Below are positions 1 to 64,000 of a stretch of 64,000 nucleotides of DNA, piece by piece. This DNA comes from Prunus persica (taxonomy: Eukaryota; Streptophyta; Magnoliopsida; Rosales; Rosaceae), in contig NC_034009.1 of the NCBI RefSeq assembly GCF_000346465.2, positions 16,222,950-16,286,949 on the forward strand, given 5' to 3'. The position numbers were made by a program, and so were the translations under genes. The stretch's first letter is position 1. Each line of letters starts with the position of its first letter. The notes under the pieces are model-generated. The model was not told the origin of the DNA. It worked only from the letters and a program-made list of their open reading frames with translations, and ran no database searches.

Positions 1-78
1 CCTCTTTGCTCTCTCTTCCTCTCATCTGAATCTTGAGTATACAGGTAAGCTTCCTTGTTCCTGATAGAGGGAGAGGGT

Positions 79-82
<4 letters not shown>

Positions 83-133
<51 letters not shown>
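83..133. repeat. (AG)n microsatellite
   Basis: About 25 uninterrupted AG dinucleotides. The flanking 134-580 shows no gene. Confidence 0.95.
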
Positions 134-137
<4 letters not shown>

Positions 138-579
138 TTTTTAATACAAAAATACCATTTTTCCCCTGTATTTAACAGAAAAGATAACAACATTGACAAC
201 AGGACCATTTGTCCTTGTCCTAACGAAATTGAAGTTCAAGAACCACATGAACGATTTTGGAAATTGAGGGACCAAAATGCTAATCGGGTCAAAGTGTTTC
301 ATATACTTTTTATGCATATTTGCTGGTGACTTTCATCAACTCTATGAAAGTGTTTAAGAATATGTCAATTCTATCAAAGTTATTCACTAAATAAGTATTT
401 ATAAGAGCATCTCCAATAATAGTAGCATGTTTTTTTTTAACTTTTTAAAGTAAAATTAAATGTTTTGAAGAGCTAAAGTCAACATATCATTCTTGAAGAG
501 AGAGAAAGAGGTTGCAACTTTGATGACTAAGTTTGACAAGTCTGTTGGAGAGATTTTTTCAAAATCAAATAATGAACAG

Positions 580-930
580 GTAAGCTTCCTTTTTTCAAGC
601 TTTATCTCTTTTTGATTAATTATGAGTTTGCAATCTTAGTTGGGATGTCTATGCTAGAGTTTCTTCGATCATGCGTGATTGTTAGTGGAGGCTCACCAGA
701 TTATTTTAATTTTGATGTTATATCTCTCTATTATTGTAATAGCCCTTTATGACTAGTTTGTATTGGCCCTTTGTGACTATGGCCTTTTTAATTGAATTAT
801 GAATGCAATCCCAGAAATTTGAAATAATAATAATAATTATAAATCATGATGGATAGTGTAGTCAAAAGGTACTTCGTGTGGAAAAAATGTTTGACTTCTT
901 TGGATTCACATGCACGTTTGAAAATGTGGG
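580..930. repeat. Duplicated non-coding module, copy 1 (second copy at 27660-27941)
   Basis: The stretch from the 'ttcaagctttatctctttttgatta' region onward recurs at 27660-27941 with scattered substitutions. After a solo LTR, the homology resumes at 28452 ('aaaaaggtactcctgtggaaaaaat'). It shows that the 0-2 kb and 27.6-28.6 kb regions are paralogous. No coding potential is seen on either strand. Confidence 0.8.
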
Positions 931-1010
931 AAAATAATCAATCAAGCTCTCTCTTTCGGTTACAGTAGTAACAATGGCGAAGCTAGAATTTTATGTATGT
1001 GGAGCATCTC

Positions 1011-1497
1011 ACAAAATATAAACAATAAAAAATTCGAACCCAAGACATACCAAAACATCAAAGAGAAAAGAAGAAGCAATAACTAGAAGAACAAGAAGAC
1101 CAAGAAGAAATGGTATGCTTGACTTCTTGTTGTACTTGTTGCCAACTTTGCTAATCCCAACACGCTCGCCTTTGTTTGCATAAAATGTATTGCCACAAAT
1201 GTTGTGGTTTCGACCCCTCCTTGGTTGATGAACATCAACACCACCTCCACCTTCTTTGTTGTAAGCATCGTGAATCCTAATATTCGTACTTTTAATTGCG
1301 AAGAAATCATTCTCATTAATGTTGAAGGTCTCGTTGCTTTCATCAATATTTTCTGCCTCATTATTTTTGCTTTGCTGCTCCTTCTCTTTGGGGCTCTTGT
1401 CCAGAAAGCGTTCTAGGGCGACCAGAAAAGATGTTTCTTATCCTCTCTTGGAGGCTCTGATTCAGTTGTTCAGCTTCAGATTGAGATCGAGACCCAT
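1011..1497 (-). pseudogene. GN-motif / C-terminal hydrophobic protein family, copy A (frame broken)
   Basis: Function not recognised. Read on the minus strand, this exon-like block follows a possible acceptor (tataag-like at 1498-1502) and starts with the D-G-S-R-S-Q-S-E-A-E-Q-L-N-Q motif shared by the copies at 9051-9391 and 26161-26642. It then has the Gly-Asn motif N-H-N-I-C-G-N-T-F-Y-A, followed by R-V-G-I and V-G-N. It ends in a hydrophobic stretch (L-L-G-L-L-V-L-L-V). Relative to copy C, a short deletion near 1390 brings a TAA into frame, so this copy is probably non-functional. The approximate end is where the hydrophobic frame meets a stop. It could also be decaying non-coding duplication. 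Confidence 0.55.
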
Positions 1498-1689
1498 CTT
1501 ATGTATGTGCAAAGATAAAAAAGGAAAGATCTTCAAATAAGTGGAGGCAAATACTCCAAAATCAATTGGAAGACAATCTTTCAATAACTGGAAGTTTCTA
1601 TTGTAAACTAATTACATAAATTCCTTAAACCTTATACACACATAGAATCACATCAAGGAAAAGATCTTGAATCAAATAAAATTTCCTAC

Positions 1690-1810
1690 TCTCTCCGATT
1701 TTATCCCCGTAATATATTATTCCCAACGATGTTGAAGTCATTGCCTCTTCCGCCCTTGTCTTTTTCTTTTGGGGTTGGAGAGTTTTGGTGCTCAAGGAAA
1801 AGAGAAGTTC
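1690..1810 (-). pseudogene. Upstream-exon fragment of the same GN-motif family (copy A)
   Basis: This 120-bp block is clearly homologous to 29730-29860. In the better copy at 29678-30010 the minus frame reads N-D-F-S-I-V-G-N-N-I-T-G-K-K-S-E-R-V-G-I. Here the frame is interrupted by a stop just after the G-N-N-I motif. Its position, upstream on the minus strand of 1011-1497, suggests that the gene was two-exon. Confidence 0.5.
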
Positions 1811-1999
1811 ACATTAATTATATAATAAATTATAATTAGTGCTTGTAATTATCAATTATCAAGCTAATTGATTACGTTGAGATTATAATTATCTTGCAAT
1901 TATCAAAAGAGGACGACCCTCTTGTCCTAATCAAAGAGGGACCGGACAGACTTTTTAAAGTGGCCATGCTTGTGGAAAAATTATACAATACATTGTACA

Positions 2000-2519
2000 T
2001 GTTGTAAAGAAGAATAAGTAAAGAAGAATAGGTGAAGCCCACATAGCCAACTAACACCCACCAACCTAACCACACACCCACCAAACCAAACCACTACCCA
2101 ATTGATTGAAGAATATTAATGATGTTGTTGATTGAAGAATATTAATGATGTTGTTGATTGAAGAATATTAATGATGTTGTCTACCAATTATATTGTGAGG
2201 TGAACAACCAATGTCTTAGGCCTATAAATAGATACCTCTATCAAGAGAAGTTTACACATATAGAAGAGGAAGAGAAGGAAGAATGAGGGTGAGTGAGTTG
2301 AGAGGAAAGAGAGCAAGAGAGAAATTCTCCAAGAGAGAAAATTGAGTGAGCCATACATATTGTAAACACAAAGTTGTAGCCCTATTATTTTACATAGTGG
2401 AAAAGTTACTGCTGCTGCTTTCCGGGGATGTAGGCATAGCCGAACCTCGTTAAATACTGTGTCTCATCTACTTTACGTACAGCTCAATATTCGCACATAT
2501 ACCAGTTCATTTTATAACA
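2000..2519 (+). repeat. 5' LTR of element 1
   Basis: 520 bp with a TATA-type box CTATAAATAG near 2222. It holds three tandem copies of a 26-bp unit (TTGATTGAAGAATATTAATG core, about 2100-2180), whereas the 3' LTR has two. This accounts for almost all of the length difference; besides a 1-bp indel, only about three substitutions separate the LTRs. Confidence 0.92.
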
Positions 2520-2799
2520 CGTTATCAGCACGAGAAGCTCTCAGGTATAATTTTTGTGTTGCACTATTATCTATACTACTAACCCTTATGTTGATGTAAG
2601 GAAGAAAAGTAGTGGAGGAGCTGTGGTCTGCAAGAGAGATATACGAGCAAACCAACTGTGTGCAGATTACAGGTGGAAAGCATTTGATTTAAGAGACAAG
2701 CATGATGCCTTCCACAAACGATAATAATATTATCTGCTATACTATTTGATCGTGGTGTTGATGAGAACCCACCAATAATTGCCTTTACTTTACCGTAAA

Positions 2800-3240
2800 T
2801 TTACTTTTACTTAAAGTAATATAATATATTATATTTACTGTATGGTGTAGGTTTATTACTCATACAACAGTATTTATTTAAAAGGGTGGTGCGGGTTTAT
2901 CGTACACGCCTTTACTTCTATTTAAATGTATGGGGCAGAATTAGTGCCCGTATAAGCACCATTTACTTTACCGCACATTTAATTTTATTTAAAGTATGGT
3001 GCGGGATTAACGTCCATACAGCAAGCAATTTAATTTATGAATTTAATTTACCTCATATTTACATTTATTTAAAAGGGTGGTGCGGGTTTATCGTCCACGC
3101 CTTTACTTTTATTTAAATGTATGGAGCAGAATTAATGCCCATACAAGTACCTTAACTTTATGAATTTAATTTACCGCACATTTACATTTATTTAAAGTGT
3201 GGTGCGGGTTTTATCGTCCATACCAATAATTTATTTACCA
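2800..3240 (+). repeat. Degenerate tandem array in the leader of element 1
   Basis: A roughly 60-bp theme recurs about five times: an AT-rich TTTATTTAAA segment, then TGGTGCGGGTTTATCGTCCA, then CATACA. Spacing is irregular. It lies between the primer-binding segment and any coding remnant. The ORF across it is a by-product of the repeat. Confidence 0.75.
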
Positions 3241-3289
3241 GCAATTTATTTTATGGATTAAATGTGCTGTATGATGAGTTTTTACAGTA

Positions 3290-3870
3290 TGCAGATCAGG
3301 ACCAGAAGTTCCTTGATCCTCATCATACAATTACATCAGGACTTGAAGATCCTTGATGATGATGTTAATATAAGAGCTGGCAGTCTCTCCGGTACTATAT
3401 TTGTAAACATGTGATTGGACTTGAGGGTCCTTGATCCCTGACATGTAAATTAGGACCTGGGGTTCCTTAATGATGTAACAGTACCGTATTGGTTCATAAT
3501 GCCGTACACATGGATGATAACTGTACCGGCAAATATACTGTACACATGAATAGATACGTATTCATGGCTTGATGAATAGTACCGGATATATGAATAGTGA
3601 CGTATACATAAATATTAATCATTTTGGGTTAACCATCACTATTCAAAAAGGGAACCTGCAGTTCCTTAAACTCATGGATGAGCAATTAAATGAGATGCCA
3701 GAAGTTCCTCAAGATATGGACAATTATGTAAGGGCTTGAAGTCTAGAAATATGTACAGAAAATTGTAAAAATGTCCATACCATGAGAACATGTGATTTTG
3801 GCTTGAGGTTCAAAATCTAACAGTGTTGAGAACCTGAAGTTCCAACAATTAAATGGACAACCCTTGAGGT
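3290..3870 (+). repeat. Interspersed near-palindromic GAACCTGAAGTTC-type motifs
   Basis: Variants of GAACCTGAAGTTC (each near its own reverse complement) occur every few tens of bases: 'gaccagaagttccttgatcc', 'ggacttgaagatcc', 'ggacctggggttcc', 'gaacctgcagttcc', 'gaacctgaagttcc'. The same motif in inverse orientation fills the equivalent leader of the Copia elements at 45.9-46.3 and 50.3-50.8 kb, so it is a family trait. Confidence 0.7.
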
Positions 3871-4300
3871 ATTATTGCAAATTGTGGTACGCCACATATT
3901 TCTTTGGCATAAGAGAATGATGAATTGAGGCTCCCCTCACATTTTGTTATATCTGGGCCGGAAGCTCATGAACCCAAATATATGAGATATTAGCATGGCT
4001 TTTACTCCATTCATATTTCATGTCCATTTGAAAAGGGCGAATAAATTCTGAGTTTGTGTTTAGCCCAGGCCAAAAGTTTCATACATTGAAATATGAAATT
4101 TGGGAGAGTCGATGTGGTTATTTGAACCTATAAGGCACAAGGTTCCAAACCGTCATTTTAAAAAGACGTAAAAAAAAAAAAAAACCACAAGTGCAAGTTT
4201 AAGAATGTGCGCAATTATTATAATATGAAAGGAACATACAACAGATAGATTTTTCCACCTGCAATGAAGGTGCAGGCCCTGTAAAATCTATAAAAATACA

Positions 4301-4852
4301 TTATGTTCTGGAAGCCTCTGAAGGAAGAGGACGACGCCTCTTAAGCTTAGCCATGAGCCTCTCGTGGTCTCCCAAAATTCTTTCATTGGAGACCTGCAGC
4401 ATGTCTAGCCTTCTCAGTGTATCAACAGAGTACGAACTCACCAGTTTCAACAAGGCATTATTCTCTCCTTTAAGTTTCTCAACCTCCTGTTGAGACTCAT
4501 GAAGCATTCTTTGGAGAGACGAATTTTCAGTTGTTAACCTCTCAACCTCGTTTGCTCTGGCACGCAAACGATCAGCCATGTTAGAAATAGAAGCAGCACT
4601 CTGAATGCTAAAAGCCATTGAGTCATCAATAGCCTCTTCCTCACACCTCCCTGTTAACAGCATTTCATCCATTGGAGTAATGAAATTCCTAGCTACTATG
4701 ACAGCAGTAGCATCATTCATCATCACAGAATCATTAACTGTGAGATGACGATTTTGGGATACAAAGGATGGACGCCAAACTTGGGCGTCACTGGTTGTTG
4801 TGGGAGTATCATTTAAATTGAGATAATTTGGGCAGGAAGAAGAGGAAGCCAT
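4301..4852 (-). CDS. Antisense 183-residue coiled-coil protein carried inside LTR element 1
   Basis: An uninterrupted minus-strand frame of 183 codons within the retrotransposon, opposite to its transcription. The N-terminal ~60 residues are Ser/Thr/Asn-rich and acidic. Residues ~85-170 form a predicted coiled coil with heptad leucines and many E/K/R (the segment with R-L-T-T-E-N-S-S-L-Q and V-E-K-L-K-G-E-N-N-A-L-L-K-L). The C terminus is basic (K-L-K-R-R-R). The upstream 150 bp on its strand contains a TATA-like CTATAGATAT (near 4955-4965). No transposase, protease, gag or pol motif is seen and the function is not recognised. It may be a captured host gene or a family-specific antisense gene. 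The long open frame in an otherwise decayed interior suggests recent capture or selection. Confidence 0.6.
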   Translation of the reverse strand: MASSSSCPNYLNLNDTPTTTSDAQVWRPSFVSQNRHLTVNDSVMMNDATAVIVARNFITPMDEMLLTGRCEEEAIDDSMAFSIQSAASISNMADRLRARANEVERLTTENSSLQRMLHESQQEVEKLKGENNALLKLVSSYSVDTLRRLDMLQVSNERILGDHERLMAKLKRRRPLPSEASRT

Positions 4853-4859
4853 TTTTAAG

Positions 4860-7564
4860 AAGGTTTCGAAGAAAGTCTTAGGAAAACTAAAGTTTCAGAA
4901 AATGAAGGAAGTTGAGTTGAAACGCAGTTGCTCCAATCAAGTTTTGCAAAGGCAATATCTATAGGAGGAAATATGACTACAGTTTCCAGGATCCCAATAT
5001 TATCTCAGATCCCCATATTATCTTTTTCTTTCCCAGATTCTAAAACTTCACGTGGCCTCCATTAATGTTTGTCGGCACTTTCGGCGTTTTCAAAGTATTA
5101 TTTTCGTCAAAAGCCGATCTTGCTTTACGGATTTCATGGAGCTACTTTTTCAAAAGTATCCCGAGAATCTCGCAATTTTCCTATGGTTAATTTGAAATTC
5201 ACCGGTTCTACCTATTCCTCTTATTTGTGTATAAATGTGTTACTAACGAAATTTTCTTTGCAGAAGACATCCAGTTTTCTCCATACCTAGTGATGCGATA
5301 TCTACTTATTTTTCTTATCAGTGAGCACTTAATATGCCCGAGAAGCAAGACTATCTCTGATCATCCATTCAGGAAGCGAGACTATCCCTGATCACGTTTC
5401 CGCCACATCAGGGAACTGTGAAGGCGACCTTATGCTCTAATCTCCGGAAGTTCTTCTAGACTAGGAGAAATGAGAGCTGGTTGTTTGCTCCCACCAGCTT
5501 CCTTCCTTGATTGCTGAGCTTGTTGTCTGCTCCCACCAGCTTTCTTCCTTGATTGCTTACCTTCTCTTGCAATCAATATCACATTATTTTTGCATTTTTT
5601 CTCTTTTTGTAACTCTCTGAGGATTATTTATTTTTGACAGAGAAAAGAGTTGTGATTTTGCTCTTGCAGGATATAACTAGATCATCAAGCGCTACATTTA
5701 CTGGGCCGATACAAGCTTGAATGATACTTGAGAAAAGTTTCTCCCACCTAAGGACGTAAGCAATACTTGTGTTATTTTATGCTTATATACTTATTTGATA
5801 TTTTTTCCGTTCCAAAAGAATGGCTTGTATGTATCCACGAATTATTAATGCAAATTTTACAGATTGCAAGTTGGATACATTGATAATACACTGCACAGAT
5901 TAAAGTCCCATAAGAACAGAATATGGGTATAGCAGTGATCAATATGATGCACGCTTGTTGCGTAGCAAATGATGTGGATTGAAGTCCCGAAAGGACAATC
6001 CTTTGACATGTCAATATTGATATTATGCACGCCTAATGCGTAGCAAATTATATGGGTTAAAGTCCCATAATATGGGTTAAGGTCCCAGAAATTAATTGAC
6101 ATGTATGTATTAATCTGTGACATGCCTTCAGCATGACAGATATATGGGTTCTAAATGTTCCAACTCCCTAAATGGAGATTATCCACGCCCTACTGCTAAA
6201 TAACGCTCCAATGGAGGTTATAGTCCACATTCTCACATAATAAAAGCCCCATGAAGTGGCTTGGGTACCCAAAGGCAAATAAATTCTTATAATTGATGCA
6301 TGCGCATGCAAATGAGAATGGTGGGATCATGAATTGATGAATGACAATTTTTGATCATGAATTGATGAATGACAATTTTTGGTTTTGGAGTAGCTACTCA
6401 AATCATCAATGGGCTGTGTTGATTGGAACCACGTTCAATTATTAAATGTCGACAATATTATTGGCCAAAATGGAATGAGGTAATTCCATTATAGATGAGA
6501 ATGAACGTGAAAGAACAAACCCACAGTACGAACCCCAAAAGATGTTAATACTGAAATTTATACTTGGGTGTTCGGAATAAAAGGGAATATACCTACTTTG
6601 TATGACACACTGTTTCTGGCAGAAACAAGGAATGTTGGGTTTTCTCCATATTTACAGATTCAATTGTGCCCCCTCTTATTACACAATTACGGAGACCAAC
6701 ATATTATCTTTAAGGGTTATTAAATGCACGGAGCATATCGCCAGAAGCGATTTCTTAAAGATATATAAATAGCTGGGTAAAAGCTATATAATGTGTCATA
6801 AAGTTTAAACCCTTTTTAGACAAAATCCGTTGAGAGGATTGACATTGCATAAAGCAAGTCCCTAAAGGACATGTGCTTGAAGCACAAAATTTGTACTCAA
6901 TATTAATATGCATAAATTACCTCAGTGAGTACATTGATTATAATATGATTGCAACACATTAAAGCTTCTGCAGAGTTCAAGAAATATTTGTCTCGACTTA
7001 AGGATCGAGCATTATGCCAACGAGATTCTTGCTTATACTAAGAAAGTATTGAAGCATTTTTATGAGGATTATCCGTTGGACACTTTAATGATTTTCCGGA
7101 AGTATATTGGACCGGACATCATATTTTCCAGATAGGGCTCAACTCCATCACCATCATTTTGGGATGATGTGAGGTATATTTGATGCTATCTCCGCATAAC
7201 ACCATGTACGGGCATATTATTTTAAGTGAACTTACAAATAGCCCAAGTTTTGTTAGAAACGCGGACTCTGAAAATTTCTATGATTTACATAGAGATAGCT
7301 CACTGGAAATATATTTACTTACTCAACTACGAGAATTATTAATGGCTATATCATCCACTCACTCCGAAAGATTCTCACTCCAAAAGATAGTCATGAAGAC
7401 ATCAGGGGGAGATATTAATCAGGGGGAGCATCCAGAAGTATGCTATACAGATTGCTGTACTCTTTTTTTCTTCCTTCCATCAGTTTTCTACCTCACTGGG
7501 TTTTTCTCCAAGCAAGGTTTTAATGAGGCAACCAATCTAGGGACATGTGGTCTTCAAGGGGGAG
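4860..7564 (+). other. Interior of element 1, no intact gene
   Basis: Decayed retrotransposon interior. It contains short recurring segments such as the 'agtcccataa / tatgggttaaagtccc' repeats (5890-6090) and a duplicated 'gatcatgaattgatgaatgacaattttt' (6330-6380). The last ~160 bp before the 3' LTR are similar to the 3' end of the minus-strand Copia element at 43815-44100 (shared 'ctcactgggtttttc..caaggttttaatgaggcaa' theme), which ties the two to one family. Confidence 0.7.
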
Positions 7565-8059
7565 TGTTGTAAAGAAGAATAAGTAAAGAAGAATAGGTGA
7601 AGCCCACATAGCCAACTAACACCCACCAAACCTAACCACACACCCACCAAACCAAACCACTACCCAATTGATTGAAGAATATTAATGATGTTGTTGATTG
7701 AAGAATATTAATGATGTTGTCTACCAATTATATTGTGAGGTGAACAACCAATGTCTTAGGCCTATAAATAGATACCTCTATCAAGAGAAGTTTACACATA
7801 TAGAAGAGGAAGAGAAGGAAGAATGAGGGTGAGTGAGTTAAGAGGAAAGAGAGCAAGAGAGAAATTCTCCAAGAGAGAAAATTGAGTGAGCCATACATAT
7901 TGTAAACACAAAGTTGTAGCCCTATTATTTTACATAGTGGAAAAGTTACTGCTGCTGCTCTCCGGGGATGTAGGCATAGCCGAACCTCGTTAAATACTGT
8001 GTCTCATCTACTTTACGTGCAGCTCAATATTCGCACATATACCAGTTCATTTTATAACA
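7565..8059 (+). repeat. 3' LTR of element 1
   Basis: 495 bp, matching 2000-2519 except for one missing 26-bp unit, a 1-bp indel and about three substitutions. It is followed directly by the GTACA duplication. Confidence 0.92.
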
Positions 8060-8237
8060 GTACATCAAATTTGAAAAGCAGCAATTTGAATAATCACCAG
8101 TGTTGACCAGGGCCGTCCCTTGGCCAGGGCAACTAGGTCATCGCCCGGGGCCCACAATTGAGAGGGGCATAAATATGACGTTTTAATATGGTTTAGGTCA
8201 ATTACCACGCGGGTATTGTATTTGTATGAGATATTTC

Positions 8238-9588
8238 TAAGAGTGAACAAGAATTCTTTGTAGAGATTTGTAACTTTCTTGTTTTGTTTATGGTACTGGA
8301 AATGACTTTCTGTTTTTAGGTATTTTAGCTGCACTGCATTCATATGGAAATATATATATGATTTATCTACATTTCAAGATATCAATCATTAATGTAACCA
8401 AAAATCATCTGATGACTACAATTTGTGGCTTATCCACTTTCCTTCATTGGGGTTTCTATTCAAGCAATGCTGGTAGTAAGGTCACATGCCAACAAGTTCA
8501 TGAACAAAATTAGAACAGGTCATTTGCCTTGGAAAGCAAGACTCCAACACACAACTTCCGTCTCCGATTGTCTTAGACGAATTAATGATATGGTTGAATT
8601 TTCTCTCTTTTTGGTTTTGCTTACGCTCACTCCTGATATACTTTAGTGGCTATGAAAGAAAAAAGCTAGAACAAGAAGAAATAATACTTATGGCATGTAC
8701 ACAAGAAGAAAAAAGAAATAATACTTACTCAGCATATATCAATATACTTATGGCATGTAGAAGAATACTTACTCAGCATATATCAATATACTTATGGCAT
8801 GTAGAAGATGAAGAAATACATAAATATATATAAGAGAAATAAGATTCAAATTCAGAGAAAGGAACGCAAAGAAAAGTTTGAGTATAGGAGCTCTAGTGGC
8901 CATACATCTCCAAACCCTTCCGCTACATAATAGTACGGGAAACTCCAACCGAATCTTTCTTTCTCAATTATTGATTTTTCTCTTCTTTTTCTTCTTGGTC
9001 GTGCCTTCTTTTCAGTCAAGCCGCTTGCTTCATTTTTTTGCTTTGCTTACTCACCGTAAAATAAAACATAAAGCTAGAACAACAAAAACAACAAGAACAA
9101 GAAGACCAAGAAAAAATGGTACGGTCGAGTTGTTGTACTCGTTGCCAACCGTAATCCCAACACCTGCGCTTTTAATTGCGGAGATATTATTATTACTAAT
9201 ATTGTTGGTCTTGTTGCTTCCATCAGTATTTTTTACCTCGCAATTTTCATTTTGCTGGGGCTCTTGTTCAGTTATTTCTCTTTGGGGATCTTGTTCAGAA
9301 AGCGTTCTAGGGTGACCAGGAAAGCGGTTTCTTACCCTCCCTTCGGGGTTTTGGTTCAGTTGTTCAGCTTTAGATTGAGATCGAGACCCATCTTACATAT
9401 ATGCAAAGATCAAAATGGAAAGATATTCAAATAAGTGGAGGCAAATACTCCAATTAGATGGAAGACAATCTTTCAATAAATGGAAGCTACTATTGTAAAC
9501 TAATTACATAAATTCCTTAAACCCTATACACACGTAGAAATCGCATCAAGGAAAGATCTTGAATCAAATAAAAATATTAATCATAATA
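8238..9588. repeat. Paralogous segment B (left part)
   Basis: Homologous to 14345-15155 joined to 25801-26843, and continued after the composite-LTR element at 12177-12960. Segment B lacks the MITE and the CACTA element, so it shows their pre-insertion state. The junction 'gctcactcctgatatac' (8630-8645) is the empty site for CACTA-1. A 43-bp 'aatacttactcagcatatatc' unit is duplicated here (8720-8800) and single in segment C. Confidence 0.9.
9051..9391 (-). CDS. GN-motif / C-terminal hydrophobic protein family, copy B (open last exon)
   Basis: Function not recognised. On the minus strand an open frame runs from a plausible acceptor (TAAG at 9392-9395) to TGA at 9051-9053. It begins D-G-S-R-S-Q-S-K-A-E-Q-L-N-Q and is rich in Gln, Glu, Asn and Arg. 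It contains V-G-I-T-V-G-N-E, a shortened form of the family Gly-Asn motif. It ends with a ~16-residue hydrophobic stretch (G-L-L-V-L-V-V-F-V-V-L-A-L) that could be a membrane tail. The acceptor phase implies an upstream exon, which I cannot place in this copy. The homologous frame is also open in copy C, which supports real coding origin. Confidence 0.5.
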
Positions 9589-9593
9589 GTACA

Positions 9594-10545
9594 TGTTGGC
9601 GAGTCCTTACTTAGTTAGAATTTTGGTTCCTTATTTCATTAGAATTTTGGTTACTTACCAATTATATTTTGTCCTATTGTAATAGAGATTATTTTATTTA
9701 GTGTTATGGGGGTTGATGATTTTTTCAACCTTCATGGAGGTAGCACCACCGACTCATTCTCTCATTCTCCACCAACCATCGTTGAGTTGAGTGCCCAGAT
9801 GGCTCCGCTCCTACAGATGCAGACTTTGACCCCGAACCCGATCCAAAATCAGGATCCTCTTTTGACGACCCCGACCCCGACCCCGACTATGATGACGACC
9901 ACCCAGACCCCGACCCCGACTATGACGACGACGACCCCGACCCCGACCCCGAAGACGACCCCGACCCCGACCCCGACTCCGAAGACGACCCCGACCCCCA
10001 CTCCGATGATGACCCCAACCCCGAATTTGTCTCTGATTCAGACCCTGATCCCGATTTCAACTCTGACTCCGGCCTCGACTCAGGCTCATATTCCGATCCC
10101 AATTCCTACTCAACTGTATCCTATGCATCTTCCGTTGCACAGATTATGACTTCTCGACTAACGACCCCGACACATGGACCAGATTGCGCATTTTGTGAAA
10201 TCCGAGGATCAATTGGCGGATATTTTGACAAATGCGATTTCCAGTAAAGCATTCCACAATTCACTAGATCAGTTGAGCATTGGCGACATCTATGCACCAA
10301 CTGAGGGGGAGTGTTGGCGTGACTTGTGGATATTGACTTACTTTCCTTACACACCAAGAATTCCTATTATAATTGTAATTGATTTACTTTAATTTCTGAT
10401 TTCCTACTGCAAATAGATTTAGGAATTTATTATTTACTTGCCTATTTAGGTTTTGTTGTATTATAAATATGACCTCCTACAAGGAGAAGAATACACAGAA
10501 AATTCCCACAAACAAATATTCTCTCATAGTTTTAATATTTTAGCA
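9594..10545 (+). repeat. Left composite LTR
   Basis: Order inside: an LTR-like start (TGTTGGCGAGTCC); a 260-bp low-complexity stretch read as Asp-Pro repeats in one frame and Thr-Pro in another (9830-10090); an RNase H tail fragment (10174-10299); a polypurine tract (CTGAGGGGGAG, ending 10311); and an inner 234-bp LTR (10312-10545, TGTTGGCGTGACTT to TTAGCA). It differs from the right LTR by two substitutions and one 28-bp tandem duplication. Confidence 0.9.
10174..10311 (+). pseudogene. Copia pol C-terminal (RNase H tail) fragment inside the LTR
   Basis: The frame reads Q-I-A-H-F-V-K-S-E-D-Q-L-A-D-I-L-T, then G-D-I-Y-A-P-T. This is the usual end of Copia RNase H domains, normally directly followed by the polypurine tract and the 3' LTR. 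That is exactly what follows here. It therefore marks a former pol/3'-LTR junction now embedded in a larger LTR. A second copy is at 11805-11942. Confidence 0.8.
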
Positions 10546-11196
10546 TGGTATCAGAGCCTGGTTCGATCTAGGGACCTGTGCTTGTGTTCTTCTTGAAGTT
10601 TAAGTGCTCTTCTCCCCCCTTGAGTTGGGGGGGGGGGGGGGGGGTGGGGATATGTTTATTGACCTATCCCAATTACCTTGACATATTTCCATGAAGATGT
10701 TGCTTATTTCTTTGACTCCGACGACCCCTTCTCTTCAAGGGGAGAGGAAGATTGAAGAGAAGTTGTGTCTGAGTGAATTAGCTAAAGTTTATATGGAAGA
10801 ATTTATTGTTGCCATTGTCTCTACTGCCGTGCTCATGGGGTTTCGGTGTTCTGCCTTACCTATTGCCGTGCTCACAGGGTTTCTGTGTTCTGCCTTACCA
10901 ATTGCTGTGCTCACACAGTTTCTGTGTTCTGCCTTACCTACTGCCGTGCTCACAGGGTTTCTGTGTTCTGCCTTATCTACAGCCGTGCTCACAGGATTTC
11001 TGTGTTTTGCTATGTGCCCTATTTTTTAGGGTTTGCTCTTGTGTTTCCGCTGTGAACTTTGTTTTAATTTGTCACTTGTTTCACTCGTGGTTGACTAAAA
11101 GATCTTCTCTACAATTGTTACTTCTCAAGTATGGTGTTCTGTGACTCACTTGTCAAGTTGAGCGTGCGAAATATCTTTGCCCAACTTGAGGGGGAG
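10546..11196 (+). other. Interior of the composite-LTR element
   Basis: A tRNA-iMet primer site (TGGTATCAGAGC) opens it, and an 18-base G run lies at 10627-10644. Then comes a five-unit 39-bp tandem repeat (10825-11010), readable as 13-residue units with core A-V-L-T-G-F-L-C-S-A-L. A polypurine tract closes it. No enzyme domain is present. Confidence 0.85.
10825..11010 (+). repeat. 39-bp tandem repeat, five units
   Basis: The unit TGCCGTGCTCACAGGGTTTC plus TGTGTTCTGCCTTACCTAC repeats with a period of exactly 39 bp, a multiple of three. The flanking frame stays open from 10691 to 11029. Whether it is translated is unknown. Confidence 0.9.
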
Positions 11197-12176
11197 TGTT
11201 GGCGAGTCCTTACTTAGTTAGAATTTTGGTTCCTTATTTCATTAGAATTTTGGTTACTTACCAATTATATTTTGTCCTATTGTAATAGAGATTATTTTAT
11301 TTAGTGTTATGGGGGTTGATGATTTTTTCAACCTTCATGGAGGTAGCACCACCGACTCATTCTCTCATTCTCCACCAACCATCGTTGAGTTGAGTGCCCA
11401 GATGGCTCCGCTCCTACAGATGCAGACTTTGACCCCGAACCCGATCCAAAATCAGGATCCTCTTTTGACGACCCCGACCCCGACCCCGACTATGATGACG
11501 ACCACCCAGACCCCGACCCCGACTATGACGACGACGACCCCGACCCCGACCCCGAAGACGACCTCGACCCCGACCCCGACTCCGAAGACGACCCCGACCC
11601 CCACTCCGATGATGACCCCAACCCCGAATTTGTCTCTGATTCAGACCCTGATCCCGATTTCAACTCTGACTCCGGCCTCGACTCAGGCTCATATTCCGAT
11701 CCCAATTCCTACTCAACTGTATCCTATGCATCTTCCGTTGCACAGATTATGACTTCTCGACTAACGACCCCGACACATGACTTCTCGACTAACGACCCCG
11801 ACACATGGACCAGATTGCGCATTTTGTGAAATCCGAGGATCAATTGGCGGATATTTTGACAAATGCGATTTCCAGTAAAGCATTCCACAATTCACTAGAT
11901 CAGTTGGGCATTGGCGACATCTATGCACCAACTGAGGGGGAGTGTTGGCGTGACTTGTGGATATTGACTTACTTTCCTTACACACCAAGAATTCCTATTA
12001 TAATTGTAATTGATTTACTTTAATTTCTGATTTCCTACTGCAAATAGATTTAGGAATTTATTATTTACTTGCCTATTTAGGTTTTGTTGTATTATAAATA
12101 TGACCTCCTACAAGGAGAAGAATACACAGAAAATTCCCACAAACAAATATTCTCTCATAGTTTTAATATTTTAGCA
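11197..12176 (+). repeat. Right composite LTR
   Basis: Same layout as the left LTR. It contains a 28-bp tandem duplication (11747-11802, 'cttctcgactaacgaccccg' unit) absent on the left. The inner LTR is 11943-12176. Confidence 0.9.
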
Positions 12177-13461
12177 GTACATACCTGCCATTGATGAAAG
12201 CTCAAAAGAAAGTCTTCTACTCTCTGTAGAGTTCTTATGTTCAAATAGCAAGAGGGACTAGATGTTTTGAACGTGTTTGTTTCTAAGAGAGCATGGGCAT
12301 GGACCACCTCTTGAAAATGGAATAAGTTACTATTATATACATGGATTTATTTATTACTCTTATATCTGCAATATTCTTAATGATCAACTTGGAAAAGTCT
12401 TCCCACCAAAAAAAAAAAAAAAAATGGAAAAGTCTTGTGAAAAAGGACTTAATTTGTGTGTGTGTATATAATAAAAATAAAATAAAATAAAATAATTAGA
12501 AATTAAAATCCAAAAAGAAATTAAGCAAAATCAAACTTAGGCAAACCAAAACAATCCTAAAGATACCAATGGAAAGAAGCTTCAAATAAGTTGATTTTTA
12601 AAGTTAATGTCTGTTATATATCTGCAATAATCATGGGGCATTCTAAAAGACTCTATTATCAAAGAAATCCTAGCCTCCCCTCTGTCAAAAAAAAGCCATT
12701 TTCACTTTTAGGAGGGAGAAAGTCACAGTTCTTCCTTCCCTCCCCCATCTTCTTTTCCTCCCTTCTATTCTTTTTCTATTTTCAAAGACAGAAAGTTTTC
12801 TACATTTCTCTTAGTTTTGTTATAATTTTCTTAATAGATTTATTTATTAGTCTTTGTTATATCTGCAATATTCCTAATGATTAACTCGGGAAAATCTTTC
12901 CAGCAAAAACCAAAAAAACTTGGAAAAGTCTTGTAAAAAGGGACCCCTCTCTTGTCCTAATCAAAGAGGGACCGGACAGACTTTTTCAACCCGAGGGGTC
13001 GATGTGGTGACATTACAGAGCTGTGGTTTTAGTGCTCGTCTGGTTCGACTGGTCAGTCGTCCGCCTGAGCTAGTGTCGGTGTGGGCTTTGAGTCCACATC
13101 GTGGTGCTAGTGGTTAATTCGGCTCAGTCAGCCTCCTGTGTCAACTACCACCATGTATACAAACATGGTACAGACAACCGCTTTTTCTGTAGCCCTTTGA
13201 GCCAATACAATAAGATTTTGTAATTTAGTGTCGGCAAAGCAATAATTTAGATTCCTTGTCAAATTCCAATAATACGCATGTCGAAAAAATTTGTTGAACT
13301 GTCACACCCCATACTTTGAGCAAATATTCCAAAGCAAATTCAAAGAAATATTTCACTAAATTAACGTTGGTATATATTTGTTGACCTGAAAAATTATCAA
13401 CATTTATTAATAATAAAAATAATTAAATAACAGCCTAAGCTGTGAGTTAATAGCAACTTAA
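12177..13461. other. Paralogous segment B (right part) and non-coding spacer
   Basis: 12177-12960 continues segment B and matches 26840-27400 and, at its end, 1905-1960 ('cttgtcctaatcaaagaggg'). 12961-13461 shows no gene, and its end near 13310 ('gtcacaccccatactttgag') resembles transposon-edge sequence but is not assignable. The Lys-rich and hydrophobic short ORFs look spurious. Confidence 0.6.
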
Positions 13462-14340
13462 GGCCCTGTTTGGTGAGCTGGACTGGACTGGTTAAGATTG
13501 GGCTTTGAGTGTTGGATTTGTCTGGCTTAGATTGGGTTGGACTTTAATAAGTTGTTTGGCACATTAAGTTGGACTAGGCTACACTGGACTAAAGTCCAGT
13601 CTGTTGTTTGGTACAAGTATGGACTGGACAGCATTGGACTTCAAATAAAATTTATTTTAATGTTTATTAAAATTATTTAATATAGAAATAATTAAATTTA
13701 ATATAAAAAAATGTATAGAAAATTAAAAATAAGAAATCACATGAAGAAACCATAAAAATAGTCCAAAAATTCACAAAATTAATAATAACACGAAAATTCT
13801 TTTAAGTACATTCAAATGATCAAGAAATACTTATGTTATGTTGCTCTATTTGCCATCCACTCATTAAACATCTCAGTAGCCAAATTATCCCTCCATGTAG
13901 ACCATTGGTCGGATGCGGCAATGGTATCAATAGTGGCATGATCGACATTGTTCTCAATGAGGGGATCATAATAAATTTCTTGCTCCATTGGATCTATAGA
14001 CATCTCTCTCCTAATTAACTTGTGTAAAAAACAACAACCCATTATTATTCGGCATTGTGTTTGTATTGGATAGAACGATGGAGTCCTTAAGATTGCCCAA
14101 CGCATCTTAAGAAGTCCAAAACAACGTTCCACCATATTTCTTGCTAATGCATGCTTCATGTTGAAGTATTCTCGATGGTTCAAGGGTGCACATCCTTCTC
14201 TCCATTCCCATAAGTGATATCTCGTTCCTCTGTAGGGCGCAAGAAATCCCTCACAATTTTTGTAACCAGCATCCACAAGGTAATAATATCCTAAACAATA
14301 AATAGGAGTGAATTAAAAAACATAATTCAAATTTATGGTA
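13462..14340 (-). mobile_element. PIF/Harbinger transposon fragment (one end only)
   Basis: The left edge, GGCCCTGTTTGG, directly follows TTAA, fitting the 3-bp TAA/TTA target of this superfamily. The next 170 bp repeat 'tggactggac' variants, as in subterminal regions. A transposase C-terminal exon is inside on the minus strand. Homology to segment B starts abruptly at about 14345 and no matching right inverted terminus is present, so the element is truncated on that side. Confidence 0.75.
13836..14290 (-). pseudogene. PIF/Harbinger DDE transposase, last exon (truncated gene)
   Basis: The minus-strand frame starts after an acceptor (TTTAG at 14291-14295). It reads V-D-A-G-Y-K-N, G-F-L-A-P-Y-R-G-T-R-Y-H-L and V-E-R-C-F-G-L-L-K-M-R-W-A-I-L-R, characteristic of the DDE_Tnp_4 nuclease. 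The second Asp (V-D-A-G-Y) and the Glu (V-E-R-C-F-G) of the catalytic triad are present. The first Asp would lie in an upstream exon that is missing. The frame is about 150 residues against roughly 400 for a whole transposase. Inactive as it stands. Confidence 0.85.
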
Positions 14341-14710
14341 CTGAAATATTTCTTAGAATTCTTTGTAGAGATTTGTAACTTTCTTGTTTTGTTTATGGTA
14401 CTGGAAATGACTTTCTGTTTTTAGGTATTTTAGCTGCACTGCATCCATATGGAAATATATATATGATTTATCTACATTTCAAGATATCAATCATTAATCT
14501 AACCAAAAATCATCTGATGACTACAATTTGTGGCTTATCCACTTTCCTTCATTGGGGTTTCTATTCAAGCAATGCTGGTAGTAAGGTAACATGCCAACAA
14601 GTTCATGAACAAAATTAGAAAAGGTCACTTGCCTTGGAAAGCAAGACTCCAACACGCAACTTCCGTCTCTGATTGTCTTACACGAATTAATGATATGGTT
14701 CAAGACTTTA

Positions 14711-15067
14711 ACCCTCCGTTTGGATGAAGGAATTGAAAATTACATAGAATTCTAAAATGACAGAATTTAGATTTCCATCATTTCAATTTCTAGCAATTGA
14801 AAATTCTAGTGCTTGGATTTATGTATGTTGAATTTTGTAAACGACAAAATTTTGTAAATGGCACTATGGAAATTGTGAAATAACGCCTATTTTGGTGAAA
14901 GTTAATTAAATTTAGGAATTTGATGCCCCAATTTCCACGATTTTTTCCGCGTGTCATTTAATAAATTTCGTACTTAAGTTGCCAAACAAGAAAATTGTTA
15001 ATTTCTTCTCTTAAATTTCTGACTTTTAGTTAAATTCAGAATTATTTTCCTTCATCCAAATGGACCA
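14711..15067. mobile_element. MITE-like insertion in segment C
   Basis: A 357-bp AT-rich block with inverted termini (left CCTCCGTTTGGATGAAGGAA, right reading TCCATTTGGATGAAGGAA on the other strand). It is absent at the matching place in segment B (8595-8600). It has no coding capacity. The target duplication is not clear, so the superfamily is uncertain (PIF/Tourist or hAT type). Confidence 0.7.
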
Positions 15068-15173
15068 TAAACATTTCTTAATCTCCTTCTCTCTTTTTTT
15101 TCTTTTGCTTTCTCTGTTTGAATTTTCTCTCTTTTTGGTTTTGCTTACTCTCACTCACTACTACATTTTACTC

Positions 15174-15722
15174 TTTGCGCGACGAAGAACAAAACGTCGC
15201 GCAAAGTCTCATTTAGTCGCACTAATTTCAGCGCGACAAAACATTCGTCGCGCATATTTCGTCGCGCGAAGATCGTGAAGAAAGCCTTTGCGCGACGAGG
15301 TACAACCCTTCGTCGCGCAAAACTGTGCGACGGGTAAACCATCGTTGCACCAACGGTGTGGAGACGAAACAACTGTTCGTCGCATAAATCTTTGCGCGAC
15401 GATCAATTATTCGGCGCACGTATATTTGCGCGACGACAGGAATAGCGCGACGAAACATAATTCGTCGCGCAAAACATGTTCGGGAGACGTATATGTTCGT
15501 CGCAGAACAATTCGCGCGATGAGAAAGTTTTCGTCGCTCATATATTTGCGCGACAAAAACCTCTGTCGTCGCGCAAATATGTTGCGCGACGAAACGTTTC
15601 GTCGCGCAAAACCTATTTGCGAGACGTATGTATTCGTCGCGCACGAATTAAAAGTGATAAAAAAGTTGATTTTTTTTTTGTTACATGTTGGTTTGCGCGA
15701 CGAAATGTTTTCCGTCGCGCAA
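15174..15722. repeat. CACTA-1 left subterminal repeat cluster
   Basis: Dozens of TTTGCGCGACGAA / TTCGTCGCGCAAA motifs, mostly as inverted pairs with 5-20 nt between them. In other CACTA elements such arrays bind the element-encoded DNA-binding protein. Several overlapping ORFs here are translations of the repeat and are not genes. Confidence 0.92.
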
Positions 15723-15906
15723 AAATAATATTACAATTTTATTTTTATTTTTTTTATTTTTTTATTTTTTATTTTAAATAAAATTGGTTTCTTTTTATTG
15801 ATTAAACAATGAAATTGCAATAAAAATAAATTAGAATAAAATTTTGTTATAAAATAAAATAAATGTATTACAAATAAAATAAATGTTTATGATGAAAATA
15901 AATACA

Positions 15907-17744
15907 CTAATCAAATAATGAAGCAAAATCAACCGGGTCGTCGCGAGTATGCGGCTCGGAGGTCTGGGCGTCCACCGGGGCTGTGGTCTGGGCGTCCACC
16001 GGGGCAGTGGTCTGGTGGGCATGCTCGGGGTGGACGGGCTGGGAGGTCGACGCACGAAACTGCGGGATCGGAAAGCCGCTCTCTGCGAGGGACTGTAGAA
16101 TCACCGACATCTGACCCTGAAGCTCGGCCACCTGTGCTGTCAAAGCAGTCACCTGACTGTTTGACTGCACCGATGAACGAGGTCTAGGTTCCCTCCGCCG
16201 GGCATTCCCCATCCCTCGACAATATGTCCCCAGCCTCCTTCGCTCGAGTCTGATCCAACGTCTCCGTCAAGATCTGAAATCCAGCATCCGATGGAGGAGC
16301 CACAGACTCGAGCGGAGTCTCAGGAGGAAGCTGGGAGGCGGACTCCTGAAGAACCAACTGGCTCCTCTCCACCATCGTCGTCTGTTGAACATAACATAAA
16401 ATATAAATTAAAACATGCATATAAATTGAATGCGTAACATAAGAATTTAAATTAAATAATACTTACATGAAGGGACTCGGCCAACTCATTCCCGGGTCGA
16501 ACATAAACGTCACCAAAGACGTCGATCTCTGGGAACTTGGACCCCTCCTAAATTGAACAAGAGAAGAAAAATATTAGTATGAAAAAAATAAATTAATAAA
16601 AATGACATTAAAAATGAAATATAAATTATGTGATTATTACCCGTCGCCGTGCATCCATCCTATACGAAAAGGGACTGGAGCCAGAATGGTGGAGAAGGGT
16701 CTTCTTCTTCCTATTACCCTTATTCACTTGGGCTTTATTCTGTTATACAAAAAATGAAACGTATTAGTTAAAATATAACAAATTAAATAATAATGAAATA
16801 AAAAAAATGAAATAAACATTAATAAGAAATAAGTAATAATTAAACAAATATGATTAAAAAAAATACCATATATTCGGGCGCTTGAAAATGAGCGCAGAGC
16901 CACTCCCAACTATCCTCCCGCCCCTCAAGCTCCTTCGGGCAACCCTCCTGAAGAGCGACTTGCGGATCATCAAAGGCCTGAAAATGATGGTGCAAGTCGC
17001 TCTTCCACTGCTTGTACCTCTCAGCGATGAGTCTGTTGACGTACACCAACGACTCTTCGTCGAGATCCTCCAAGTTATAGTTCGTCTGCAATCAATTAAT
17101 TAAATACGTTAAGTAATAGAAATATACACAATTTTAAAGAAAAATAATGAAAATGTAAGGTACATACCGACAACTGGCCGCGAACCTCCACCTTTATTTC
17201 GTCAGGAATGACCCTCCAAGACTTCCATTGCATCGGGCAATGGGTCCGCACGACGTGGCCAATGTCGTGGGCCAAGGAGCTATGCAACTCCGCCGTGGGT
17301 GCAGCCCGATGGCGCTCGTCGTATCCGATGCTGATACGACTGTTGGTCACCCGGGTGACCTTCGCTGTCTTCAGCTGACGACACGGCCCTCGGGTGTTCT
17401 TCTTCGCTGCAAAGAAATAAGATATTAATGTTAAATAAACAACATTGTCAAATTTAAATATAAAATTAACAATAAAAAATGGTAGTTATACCTGGCTGTG
17501 ATCCCGAGGCACCAGTACCCTCGGTCGATGTCGTCTTGGTGGTGTCGGCAGGCCGGTGCCGCCGCCTAGCACTAGCAGGCTGCGCGACGGATGACGCAGA
17601 TGACGCTGGCGCCTGGGACGCCCCGGGACCAACTAGCACGTGCTCCATCAAAGCTGGAGCTGTGGCAGCAGATGCCGACTGAGCTGGGGGATCCGAACTC
17701 GGTGCAGTCGTCATCGACCTACCACGTCTAATCAAGTCTAACAT
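15907..17744 (-). pseudogene. CACTA-1 second gene (plant Ptta/En/Spm-type, TNPA-like), one frameshift
   Basis: Likely the DNA-binding accessory protein that recognises subterminal motifs. Six minus-strand exons join in phase: 17744-17492, 17406-17168, 17085-16867, 16739-16641, 16547-16467 and 16381-15907. The ATG directly follows an acceptor (GCAG at 17745-17748). Exon 1 is Ala/Ser/Pro-rich. Exons 2-3 carry the family core (R-G-P-C-R-Q-L-K, then P-M-Q-W-K-S-W-R-V-I-P-D-E-I-K). Exon 4 has the N-K-A-Q-V-N-K-G-N-R-K-K-K motif. The last exon has a short coiled coil (V-A-E-L-Q-G-Q-M-S-V-I-L). The frame shifts in a run of four G (plus coordinates 16228-16231), separating the last ~105 codons, so the gene is damaged or the run is misread. 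No Ulp1 domain is present, unlike in CACTA-2. Confidence 0.8.
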
Positions 17745-17747
17745 CTG

Positions 17748-18600
17748 CACATATAATTTTATTAAGAATTTAAACTAATTAATTAAAAGCATAGCATGAC
17801 CTAGGGTTTGGAATTTCGGAGTATCCGGGACTCCGATCAACAATCGGTCGAATCCTAAACGATCCTAGAAACACAAAGGTACAACTACGTGAGTTTGAGT
17901 TCGATCCAACGGTCCGAACATATCAAACCTGGAAATCGCAGAATAGGCGAAATCCGATCAATACTCAAACGGTAACCAAATTCAAATCCGAGCAAACCTA
18001 CGCGCTCGTGACAAACAGGGGATTGCTCTGGGACACAATGCCCCACTGCCACAGCATCCCACGCGCCACCACACGCGCCGGCAGCGCGTGGGTGTCCAAA
18101 GCGATAACATTCGCCGGAAAATTCTAAAAACTAACGGCCAAGGTTCCTACCCTAGGTTGAAAACAGTAATTGGAGCCACTTTTGTTCTCGGACCTACCCC
18201 GAAAAATAGCCGGAAGTGGCCGGATTTGAAATTCCCAAACCGGCCAAAACCTAGGGTTTTAATTCCTATTTCCTATAGCGAAAATTCAACAAATCCTAGC
18301 CAACCATCAGCTAGAGCACAAAAAATAGTCGAGAAATCATACCTCAGGCGTCGGAAATGGTGGCCGGAGGAGAGAGAAATCGCCGGCGATGAATCGGGAA
18401 AAAACCGGCAGGCTCGACGGCGGGCTCGACGGCGAAGGAAGGGGAGGCTACGGCAAGAGCGGCGGTGGCTGAGGTGACGGCGGAGAGAGAGGGCTGAGGT
18501 GACGGCAGAGAGAGAGGGAAACGGAGGAAAAAACCAGAAATGGGGAAGAAGGAGGCATCGCGCCGTTTCTGCAAATTTTTACGACTTTGCGCGACGAAGG
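17748..18600 (-). promoter_or_regulatory. Leader region of the CACTA-1 second gene; homologous to 32870-33700
   Basis: A minus-strand donor (GAG/GTATGATTT at about 18343) suggests a GC-rich untranslated first exon (18344-~18600) spliced to 17747. The stretch 17800-18520 aligns in the same orientation with 32870-33700: shared 'gagtat..gggactcc', 'caaacctggaaatcgcagaata', 'cggtaaccaa', 'cggcagcgcgtgggtgtc' and 'tggtggcc..gagaaatcgcc' landmarks in the same order. One was therefore derived from the other or both from a common transposon. Confidence 0.6.
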
Positions 18601-19570
18601 ACATCATCCGTCGCGCAAAATGGTATTAATGAATCTTGCGCGATGAAATATCCGTCGCGCAAGGTCTCCCAGAACGCCAAATTTTGAATGGGGATTAGGG
18701 TCTGTGACTTTTGCGCGACGAAAAATACTTAGTTCGTCGCGCAAAAGGCTGTCGTTCCGCCAAATTTTTGGGATTTAGGGTTTAGTGGGAGGCTGAAACT
18801 GAAGGGTTTGTGCTTTTGCGCAACGAAGAGAGTAAACGTCGCGCAAGGGTAACCTTGCGCGACGGGAAACATTATATTCGTCGCGCAAAACGCTGGCGTT
18901 CCGCCAAATTTTTGGGATTTAGGGTTTAGCGGGAAATGAAGGGTTTGTGCTTTTGCGCGACGAAGACAGTAAACGTCGCGCAAGGGTAACCTTGCGCGAC
19001 GGAACACATTATATTCGTTGCGCAAAACGCTGTCGTTCCGCCAAATTTTTGGGATTTAGGGTTTAGCTGGAAATGAAGGGTCTGTGGATTTTGCGTGACG
19101 AAGATAGTAAACGTCGCGCAATGGTTCCCATTGCGCGACGGAAAATATTATATTCGTCGCGCAAAACGCTGTCGTTCCGCCAACATTTTGGGGTTTAGGG
19201 TTTAGCGGGACGCAATCTATTTCACTTTCACTTTGCGCGACGCATACCTTGGTTCGTCGCGCGAGTTCAAGATTGTGATTGAAATTTTCACTAAGTGTTC
19301 AAAGGGGATGGAGGTGTGAAAACTGTCGCCCAGATTGCTCGACGAACATAGGACTGTTCCGTCGCGCAATCTATTTCACTTTCACTTTGCGCGACGCATA
19401 CCGTGGTTCGTCGCGCGAGTTCAAGATTTTGATTGAAATTTTCACTAAGTGTTCAAAGGGGATGGAGGTGTGAAAACTGTCGCCCAGATTGCGCGACGAA
19501 CATAGGACTGTTCCGTCGCGCAATCTATTTCACTTTCACTTTGCGCGACGGTTATAGATATGCGTCGCGC
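18587..19570. repeat. CACTA-1 internal motif cluster with two tandem arrays
   Basis: The GCGCGACGAA motif continues here, 3 kb from the end. 18740-19210 is about four copies of a ~137-145-bp unit (with 'cgctgtcgttccgccaaatt' and 'gggatttagggtttag'). 19211-19545 is two full copies and part of a third of a 154-bp unit ('ctatttcactttcactttgc' start). Each unit contains an inverted motif pair. Confidence 0.9.
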
Positions 19571-19616
19571 AAAACCTAGACCCTAAACCCTAAGCCCTAA
19601 ACCCTAAACCCTAAAA
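19571..19616. repeat. Interstitial telomere-like (CCCTAAA)n
   Basis: About five consecutive CCCTAAA / CCCTAAG heptamers directly after the 154-bp array. 'tttagggtttag' also occurs within each ~140-bp unit upstream, so this probably derives from array sequence rather than from a telomere. Confidence 0.85.
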
Positions 19617-20245
19617 TAGTTTCAATGATCCAACCGGCTAACTTATTTTTTGATACTTGGAGATCATATACGCCAAAAATCAAAAAGACCAAACATTCAG
19701 ATATCAGGGAACGGGACTAAATATTTCGACGGTTATAAATGAAAAGTCATGATTTAACGGTTATTTTAACTCCGATTTTGATCATTTTTTACAGCAACAT
19801 TTGTTGACCCTATATGAATACAATGACTGAATTTGATCTTCAATTTCAGATTTTTACACTAGGGGATACCACATAAACGTTAAGTTACATTTTCACAAAT
19901 GTATGAACAAATTTTAGGGTTTTTGGTGAATATATGATTTTGATAGCACACGCAGTCTACGAAACAAGTTTCAGTCATCCAGCCGTCAAACTTGTTTTTT
20001 TAGACTTCGAGATCATAGACAGCAAAAATTGGACAAAAAAAACATTCAGAGATTAAGTAACGGGGTAAAACTTTTCGACGGTTCTAAATAAAGAGTGATG
20101 ATTGAACGGTTATTTTAACTCCGATGTTGATGATTTTTTGCAGCTACAGTCCTACACTTCATATGAATACAATGAACTACTTCGATCGTCAATTTTAAAT
20201 ATATATGTGTGTATATATTATACTATAACGTTACCTAATATATAT
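19617..20245. repeat. CACTA-1 non-coding direct duplication
   Basis: Two ~230-bp segments (19619-19850 and 19969-20195) share the series 'gtttcaatgatccaaccgg', 'gagatcata', 'aacattcagat', 'ttcgacggttataaat', 'gatttaacggttattttaac' and 'tatgaatacaatga'. No gene is seen. Confidence 0.8.
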
Positions 20246-20421
20246 TTGCGCGACGAAGGGCTCATTATCGTCGTGCAAAAATTCCATACGCGACGCATAT
20301 ATATTCGTCGCGGAAACAATGCGCGACGAGGTATATTCGTCGCGCAAACGTTACGCAACACTTATATATGCGTCGCGTATGGTATGTTTGCGCGACGATA
20401 ATGAGCCCTTCGTCGCGCAAG
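20246..20421. repeat. Small GCGCGACGAA cluster beside the B3 fragment
   Basis: About ten motif copies in inverted pairs (for example 'gcgacgaagggctcattatc' near 20250 and its inverse near 20400), forming one larger inverted arrangement. It ends 175 bp before the captured B3 exon. Confidence 0.85.
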
Positions 20422-20596
20422 GATTTGGCGCCATAAATCCTCATTTAATTCAAATTGTGTATGCTTTGTATTTTTTGGAAAGGTTTTGTATTCATCATTT
20501 TTTATGCTTTGTATTTTTTGGAAAGGCTTTGTATTTCTCAATCAAGCTTTTGATTTTGAACACATCTCTCAATCAAGCTTTTGAGTTAATTCAGCC

Positions 20597-20693
20597 ATGG
20601 CTTCTCTTCATGACACTCCAACATCTTCAGCTCCCATACCCCACTTCTTCAAGATCATTCTAGATGACACTTCTAAAAACATCAGAATTGTAA

Positions 20694-20737
<44 letters not shown>

Positions 20738-20856
20738 GCTAAGAATGTTTTCTGATTATTGAAATATTCATTTCTTTTGTTATTTTTATTGAAGCTTTAA
20801 CTTGTTCTGTTCTGCAGAAAATTCCAATGAAGTTTGTGATGAAATATGGAGAATGA
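20597..20856 (+). pseudogene. Captured B3-domain transcription-factor fragment with its intron
   Basis: Exon 1 (20597-20689, 31 codons) reads M-A-S-L-H-D, then P-H-F-F-K-I-I-L-D-D. A GT-AG intron (20690-20817) with a (CT)n tract and a C-rich acceptor (TCTGCAG) follows. Exon 2 (20818-20856) reads K-I-P-M-K-F-V-M-K-Y-G-E, then TGA. This is the N-terminal start of a B3 DNA-binding domain (REM/VRN1-like: H-F-F-K-I then I-P-x-K-F-V). Only ~35 of about 100 domain residues are present. Its retained intron shows capture from genomic DNA. It lies on the strand opposite to the element's own genes. Confidence 0.82.
20697..20734. repeat. (CT)n microsatellite in the B3 intron
   Basis: About 19 CT dinucleotides just after the intron donor. 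Confidence 0.95.
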
Positions 20857-20948
20857 ATACACAACTACATATGGACAACTACATATATTTAAAGATTTGT
20901 ATTACATAAAATGAATACAGTAACATAATAAATTTACAAATAAATTCA

Positions 20949-23900
20949 TTATTCATCATCTGAACTATAATAACTTTCGTTATTGTCGCTATCATCACTC
21001 TCGGTCTCCCAGTCTTCTTCCTCCTCCTCCTCTATAACTGCATCATTGGCGTTGCTAGGGCCCACTGCAACATCGTATCGGGGAAGATCACCGAGGTCAA
21101 TTGTAATTGACTGAATCGGTATTTCGACTGAAGACACTCCTTCTATTTGAAACGGTTCTTGTATAACATTTGTATCTCGAAGTGTTTCCGCATCATTTTC
21201 CATTGAAGATTCTAAACGTTGGTCAGCCACATTGTCGACGTCGTTGTCACTTGGGTCTAGTTCTGGTATATCATACACATTCCTATGATCCATCTTCTGC
21301 ACAACTTTCCACCAGTTCCCGGCTTTAGGGTCATCTAGATACACAATTTGGGACGCCATGTTTGCCAAAATGTACGGGTCGTCATCATACCAAGTTCTGT
21401 TATTGTTCACAGACAGTACTCCATGGTCGATTTTAACACTTCCCGCCCATTTTGGGTTGGTATCGAACCATCGACACTTAAACATGATGACTTGGTATCG
21501 ATCTTTGTAAAGCAATTGCACGACAGTTGTCAGTTTGCCATAGAAATCAATGTCCGTACTTTCGCCTCCACCTGGGACATGGACACCGCTATTTTGCGTA
21601 CACAACTTGTCATCTCGTGCGGCCCCCAAAAATTTGACGCCGTTAACATTACAACCCGAGAACAATTCAGCGCGAATTGGGCCGAACGCCAAGTTATATA
21701 ACTCATCACTGTAAGTGGGGGAATTCGATGATTTCAATTTATTCACCTAATAGTATACAAAACCATTTACATGTTAGTCTGACAAAATTAAATACTACAA
21801 TTTATATTTGTCAATTACAAAACACTTATAACTTACAGAATCCAAAAACCATTGTGGAAATAATTCACGGTGTTTCCGGGCAACCAAATGTGATAGATGT
21901 TCTCGCTTCATCATCTGTTCATGCTCATCTAAGTAGGCCATTATCTCATCACAATTGTTCAGTACGAACCAATGCGCTACCTCCATGTCATTTCTAGAAA
22001 ACGACTCTCCTCGTCCAGGATCTCCAAATGGTCGTGCGCTTTGGGCAAAAACAGAAAGTTTTTCATTTCTCATACCTCCGTCATTATTGCGTTGAGGATG
22101 ATTGAAAACCGTCTCCACATCTTTTAAATACATTCCACAGAAAGTAAGCGACTCATATTGAACCCAAGCCTCTATAATTGATCCTTCGGGCTTTGCCCTG
22201 TTGCGTACACTTTTTTTCAGCTCTCCGAGAAGCCTGCCAAAATAAAACGATATGATACAAATTAGCAAACTGTTGATAATGATGCATACACAAATGATAA
22301 AGATTATATACCTTTCTATTGGATACATCCAGCGATAGTTGACAGGACCAGCAAGCAATGCCTCTTCTGGCAAGTGAACCATCACGTGCATCATACTTGT
22401 AAAGAAAGCTGGAGGAAATATCATCTCAAACTTGCATAGGACTTGGACAATTTCATGGCGCAACTGAAACATGTCTGTCCTTCGCAATGTTTTTGCCGTC
22501 AGTTGGGAAAAAAATCTGGATAACAACATGATTGGCTTCACCACATCTTCCGGCAGTAGGTGTCGAATACCCACAGGAAGTAGGCGTTGCATGAACACAT
22601 GGCAGTCATGGCTCTTAAGTCCAGTAAATTTACCCCCATCGACATTCATGTAACGTGCGATATTAGAAGCATACCCATCGGGAAATTTGACAGACGATAC
22701 AAACTTTAGAAACTCCTTTTTGTCATTCGGTTTCATAGAAAAGAATGCAAGATCCCTTCTAGCTTTATCACTTTCCCTATTCATCCATAAACCCCTTCGT
22801 ATGCCCATTCTTTCCAAATCAAGACGAGCTTTGATCGTGTCCTTCGTCTTCCCCTCGATATCTAGAATCGTGCCCACCAATGTGTCGAATACATTTTTCT
22901 CAACATGCATCACATCTAGATTGTGCCTCAATTTCAGTTTCGACCAATATGGGAGCTCAAAAAACATAGGCTTGTGCGTCCAGTTCAAATGTGTAGAAGG
23001 TCTGGTCCGACTAACTGTTTTCCCGAACGGAGCAAAATCCAAACGGTTCAGCTGTTCCAAGATCTCATCACCGGACCATTCTCTAGGTCTGAGGTGACGC
23101 TCTGTGTTCCCGTCGAACTCTTTATCTTTTTCTCGCCACTCGTGGTCCCATGGCAACCATCTCCGATGACCAAGGTAACAAATTAACTTTTTCCGCGTGC
23201 CAACCAGAAGTTACATCTTCCTTGCATACAGGACATGCCATATAACCCTTTGTGCTCCACCCAGAAACCATTGCATATGCTGGAAAATCATTCACAGTCC
23301 ACATAACTGCTGCTCGCAAAGTGAACATCCTCCCAGTTGATTTATTGTACGTGCGAACACCGTTTATCCATAAATCCTTCAGCTCATCAACCAGAGGCCT
23401 TAAGTACACATCAATTGACCTGCCAGGATCCTCAGTTATCAAAACAGTCATCATCATGTCTGTGGCAGTATGCGTTGACATATACAATCGCTGCAACCTA
23501 GGTTTAAGGGGCAGATAACGCATGACTTTTTGTGGTATCTTAGTCGTTTTATTCTGGGATGTCATTTTGAACCTCAACTCATTGCATATAGGGCATGTAT
23601 CCAACGTTTCATGCTCTTTGTAGAATAACATGCAATTGTTTTTGCAAGCATGAATTTTTTCATAACCCAATCCAAGACCATGCAACACCTTCTGTGCATG
23701 TTTATGGTCTTTCGGCAAACAATTGTCCGTCGGAAGCATTCTCTTGAAAACCCCCAAAAAGTAATCGAAACACAAGTTCGACATATGATACTTTATTTTT
23801 TCGTGCATTAGCTCCACAATGGCAGTGAGAACGGAAAAGCTCTCGCACCCCGGGTATAACTCTTGGTTGGCATTTTTTAACAGTTTTTCATACTGTTCAA

Positions 23901-24300
23901 ACTCCGCACTGTCTATTGATGTAGGCACGTCATCTTCCCCTTCCTGATTGATGTTGGTCGATGCGAATGGAAAAGCATCCTGTATAATACCCATGACTTG
24001 ATCATTAGGATCCACAATAGGTTCAACATTGTCCACTCTTGGGGCATTTGAAGACGAAGCATGGTCTACTTGTTCGCCGTGAAGGTTCCAAATGCTATAT
24101 GTTTCAATCATTCCATTCCTTACTAAATGAAATCCAACATTTTCAATTGTCTCCCACAACGTGTTGTTACACCTCCTACAAGAACAACGGATTCTAGTTG
24201 CACCTGGGTTGTGTCTACGTGCAAACTCAATAAAATCCTCTATTCCATCCAAGTATTCGTCTGCGCATCTATTCGGGTTCTGTATCCACCTTCTGCTCAT
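20949..24300 (-). pseudogene. CACTA-1 transposase (TNPD type), one frameshift
   Basis: The catalytic transposase of En/Spm elements. Minus-strand exons: 24300-22312, 22233-21837 and 21746-20949; introns of 78 and 90 bp with GT-AG ends join in phase. The N terminus has the Transposase-associated zinc-binding region (R-C-S-C-R-R-C near residue 40). Then comes the tnp2 core (R-L-Y-M-S-T-H-T-A, W-T-V-N-D-F-P-A-Y-A, A-C-P-V-C, L-D-V-M-H-V-E-K-N-V, G-L-K-S-H-D-C-H, Y-R-W-M-Y-P-I-E-R). The C terminus has the DUF4218/DUF4216 regions and an acidic tail. The frame shifts at an A run (plus coordinates 23187-23196), splitting it between A-C-P-V-C and the W-L-P-W-D-H motif. The ATG follows an acceptor (TTTCAG). 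Confidence 0.9.
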
Positions 24301-24401
24301 AATTCCTGAAACCACAATCACGACACAACAATCACAACAACTTCATACGAAGTTATAATGTCACCTTATGCCTCCAGTAAGGGCCCTATCCCATTCTGGA
24401 A

Positions 24402-24604
24402 TGCATAGTCCTGTCACGTAACCTACGGCTACATGAGATTAGATTTCGACGTGGATTAATTTCGGCAGCATCTCGACACAGTTCTTGAAGTGGGCATAGG
24501 TATAAATACCTACGTACCACTCGAAGAACGTACCGAGATGACACCGAAATCTCCACAATCGAAACCTAATCCTGTAGCCGAAGATTATGTGACAACACTA
24601 TGCA
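24402..24604. repeat. Long imperfect palindrome in the transposase leader
   Basis: Arms of about 100 bp meet at GGTATAAATACC (24499-24510). The left 'tgcatagtcctgtcacgtaa' pairs with the right '..gtgacaacactatgca', and the middle 'gattagatttcg' and 'ttcggcagcatctcg' pair with their inverses. It lies in the probable 5'-untranslated intron (donor near 24985, acceptor just before 24306), so a transcript would contain a long hairpin. It might also be an old inserted MITE. Confidence 0.85.
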
Positions 24605-25101
24605 TTACCAAACTGTCCAAATAATGGGACAATTCAAGAATTAATTGGACCGCAGTCATGCATTACGCATCCATGCACGAAATCCAACTAATCTCGAACG
24701 GGAAACTACGTGTTACTAAACATAAAAATAAAAGTACGAAGTTAATTTCAATTAACTTCGTACATCACAACACATTGTGCTATGTCACGCACAATTTCAC
24801 AACATTATACATATATAACTTCACAAAAAAATTACAAACATAACAAACAAACTTTTACAATAACATACCTTCTCAATTGTTCTCCACCAATCACCAATCA
24901 CAAATATCCCTAATGATAACAAAATTAATAGCGTTACTACGAATTTACATTAATACATTTAAACTAACGACAAAAAATACATACCCAATGAACGTACTGA
25001 ATTCACAGCAGAACAACGGCAGGGAGAGTGAGAGAGAGGCAGAATGCAATTTCTGCATTCTGCCTCTGCAATGGCAGATACTAATATGAAGAAGAAGGAC
25101 T

Positions 25102-25790
25102 TTGCGCGACGAACACCCACAATCCGTCGCGCAAAATGCCGTCGCGAAAACCCACTTTTCAGTCGCACAAAATAACATTTCCGTCGCGCAATTACCTGTC
25201 GACATCTGCTTTTTTGCGCGACGAATAACATTATTCGTCGCACAAAATTTCGTCGCACAAGGTTTAAATTACGTCGCGCAAATTATTTATTTCGTCGCGC
25301 AAGGCATTACACTTTACGCGACGAAAATAATTCCGTCGCGCAAAAAAAGTTTTATCCACCCTGCATTTTGCCGCCAAAAATAAGTGTCCCTCGTTTTCTT
25401 ACGCGACGGTACATGTTTTCGTCGCGCTAAGTTGTCTTTTGCGACGAAAACTTTCGTCGCGCAAAGTTTTTTACCGCAAAAAAAATTAGACAATTTTCTG
25501 TCCATCTTTACGCGACGAATTTTTTGGATTGTCGCGCAATATTGTCATGCGCGACGATCATTATCGTCGCGCAAGATTCTGGCGCCAAAAAAAAAAACCG
25601 GGGTTTTTTCCCCGACCTTTGCGCGACGAAATTAGTGTTGGTCGCGCATAGATTATTTGCGCGACGAAACCGTTTCGTCGCGCTAGTGTTCTGTTGTTTG
25701 CGCTACGGTATTTTTTTTTCGTCGTAATAGTGAAGTTTGCGCGACGAAAACATGTTCGTCGCGCAAACTTCCGTCGCGCAAATAGTAAAT
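25102..25790. repeat. CACTA-1 right subterminal repeat cluster
   Basis: GCGCGACGAA / TTCGTCGCGC motifs at high density up to the terminal inverted repeat, mirroring 15174-15722. Interspersed A/T runs and 'ggcgccaaaa'-type spacers separate the pairs. Short ORFs here encode only the repeat. Confidence 0.92.
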
Positions 25791-25800
25791 CGTAGTAGTG

Positions 25801-27400
25801 ACTCCTGATATACTTTAGTGGCTATGAAAGAAAAAGGCTAGAACAGGAAGAAATAATACTTATGGCATGTACACAAGAAGAAAAAAGAAATAATACTTAC
25901 TCAGCATATATCAATATACTTATGGCATGTAGAAGATGAAGAAATACATAAATATATATAAGAGAAATAAGATTCAAATTCAGAGAAAGGAACGCAAACA
26001 AAAGTTTGAGTATAGGAGCTCTAGTGGCCATACATCTCCAAACCCTTCCGCTATGTAATAGTACGGGAAACTCCAAGCCGAATCTTTCTTTCTCACTTAT
26101 TGATTTTTCTCTTCTTTTTCTTCTTGGTCGTGCCTTTTTTTTTCAATCAAGCCGCTTGCTTCATTTTTTGTTTTGCTTACTAACTGTTAATATATAAAAT
26201 AAAATATAAAATAAAGCTAGAACAAGAAGAATAAGAATACCAAAAAGATATGGTACGCTCGACTTGTTGTAATTCTTGTTGCCAACATTGATAATTCCAA
26301 CCCGACGGCTTTTTTTTGCATAAAATCTATTGCGAGAAATGTTGTGGTTTCCACCCATCCTTGCTCGATCACCACTTTCACCGTCTTCGTTGTAAGCCTC
26401 TTGAATCCCAACATCTATGCTTTCAAATGCGGGAAAATAATTCTCATTAATGTTGTTGGTCTCGTTGCCTTGATCAGTATTTTCTGCCTCACTATTTTCA
26501 TTTTGCTGGAGCACTTGTTCAGTTCTTTCTCCTTGGGGCTCTTGTTCATAAAGAGTTCTAGGGCGACCATGAAAGCGGTTTCTTACCCTCTCTTGAGGGC
26601 TCTGGTTCAGTTGTGCAGCTTCAGTTCGAGATCGAGACCCATCTTATATATATGCAAAGAATAAAATGGACAGATCTTCAAATAAGTGCATGCCAATACT
26701 CAATCAGATGGAAGATAATCTTTCAATAAATGGAAGTTACTATTGTAGACTAATTTCATAAATTCCTTAAAACCTATACACGCATAGAATCACATCAAGG
26801 AAAAGATCTTGAATCAAATAAAAATATTAATCATAATAGTACATACCTGCCATTGATGAAAGCTCAAAAGAAAGTCTTCTACTCTCCGTAGAGTTCTTAT
26901 GTTCAACTAGCAATATGGACTAGATGTTTTGAACGGGTGTTTCTAAGAGAGCATGGACCACTTCTTGAAAATGGAATAGCTTACTATTATGTATGTGGAT
27001 TTATTTATTAATCTCTGTGTTTTTTTTTTTTTGGTCATAAGTTTATTAATCTTTGTTATATCTGCAGTAATCCAAATGATCAACTTGGAAAAGTCTTCCC
27101 AGCAAAAAAAAAAATAAAAAACTTGGAAAAGTCTTGTGAAAAAGGACTTTGTGTGTGTGTAGAAAGGTTCAAGTTTTTCAATTTTTTTTTCGAATCTTGA
27201 CAAAAGAAATAAAAGAAAATAAAATGGTTACAAACTAACAATCGAAAAAGAAATTAAGCAAAATAAAACTTAGGCAAGCCAAATCAATCCAAAGATACCA
27301 ATGGAACGAAGATTCAAATAAGTTGATTTTTATAGTTAATCTCAGTTATATATCTGAAATAATCATGGGGCATTCTAAAAGACGCAGTTCTTCCTCCCCT
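25801..27400. repeat. Paralogous segment C (right part)
   Basis: Continues the sequence interrupted at 15155 and matches 8631-9588 plus 12177-12700. At 26838-26850 it shows the uninterrupted site of the composite-LTR element. Apart from the copy C exon, no gene is seen. Confidence 0.9.
26161..26642 (-). CDS. GN-motif / C-terminal hydrophobic protein family, copy C (open last exon)
   Basis: The best copy of this unrecognised family. A minus-strand frame of about 160 codons runs from an acceptor-like TATATAAG (26643-26650) to TGA at 26161-26163. It starts D-G-S-R-S-R-T-E-A-A-Q-L-N-Q, followed by R-N-R-F-H-G-R-P-R-T-L, an acidic Asn/Glu-rich middle and N-H-N-I-S-R-N-R-F-Y-A-K-K-S-R-R-V-G-I, then V-G-N-K-N. 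The last ~30 residues include a hydrophobic span (G-I-L-I-L-L-V-L-A-L-F-Y-I-L) followed by a basic tail, like a tail anchor. The upstream exon, comparable to 29678-30010, was not found beside it. It may be an exon of a gene broken by duplication. Confidence 0.5.
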
Positions 27401-27941
27401 CTTCTATCTTCTCTTCCTCCTTTCTCATCTTCCCCTATTTTCAGATACATAAGTTTTTCCCTATTTGTCTTCTTTTTGTTATGATTTTCCTCCAACCATC
27501 ACATGTGGCTCCATCTTGGTGTCGGATCTCCATCTACATTTTTGGCGTCGGATCTGCACCATCATCATTTTTACGATTTTTTTGTGTTTGGAATAAGTCA
27601 CAAAGACTCTTTGGATTCTTTGTGTAGTTTTCATCTCGTTTTATTTGTATTGTTATGACTTGGTTTTTTCAAGCTTTATCTCTTTTTGATTACTATGAGT
27701 TTACAATCTTAATTAGGATGCTTATACTAGAGTTTCGATCATGAGTGATCGTTAATGGCGGCACACTAGATTGTTTTAATTTTGATGTTAGATCACTCTA
27801 TTATTGCAATTGTCCCTTGTGGCAAGTTTGTATTGGCCATTTGTGACTAGTGACTTTTTAAACTAAATTATAAATGCAATCCAAAAATTTCTAAAAAAAA
27901 AAAAAGCAAAAACAATTAATAGTCATGATCGATAGTGTAGT
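27401..27941. other. Duplicated spacer (matches 580-840)
   Basis: 27660-27941 is the second copy of the 580-930 module. 27401-27660 is pyrimidine-rich spacer. No coding signal. Confidence 0.7.
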
Positions 27942-28446
27942 TGTTTACACCATAATGAACCGAGCAGACCCAGCACCAAAGTGACTAGCACCAAGGCAGC
28001 CACGCCTTCTCCTGTGCCGAAGGAAGACACACTTCCGAGGTGCCAGACACCTACCGAAGCTCCCAGCTGCCAAACCTAATCTACAGGACACGTGTCGCCA
28101 CCACAATGGCTTGCACAAAGTCCCACATTGGAACTTTGTGCAAAACTCCTACTCTCACCTCCCTATAAATAGGGAACAGTACCCAGGTACAAAGGACGAC
28201 TATTCTCCCACTTTTACTGTTACTCTGCCAGAATTACTACTTGTAACTGACTTAGGCATCGGAGAGCCTTCGGCCGGCACCACACCGGTGTCTGAAGCTT
28301 AACGATTGCTTCTCCTCTTTTACCTTCTACAGGTCTCTCACCAACCCATTTCACCAAGGGCCTCAGCCTTCTTCTCTGCTGAAGACTCAGCACATCTAAT
28401 CACTAAGTTGCACTCAATATTGGCCGGGCCATTTTGAGCATCAACA
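27942..28446. mobile_element. Solo LTR, 505 bp
   Basis: Begins TGTTTACACC, ends GCATCAACA and is flanked by GTAGT on both sides (27937-27941 and 28447-28451). The paralogue near 855-865 (gtgtagtcaaaagg) is the empty site. It contains a TATA box (CTATAAATAGG near 28163) and the 'ggcatcggagagccttcggc' block familiar from plant Gypsy LTRs. The ORF inside is incidental. Confidence 0.88.
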
Positions 28447-28451
28447 GTAGT

Positions 28452-29640
28452 AAAAAAGGTACTCCTGTGGAAAAAATATTTGACTTCTTCGGACACGCAC
28501 ATGCACATAAATTATATAAGAAATTATAATTAGTGCTTGCAATTATAAATTATCTAGCTAATTGATTACTTTGAATTTTTGTTTTGATCACATGCAGGAC
28601 AAAGAAGACCACTCTTGTCCTAATGCCCTCGGAGAATGTATATTTTATTTTATTTTTTCAAAAACCTACTACAACTTTTCAAATGGCAAAAACTATTTCA
28701 CTGAAAATAAAAATATTATGTAAAAATATTTTATATACTCGTGATATGTATTAAAATAAAAAATTCATTATAAATATAAGCTATAGTTGCCTGTGATCAT
28801 CTGACACATTATATATTATACTTGCATTCCTACTGAGAATTGAGGGGCTCAAGCATCTTTGATGCTTTCCAGTTTGTTTATCGTAAAATTACAACAACTT
28901 CCCCTCTTTTTTGCCGTAACGTTAGCAAAGATACAAGTGATATTAATTATTGGAGCAGTACATAAGCTTAAAAATAGGCCCAGGTATTGCTATTATTAAT
29001 TTATGATTTTAAAATGTACAAATTCTACAATTTAAGGGATTCAAAACTTCAACAGCGATGTCGAGTCAAATAATACGGGGTAAAATATTTTTTGATATAT
29101 TTCTATTCATCAAAGTAAGGTATTTATAATACAAGTATGTAAACTCTAGTAGGGTTATACAAGAAAACAAATAAAATTCTAATTACACAAAATTTGTACA
29201 AAAGAGAGAGAAAAAAAATTCCAATAGAATAGGAAATAAATATCCTAATCAAATTAGGATCTTGTGAACATAGTGATGATCACCGTAAAGTTCGTTTTAG
29301 TATTCGAAAATACATAATACGGTCGGTTATAATAAACGAATTTTTTGATAACGAGAGATTTGTTCTATCTATTAATGTTCGTAAAACTTCATTTTTCACG
29401 AAAATCTGATGAACGAACTCTGCTTCTTCATTTTCCATTTTTATGGTTCGTAAAATAATGCCACTGTTGCTGAACTTGAGAGAGAGGAGCATTAATATTG
29501 TATATTGACGACCATCAACATAATACATATTTTTATTTTATTCATCAAATTAATAGTACATATAATTAAGAAGGGAGGGGAGGCCCTAGCTAGCTACAGA
29601 CCTCAGTGAGTCATCAGTTCTGCTTCGTCTTCATCAGTAC
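28452..29640. other. Non-coding, AT-rich; no gene seen
   Basis: The start is homologous to 860-920 and 1806-1880 (copy A module with the gene portion missing). The remainder (28620-29530) has no recognisable gene; the 82-codon minus frame near 29280-29528 has no family features. Confidence 0.6.
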
Positions 29641-29677
29641 TGGATGTCGAGTCAGTTTCTCCACCGGAGTCGACTAG

Positions 29678-30010
29678 TTATTCTTTGCCGTGGCCTTTGT
29701 AGATGTGGGTGTTGCCAAACTCGAAAATTCCTACTCTCTCCGATTTTTTCCCCGTAATATTATTCCCAACGATGCTGAAGTCATTGCCTCTTCGGCCCAT
29801 GTCTTTTTTCTTACCTCTCTCATTCTTGGGTTGCAGAGTTTTGGTGCTCACTGATGGGGATTTCGAGCTGTTGCTGTTTTGTTGGTCGGTGTTGGCCTTA
29901 GAAGAATCCTCAGAACCTTGTTTCTGATCACCAAGTGGAGGCTTCAGATATAGCCAGCCGGTAGACATTTTCACCGCTTGGGATCCTTGTCTGGTTTGTA
30001 ATTTATCCAT
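29678..30010 (-). CDS. GN-motif family, copy D (first-exon type)
   Basis: A minus-strand frame with candidate starts at M-D-K-L (just downstream of a TATATATA) or at M-S-T-G-W-L-Y-L-K-P-P-L-G. The middle is Ser/Asn/Gln/Lys-rich. It ends with N-D-F-S-I-V-G-N-N-I-T-G-K-K-S-E-R-V-G-I, F-G-N-T-H-I and a basic tail before TAA. The last part repeats the Gly-Asn motif of copies A-C. The matching block at 1690-1810 is broken. About 110 residues; function not recognised. It could be one exon of the longer gene whose last exon is seen in copies B and C. Confidence 0.5.
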   Translation of the reverse strand: MDKLQTRQGSQAVKMSTGWLYLKPPLGDQKQGSEDSSKANTDQQNSNSSKSPSVSTKTLQPKNERGKKKDMGRRGNDFSIVGNNITGKKSERVGIFEFGNTHIYKGHGKE

Positions 30011-30019
30011 ATATATAAA

Positions 30020-31180
30020 GGCGGAAAGCCTCAAAAGCCCAGAATACCCTTGGTAACCTAAAATACTAAATCGCATGATTTTAATTAAAATAGGATAAAA
30101 CTGTAAAACAAAAATTAATAAAAGAAAAATAAAAACCAGCAGAATTTATTAATTTTTGCAAACACGTCCTGGAGAAATCGCTAGCCCAATTCATACACCT
30201 TCATCAGAGGTCTTGGGTGGTTCCTTCAAGTGTGGCTCATTCTATTATTGGAATACAATCAAGCATTTAATCTCGCTAAAATTTCAACCAAGCTTCAAGC
30301 CCACTGACATAATCAAAACTAAACTCAGCAAAAGTACTAATTTAGTTCGCGGCTGCACCTCTGTGAAATCTCAGGCTACCTATATACCTCTTTGTAAGGG
30401 ATTAAGCCACAAGTAGTTCTTATCTCAATAATCAGCAGCACTCACATAGAACATTCATAACTTATGTAGTCATTCTCTATCAACCGGTACAAGTGAATTA
30501 TCCGCCACGATTCATAGTAAACAAAATTATTGTAGCTACCTCTTTTCTATATCCAACTAAAAACAAGCTAAGTTGTAATCTATATACTCAAGATATGGTA
30601 CAATTTCACAATGTAGTCCCACATACATAAACAACCATAAGAGCATACACCACATACAACTACCCTTCCCGGCAAACATGCCTTTTTCCGAGTCGCCTGG
30701 ATACCCAAACATAGAATGGTCCGATTAATCTTATGAAACACACAAGTTATATACGAGATTCCACAACTACCAAGGAGTATAACAATTCGGAAAATATACA
30801 AATATCGTCCAAGCAAAACCAACAATTAAATTTAGATTCATTCTCAACTTCAATTTCCCCAATGCATATAACTAAATATTTTACAAATTCCTTTCTTCCC
30901 ATGATTCATAACTCAAAACCATTTCCCTGTAAAAACTCACATGTACTATGCACAACTCTTTTAAAACTAATCATTTACTTTGAACTCAAATTACTTTTCC
31001 AAAATCATTTCTTTCCTGTAACCATACCATATCCAAGGCGTATATTGTAAAACAACACTATCCAAACATTGTAACAATGATCACACCTGTGCAGAGCACT
31101 CACCAAGTTGACACGCTCAAGAAACCCCAACCGGAAAATGAATCCGCATATTTTCCCACATATATACATACATATATATA
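30020..31180. other. Non-coding region
   Basis: AT-rich. It may be part of a large LTR or a non-autonomous element whose right edge is at 34038, but I cannot define the left boundary. Short ORFs show no family features. Confidence 0.5.
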
Positions 31181-31189
31181 CCCCGCACC

Positions 31190-31745
31190 ATCATCATGTA
31201 CCAGGGGAAACCAATCTAACATGGGGATTGTTTGACTAAACCGCATGAAAGAATCCTCAATTGACCATGTGGCTAGGGAGCAAGCGTCCAACTGGGGCAC
31301 TGGGCTCTCCAGCTCGCACAATAGAATCCTCAATACTTGTACGACTGTGATAAGTCCTACGCACGCAGTTTGCTCCCCCAAGGGTGCCTGGGTTAACATA
31401 TCCAAGTATCCAAGTGCCGGGGAGGTACATATCATAGTGCACATCATGCACATCATGTACCGAGGAAACAATCCAACCGGGGGATTGTTTGACTCAACCA
31501 CATGGAAGAATCCTTAATTGACCATGTGGCTAAGGAACGAGCCGTCCAACCAAGGGACTAGGCTCACTAGACCACACATCGGAAATCTCAATACACATGT
31601 GACTGTGAAAAGTCCTACGCGTACAGATTGCCCGTCAAGGCTTACGGCACACCCGATCAAAGGTGCCTAGATTCCAAAGTAACCAAGTAACCATTGTTTC
31701 CAATATCCATGTGCCGGGGATGTACATATGATGGTGCAATACACG
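31190..31745. repeat. Two-unit tandem duplication of ~265 bp
   Basis: 31190-31445 and 31452-31740 share the ordered series 'catcatgtacc..gggaaac', 'gggattgtttgactaaaccg', 'aattgaccatgtggctaggg', 'actgtgataagtcctacgc' and 'ccggggaggtacatat'. The ORFs spanning it are not conserved between units. Confidence 0.85.
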
Positions 31746-33629
31746 AACCTATATATATATATGATATAAAATAATATACCCTCCCTTAATTCAAAATTCT
31801 CAATATTTCAATATACCAAAATATTTATTCATAGTATAGAAAATAAACTCTCAAAAGCATAAATTCCATAACAAAATCTCATAATCCCATCAAGACCCAA
31901 ATAATTCAAATAATAAACATAACCTGTTTGTACATGCAATTTCCATAAAATACTTTCATAATCGAACCCCATATCACCCAATCCAAATACTTTGAAAATA
32001 ACCATAGTAATACTAACTATGTATTCTCAAGTCACAGTGTAAATGCCGAAACCAATCCGATAGTACATTTTCATAACTCCATTAACCAAATACTAATTTC
32101 CAAACTATTCAGGTTTCCACCATCAAATTCAAAGTCTAGGCTCGCACAAAAAATATGGTCATTTAACATCAGATCACGGATAAATTCACACTATTCCCAT
32201 ATCCCAATTTATATCACAAATAAACACACACATATACACGCATTTCAATATTCCAAAAGCAATGCACATTTAAAACAATTGTCCACTCACTTCCAAATAA
32301 TCATAGCCGAGTCCCAAGACTCGATTTCACAACTAGTCAATCAAGTATCCCATAACCACAAAATACTATAATTCACGACAGTCGAGATAATCAAATATCC
32401 ATATGCATGACATTTTATAAACGCATAACCTTCCAACCTCAAAAATAAAGATCAATAAAAGAAACACGAAGCTTACCCTCAGAAGGCTCTCCCTCTGAAG
32501 TACGTGAAGTGTGGGTACCTCACTCGAGAGCATAAGCGGATCTAATTAATGAGTGTACCCAACAACGAACTTTAACTCAACACTTAAGTTCCTGGGTCCC
32601 AAGATAAATGTGCAAGACTATTGGGGAGTTCTTAAGGTCAATCTAATGCTTTTCAAAAGGTGAAAGTACCTCGTAAGATAGACTCACAGTCAACTGAGGG
32701 GTCAAATTCCACATATTGGTTAACCGGGCCCGTGGGGCCCACATCCTCCAATTTCGATATGAAAGTTCCTATGGGTCCAACAAAGTCCACTAAACAAGTC
32801 CTATAAGTTTGGTCTCGATCGAGCAGTCGAATGTAAGCCAATCGCACGTTTAGACGGCTAACGCTTCACCTAACCCTAGAATTAATGATTCAGAGTATTT
32901 AGGACTCCCATTCTCGATCCGTGAGTTCCTACACAATCCTAGAGGTAGAGAGAACAACATATTTGAAATTGAGACCGATCGAATGATCTAAACCTATCGA
33001 ACCTGGATATCGCATATTAGTACAATATCTGTTCTACTATCAGACGGTAACCAATTCCAAATACGAGCATATCATGCTCAGAACGATAATGGGAACATTT
33101 TAGAACATAATGGGTCATCACTCAGTGGCCCACGCACTGCCGGCAATGCGTAGGTGTCTTGAGAAATTTTCGAAGACGGAAATTTCTCGAAACACCCTAC
33201 AATACCTATACCAACACGTTCAAACTAATAAGGGGAGCATTTTTGGTTCTTGGACCATGGCCAAAAGCTGACTGGAACTAGCCGGAATGAAGCCAAAACC
33301 GTCACCATAATTGGGGGTTAGAAATCGATCTCTAAAACCTCAAAGTCGATCTACAACACCTATATAAACAGGTAGAGCATGAAGAGAGGATGAAGTTTCA
33401 TGTCTCACTCGACTAAAACGGTGGCCGGCGGCGTCGAAAACTTTGACAATCGCCGACACTTCCAGTTGTTCCAGCCACGAGTCCTTAGGTTTTTGAGCTG
33501 GGAAACGGGCTGAGTTAAGTAGAGGACAAAGATACAAAGATTTTGGGATTGGTCTCGCTAGAATGGTGGCCAAAATTGGGAGAAATCGCCTACCAAAGTC
33601 GTTGGCAGGTTACGCGTAAAGGGGGGGGG

Positions 33630-33677
<48 letters not shown>

Positions 33678-34038
33678 AGGAAGAGTCGGGGGGAAAAAGA
33701 AAGAAGAAGAGAAAAATAAAGGGCTGGGCACTATAGCATTGCTACTGTAGTGGGATTGTACCATTGTTACTGTAGATCAGATATTTTCTATAAAGAAAAT
33801 TACTAATTTGCCCCTTTTGATTTTCAGTTCTTTCACCTTCGTTAAAACTCAGAATTGAGCCTGCCATCTATCTATGAACTCGTATCGACGGGCTCTACGC
33901 AGCAATGCCACTCAATTCCCCCAAAATCCTGCAGGATCAAAAAGTGACTAAAGTGACCATACCCTCAAAGGCAAAATTGTAATTTCATATATAGAAATAA
34001 ATTGAATTAAACAATTAAATAGGGTCAGGGGTGTTACA
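31746..34038 (-). mobile_element. LTR-like transposon debris with a TGTAACACCCC terminus
   Basis: On the minus strand the block starts at 34038 with TGTAACACCCCTGACCC, typical of many plant Gypsy LTRs. No second LTR, primer site or coding frame is visible, so a solo or truncated LTR is likely and the left edge is undetermined. 32870-33700 is homologous to the leader of the second gene in CACTA-1 (17800-18520). A G run plus (GA)n microsatellite lies at 33620-33673. Confidence 0.5.
33620..33673. repeat. G run and (GA)n microsatellite
   Basis: About 12 G followed by about 20 GA dinucleotides. Confidence 0.95.
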
Positions 34039-34506
34039 TTTTTCTACAATGGCATATTTTTTGTCTTCACCAGCACCAAAGGGGGAACAGACGAACCAAA
34101 GAAAAACTGTGCACAACAAAACAATGCTGAAATTACTAGGACACGCATAGAAGTTTTAATACTAATTAAATGGTAACAAAAAAAATAAATAAATGTCATA
34201 CGTTATCTAAACGAATAAATAAATAAATAAAAAATTTCCCCCCTAAGAGGCTTTTTATTTAAAATAATATTAGGCTTACCACATTTTTATTCCATTGTAC
34301 AACATAAGAAGATTTCAACATTCAAAAATACTGTAAGAACTGAATCATACCCAACTCAAAATATGATGAAACTCGACTAGTAAAATGATGTTATATCAAC
34401 TAGGTACAAAAACACATACATTTAAAATATGGTGCAAAGTAATAGTTGTGTGTGACTTACCTTTGTTGATCAATAATTGCAGTTTAAATCGTGATGAAAC
34501 TATAGA

Positions 34507-34823
34507 AAATATGAGTGCTAAATTGCTATAAAATAAACAAATAAACACTACAAATAAAACAGATTTTACAACAGCAGTATGTAATTAAAAGAACATTAAT
34601 TGAGTCGAGGCAAGTGTTGGACACTCTGACCTTAAGATGAATTACGCCCCACACTGGTGTTTATGGTTCTCTAGCGTTCGCCTCCCAGGATACAACGACT
34701 CTCCTCCTTATGAAAGAAGCACTCCAATTCACAAGGAACTTTTAATTACATACTGCTATTGTAAAATCTGTTTTGTTTGTAGTGTTTATTTGTTTATTTT
34801 ATAGCAATTAGCACTCATATTTC
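34507..34823. repeat. Inverted duplication with ~84-bp arms
   Basis: 34507-34590 and 34739-34823 are near-perfect reverse complements ('atatgagtgctaaattgcta' to 'gcagtatgtaattaaaag'), separated by about 150 bp. The rest of 34040-35437 is AT-rich with no gene and may hold the decayed 5' end of the Copia element that follows. Confidence 0.85.
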
Positions 34824-35437
34824 CTACAATCTTAAGATGAATTATTTGTGTTAATTGCTATATACATTAATCTGTGTTTAATTGCCATGTACATAAATCT
34901 ATGTTTGTGTATTTAATTGTTAACGTTGCAAAGGATTTGATTTTGGTACAAACAGCAAAACATCTTTGTATTATTTGTTTATTCTATTGAATTGGTTTCC
35001 TGTTAGTTTCTTTTGTTTTATACAATTCAAAGTTAAACAAATCTAAGTTATAATAATTGGGACTATTCAATAAAGATTGCCACAAACACTAATTGCCTTC
35101 TGTTTCTATTGTTAGACAAAGTCTACATATACAGCATCGGTTTTTATTTATTTATTTAGAATCTGTTTTCTGTTTGGCATCATTTTTTATTATTCTGTTT
35201 ATAAATTCTGATTATATTTATCTACATACATTAATATTACTGTACCTATGAATTATAGCATTCTGTATTACTGTTATCTTGAATAATTGCATATTGCGTT
35301 TGCTATACTTTTTATCGGTATTGTATTATTAATTTCTGTGTGTTTTGTTGTAACACACTATTGTGATTCATAATTTATCTATCAAAGACTATCAAATATT
35401 TATTTATTGACATTGAGATTGTTCACTCTTAAGGAAA

Positions 35438-36415
35438 ATGTCGAATGAGATACAGAAAGTGGGTCCTTCTGTGAAGACAAGTGCACCTGCTGTAGTGTTG
35501 CCTTCATCCCATAATCATGCAGAGAAGCCTGAAAAATTTAATGGGATGGATTTTAAGAGATGGCAACAAACGATGTTGTTCTACATCACCACATTGAATT
35601 TGGCTCATATCCTGAAAGCAGATCCTCCTGGACCTGGTGATACAATAGAAACAGTGGCTGCTTCTGATGCATGGAACCAGTCGGATTTCCTTTGCAGGAA
35701 TTGCGTCCTAAATGGTTTAAGTGATGCACTATACAATGTGTATAGTCCAATTCAGACTGCCAAGGCTTTATGGGAGTCACTAGACAAGAAATATCGAACC
35801 GAAGATGCAGGAATGAAGAAATTTATTGTCGGTCGGTTTCTTAACTACAAGATGGTAGACTCCAAGACTGTCATAAGTCAAGTCCAAGAACTCCAACTCA
35901 TTCTACATGAGATACATGCAGAAAAGATGGAATTGAGTGAGTCTTTCCAAGTGGCCACTGTCATTGAAAAACTACCACAATCTTGGAAGGATTTCAAAAA
36001 CTACCTTAAGCATAAGCATAAGGAGATGGGACTTGAGAATTTGATAGTAAGGCTAAGGATCGAAGAGGACAATCGCCGTGCTGACAAAAAGTCTGGATCC
36101 ATAATGGAAGCTAAGGCTAACATAGTGGAAAAAGAGTCAAGAAATAACAAAAAGAGGAAGCACTCTGGAGAAGGCTCAAGTCAAGGGAACTCCAAGAAGT
36201 CCAAGGAATTTAAGGGAAAGTGCTTCAATTGCAACAAGCAAGGGCATCGAGCTGTGGATTGCCGAAGTAGAAATGGACAAGGCAACCAAAAGAAAAAGGG
36301 CAAGACTGAGGCACACATGACTGAAGAAGACAAGCTTTCAACTGATTTGTCATATATTAATCTTTCTGCAGTCGTGTCTGAAGTGAACTTGGTGGGCAAC
36401 ACCAAGGAATGGTAG
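35438..36415 (+). CDS. Copia gag protein (of a defective element)
   Basis: A 325-codon frame encoding a nucleocapsid-type Gag. Residues ~30-180 match the UBN2-type Copia gag region (F-x-G-x-D-F-K-R-W-Q-Q, A-K-A-L-W-E-S-L). A basic linker is followed by a zinc knuckle C-F-N-C-N-K-Q-G-H-R-A-V-D-C starting near residue 262. The frame ends at a TAG within the usual W-x-A-D-T-G-A protease site, so Gag is cut off from Pol. Pol fragments follow directly. Expected role: particle assembly and RNA packaging. The gag part looks intact. Confidence 0.9.
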   Translation: MSNEIQKVGPSVKTSAPAVVLPSSHNHAEKPEKFNGMDFKRWQQTMLFYITTLNLAHILKADPPGPGDTIETVAASDAWNQSDFLCRNCVLNGLSDALYNVYSPIQTAKALWESLDKKYRTEDAGMKKFIVGRFLNYKMVDSKTVISQVQELQLILHEIHAEKMELSESFQVATVIEKLPQSWKDFKNYLKHKHKEMGLENLIVRLRIEEDNRRADKKSGSIMEAKANIVEKESRNNKKRKHSGEGSSQGNSKKSKEFKGKCFNCNKQGHRAVDCRSRNGQGNQKKKGKTEAHMTEEDKLSTDLSYINLSAVVSEVNLVGNTKEW

Positions 36416-38087
36416 GCGGATACTGGAGCTACACGCCACATATGTTATGAAAGGAAAATGTTTTCTACATATGAAGCAAATGATCAAAGAGAGCCTTTAT
36501 TCATGGGAAACTCCTCCACCTCCAAAATTCATGGCCAAGGGAAAATAGTTCTAAAGATGACATCTGGAAAGGAAGTCACTCTCAATAATATACTTCACGT
36601 CCCTGAGATCCAGAAGAACTTGGTTTCTGGATCACTGCTTAGCAAGTGAGTTTTGTTCCCAACACGGAATTATTCACCAAACTACTGCTCCATACTCACC
36701 TCAGCAAAATGGTATTGCTGAACGCAAAAACCGTACTTTGAAAGAAATGATGAATGCTTTGCTAGTAAGTTCTGGAGCAACCCAGAATTTGTGGGGGAAA
36801 GCTTTACTTTCTGCTAATTACATTCTCAACAAATTGCCTCATAAAAAGTTAGACAAAACACCTTATGAGTTATGGAAAGGTTACAAGCCTTCCTATAAAT
36901 ACTTGAAAGTCTGGGGGTGTCTAGCTAAAGTTGCGGTTCCAACCCCTAAAAAGGTTAAGATAGGACCCAAAGCTATTGACTGTATCTTTATTGGTTATGC
37001 CATTAACAGTAGTGCATATCGTTTCCTTGTACACAAATATGATATATTAGATGTACATGTGAATACGATTATTGAATCAAGGAATGCATCTTTCTTTGAA
37101 AATGTATTTCCTTATAAGGATGCACAAGAAAGAAATACACTTAAAAGAACCTTTGATACTGTTAATAGCGATAGCCAAGAAAGTCATCGAGAAAATATAG
37201 ACAAAGAGACTACAGAACCAGAACCTGGACATGAACCTAGGCGTAGTAAGAGAGCTAAGACAACCAAATCCTTTGGTCCTGAGTTTCTAACTTATTTGTT
37301 AGAAAATGAGCCTCAAACCTACAAAGAAGCCATGACTTCTTCTGAAGCTCCATTATGGAAAGAGGCTATTAATGCCGAAGTTGAATCCATCATGCAGAAT
37401 TACACTTGGGAACTTGTGGATCTTCCTCCTGGAAATAAACCATTGGGTTATAAATGGATTTTTAAGAAGAAGATGAAAGCTGATGGATCAATTGACAAAT
37501 ACAAGGCAAGGCTTGTTGTCAAAGGTTATAAGCAAAGAGAAGGATTGGATTACTTTGACACATATTCACCAGTTACTAGAATAACATCGATAAGAATGTT
37601 AATTGCACTTGCAGCATTGCATAATCTTGAGATACATCAAATGGATGTGAAAACGGCCTTTCTAAATGGTGATTTAGATGAGGAAATTTATATGGAACAA
37701 CCTGAAGGGTTTATTGTTCCTGGACAAGAAAAGAAAGTCTGTAAGCTTGTTAAGTCTTTGTACGGGTTAAAGCAAGCACCAAAACAATGGCATCTGAAAT
37801 TTGACAATGCACTAATGTCAAATGGTTTCAAGATCAATGAGTGTGATAAATGTGTTTATACGAAAAGCACTCAAGATGGTTTTGTAATTATTTGTCTTTA
37901 TGTTGATGATATGTTAATTATTGGTAGCAATATTGGGATGATTAAATCTACCAAGAAAATGTTGACCAATAATTTTGACATGAAAGATTTGGGAGAAGCA
38001 GATGTGATTCTAGGGATTAAAATTTCTAGAACATCTGATGGACTAGTGTTATCCCAATCACATTATATTAACGGATGCAACAGGTGA
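36413..38087 (+). pseudogene. Copia pol remnant: protease, end of integrase and reverse transcriptase; RNase H missing
   Basis: After the TAG at 36413-36415 the frame reads [10 protein letters not shown] (aspartic protease). A stop then lies at 36647-36649, where sequence from the protease end joins the last part of integrase (S-Q-H-G-I-I-H-Q-T-T then Q-Q-N-G-I-A-E-R-K-N-R-T); gag-pre-integrase and most of the integrase core are deleted. From 36738 a 449-codon frame covers the integrase C terminus (W-G-C-L-A-K-V) and reverse transcriptase (Q-M-D-V-K-T-A-F-L-N-G, Y-G-L-K-Q-A-P, active-site Y-V-D-D-M-L). It stops at 38087 before RNase H. Neither LTR is recognised. Immobile on its own. Confidence 0.9.
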
Positions 38088-38094
38088 AGCCTTT

Positions 38095-38235
38095 CTCAGG
38101 TGTGGTGTTGCCAAAGTTGGGATACCCAACATTCCCGGCTCCTTGACGTGCAGTTATTGTATTGCCACAAATGTAGTGACCACCACCTTGACCTCATACA
38201 TTATGAAAGTTTGACACCCCAACATTCTGACTGCA
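38095..38235 (-). pseudogene. GN-motif family fragment (copy E)
   Basis: The minus strand reads G-G-G-H-Y-I-C-G-N-T-I-T-A-R-Q-G-A-G-N-V-G-Y-P, then F-G-N-T, matching the Gly-Asn motif of copies A-D, with an in-frame stop upstream. The following 38236-38300 matches 975-1045 ('ggattttatgtgtgtggagt..aaaatataaacaataaaaaattc'), as expected for another duplicate of the locus. Confidence 0.6.
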
Positions 38236-38299
38236 GTGGCGACGACAGGATTTTATGTGTGTGGAGTCATCTCATAAAATATAAACAATAAAAAATTCA

Positions 38300-39198
38300 A
38301 ACTCAAGACATTCCAAAATATCAAAAATAATATTATCTATTCATTACAATCAACCACACAAACAAAATTTCATTAAAAAAAAAAAATTCATTACAATTCA
38401 TAATTGTCCTTAACAAGTTTTCATATTTTGAAATCGTTGCATAACAACCGCATCATCTATACTATTAAAAAAAAAAATTTCATCAACCAAGCAGTCATTC
38501 ATCTATGACCTAATTTTAAAACTTGATAAGGCCAATGGGTTCAACCACAGTGGTGGTGACTTCACCCTTCTTCCCCTGGCACTCCCGTTCGAAACCCCAT
38601 GTGTGCACATTGGTGCTTGAGCCCCCCTCCCCTTAGAGTAGCCTATCGTTGTATGAAAAAAATAAAAAAATAAAAAAATAAAAAAATAAAAAAAATAAAA
38701 AGATAATATAATACTGAGTTTAAGAAAAAAACCCACAAACAAAGAGAAAGTTTGCTCCCGCTAAGAACATAGAAAATTGGATTAAAATCCCTTTGCTTTT
38801 TAGCAATTTGTGTACAAAGGTAATATTTGTGTTAAAAGGTAATATAATAATCAGTCCTGATCTCTTGGACCACAGGAGCCCAAGAGATTGTGGTCAAATA
38901 AATATAGCTCCAGTATTGGCCATATAATCGCTGCCCCAATCTGAATATAAACAAGAATGAGGATACAAATAATTTGTACTCATTCATATTTCCTCGCTAA
39001 ATAATCTATTAACAAGAAATTTTTGGATAATTTAAAGAATTTCTAGTCCCTAATGGCTTTATTTCATTGATTGCTACTTTTAGCAATTTAATACTTAATG
39101 CATGCAATTGATATTCATATATTATAGAATTTTCATTTGGGACTCTTCAGAACAATTTTGTAATCAGATTTGGGGCTCTAAATGCCAAACTATTGAAT
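38300..39198. other. Non-coding; A-rich repeats before the gap
   Basis: No gene. 38655-38702 is an array of AAAAAAT units. The sequence runs into the assembly gap. Confidence 0.7.
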
Positions 39199-39298
39199 NN
39201 NNNNNNNNNNNNNNNNNNNNNNNNNNNNNNNNNNNNNNNNNNNNNNNNNNNNNNNNNNNNNNNNNNNNNNNNNNNNNNNNNNNNNNNNNNNNNNNNNN
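39199..39298. other. Assembly gap (100 N)
   Basis: Exactly 100 N, a conventional placeholder. True size is unknown and the two sides may not be adjacent. ORFs read through it are meaningless. Confidence 0.99.
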
Positions 39299-39879
39299 TG
39301 TGGTCCAAGAGATTGGGACTGATATAATAATAGTTTGGGTTAATTATTGTAGACGTCTCTGAATTTGGCCCCCATTTGCAATTGGGTTCGTGAATTTTTT
39401 TTTTGGGCAATTACATCCGTTAACTCGATAAATAGTTTCAATTGGGTCCTGCCTTCCAATTCTGTCAATTTATGTGTCAAAGTGAGAGGGTAAAAGCATC
39501 CTTTCAGGTTCTTCATCCATCATTGACCCCAACTCCACCTTCTTCATCCATCATCAACGCTAACAACCCCGCCTCCATCTTCACAAGTTTACAATACAAA
39601 TTCATATCAAATAGTTTGTGATTGGTAGAAACCACATAGGATTTACTTGGCGCTATTTACAGTTTGTAAAATTGAAAAGAAAAAATGAAAAAACTCAAAA
39701 AACTGAAAAAGCATCTATACCTCTCTGTCTCTCTCAGCTCTCCCTCTCTCCAGCAACGCATTCCCCCTCCTCCTTAGCCCACTCCCTCAAAACCCATATC
39801 CCAACCCAACCTGCAACCCACCCCCCATCTCCCAACCTGTAAAACCCAGAACCCACCCTCAACCCCATCCCCTCAGCTC

Positions 39880-40121
39880 TCCTCCTCCGCTACTGCCGTA
39901 ACAGCGGCGACGCCCTTGGCCCCATAATGAACGCCACCGCAATCGCCATCTACGACACGACGTTGGTAGACGTGGCCAAACCCAACGCCGTCAACTTCTG
40001 CACTTGTTTCACTATCTACGCCAGGTGCTGTGACTCCAGCTTCACCACCGAGCTCACGATGGCTAGCTCCGATGTGATTCTATTTCTCCGATTTTGCTTG
40101 TTGTTTGTTGTTTGTTGAATT
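39880..40121 (+). pseudogene. Coding-like, GC-richer segment in the Mutator-like element (possible captured gene piece)
   Basis: A frame from upstream of 39927 to 40118 reads M-N-A-T-A-I-A-I-Y-D-T-T-L-V-D-V-A-K-P-N, then F-C-T-C-F-T-I-Y-A-R-C-C-D-S-S-F-T. Composition differs sharply from the flanks, and a CT-rich untranslated-like stretch precedes it, as when these elements capture gene 5' ends. I do not recognise the protein. Confidence 0.4.
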
Positions 40122-40229
40122 GATGAATTTGTGAACTGCATTTTGTTGGTGTTTGTGATTAGATCAGGATTTTCGTTCAATTTGGGGAAAAAAATTTGTT
40201 GGTGTTTGTGATGAATTTGTGAACTGCAT

Positions 40230-40500
40230 TTTCCTTTTTTTTGGGTCGAAAACACACTTTCATTTACGAAAGGGAAAGAGAGGGCCACAGCCCCATTACA
40301 ACCAAGAAACAGCACCAAATAAAACAACAACCCAGGCTAACAAAAGTAAACCCCAGGGAACAATACAAGGAGCCACAGAGGCCGACTACACCAGTCTGAG
40401 CCAAAACCAAAAAGAGCCACCAACCAGCTAGGAAAATCAACCTAGGACGCTGCCCCAGAAGACGAGCGTCAACTCCTAACTGGGCAAAAAGACCTTAGCT
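40230..40500 (-). mobile_element. Possible retroposon (LINE-type) 3' end, reverse orientation
   Basis: Starts with a T run on the plus strand (a poly(A) tail on the minus strand), followed by 'tcgaaaacacactttcattt' and an A/C-rich stretch typical of plant LINE 3' regions. A near-copy of 'ttggtgtttgtgatgaattt' sits on its left. No clear target duplication was established. Confidence 0.35.
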
Positions 40501-40899
40501 TTGCGGAGGACAGGGAAGTTTGTTGGGCAACTTTGATCATATTTGGGGAAAAAATTTCCATATGATTTTGTTTTTGGATTGTGGTTATGTTCAATCCATT
40601 CTGAAAATGACGCTTTTATCCCTAATTTTAACGGGCAAATTGACAGAGTTGGATGGCAGGACCCAATTAGAACAATTTATCGAGTTAACAGATGTAATTG
40701 CCGAAAAAAAAATTCACGGACCCAATTGCAAATGGGGGCCAAGTTCAGGGACGTCTATAGTAATTAACCCTAATAGTTTTATTACAACTTTTGGGAATGG
40801 GTTTGCAAGAGAAGACGTAGTCTTGGAGGAAACGTAGGTTTGGTTGGGTAGGGCCCCACGTGGTAAAATAAATATGTTAATTAACTATATGGATTAGGC

Positions 40900-41663
40900 T
40901 TAATATCACAAAACGTCCCTAAGGTTTACGAAACTATCCTATTGCATCCTTATTATTTTTTTATGTCATTCGTGGTCCTGAATGTTAGTATATGTGCTCA
41001 TAAATGGTTCCTGTCGTCAGGTTCCATCAAAAACTCAGTTAATTTGCTGACATAACACATATATATTTTAAAATAATTTCAAATTTAAAATTCATAAAAG
41101 ACTTTATATCACAAAACTATCAAATTGCATCCTTCTTATTATTTTTTTTTTGTTTTTAATATACACTCACAAATGGAGTTTTTTGTTTTTTCATTTAAAT
41201 TCATAAAATTTTAAAATGAAAAAAATCAAAATTGTATGCATTTTAAATTTAAAAACCAAGGGTTTAGGGTTTAGTGATATAAAGCCTTCATAAAATTTAA
41301 AAATGAAAAAACTTAGTGCATAAAAATTAGGTTTTTTCATTTCTAAATTTAAAAAACTTAATTAGTTTGCTCATGTGGCATATATGTGGAACCCACATCT
41401 CCAATAATTTAAAATTTATAAAATGTTGGTTTTTCATTTTTAAATTTTATGAATTTTAAATTGTTAAAAAAAAAACTCCATTAGTTTGTTGATGTGGCAT
41501 ATATGTGGAGCCCACATCTCCAATAATATAGGGTCACGTGTATTTAAAATACAATATATATTTTTAAAATTCATAAAATTTAAATAAAATAAAATAAAAT
41601 GTTATGAATTTTAAATCAAAAAATCAAAAAATTTCACAGGGACCATTTTTGATAGGTGTGTAA

Positions 41664-41717
<54 letters not shown>

Positions 41718-41873
41718 GCCACGTCAATAAATTAATGAAGTATTTAATGGAACCTGACGGTATGGACCATTTGTGAGCACAAATACTAACTTTGAGAACC
41801 ACAAATGACACAAAAAATAAAAAAGATGCAATATGATAGTTTTGTAAACCTTAGGGATGTTTTGTGATATTAA
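40900..41873. mobile_element. Second long-inverted-repeat element (non-autonomous), 974 bp
   Basis: Inverted repeats of about 150 bp (40900-41050 and 41725-41873) start TTAATATCACAAAAC. They share 'ccctaaggtttac', 'gtgctcataaatgg' and 'gtcaggttccat'. The flanking TTAA occurs on both sides, so TA, TAA or TTAA duplication is possible. No 9-bp duplication was found. The interior has no gene, repeated 'cccacatctccaataat' segments and a (CT)n(AT)n tract. Confidence 0.85.
41666..41717. repeat. (CT)n-(AT)n microsatellite
   Basis: About 17 CT units followed by about 9 AT units. Confidence 0.95.
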
Positions 41874-42416
41874 CAGCATACTGCTTTTTTATTTATAATA
41901 AAAACTCAATGGGGACTTGGGACTGCACTGGTCCAAACGTGGCTCCGCCCATGGTAGTAAACATACTAGTGTTTGGATGGATCTCCTTTTGTCCATGTCC
42001 AAGTCAACTAAATAGTCATGTATTTTCCACATCTTTTGTCTAAAGTGAAGATAGAAAGATAAAGCATAAAGTATCTATGATGTGGAGTAGTGTCTCTACC
42101 CATGTTAGATCCCTTTACTTCTCAATGTGGTACAATATTCTCAACACACTCACAAATGCGGGAGCACATATGCTTGTTGTGCCTAACACATAGTCTAGGA
42201 CAATTATGTGGACAGGATAGGCAGGGACAGATCTAGGATTTTAAATTTGATTGGGCTGAATTTACCTTAAACTTGACGACACGAACAAATTTTATTAATA
42301 ACAAAAAAAAAATGATACTCCTGATTAGGGAGGACATAATCAGCCATATACCCCTCAAAATACATCTAATACATAAGATAGAAGCTAATAAAATAAATAA
42401 ATAAATTGTTATATAA

Positions 42417-42648
42417 CTAAAGGAAATTGTAGAGAGAAATGAGGAGTAGAGGAAGACAATAGAAATTAGTCTCTAAAACTTATTTCATTCATCTTTGATA
42501 AGCACCTATTTATAGACTTACAACTATAGGTATTTAACCCACAAATTATAGCTACTAATTATAACAATAAGAGCATATGTTACAAATATGAAAAGATAGA
42601 GATAATGGTTATTATGGTGGTCATCCACATTCCCATATATCTATAACA
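42417..42648 (-). repeat. LTR of an old minus-strand Copia element (outer host of the nest)
   Basis: 232 bp, TGTTATATAACT to TATAACA, similar in start and layout to the 260-bp LTRs at 43555 and 46574. It is followed by the inverse of a polypurine tract (CTCCTCCTTGG, 42649-42659). The partner LTR should lie beyond CACTA-2, outside the window. Confidence 0.75.
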
Positions 42649-43549
42649 CTCCTCCTTGGATGTCCACTATGCATGGAGTATGCCTCGTTTGAAACCTTGC
42701 CAATAAAACCCAGTGGGACAAAAACTGGTTGAAGGGAAAAAGAGTGCATAACCATGTGTAACATAAAATTTTGTGCATATAACACAGACACGCGTGCGAC
42801 ACTGCCTTGTTAAAACCTTGCTAAGAAAAACTCAGTGGGACAAAAATTTGGACGAAGGAAAAAGAGTACAGTGTGTGAAGATCTTATTGATGGCACACTC
42901 CTCCTGATGTTGACAAAATATCTTTAAGCCATATTGTTGACCTTATTTTGGATTGTCGTAGTTGGCACTACTTCCGTGAATCAATCTTGCAATATTATTG
43001 GATGCTCCTCTTGAAGAATTACTCCCCTTGATGTCTTTATACTTCTTTAATGATCCGACATAAATGATATTGATCACACATCCATCCTTCATAGAGTGAT
43101 CTTTGGTAATGCTTGTATAAAACCTGTTGTCGCAGCATCATTAGAGGATCTATGTGTGTCGTCATTCATCTAATCCCTGTTGAGGTTAGAGTACTACAAA
43201 AATATCTAGGCTATTTTCATAAGCCTTTTACTGTATACAATGGCTTGAATAATTTCATATGCTCTCCAATAAAAATATTAAAAAAAACAATAAGCTCATA
43301 TTTATAATGATACGAGCATTGAAACTGTATACGGTATAATCAGTCATTCATACATATTCTTGTATGTTTTGAGAAAAGTTGCATATGTTATTCTTTGTAG
43401 GCTCTTCAAGAGTCTTTAAACATTTGAACACGTTGCAGTGGCTTTGAATTTGAATTCAATCAAGATACTCACTAAGGCAATTTATTCATTTTAAGATGAG
43501 CTTTAGGCTCTTTCACTTATTCAAGATTTCTTTGTGCATTTATATATTG
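42649..43549 (-). pseudogene. Interior of the old Copia element, part 1
   Basis: Minus-strand relative of LTR element 1 and of 43555-46833. The 'aaccttgccaataaaacccagtgggac' stretch is the shared 3' tail. Stops are frequent and no intact domain is seen. The sequence is interrupted by the element at 43555 and resumes at 46839. Confidence 0.65.
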
Positions 43550-43554
43550 CATGA

Positions 43555-43814
43555 TGTTATAAAACTAGAGGGAGAAAATGCAGAGAGAGGTGATATGCTA
43601 AAGATAAAGTTTCACCATGTTTTTTCCTCTCTAAATCTTTGGTAGAACCACCTATTTATAGGCTTACAAGATAGGAGATTGAATACCATCATTTACAATA
43701 TACCTATAGGTTACAAGCACTAATTACAAATACTTAGTGCATAGGTTACATAAAATCCAACGGTGGAATATTAAGAGGTATGGTGGTCATCCACCAACTC
43801 ATGCATTTACAACA
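43555..43814 (-). repeat. LTR of element 2 (left in window, 3' LTR by orientation)
   Basis: TGTTATAAAACTAG to TTTACAACA. It has a TATA-like CTATAAATAGG on the minus strand near 43652-43662. Confidence 0.92.
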
Positions 43815-45879
43815 CTCCCCCTTGGATGTCCACCACACAATGACATAGTTCCCTCATTAAAAACCTTACTTGGAAAACCCAGTGGGACAAAACCAAATCG
43901 AAGGGAAAAAGAGTGAAACTTTCTTCTGAATCATTGATATGGTGTTGGATGAGCTTATATTGCCTCGTTAAAACCTTGCTAGGAAAAACCCAGTGGGACA
44001 AAAACCTAGTCGAAAGGAAAAAGAGTACAACGCGCATCTGCCTTGAATGTAGTAGAATTGGGATGCTCCCCCTGATTGATATCTCCCCCTGATTAATATC
44101 TCTCCTTCTCTGATTTGAGCAATACAAGCAACATTTTCTTCATACACGATCGTCTATCACACTATTCGACCTACTTTTCACTTTTCAAATGATTGAACTC
44201 TTTAGGAGCATCAACAACTAATTTAATAGTTAGAATATGTTACAACAATATCAAATTTGAATTCAAAATACTCAAACTCTTAGTGTTAACTCTTAATTAA
44301 GAATATTGTGGTACTTTATATCCTTCAAGAGGTTGCTTCGTCCGATATATCTCAAATATTTCATGAGCTTTGAGGATTTCCATGTACCATATAGTCTTAA
44401 TAAATATGCATTTAACACATACTATAAGTTTTGCGTTAAAGTAACAACCGCACTTGTAGAAATGTGGATGCATTTACGATGAGATTGGAGACTAAAACCA
44501 CATGTCTCTCCCAGGAAACCTTATGTCATATTAGTGATCTTATTTCACTTCACAAACACCAATTCGTAACCTTCATACTGAACATTTGTAATTTGGTGTT
44601 TGAGTTATAGGTTCAATATCCAACTCTTCTTATTTAGTGATAAATGGAATTGCCTATTTCCATTTTTGGCCAATCACTTAACTTGTCGACATTCATGAAA
44701 CGTGATTTAATATAATCATAGCCCTTGATGATTGTAGTAGCTACTAATAAACCAAATGTATCATCAATTTGTGATCCCACAATTCTTATGTGCATGCACA
44801 TGCATAATTTATAATCATCTCATTGCTTTGGGGTACCAATGCCTCTTCAGGGGCTTATGTTGTCACTTATGGGACAAACATCTCTTTTACAATGAATTAT
44901 TTAGAATATGTGGATCATAACCTCCTATAGAGCGTTATTTTTTATAGGGCTTGAATTTTTCAAATAATCTCCATTTCTGAGGAGTTAAGTCTTTAGAACC
45001 TATATTTCTGACATGCTTCAGGCATGCATTATATATATAGTCACCATGTTAATGGATTGTGATACGAGAATATCAATCCATGTTAGCATATGTACAATTT
45101 ATATATGCATTATCTTGATGAGACAAAAGCGGATTGATTCAACACTATTTCGCGACGTTCTTTAGGAATTGTCATTTCTCCCCCTAACGGCGGGAAAATT
45201 GTCTCAAAATGTAGGAAAATAAACTCACAGTCGTTGTCAAATATGTGACCATTTTAGTAGGCACATTCAGTAAAACTGGTGAAGTGATCCATAATTAGAT
45301 GTTGTATAGGCTCACAAATATCCCCTTGAATTATTTCAGGAAAGATGGCTCAAAGTCAATTTTTGACTGAGATGATCTTATGACAGCTTTTATTTGTGAG
45401 CGTTCTTTGTAATGATATTGTTGGACAAGACAATAATTTGAGTCTTTAAACGATGTCCTTACAAAATTTATAAAAATCTTATGCATCATTGTGGGACATG
45501 GATTGCCAAGATAGTCATGTCACAACATAAAAGTTATTCGGTCAATGAACTTCTAGTTCATGACATCATAATCTTCAACTATAATAGTTGTGTAATATTG
45601 GGGCCTCAAGAACTTTTGGTTCATAACATCATAAACTTCCTACCCACAAAAGAAAGTAGGAAGTTTCTCCAATAGACGCCTCTGGCTATCAATATTGGGG
45701 CGGTAATACAAAACATTACCATTGTAAAACGAAATTAATTAATAACCTAACATAAATAAAATATAATATAATAAAATAAGTAAAGTGGTATAAACAAGGA
45801 ATAAAATAAATCAATTAAAGATTATGAAATTCCAAGATAATCCAATATTAATGTGGATTCAATATGTAGATAAAACTAC

Positions 45880-46330
45880 AAGTTTAAGAATTGGATTTCC
45901 AACCAATTCAGGTTCATATAGGCACAAATAAGTAATGGACTTCAAGTTCATATATAGTATTAAGATCCATGAAAAACTATGAACTTCAGGTTCATATCAA
46001 TATATATTCGAAACTTCAGGTACGAATACGTAGATCTAAATAAATTGAATTAATAGTTGTGCTTTGAACTTCATACTCAAATCGATGTATATGCACTCGA
46101 AACTTCTGGTTCAAGTTCTTGACATATGTAGGCCTCATGGAATTCTGATTTTGATTAATACAAAATCGAGGAGTTTTATGTCCTTATGTGCTCTTTAAAT
46201 TCGCGGAACTTCACGCCCTCAATTATTTGGAATCAAAGAACTTCAGGTTCTGATTCAATCAAAAGGACTCTATATCCTAATCTAGTTATATGATGAGGAT
46301 CACGGAACTTCGGGCCCCTGATCTTTTGTA
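45880..46330 (-). repeat. GAACTTCAGGTTC motif array in the leader of element 2
   Basis: About nine variants (gaacttcaggttc, gaaacttctggttc, gaacttcgggccc and others) spaced tens of bases apart, just inside the primer-site side of the element, as in elements at 3290-3870 and 50330-50800. Confidence 0.75.
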
Positions 46331-46573
46331 TAATTCAAACTCATCATAATAATTAAGATCATACTTAAAATTAAATAAACAAACAAATAAAAACAAAAAC
46401 ATGGCATTATATTCATGTGTAATAAGAATAAGAATTTTTTTCTTAAACAAACATGATGAAGTCTGATGGTGAGTACAAAGAAACTCTATACCATGTGATG
46501 ACTCTAGCTCATATAAGAAGAAAGAAAATTCAGAGAAAGAAAACATACCAAGAGCAATGTCGTGCTGATAACG

Positions 46574-46833
46574 TGTTATAAAACTAGAGGGAGAAAATGC
46601 AGAGAGAAGTGATATGCTAAAGATAAAGTTTCACCATGTTTTTTCCTCTCTAAATCTTTGGTAGAACCACCTATTTATAGGCTTACAAGATAGGAGATTG
46701 AATACCATCATTTACAATATACCTATAGGTTACAAGCACTAATTACAAATACTTAGTGCATAGGTTACATAAAATCCAACGGTGGAATATTAAGAGGTAT
46801 GGTGGTCATCCACCAACTCATGCATTTACAACA
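46574..46833 (-). repeat. LTR of element 2 (right in window, 5' LTR by orientation)
   Basis: Matches 43555-43814 except for one G/A difference (gagagagg versus gagagaag). Confidence 0.92.
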
Positions 46834-46838
46834 CATGA

Positions 46839-47788
46839 CACATTATATATCTTAGGATTTGTTCCTTTGCATTTTTCAAGAAATCGCTTTTGGCAATATG
46901 TTTCAAACACTTCATAATCTTTATAGACTTTTTATCTCAAATTCCTTTATTAAATCCATTTCCAGATTTTGGATTATTTATATATTCCTTTTATAAGAGA
47001 TATTCATTAGGACTATTATACCGTATCCTTCTAAAATATTTTAATCCACACAAGGATCATTATAAGTCATCATATTTTAAATAATTTGCTTCATACATTT
47101 TAAATCCTTCAAGGATTTTCATGTATATGAATTCTCCATAAATATGCATAATATAGTTGCACATGTTTACCATCATAATCTCATGTCTTTACAGGGAAAC
47201 ATTGTGCCATATCAAGTTATTTTACTTCATCACAAACACTAATTTGTAACATATACATTCTCATGTCCTTTTTGGTGTTTAAACTATAGGTTCAATCATT
47301 CTACTTTTTCCAGAAATTTTTAATTTTATTGGATTGCCTTTTCCAATTAGCCAATCTTTATTTATATTTGTCGACAATTATACGAAGTGGTGCAATATCA
47401 TCATGTATAGCCCTTGATAACTTTAGTACGTACTATAAACCAATATATCATCAATTCATGATCCCACCATTCTCATGTGCATGTGCATGCATATTTATAA
47501 GCATCTCTTTGCTTTCATTTCTTTATGGTATACCAATATCTCTTCTAGAGCTTTCATTGTCACTTATGGACAATCATCTCTTATAAGATGAACTATTTAT
47601 AGAATGTGGATCATAATCCCCACTTAAAAGGAGTTAAGTTTTTGAACCTATAGATTTGTCATGCTTCAGGCATCTAACAGATTTTATGGAGATTTTGCAA
47701 TCTATAAAGTTGTCATGCTTCAGGCATGCAAAATATTAGTCATTAGTAAATATGCTTATGGCATTTGACTTACAATTTTTTACGTTAT
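46839..47788 (-). pseudogene. Interior of the old Copia element, part 2
   Basis: Resumes the sequence cut at 43554. It resembles the interior of element 2 (47130-47760 against about 44380-45110, including 'catgcttcaggcatgca' segments) but is much more diverged. No open frame. Confidence 0.6.
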
Positions 47789-49745
47789 TGTTTGGAGGTA
47801 GGAAAATTCACCCAGGCACCTTGGAATTAAGGCCGGGCTTTAAGGATTGATCATGGCCGGGCTAGGGTCATGCAGTAAGGCAACTGAAACTTGGAGAAAT
47901 TGGCCGAGCTTGGAACTGAAAGAGTGCGGCCGGATTTGGAGTTGATGAAGTCACGGCTGGGCATTGAGTCCTAGGGCACGGCCGGATGCAGTGGGGCTCT
48001 GAGTCGAGGGGCACGGCCAAGCTGAAGTTAAAGATTCGGCCAGGGCGTGGCTAGAAGAGTCCCCCGGGTTTGAGAGCTGGGCACTGCCGGAAGAGCTGGG
48101 CTGTGAGGTGCACGACCGAGTTGAAAGATTGTGACCGGGTTTGGTTGGAGAAAGAGATTGGGGTTCGATGGATGGAGCCCAAGCAACGCGGCCGAGCTGC
48201 GCTGGAGGATGCAGCTGAGATTCGGGAGTGGCCGAGATTTGAGCAGCCTGGATTTTAGCTGCTAGAGCCTTGGGATTTTTGGGCTGAAACTTTAGAACTT
48301 GAAAGGATGCAGTTTGTTTAGATTAAAACCTCATTGCCTAATTATATATATATATATATCTATAAGTGAATAAATACAAATATTTGGCCGATGTGATTTC
48401 TCAAAAAGGTGGCTGAGGTGTTTTCTTCAAAGGTTATGGTGTCTTCTTAAAAATATAGTCGGGGGCTTCCCTTTGCAAAAGTGGTAGGGCGTATCCTTGC
48501 AAAAGTGGCCAGGCATATCCTTGCAAAATTGGCCGAACACTTATCCTCGCAAAACTTGGGCAAGCAAAGTTGGGCCGAGGGAGTTGAAGTTCGGCGGGAG
48601 GCATTTCCGCCGAGTTCCCAATATTCGAATATTTGAGAACTCAAAGATAGTCCAATATAGGGCCAAACCCAACATCCAAATATTTGGAGTTCCCATACCA
48701 CCCACCTTGGCGGATGGTCAGCCAACTCTAGAATTCCAAAAACTCAAGGGGCACAAGGTTCTACAAGATGTCAAGATGAAATCTCGAAGGTCCATTCCCA
48801 AGCCACGGATTCACGCCCAAGATTTTCGGAGGTCAGTGTGCATATGACGGAGGCCTCACAAGGAAACAAATCAAGGAGATTGATGATAGCTCATAATATT
48901 CCAAAACAAGAGAGAACAAGCAATCAGAATAGTTCAACCAATGTAATCTCACGGATTCAAGGGGCCTCAAAAGGAAAGATTTTTAAAAGGGTTGACATTT
49001 CGCCATTCAATGGCCAGCCCATGGGCTGACGAATGCCCCATATAAACCTCACCAGACGAAGACAGACACATCATCAGACAGACAAACCTATTTTTTGTCT
49101 GGCACTTTTTTTTTTCCTAAACTTAGGATGTTACTTTTCTTGTCATTTATATTCAAGTTTATTTCAATTGCTTTACTTTTCATTCTTATCACACTTCAAT
49201 TAAGTTTAATTTCAAGTTCTTTTACTTTATCGTTCGTATCGCTTTCATTTCGTTCTTGTTTTATTTATGGCTTTGATTCATTTTATCGCACTTTACTTCT
49301 CGTCTTTACGTTATTTATCTTTCACACTTTACTTTACGCATTTGTCTTTAAATTATATTTGAGTTTAAGCACATTTACTTTACGCACTTGTTCTCCGTTT
49401 CATTACGTTTCACATTCCATCTACATCTCTACCCACTCCACATCATTTGGTCGCTCACATAAAGCTTTGACCCCGAGGTAGTGAAAGAACCTAGGCTGTG
49501 AGGAGGTTCCTTGCTCGTTCAAACAATCATTTGATTAAAGTCAGATCTCGGACACAACATACACTTACATTCCATCTAAGCCAAATTCGTGGCTTGGTGG
49601 TGGCACGCCCCGCACTCAAAAAAGAAGAAGGACCAAAAGTTCCTTCCGTCGGCCACCTTGGCCGAAAAGAGGAAAACAATTATATTTATCTTTTATACTA
49701 ATTTGCTAATGAGTAAATAATAAATAAATATATTTCATAATCATT
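47789..49745. other. Unassigned LTR-like block inside the Copia nest
   Basis: GC-richer than its surroundings, with repeated 'ggccgggc / cacggcc' phrases (47830-48210) and 'ttgcaaaa.tggcc' repeats (48470-48560). A TATA-like CCATATAAACC at 49037 precedes a T-rich stretch. No domain-bearing frame. Boundaries and duplication not resolved; probably an inserted Gypsy-type LTR. Confidence 0.4.
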
Positions 49746-50801
49746 CATGTCGTTCTTTTGTTCTTTCAGGAAGAACCAATTCTTCCCCTAACGACGTGAA
49801 AATAGTCTCATCAAAATGATACCAAGAATGTCATAAGTATCGTTCTTCAATGACCTTAAGTCATGTCATAAGTATTGTCCTTCAAGAACCTAAATGCACT
49901 CGGTGTGCATTATATTTAATATTGACATGATAATGGGTTGTCCTTCTGGACTTTAATCTATGCAATGTATTATCAATGTATTCAACTTGCAATCTTCAGA
50001 ATTTGCATTGTATTTAATCATTCAGAAATATATACATATCAAGATGATTTAAGCCTTTCCTCTAGAATGGTCTTTTGTATATAATTCAAGTCATTCTTCT
50101 AGAATGATATTTTGTACATAATGCAAGTCGTTCTTCTGGAACACTCTTTTGTACATAAAACATGTCATTCTTATGGAATGATTTCTTGCATGCCATTCTT
50201 CCGGAATGGTCTTATCTTCTCATTTTGTGCTTTGAAGTTAAATATAAAAATAATTAAAATTAGGATTTGGTTACAATATTTTGATTCCATTGTGGAAAAC
50301 ATGATAAAGATATAATTTAAAAAAAATGTTTGGTTCTGAACTTCAGGTTCAATTAAAATGTTATATATGTTATGCTAGAACTGCAGGTGTTTGACAAGGT
50401 ATGAACTGCGGGTTCATAATAATATTAATCTCAATAAAAATGATGAACTTTGGATATATATTAACATATATTTGGAACTTCAGGTTCGAGTACATATACC
50501 AAATTTAAAAAGAATATTTGGTTTTGAACTTCAGGTCCAAAGCTGTATTAATATGATATTGTTCAAGGAAATAAAATAATACGATAATAATAAAAAAATT
50601 AGAAAACATGAAATCCAAATAATATCGAAACTTCAAGTTATTAACATGATGTATATTTTTCAGCCCAAAATCATAATACATATACACTTGTTGAAATATC
50701 AATTTGGAGGTTGACACAATTAGAACTTCAGGTTCTAGAATTTCCCTTCAGGTCGAAACTTTTTTAGAACTTCGGGTTCTAAGATTTGAACTTCGGGTCA
50801 T
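49746..50801 (-). pseudogene. Interior of the old Copia element, part 3, with GAACTTCAGGTTC array
   Basis: 49770-49830 on the minus strand encodes H-F-D-E-T-I-F-T-S-L-G-E, the end of a Copia integrase. 50330-50800 holds about eleven variants of GAACTTCAGGTTC. It is interrupted by the solo LTR at 50807 and then by CACTA-2. Confidence 0.65.
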
Positions 50802-50806
50802 ATTAG

Positions 50807-52170
50807 TGATAACTCATATATTTATACATTTATACCATCAATTTCTAGTATATTTGTGGTGTTTTTGAGTTAAAGTTGTTGCGTTTTACCCTATTTTGTG
50901 TTAGTATGCAGTTGCATCTACTTTAGGATCAAGTTGAAGGCAAAAGAAATGAAAACATGCCATTTTTGGAGCTGACCCTTATTCAAACATGGAAACAAGT
51001 TTCGTGACCTGTTTTGAAGTCCAAATAAAGAATCCAAGGCGAACCTAGCTTGGTTGAAGACTAAGAGCAGAATGGGAAAGAAATGGGGATTTCTAGCCTG
51101 ATTTGGAGGTGCCAAATAAGGCAAAAACGTGCAAAATAAAGGCTGATTTGTTAGGATCTCTTTGGAATATCTTGCAGCCTCTTTTACCTCATAAAAACTT
51201 GCCTTTTAGCCACTTTTAAAACCCCTATTTATTTTGGACGAATTTCACAACCCTAGAACTGACTTCTTGGTTATTCTCTCCTTTCATGCACACTAAAACC
51301 CTAGCCGTCCATATATTTCCACAATCAGGACTCGGCGCAAGAGGTGGTTCTTGGAGAAGTTCAACATTAGAATTGGTTCAAGGGTTTCCTCTGATGAATT
51401 TATTTTCACTCATGTTGTTTATTTTTGTTTTAATCTCTTTGAACATGATGTGTAACTAAATTCATAGCTAGGGATTTCGATGTAGCCTTGCAACATTGAT
51501 CCATGTTTCTAAGTTAAAGTATTCAGTCCATCAATATATTTCTTGTTTTATTCACTGAATCTATTGTTCAAGTTGTTTGTCAATTTTAATGTTTGATCAC
51601 CATTAGAGTCGCCTATAGATTATCTAGACAAGGTTATAGTAAACATCATGCTTAATCTTGGTAGACATGTGAATGAATGAAGAGAATGCTATGCAAACAT
51701 CATGCTGTGTATTTTCTTTGGTTCTTTAACGTTTTCTTGCATGCTAATGACTCTTAACTTGGAACCAAAGTTGAACATCCCAACTAGGTTGCAGATTAGG
51801 AGAATTTGATCAAAACCACACATCATATGGCTGATCATATATATGTAAAACGAACTCTAGAAACAGGTTGGTAGTTGAGTACAGTTCAATTTTATAAACA
51901 TGGAATTAGTTTTGCAATGGTGAATTCGAAATCCCTGGTCTCTTCCCTATTCTTTCTACATCAATATATCATTCACTACTACATTCTTCTTGCATTTTAA
52001 GTTATTTTTCATTTACAACACAAAAACTACTTTCAAATTGTCACTTTCATTTTTTGTCATGGTTCTTTCAAAACTAGTAATTTATAGAGGTCCAATCGGT
52101 CTCTATGGTTCGACACCCTTACTTGTACCACTATACTAACCATATATTGGCACTTGGAAGGAACACAACA
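50807..52170. mobile_element. Solo LTR, 1364 bp
   Basis: Starts TGATAACTCA, ends GGAACACAACA and is flanked by ATTAG on both sides (50802-50806 and 52171-52175). After the right duplication the GAACTTC motif of the host Copia resumes, confirming the insertion. No coding frame. Confidence 0.85.
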
Positions 52171-52203
52171 ATTAGGAACTTCCACTACTACAAAAAGTGA
52201 AAA

Positions 52204-53800
52204 AGACGACCAGAAAACAACGACGGTCTAAGTGAAAACCGTCGTGGTTTTTAAAAAGACGACGGTTCTAAAAACACCGTCGTGTAATACAACCTTAGAC
52301 AACTAAAAAATGGAGATTCAAATGGCTGTTCAAAAACAACGACGTACCTAATTAAACAACCGACGTCTATTTGAAACAGATTTTCACAGTGTAAAATCAA
52401 TGCCAACAAAGAACGGCAGAAGTTATGAATCGACCGACGTAGAAAGTAAAGACGACGATTTCAATAAAAACCGCCGTGTTTACTCATAAAATAACACGAC
52501 GAGGTTTTCGTATAAGACGCCGTATAATTACAAACAAATCCACGGCTTTAAAATACAAAATATTGTCGTATTAAATTAATGTACAACGACGGAAAATATA
52601 AATATATCGACGTCATTCTCGTATAGTTCTACGACGTTATCTTTAAATCGTACAATAAAATTTAACGTCGTATTTATTCATTTTATACATCGTACCTTTA
52701 ATTTAAACCGTCGTCTTAATAAGAATTTTTGTTAACAATTTTTTTCTTTGATTTTCTTATCCTACGTCGGTAGATCTACTTAATGACAAGAATTGAAATA
52801 ACCACGACGGTTTATATAGAAAACCGCCGACATAATCAGATTTGTCTGAGATCCCAAGGGTTACGAAATCTTACCAGATGGAACTCTGTTCCACATCATA
52901 ATCTTAACAGATGATACAGATTTGCAATCAGAGACACAATTTTTTGGAAGTTGATGATGTGTGTGCGTTTGTGTATCTACAAATATTATACCTAACGTCG
53001 TTGCAAATTTGCAATCAGAGAGACAATTTTCAACGACGGTTATATTATACCTAACGACGTTTAAAAAACAAATCAACGTCGCTCAACAAATATATTACGT
53101 CGTCTTAGTCTTACTTAAGACGACGAAAAACGACGACAGTAATACAAAAACAGTCGTTGTTTTTATATTCTTATTTTATTTAAGTCTGTCATCCAAAAAA
53201 GAAACTTTACATATTCCAGAACATTAATTTCCTTCATTTTAAATTTCCTCCGGAAAAAAAACTCTATTTATAACGCACTGTAATTGAAAAATAAACTGAA
53301 AGGTCACGGGAAAAAAATTTCTATTCATAAATTAAAAATTCAAATCCACGTCGGTTATATTAAACCTAACGACGTTAAATGAAAAGATTCCACGTCGCAA
53401 AACAAATATTGCGTCGTGTTAGTTAAAAACGACGGCATAACAAAAAACCGTCGTTGTTTCAAACTGAATTAATTTAAAATTTCTTCAGGAAAGCAAAATC
53501 TATTTATAATTTCCTCGGGTTAGTAATATTGCGTCGTGTTAGTTTACAAATTCTAGAACATTAATTTCCCTCATTTTAAATTTCATCGGGAAAGAAAAAT
53601 CTATTTATCACGCTTTGTAATTGAAAACTAAAACTGAAAGAATTCGGGAAAAAAAACTCTATTTATAATTTAAAAATAAAATCCACGTCGGTTGTAGTAC
53701 ACTTAACGACGTTTAACAAAATAATCTACGTCGGTAATTATAAATCTACCGCCATCTTACCTTAATATAGACGACGAGAAAAGACGACGGTAGAACAGAA
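52204..53800. repeat. CACTA-2 left subterminal region, ACGACGG/CCGTCGT motif array
   Basis: Dense motifs, many as inverted pairs (for example gacggtctaagtgaaaaccgtc, written here without its flanks, near 52223). 53020-53170 and 53340-53460 are related blocks, and 53210-53300 is repeated at about 53550-53670. About 1.6 kb, long for a subterminal region. No gene. Confidence 0.9.
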
Positions 53801-53878
53801 AACCGCCGTTGTTTCAGTTTCTTTAACAGTTTGGTCCTTTATCTTTCTGCAGGACTTGTATAGTTCAAAGCATTGACA

Positions 53879-54310
53879 ATGTCTTCATCATATCTCCCAG
53901 CAACTACTGATTCGATTGCTCATGCTTTAGAGGCTATCTGAAGCCATTTCTATTCTTTATCGCATTCTTGAAACCCATCTTCTTCTTCTGAAGCTCTACG
54001 GATAAAGGAAGAGGCTATCACAAATCTGACGGATCTTCTTAGCCAAGAAAATCAAGCAGAGGATCAGGCACATCTGATCTTCAGATTTCCCTGAGAAGCG
54101 AACTTTCCTTCGACAGCGAGTGGAGGCCAGGCTTGCATCTTTTTTGATGAAAAGCAAGGAGTATTCAGAAGCACTAAGTGTCCTATCAGGCTTGATCAAG
54201 GAAGTGAGAAGGCTAGTTGACAAGCTTCTTCTTGTGGACTTATATTTGATGCGAGTAAGCTCAATTTCTCTTTGAGAAAGACATCCAAATTATTGTCTTT
54301 GAGACGTGAG
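53879..54310 (+). pseudogene. RPN6: Captured fragment of 26S proteasome lid subunit RPN6 (PSMD11)
   Basis: The ATG at 53879 opens M-S-S-S-Y-L-P-A-T-T-D-S-I-A-H-A-L-E-A. After a stop and frame changes come S-I-L-Y-R-I-L-E, and then K-R-T-F-L-R-Q-R-V-E-A-R-L-A-S, K-E-Y-S-E-A-L and S-G-L-I-K-E-V-R-R-L. These are the N-terminal segments, in order, of the plant proteasome regulatory particle subunit RPN6. The middle (about 60 residues) is missing and at least three frame breaks are present. There is no intron in the piece. It is a non-functional transduplicated copy, in the same orientation as the element's genes, within the motif-rich zone. It lacks the motif itself. Confidence 0.88.
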
Positions 54311-54399
54311 AGACAGTGTCTCTGAGAGAGGAAGAACTTGGAACCCTAAATGTAAACCGAAAATGAATGAAAGTGACAAATTTATAGAATAAATTTTTA

Positions 54400-54780
54400 A
54401 AACCAACGGCGGTCCTTACAAAAAAACCGCCGTTTAAATTGTAAAATCAACGTCGGTATGACCGACGTATATTACAGAAATCCACGTCGGTACATTAATA
54501 AAAACGACGTGTTAAATAATCTACCATGACGCGAGTTATTAGTTATGTACTTTAATTTTTGAGTTTACTACGACGGTACCTACAACACTACTGTCGTATT
54601 TATTTACCACGTCTGAAGTTAAATGTACCGTCGTATTTTGTAATTTATACGTCGTAGTTATATGTAACCGCCGTATTATTTTTTTGAAATGGTTTTATAT
54701 GTAAGCAACTTTTCGTCTACCTGACTTACACATGCGCTGTTTCCAAACCCGATTAAAAATTTCAATCTCCCAGAGAAAAC
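54400..54780. repeat. CACTA-2 motif cluster upstream of the second gene
   Basis: CCGTCG / ACGTCG motifs up to the probable transcription start region of the next gene. No coding signal. Confidence 0.8.
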
Positions 54781-54898
54781 TTTTAGACTTTTTCCCTTGT
54801 CAGAGCACTGTCAGAGTATCTCATCGTCTTCCTCTCGTCTTCTTCGTCGTCTCTGAACTTAAACATCGTCTTCCTCTTGCTTTCATTGCACGCAAAAG
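54780..54898 (+). promoter_or_regulatory. Probable 5'-untranslated exon of the Ulp1-domain gene
   Basis: A TC-rich, ATG-free stretch ending in a strong donor (AAAAG/GTAAGC at 54898/54899). The acceptor TTGCAG (55772-55777) lies 14 bp before the ATG, giving an 879-bp leader intron that again contains several CGTCG motifs (55070-55750). Confidence 0.65.
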
Positions 54899-55791
54899 GT
54901 AAGCTTTCATTTTCACTATTTTGGTTGCTATTTTGCATGCTCATACGTTTTTTGTTTGAAAAATCTTTTTACCTTTTTTCTGGCCAAAATCATTTTACTT
55001 CTTTCCAAGTTCGATAAAATATACAGACAAAGAGGGAAAGTTTCCAACTTTGAAGACAACTACCTCAACTAAATAAGACGACGGTAGCTTCTTATTTACG
55101 TGGTTAAATATGTAGACCACGACGGTTCGTCAGTCGTTCTAGCGTCGTCTGAAAATTGACAAAGTTGTTTATAAAATTATAGTCTTTTTTTTATTTGCTT
55201 GTTTAATTGCAGGTTTGATTTCTCTGAACAATGATTTTTGTTTTTCCCTAATTTGATAAAATATAAAGAAAAAGAAAGTAGGGTTGGTATCTAATATAGA
55301 CAACAGTATCTTATTGTTTTACGTCGTGTGAATGTTAATACCACGACGTCATATTAAAATACCGTCGTCTATATAAGATTCCAAAACTTTCTTTCTTGGC
55401 CTTGTATTTTATGAAATTAGAAAACAAAAACCGTGGTTCAGAAAAATCAAATCTGCAATCAAACATTCACAGAGAAAGAATGAAGGGTTTTGGATCCTTA
55501 TATAGACGACAGTATATTACTATTGACGTCGTGTGAACATCAATACCACGACGTTATATAAATATTTCGTCGTTTATAGTTAATTATCACGTCGTTTATA
55601 AGTTATTATTACGTCTTATTTTATATTATTTCGTCGTTCTTTAATTACCTTGGTTTTAAACATTTATTACGTCTGAGATTATTTCATTGCGTCGTTTAAA
55701 ATCATATCATACGTCGTATTTTATTAATAACCGTCGTTTGTGTTCTTAATCTTTTCCTGAAATATTTTCACTTGCAGTTTTGTCTGTAAAA

Positions 55792-58700
55792 ATGGTTTCT
55801 CACCAAGACCAAAGTAAGGACTCTGGCTCCAAGAAAAATGGAGGTAAGGAGCTTGGAATGGTAACTCCTGAAGAGAAGTCTTCGAAGAAGATGAAGTTTG
55901 CTTCATCATCTGCTGAGACAGAACCAACCAGCACGACAACAATCTTTGATGATTCAAAGTCTGGTCGAGGTATGAGCACAATGCCTCGTGTTGTGAAGAG
56001 AAAACTTCAGAAACTCAGGCCAATTGTTGAGTACAATAAAAGGGGGAAAGGAATTGGCCAAGCACATAGTGAGATGCAGTCCTACATTGGTGTGTTGGCA
56101 CGCTCCAGAGTTCCACTTGTGGACATGAAATGGGCTCAAATCCCCAAGGATATAAAGGAGCAGATTTGGGAAGCAGTTGACATTGCTTTTGTGGTAGGTC
56201 AAGGGGGCAAGAACTTTGTGTTAGCTTCTGCTGCCAAGAAATGGAAGGATTTCAAGTCTACACTAACGAGGCATTATATCCTTCCATACACCAATGACAG
56301 GGAGAGATTAAGCCAACCCCCTGAAACATATAAATTCATAGAGAAAGCACAATGGGATGCCTTTGTAGCTTCAAGGTTATCCAAAGATTTTGAGTCTGTA
56401 CATTCTCAACATGCACAGATTAGGGAGAAACTTGAGTACAATCATCGATTGTCTCGAAAAGGATATGCTGGTTTGGAGGATCAATTGGAGGAAACCATGC
56501 CTGGGGTAGAAATTGATCGATCTACCTTATGGAAGAGAGCTAGACAGGACAAACATGGTAACATCCCGGATCCAAAGGTGGCAGAGAAAGCAAAATTAAT
56601 TGTAAGCCTACGCACTCTGTTTTAAATTTTTATTAAACTGTGAATAATTCTTATTACGTCTTATGATATATTTTGCGTCGTGTGAATGATATTACCACGT
56701 CTAAATTTTTAAAAAAATGTCGTTAAAGGTCTAAATCAGGAATCACTACTCTGTTTTCTGTAATTATAGCATAAGATGTCGGTGGTTCATTTTCGCGTCG
56801 TTTGTATTAAATTACTACGTCGAAATGTTTTAAACAAGGTCGTTAAAGGTGTGAATATTGAATCATCCCTCTGTTATCTGTAAATAAAGCATAAGACGTC
56901 GGTGGTTTATTCATTTCGTCATTTTAAAAAACTAACCACGTCGGTATGACTACCGTCGTGATAAATTATAATAACGTCAATTTATATGTTACTGCGTCGT
57001 CTGAAATTAATAATACGTCGTTTGTATATAAATAACCGTCGTGTGTTTTTTGTTCTTACTTTTTTATATATCTTTGTTTTAGGATGAATTGCAAAAACAA
57101 GTCTCGGAAGGCAAAGTCACTGTATCTGGCAGCAATGATGTGCTGACCATGGCTTTGGGCCCCGAGCATCCAGGCAGAGTGAGAGGGGTAGGTGCTGGGA
57201 TTTCCCCAAGGCAATATTTCAATTTACCCAAACCACAGAGGATGAGCTTTGACGACCGTTTAAAGGACAGTTTAAGAGTTCTCCTTCAAGAAGAGAATAA
57301 AAAGATGGAGGCTAAGGCAAGGGAGGAGGCTTTAAGGATGGAGGCTAGAACCAAGCAATTGGTAGAGGCTGAGAGGGAGCATTTCCTGAGTCAGCTTTCC
57401 CAATTAATTTCCAATTTTGATCCAAGCATGCTTAAACCAAGAATTAGCCAAAGTCCCAAAAATCCAATGTCTGACAAAGCAAGCTGCTCTGGAGGTGATG
57501 TGAGATCCCTACATTTTGAGGATGATACTGCCAAAAATGGGAAACATCAGGAAGAAAAGGTAACATATCTGAACTTTGAATTCTCTGTTTTTTTAAAAAC
57601 TATTAGACGTCGTTATTTTTAATAAAACCGTCGTTTGAAATACATACCACGATGTTTTAAAAATAAACCGTCGTTTGTATTTCAATACCACGTCGTATTT
57701 AGTTTACTTGTTTTACACGCCATTAAACGTCGTTATTTTTAAAACTTTGTGGTTTTCAGACGACGGGGTTAGTCATTCCCGACGTAATAGATGAAGAGAA
57801 AAAAGATGAAAAACAAGATGAAAAGGAGAAAGAAGATGAAGAAAAGCATGACGACCAGGTATGTTCACATAACTTTGCCTGTTTTATTTGTTTTTCAAAA
57901 TTTCAGACGTCGATATTTTTCTTTAAACCGTCGTTTGTTTACAACTTAGACGGCGGAATTTTTTTTAAGACGTAATAAATTATTCACCACGACGGTGTTT
58001 TTGCCGTCGTTTAAATTCTTTTCAGACGACGTTTTGTTCCTTAAACCGTCGTTTTTATTGAATTACCACGTCTTTTTTTTTATTTCTTTAAACAGGTTTT
58101 TGAAGTTGTTGATTATTCAAATATGGAGGCGCCATCTTCTTTAAAATCCCTTTGTCGTTATGTGGAAACGACACTAGTGCCTCAGGATAAGACCCTGAAC
58201 TTTACAATTGATAAGGAGGTGTTTGGTCTAGAGCGCGATACCTTCCTCCTGCCTGAAGATATTACACAATTTGCAGGCATGGAAGAAATAGGAGCTACGG
58301 TCATTGCTGTATATATGAGGTTTGTCATTCTAAAATAACCACGTCGTTAGTATGTACCGTCGTTATTGCGTCGTCTTAACTAACTAACCACGTCGTTAGT
58401 ATGTACCGTCGTGATAAATATATTATAACGTCGTTGTCTATTTCAGTACGTCGTGTGAAATTTTATAATACGTCGTTTTGTTATACATAACCGTCGTGTG
58501 TTTTTTTGTGCTGACTTGTTTATATTATTTTATATATTTAGGTACTTACACGATGTTTTGAAACAAGCCAATATGTGCAGCATGGTAGGCTTTATCGACC
58601 CTGCTACAGTTAGTGCCAACTCTGGCACAATAGCTGACAGATCACGACTGGCAGCAGCTCGACTTCAGAGGACTGATGGTGAACAGATTTTCATGATGCC

Positions 58701-59457
58701 TTACAATCCAGGGTTAGTCTTCTTAACAGGATTTTGTTTTTATGATTTTCAATAAATGACAGCGTATAAACTAACCACGTCGGTGTTTTATTTTATTGAG
58801 TCGTTTGAAAATACTAACCACGTCGGTAGTTATTTATCGTCGTGATAAATATATAATGTCGTCGATTGCTACTTTATTTCGTCGTGTGAAATATTATAAT
58901 ACGTCGTTTATGTAAATAACCGTCGTTTTTATATTAATTTTGTGCAGCCGTCATTGGATCTTGTTGATTGTGAGACCAAAGAGGGAAACCGTCTATTTTC
59001 TGGATCCTCTGCCAGGAAATCGTGTGGTCGATGAAGAGGCCAAAAACATCGTGAACAGTGCTATAAAAATTTATAATTCTCACATAGCCAGATCAGGCCG
59101 TAAGGCAGTAATTTGGAAAACTCTGTCAGGCACACCAAAGCAACCCAGCAGTGTCGAATGCGGGTATTATGTGATGCGCTTCATGAGGGACATCATCATG
59201 GATCCTTCCTTGGCGTTTGAGAAGAAGGTAAGAAGAAATTACCTTCATACATTTTACGTCGTTTTTTGTATTATCAACGACGGTCATGTAAAATTACCGT
59301 CGTTGAATAGATATACTACGTCGGTTATGAAAAATATCGTCGTCTGTCATTGTTTATGCAGTATGCCAAGGGAAAACAGGAAGCGCCATACCCCCAAGAA
59401 GCAATTGATGAAGTCCGGAATGAATGGGCAGAGTTTGTTTGCCCTCACCTGGAATAG
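55792..59457 (+). CDS. CACTA-2 second gene: Ptta/En/Spm-type domain fused to a Ulp1 (C48) cysteine protease, 718 residues, intact
   Basis: Seven coding exons with GT-AG borders join without a stop: 55792-56601, 57083-57559, 57760-57858, 58096-58319, 58542-58712, 58948-59227 and 59362-59457 (2157 nt). Residues ~65-190 resemble the plant transposase Ptta/En/Spm region (V-D-M-K-W-A-Q-I-P-K-D-I-K). A charged coiled coil follows (~315-345), then an acidic linker encoded by exon 3. The C terminus is a Ulp1-like peptidase: His596 in R-H-W, Asp613 in F-L-D-P, Gln659 and Cys665 (Q-x5-C-G), so the catalytic set looks complete. Ulp1 proteases remove SUMO from proteins. For a transposon protein the target is unknown; SUMO-dependent silencing or its own partner protein are possibilities. 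The TTG four codons upstream is not needed as a start. Confidence 0.88.
56602..57082 (+). repeat. Intron 1 of the Ulp1-domain gene, built from CGTCG-motif units
   Basis: Holds a ~125-bp tandem duplication (56695-56815 and 56816-56940, both with 'gtcgttaaaggt' and 'agcataaga.gtcggtggtt'). The last ~150 bp ('actaaccacgtcgg' to 'aaccgtcgtgtg') are homologous to the ends of introns 4 and 5. Confidence 0.85.
57560..58095 (+). repeat. Introns 2 and 3 with exon 3 between them, CGTCG-motif rich
   Basis: Intron 2 is 57560-57759 and intron 3 is 57859-58095; each contains 6-9 motifs. Exon 3 begins ACGACGGGG and then CCGACGTAATA, matching the 'gacggcgg....aagacgtaata' stretch of intron 3. This suggests that the start of exon 3 was recruited from repeat sequence. 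Confidence 0.8.
58320..58541 (+). repeat. Intron 4, CGTCG-motif unit
   Basis: Contains two near-identical 'ccacgtcgttagtatgtacc' blocks and the same ~130-bp tail as introns 1 and 5. Confidence 0.85.
58713..58947 (+). repeat. Intron 5, CGTCG-motif unit
   Basis: The ordered landmarks 'actaaccacgtcggtag', 'tcgtcgtgataaatata', 'tcgtcgtgtgaaat', 'ataatacgtcgttt' and 'aaataaccgtcgt' match introns 1 and 4. Confidence 0.85.
59228..59361 (+). repeat. Intron 6, short, with CGTCG motifs
   Basis: 134 bp with six motifs, including the inverted pair 'aacgacggtcatgtaaaatt' / 'accgtcgtt'. Confidence 0.8.
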
Positions 59458-60620
59458 GGGAATTATTGAACACTTGATATTTATGTATAATGTACAAATT
59501 TTGTCTATAATATATAATGTAAAAATTTGTTGAGGTTTTCTTAAATTAAAAAAAAAACAAACATACAAATTGCGTAACCGACGTGTAATACATTTCCAAT
59601 GACCTAATAAAGTCAAAAACCGTCGTTTTTTGTTGTTTCGTTTTAAACAAATCCAACGTAAAAGGATATTTAGACGACGTTCTTTGAACAATTGAGTCGT
59701 TTATGGTTTACAACGTCTTCAATTTCTTAAGGGTTCAGGGTAGTACTTTGTAACGACAGCGGTTAAGTCGTGGAATATATATTTTACGTCGGATAGTTAA
59801 ATATCCGCCATGGTTTCTCATTTAAACGACGTCATTTTAACAACTTAATCGTCTATTAAAATTTACAACGTCTACAATTTATTAACACCGACGTGGTTTG
59901 TTGTTGTGATAAGAATATTTTATTATTTTTATATCAAAATATTCAAAATAAATTTAAAATAAATCAGAAAAATGCAAAGTCAACTCCTATTAAGTCATTG
60001 ATATATTTTCTTCCCCCTAAACCTTGAAAAAATTCATTTTGAATAACAAAAATTTAAAATGACCATCCAAAACAAAATTGTTTTGATGAGTCATAAAATC
60101 ACTTCTAGTTTTATGGTTTAGGGTTTAGAGTCTAGGGTTTAGAGATTAGGGTTGTTATTTATTGGGGTTTATTTTTAAAGTATAATTTTTGGGTAGTCTA
60201 GGGTATATATTAGGCTGTAAAACCATAAACCCTTTTATAAACTTAATTTTTAAAATTATATAATTTAGTTTTAAGGGTTTAGGGTATTAATTTTTAACGA
60301 CGGTGGTTGAGTCGTGGAATACATATGTTACGTCGTGCAGTAAAATATCCGACATGGTTTATACTTTAAACGACGTCATTTTAATATGTAAGTCGTCTAT
60401 TATAATTTACAACGTTTTCAATTTCTTAACCCCGACGTGGTTTTTCAGTCGTCTTTATTTCAAAATATTCAAAATAAATTTAAAATTAATCCGAAAAATG
60501 AAGCGTCAAAATAAATGGCGTTACGTTCAGTGTTTTCGTCGTGGAATATTAAATTTACGTCGGTTCTTGTAGAACTTTTGCCATGGTTTTTCTTTCGACG
60601 TTTTAAAGAGCGCGCTCTCT
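59458..60620. repeat. CACTA-2 spacer between its genes: direct duplication and motif array
   Basis: 59736-59990 and 60283-60510 are about 250-bp direct repeats ('ggttaagtcgtggaata', 'aaacgacgtcattttaa', 'caaaatattcaaaataaatt'). Between them lies AT-rich sequence with TTTAGGG-like heptamers (60110-60290). No gene. Confidence 0.85.
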
Positions 60621-61436
60621 AAAAATTTTCGCGCACCCTAAATTTTTTAGATTTGCTCTTATTCTTATACTTCTAATCCTGAACCCTAAAATTTTCAGAT
60701 TTCGCGCAACATAACATTTCGCTCTCTCACTTCTGCTATAATTAAAAGTTGCACTCTCCAGGCTCCGTCGAATCTGTGAGCTCGTCCAACCTGTAAGTAC
60801 AAACCCTATCTTCCCCTTGTAAATTCATTGAATGATATTAGGTTGTTTTGTTAAAGGGTTTTAGGTATATGCTTTGCGATCTGTTAATAATGTGCTTATA
60901 GGTATGGGTTCATGGATTTTCTGTTTAATGGGTTCATGGATTACATTATCTGTTATGTTGAATTGGGAATGGATTTAATTTTGTCGGATCTTTTAATCAC
61001 CCTATGTTATGTTGAATTGGGAATGGATTTATTGTTTTCATGCTTGGTTTCATGTATATGTTGGTTTCTTGCTTGGTTTCATATATATGTTGTGTTCTTA
61101 ATGGGTTTTGGGTTCTTGAAAATAAACTGAGACACGACGCCTTTTTAGGCATACGACGACGATTACACGACGGTTTATGAAAAAACGGTCGTTGTATTAC
61201 TTATACACGACGGTTTTCAACGACGGTTTTTTCATAAACCGTCGTTTGTATTACTTATATTAGACGACGTCTGTTGAAAATCCGTCGTCTATATATGCCA
61301 AATACGTCTGTTTTTATTTGAAACCCGTCGTCTCTGTTGTGTATTACTTGCTATTAGATCTTTGTATAATCTGCTATAGTGATGGTTATTGCCTGTATTT
61401 TCACTTTATTATAGATAATAGGTTATAGTGTCGGAG
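60621..61436 (+). promoter_or_regulatory. Leader of the CACTA-2 transposase gene
   Basis: A probable untranslated exon ends at a donor (AACCT/GTAAGT, 60792/60793). The leader intron has a tandem 'atgttgaattgggaatggat' repeat (60950-61030) and a tight motif cluster (61130-61345, with long inverted pairs such as acgacggttttttcataaac-type arms). It ends near TTATAG before 61437. Confidence 0.6.
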
Positions 61437-64000
61437 ATGGATAAGTCATGGATGCACTCGGATAGAAGATCGAAGGCATATGAGTTTGGGGTGGAAGCAT
61501 TTTTGAACTTTGCTGTAGAAAATCTTCTAACTACAACACATATCCGTTGTCCATGTGTTAAATGTGTTAATTTGAAGTTGTTTGGGGTTGGAATTATAAG
61601 GGATCACTTATACTTTAATGGAATTGACCAAAGCTATAAGAATTGGACATTTCACGGAGAACCTTGGGAAGCAGCTACTAATGCTAGTAGAAATGTTGAA
61701 GAAGATGATGGCCATAGTAGGTACAGTTTTGTGTCTGAAGAAATTGATATGGATGATAATGATTTTGGTGATTTTGGTTCCGATCCGTATGAGTTTGCCA
61801 ATGTGATTGGGGATGGAGATCAACCAGTGTACCCTGGTTGTAGAAAGTACACGAAGTTATCGGCATTAGTGAAGTTGTATAATTTGAAGGCAAAACATGG
61901 GATGAGTGATGTCTGTTTTACAGAATTATTGATACTTCAAGGCGATTTGCTTCCAGAAGGAAATACAATACCAACCTCTATGTATGAGGCTAAAAAGACT
62001 TTGTGTGCATTGGGGCTGAGTTATGAGAAAATGCACGCATGCCCCAATGATTGCATCTTGTATAGGAAGGAGTATGAGGATTCAACTAATTGTCCTACTT
62101 GTGGTATCTCAAGGTGGAAGGAAGGCAAAGATTCAATCTTGAAAGAGGGTGTGCCAGCGAAGGTGGTGTGGTATTTTCCTCCAATTCCAAGGTTTAAAAG
62201 GATGTTTCAATCACATGAGACAGCTAAGAGTTTGACTTGGCATGCTGCTAGAAAATCAATTGACGGTCAGATGTCTCATCCATTCCCCGTCTTGGAAACT
62301 TCTTGATGATAAATGGCCTGAGTTTGGTAATGAGCCGAGAAACTTGAGATTGGCTCTTTCATCTGATGGATTCAATCCCCACAGTTCTCTAAGTAGCAGA
62401 TATAGTTGTTGGCCGGTTATCTTAGTTACATATAATCTCCCTCCATGGCTGTGCATGAAACGAAAGTTCATGATGTTAACCTTATTGATTTCCGGTCCTA
62501 AACAACCCGAAAATGATATAGACGTCTACTTGGAGCCTTTGATTGATGATTTAAAATCTTTGTGGGATGGGATTAGAGGAGTGTATGATGCACATAATGG
62601 AGAATACTTTACACTCAGAGCTGCATTAATGTGAACAATTAATGATTTCCCGCCCTATGGAAACTTATCTGGTTGTGTTGTTAAAGGATATAAAGCTTGT
62701 CCAATATGCGGCGATGATACACCTAGTCACAGGTTGAAAAATGGCCACAAAATTTGTTACATTGGGCATAGAAAATGGTTACCAATCAATCATCCATATA
62801 GGAGGCAACGTGCAGCTTTTAATGAGAAACCTGAATATGGCATACCTCCCGAGCCATTAACCGGAGAAGAAGTGCTGCATATGGTTGAAAATGGTGACAG
62901 AGTTTGTTGGAAGAAGAAATCAATATTCTTTGATCTCGAGTATTGGAAATACCTTCCTGTGAGGCATGCCCTAGATGTTATGCACATTGAGAAGAATGTT
63001 TGCGATAGTATCATTGGTACATTGCTGGAGATCCCTGGAAAAAATAAAGATGGGATTGCTGCTCGATTAGATTTATTGAACATGGGGGTCAAAACTGATT
63101 TGCAACCCGAGTATGGAGAAAGACGTACTCGTTTGCCTCCTGGGCCTTGGAATTTGTCAAGAGCAGAGAAGAGAGAGGTTTGCAATTCTTTCTATGGTAT
63201 GAAGGTCCCTGAAGGTTATTCTTCAAATATTAAAAATCTTGTATCTTTACAAGATTCAAGACTTCTTGGCCTTAAATCACATGATTGTCATACCTTAATG
63301 CAACAATTGCTCCCTGTGGCAATTCGTTCTGTTTTGAAGAAGCCTGCAAGGTATGCAATAACTTGTTTGTGCTTATTCTTCAATGCTATAAGTGCAAAGA
63401 CTGTTGATGTTTTCAAGCTAGATAAGTTGGAAGAAGATGTAGTAGTTACTCTGTGTTTGCTTGATAAGTACTTTCCCCATTCATTCTTTGATATCATGGT
63501 TCATCTAGTAGTACATCTTGTCAGAGAAGTTTGTCTATGTGGGCCAGTATATTTTAGGTGGATGTATCCGTTTGAAAGATATATGAAAGTGCTGAAGGGG
63601 TATGTTCAGAATCGTAGTCGTCCCGAAGGTTGCATTGCTGAGCGGTATATAGCTGAAGAAGCGGTAGAGTTTTGTACTCAGCATTTATCTGATGTTAGTA
63701 CAGTTGGAGTGCCTTCAAGCCAAAAGATGGGACTTTCAAAGCTATTATCAGGTTGCACAGTGAGCGTAGTTGATCAGGACTTGTTGAATCAAGCACATCT
63801 ATATGTCTTGGAGAATACGGAGGAAGTCCTACCTTATATCGAGTACGTATGAGTTTTATTCTTTAAGTTTCCATTTTAAATTATTTCTTATGTTTATCTT
63901 CTATATTTGGGACCGTAATGCTTGAATTTTTCGTGTCATGTAGGCAACATATGATCCACATCAAGACTGCTTATCCAAAATTTAGAAAGAGAACAAAGTG
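61437..64000 (+). pseudogene. CACTA-2 transposase (TNPD type), frameshift plus nonsense, runs off the window
   Basis: The ATG at 61437 starts M-D-K-S-W-M. The Transposase-associated region has C-P-C-V-K-C near residue 40. The tnp2 core follows (M-H-A-C-P-N-D-C, F-P-P-I-P-R-F-K-R-M-F, L-D-V-M-H-I-E-K-N-V, G-L-K-S-H-D-C-H, F-R-W-M-Y-P-F-E-R-Y). Two lesions are seen: a frame change at about 62270-62290 and a TGA at 62632-62634 where the family has Trp (W-T-I-N-D-F-P). A GT-AG intron lies at 63843-63943 and the next exon continues past 64000. Orientation is the same as the Ulp1-domain gene, 2 kb upstream. Not functional as it stands. Confidence 0.9.

Follow-up and report, generated by a model that had tools for sequence, protein, structure and literature searches.

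Organization of the element and its accessory gene

The DNA analysed here (the window) is a stretch of 64,000 nucleotides from Prunus persica (NC_034009.1, positions 16,222,950-16,286,949, forward strand). A high-copy CACTA element has its accessory gene here, at 55792..59457 on the plus strand. The features of the element are listed below in window coordinates, and a motif core is counted as CGTCG or CGACG.

52183..54700, no strand: left end of the CACTA element, with the terminus CACTACTACAAAAA at 52183; right limit approximate; 42 cores in both orientations (19 CGTCG, 23 CGACG)
54899..55777, plus: leader intron of the accessory gene, GT-AG; 14 cores (10 sense, 4 antisense); preceded by a putative leader exon
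55792..56601, plus: exon 1 with the start codon of the accessory gene
56602..57082, plus: intron 1; 9 cores; tandem duplication of ~120 bp at 56670-56911; 56913-57082 resembles intron 4
57083..57559, plus: exon 2
57560..57759, plus: intron 2; 5 cores; 57590-57637 resembles intron 3 near the donor
57760..57858, plus: exon 3; first ~30 bp array-like, translated as TTGLVIPDVI
57859..58095, plus: intron 3; 6 cores
58096..58319, plus: exon 4
58320..58541, plus: intron 4; 9 cores; 58365-58541 resembles intron 1 up to the acceptor
58542..58712, plus: exon 5
58713..58947, plus: intron 5; 7 cores; 58777-58926 resembles intron 1 and 58767-58945 resembles intron 4
58948..59227, plus: exon 6, with the bulk of the Ulp1-type catalytic domain
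59228..59361, plus: intron 6; 5 cores
59362..59457, plus: exon 7 and stop codon
59458..60795, no strand: intergenic region; 14 cores in both orientations; limits approximate
60796..61430, plus: probable leader intron of the transposase gene; 10 cores; limits placed by eye
61437..64000, plus: transposase gene (Transpos_assoc, Transposase_21, DUF4218), broken in this copy; no cores in the part within the window

All seven introns of the accessory gene (the leader intron and six coding introns) begin with GT and end with AG, and joining the exons produces a CDS of 718 amino acids without interruption, so that the intron coordinates proposed in an earlier sequence-only reading of this DNA were confirmed. 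Splicing is predicted, based on the open frame, the splice signals, and the resemblance to gene models from other Prunus records. In a Pfam scan, PF13963, PF02992, and PF13960 were found within the window, as in the tnp2-type transposases of CACTA (En/Spm) elements, and DUF4216 (PF13952) of the same gene lies in L077, the sequence adjoining the window on the right. Clustered direct and inverted subterminal repeats, another feature of these elements, are present on both sides: the 42 cores of the left 2.5 kb, and 25 cores of both orientations in the 1,356 bp to the right of the transposase gene. The right end of the element falls in a run of N in L077, where the inverted partner and the 3-bp target site duplication would lie.

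Density, spacing, and orientation of the motif

The seven introns contain 55 cores in 2,388 bp; the 2,157 bp of exon sequence contain two, each of them where exon 3 begins. In dinucleotide-preserving shuffles of the introns, the mean was 6.93 (SD 2.53, maximum 15) and none of 1000 shuffles reached the observed number; in the exons, the mean was 0.49, and 87 of 1000 shuffles reached the observed two. The claim that the introns are packed with the core while the exons are free of it, except at the start of exon 3, thus held against the shuffled control. Outside the two CACTA elements, the remaining 41,530 bp of the window contain 16 cores.

The cores recur at about 21 bp, which is roughly two turns of B-DNA: 28 of the 44 adjacent intron spacings (those of 65 bp or less) are 19-22 bp. 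Such spacings are expected at 7.6% under random placement, and none of 5000 random placements reached the observed number. The left terminus has the same core at a similar pitch in both orientations (19:23), whereas the orientation in the coding introns is 38:3 in favor of the sense strand. The bias was 22:3 (p=1.6e-4) when the related introns 1, 4, and 5 were entered only once, as intron 4. The one-way orientation (sense CGTCGT, T-rich) probably reflects what plant pre-mRNA splicing tolerates. The ~21-bp pitch, the one-way orientation, and the apparent constraint on the cores described below go beyond the earlier reading.

No core is present in the 85-bp coding intron of the transposase gene (L077:50-134). 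The second CACTA element in the window, CACTA-1, has a CGTCG-core motif at its termini and between its genes. Four introns of its second gene (a fifth was not located by the script) contain no core in 387 bp, compared with 8.9 expected at the density of the accessory-gene introns.

Similarity among introns and with other arrays

Pairwise local alignments among introns 1, 4, and 5 span 152-189 columns with 78-81% identity, and their scores lie at z = 11-19 relative to 200 shuffles in which the motif cores were held in place. The alignment of introns 1 and 4 extends to the final base of both introns, including the acceptor; the three introns therefore share a longer block than the ~130 bp near the acceptor initially noticed. 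Among the seven introns, 11 of the 21 pairs scored above the maximum of 200 motif-preserving shuffles. When the introns were compared with the terminal and intergenic regions, 15 of 28 comparisons exceeded the maximum of 40 motif-preserving shuffles; the scores were only 33-46, compared with 148-168 among introns 1, 4, and 5. The introns are thus made of the element's own motif with respect to the core and its ~21-bp pitch, but longer similarity to the termini is weak. We rejected the idea that the introns are long block copies of the terminal arrays, as the similarity is weak and short.

Subfamilies and the history of intron 2

The copies fall into three subfamilies, A, B, and C, and the window copy belongs to A. 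The introns checked are at identical positions in all three, except that subfamily B has no intron 2 and is also missing about 57551-57559 and 57760-57789. As spacers differ by 4-8% between subfamilies, the 78-81% identity of the blocks in introns 1, 4, and 5 is far below the similarity between subfamilies; thus, the copying predates the subfamilies. These three introns may derive anciently from one unit, or one unit may have overwritten old introns.

Subfamily B at first resembled an empty site, and we considered, but rejected, a recent gain of intron 2 within the lineage of the window copy. No target-site duplication was noticed at intron 2, and its absence in B probably represents loss by imprecise deletion. 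Loss is likelier because P0004, a gene model of Prunus brigantina placed outside A and B in the tree, is translated through the opening 27 bases of the intron (VTYLNFEFS), and because several apricot gene models break where intron 2 starts. The support for the A and B node is only 0.60, and that for the next deeper node is 0.997; sequences with more than 35% gaps were to be dropped from the tree, and none exceeded this limit. Two loci with open frames of 645 and 652 amino acids (C6:20632597 and C1:10431373) were rejected as intronless relatives; they are intron-bearing copies, like those of subfamily B. Subfamily B is abundant without intron 2 and its sites; therefore, not all of the introns are essential.

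Array lengths also differ between copies. In the case of L072, intron 4 has grown to 405 bp by a tandem duplication that also took in the end of exon 4 and the donor. Intron 1 is shorter by ~120 bp in L017 and L019, and intron 5 is shorter by 42 bp in L071.

Mutation within and divergence between subfamilies

Within A (29 distinct copies, counting the window copy, L009, once and excluding L026, which is 7.9% different) and B (30 copies), cores had 97 distinct mutations in 290 sites and spacers had 262 in 2133. The per-site mutation rate of cores in young copies is thus 2.7 times that of spacers. This is CpG decay: of the 89 cells that differ at core CpG positions in subfamily A, 75 show C>T or G>A.

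Between subfamilies, the order is reversed, and cores change about 4-7 times slower than spacers. In the coding introns, with sites defined by the third subfamily and majority sequences used wherever several copies were at hand (for intron 3 of B, those 25 of its 30 copies in which the intron has the common length), the differences were 1/194 in cores and 38/1064 in spacers for A-C (p=0.022), 4/195 and 83/1063 for A-B (p=0.002), and 3/194 and 86/1064 for C-B (p=0.0004). A-C is the least biased of these rate tests, and its p value was 0.016 when the leader intron was added. In the leader intron itself, the three comparisons gave 0/65, 0/55, and 0/55 in cores, compared with 9/614, 48/624, and 56/624 in spacers. 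An earlier test with single copies (for B, intron 3 from L075 and the remaining introns from L076) was weaker, with 5/189 and 43/1067 for A-C (p=0.54), 9/195 and 90/1061 for A-B (p=0.08), and 4/174 and 88/1082 for C-B (p=0.004). The odds ratios of the within-versus-between contrast, whose two parts are drawn from partly different introns, were 14, 7.7, and 10.6 (p=3e-4, 1e-6, and 1e-7). The computed contrast suggests that the cores are held by purifying selection despite being CpG mutation hotspots.

The encoded protein and known systems

The Pfam scan assigned to the accessory protein Transposase_24 and a SENP/Ulp1-type protease domain (PF02902, above the cut-off). Among 32 Prunus relatives, selected by hand from the 120 matches listed, Transposase_24 was found in all 32 and Peptidase_C48 in 29. 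In an alignment of the relatives' profile to human SENP1 (E=0.002), the His, Asp, Gln, and Cys that we take to be the SENP1 catalytic residues were in register. By homology, the domain is a SENP/Ulp1 (C48) cysteine protease domain with its predicted catalytic residues in place. A single-sequence search of the window protein against solved structures gave no match.

CACTA elements of Chenopodium, grapevine, and others are described with the same two domains in the same order, Transposase_24 and Peptidase_C48, beside the same neighbors, Transposase_21, DUF4218, and DUF4216 (PMC8978399). The peach element also resembles maize Spm/En with TnpA and soybean Tgm, which are CACTA elements carrying clusters of short repeats, direct and inverted, close to their ends (PMC10398659, PMC2613891). 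The repeats are described there as subterminal, whereas in peach the introns of the accessory gene are also filled. TnpA activates Spm with demethylation (PMC10398659).

The closest likeness in motif placement is to VANDAL21/Hiun, a Mutator-like element of Arabidopsis. Its protein VANC21 (and also VANC6) acts through a short motif, and VANC21 occupies introns, intergenic DNA, and terminal regions and binds exons much less (PMC5735166, PMC10398659). Arrays of the motif are tandem repeats that diverge fast, and according to a review some VANC genes, the KIU genes, bear a Ulp1 domain in the accessory protein (PMC5735166, PMC13317346). In the peach element, the motif is likewise found in introns, intergenic DNA, and termini but not in exons, the exceptions being the two cores of exon 3 and the motif-free transposase intron. 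However, the peach element is a CACTA element with a different motif and with Transposase_24 instead of DUF1985, the VANC domain, which the Pfam scan did not find in the window protein or the 32 relatives; our comparison with VANDAL draws on sequence.

Alternative explanations

The earlier reading offered two explanations, intron gain by an introner-like process and selection spreading protein-binding sites through every non-coding part of the element. In the former, a motif-bearing unit with its own acceptor would have inserted repeatedly, making introns 1, 4, and 5 and perhaps others. The 150-190 bp common to these introns, reaching the acceptor in introns 1 and 4, the 11 of 21 intron pairs above the 200 shuffles, the 15 of 28 comparisons in which introns show a weak likeness to arrays of the termini and the intergenic region, and the array-like opening of exon 3 are in its favor, and introners similarly leave common sequence in several introns. 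However, no long block is common to introns and terminal arrays, the shared blocks are older than the subfamilies, the subfamilies have the same intron positions except for one probable loss (node 0.60), and no target-site duplication was noticed at intron 2. The shared sequence is, unlike that of introners, old and, as far as we looked, limited to one transposon gene, and a survey of introners found none in land plants (PMC9860276). Recent gain was thus not borne out, and we regard introner-like gain in general as improbable. The selection explanation fared better, as the within/between reversal, the pitch, and the orientation point to selection; "every" non-coding part was too broad, since the transposase intron is motif-free. 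Overall, that interpretation is partly supported.

Selection might serve transposition or autoregulation and not anti-silencing, with protein at the end arrays building a transposition complex or controlling the promoter, and the intron sites extending or titrating these arrays in the manner of Spm TnpA. The termini do have this core, in either orientation and with the pitch unchanged, as in the subterminal repeats described for CACTA elements (PMC2613891). The leader intron is near the presumed promoter. To our knowledge, however, end pairing in known CACTA systems does not need sites deep in introns 4-6, and the co-resident CACTA-1 has its motif at its termini and between its genes but not in four introns; we consider this explanation rather unlikely. 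It is very unlikely that a functionless, satellite-like repeat simply filled old introns by slippage and unequal exchange. Array lengths do vary by duplication and deletion, as in L072, L017, L019, and L071, but such turnover does not fit cores that are slower than spacers between lineages and faster within them, one-way orientation in coding introns, or nearly core-free exons. Least credible is an action in RNA, with CGUCG intron repeats bound by an RNA-binding protein or tuning the splicing of the accessory gene. The 38:3 sense bias would fit it, but the left terminus has the core at a similar pitch in both orientations, and folding energies fail to separate introns (z -4.0 to 0.2) from termini (z -3.7 to 0.4). 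RNA hairpins were also considered as the cause of the orientation bias and not adopted; when every second unit was inverted in silico, four of five introns folded more stably and one less.

Introns as a possible binding platform

We favor, at a probability of roughly 55%, the interpretation that an element-encoded protein came to use the introns of an older gene as its binding platform, most likely in an anti-silencing role of the VANDAL/VANC kind. We prefer it because of the enrichment, the pitch, the orientation, the core constraint, the protein domains, and the precedents of VANC21, KIU, and Spm. The intron arrays of the CGTCG(T) core would have grown as units were duplicated locally in tandem and copied from one intron to another, and lineages that still transpose would keep the sites by purifying selection against CpG decay. 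The sites would be bound as DNA, most simply by the Transposase_24 and Ulp1-type protein of the same gene. Sites across introns, termini, and intergenic DNA would let this protein cover much of the element and prevent silencing, as VANC does in VANDAL.

Several observations count against such a platform. Tandem duplication of a unit of 21 or 42 bp could by itself produce the 21-bp pitch; DUF1985 is absent, the single-sequence structure search gave no match, the transposase intron and four CACTA-1 introns have no cores, and subfamily B is abundant without intron 2. The A-C rate test stands at p=0.022, the single-copy tests were weaker, and the within and between counts come from partly different introns.

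More tentatively, a CACTA element may have independently evolved sequence-specific anti-silencing of the VANC/KIU type, in which the Transposase_24 and Ulp1-type protein binds two-helical-turn CGTCG arrays spread over most of the element's non-coding DNA, including those in the introns of its own gene, and selection keeps these introns for their DNA and not for their RNA. The mutations of young copies, compared with the divergence between subfamilies, suggest that selection maintains intronic sites in the face of strong CpG decay, and the same within/between comparison is applicable to any high-copy element. If our interpretation is true, a second, unrelated transposon superfamily maintains arrays of protein-binding sites at regular intervals in its non-coding DNA, including introns. 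In plant transposons, Ulp1-type domains may then accompany motif-array systems, and the question of why transposon genes retain introns would become testable.

Results

The features of the two CACTA elements are as follows.

Features of the CACTA elements
52183; left terminus of CACTA-2 (sequence CACTACTACAAAAA), an element that extends past the right edge of the window
55792-59457; accessory gene of CACTA-2, seven exons, 718 codons open
61437 onward (61437-64000 in the window); transposase gene of CACTA-2; Transpos_assoc, Transposase_21 and DUF4218 fall inside the window, DUF4216 beyond its right edge
about 15157-25798 (read by eye); second element, CACTA-1, genes on the minus strand

The window copy has a broken transposase gene, with the frame closed at 62303 and a stop at 62632-62634, yet its accessory gene is open. 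The right end of CACTA-2 lies within a run of N (about base 2137 to the end of L077, the piece right of the window). The window also contains a CGACCC-rich short tandem repeat in two copies about 1.6 kb apart (9863-10024 and 11466-11627) and a segment duplicated about 5.6 kb apart (2004-2180 and 7569-7720), with three short tandem repeats common to both copies.

The accessory protein carries Transposase_24 followed by Peptidase_C48 (Ulp1-type). Human SENP1 aligned with a profile of 32 relatives with four residues in register, which we take to be catalytic; the single accessory-protein sequence gave no match among solved structures. As far as they are named, the protein relatives listed (120 of 548 found) come from Prunus.

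All seven introns of the accessory gene, namely the leader intron (54899-55777) and six coding introns, have GT-AG borders. They contained 55 cores (CGTCG or CGACG) in 2,388 bp, against an expectation of 6.93 in dinucleotide-keeping shuffles (SD 2.53, maximum 15, n = 1000), and the coding sequence contained 2 in 2,157 bp (0.49 expected), both at the opening of exon 3. The CpG observed/expected ratio was 1.8-3.0 in the introns and 0.40 in the coding sequence; outside both CACTA elements, the window had 16 cores per 41,530 bp. Thus, the motif-packed introns and near motif-free exons described in the sequence-only reading are real, and the pattern is stronger than first stated. The start of exon 3 (57760-57789) is array-like sequence translated as TTGLVIPDVI; similar residues occur in almond protein models, and the stretch is missing from subfamily B, described below.

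Beyond what the sequence-only reading described, the intronic cores are regularly pitched and, in the coding introns, mostly of one orientation. Of 44 adjacent spacings of up to 65 bp, 28 were 19-22 bp; random placement gave 7.6%, and the observed share was reached in 0 of 5000 trials. Pairs at 41-43 bp were also common, and a 21-bp spacing recurs in the left terminus. The ratio of CGTCG to CGACG was 38:3 in the coding introns, 19:23 in the left terminus, and 10:4 in the leader. The sites are not independent, given the relatedness of introns 1, 4, and 5; with only intron 4 of these three kept, the ratio was 22:3 (p = 1.6e-4).

The sharing of sequence among introns 1, 4, and 5 was borne out by core-keeping shuffles: introns 1 and 4 aligned over 180 columns (81% identity, z 18), 1 and 5 over 152 (81%, z 19), and 4 and 5 over 189 (78%, z 11). 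Eleven of the 21 pairs of the seven introns scored above the maximum of their own 200 shuffles, and no pair including intron 6 did so. When the introns were compared with the 5' terminus, intergenic DNA, transposase leader, and 3' terminus (better of two strands), 15 of 28 comparisons exceeded the maximum of 40 shuffles. These scores were 33-46, against 148-168 among introns 1, 4, and 5; thus, introns and termini have the core and pitch in common, and perhaps some flanking preference, with no long blocks.

We searched the genome (227.5 Mb, 192 contigs) for further copies. With exon 1, the 40 scored of 772 candidates were all 99-100% identical to the window; 30 fetched copies, including the window itself, constitute subfamily A. 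With C48, 150 of 973 candidates were scored, and 30 fetched copies constitute subfamily B (89-96% identity over the exons matched). The intermediate copies L070-L072 were assigned to subfamily C. Among distinct copies with both exon ends matched in the fetched piece, GT-AG was kept in 34/35 (intron 1), 24/24 (intron 2), 3/3 (intron 3), 36/36 (intron 4), 33/36 (intron 5), and 36/36 (intron 6). Intron 1 differs by about 120 bp among copies, intron 5 of L071 by 42 bp, and intron 3 is longer in B; such length differences reflect array events. Intron 4 of L072 (405 bp) contains a tandem duplication of about 190 bp that also copied the last bases of exon 4 and the donor, a possible route for multiplying arrays and donors.

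In the B copies L047, L075, and L076, exon 2 is continuous with exon 3 without intron 2, and the two starting cores of exon 3 are missing; 25 of 30 B copies match the length of L047 at this site. Almond protein models have the A-type junction (TTVLVIP). The Prunus brigantina model P0004, which lies outside A+B in the tree (support 0.60 at the deciding node, 0.997 at the next deeper node), reads through the start of intron 2. We regard loss in B as more likely than gain in A. The introner-like intron gain offered as one option in the sequence-only reading is, as a recent event, unsupported as the leading explanation.

Among the 29 distinct A copies (leader and introns 1-3), cells off the majority were 91/5,523 (1.6%) in cores and 381/44,178 (0.9%) in spacers; C>T or G>A accounted for 75 of the 89 differences at CpG positions of cores. 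Among the 30 B copies (introns 4-6), the values were 32/2,690 (1.2%) and 69/15,755 (0.4%). Together, there were 97 distinct mutations over 290 core sites and 262 over 2,133 spacer sites. Between lineages the order was reversed in coding introns 1 and 3-6.

Differences between lineages in coding introns 1 and 3-6 (third lineage defines core positions; C is represented by L070 only, and A in introns 4-6 by the window copy alone)
Pair (defined by); cores; spacers; within/between odds ratio; single-copy version
A-C (B); 1/194; 38/1064; 14 (p = 3e-4); p = 0.54
A-B (C); 4/195; 83/1063; 7.7 (p = 1e-6); p = 0.08
C-B (A); 3/194; 86/1064; 10.6 (p = 1e-7); p = 0.004

The single-copy version of the divergence test is weaker. 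In the leader, the A-C, A-B, and C-B differences were 0/65, 0/55, and 0/55 in cores against 9/614, 48/624, and 56/624 in spacers, the last two including poorly aligned B stretches; odds ratios including the leader were 12-17. The A-C comparison is the least biased, since A and C are closest (spacers 3-4% against 8%) and B lies on no branch between them; including the leader, it gave 1/259 against 47/1678 (p = 0.016). At fourfold exon sites, the window and L076 differ at 32/239.

The terminal and intergenic arrays of CACTA-1 have another motif, GCGCGACGAA (occurring as TTTGCGCGACGAA/TTCGTCGCGCAAA), with the same CGTCG core. In its second gene, four introns placed by eye (387 bp) contained no cores, against 8.9 expected at the CACTA-2 intron density, which counts against motif-filled introns as a general CACTA property. 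This gene had no Pfam match above the cut-off, so it cannot serve as a test of the same intron positions. The 85-bp coding intron of the CACTA-2 transposase also had no cores, a weak result with about 2 expected.

Discussion

The simplest reading of the reversed rates is that dead copies lose cores by CpG decay, and that the founders of new lineages kept them. The regular pitch, this constraint, and the near absence from exons together point to the intronic cores being putative DNA-binding sites. Selected intronic arrays of such sites, the other option in the sequence-only reading, are our best reading of the sequence data. The titles and abstracts listed in searches of an open-access collection included none on motif arrays in CACTA-gene introns.

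The protein that would bind the arrays, and the purpose of binding, we infer. A published parallel is VANC21: it binds YAGTATTAY motifs, which lie in the introns, the intergenic DNA and the terminal regions of VANDAL21, and brings about methylation loss (PMC5735166), and a review mentions an Ulp1 domain in some VANC genes (KIU) (PMC13317346). The accessory protein also has an Ulp1-type domain; however, DUF1985 of VANC was not found in the window protein or its 32 relatives. Within CACTA elements, TnpA of Spm is a described precedent, with activation together with demethylation (PMC10398659). The accessory protein of CACTA-2 may work like the VANC family, though it is not a member.
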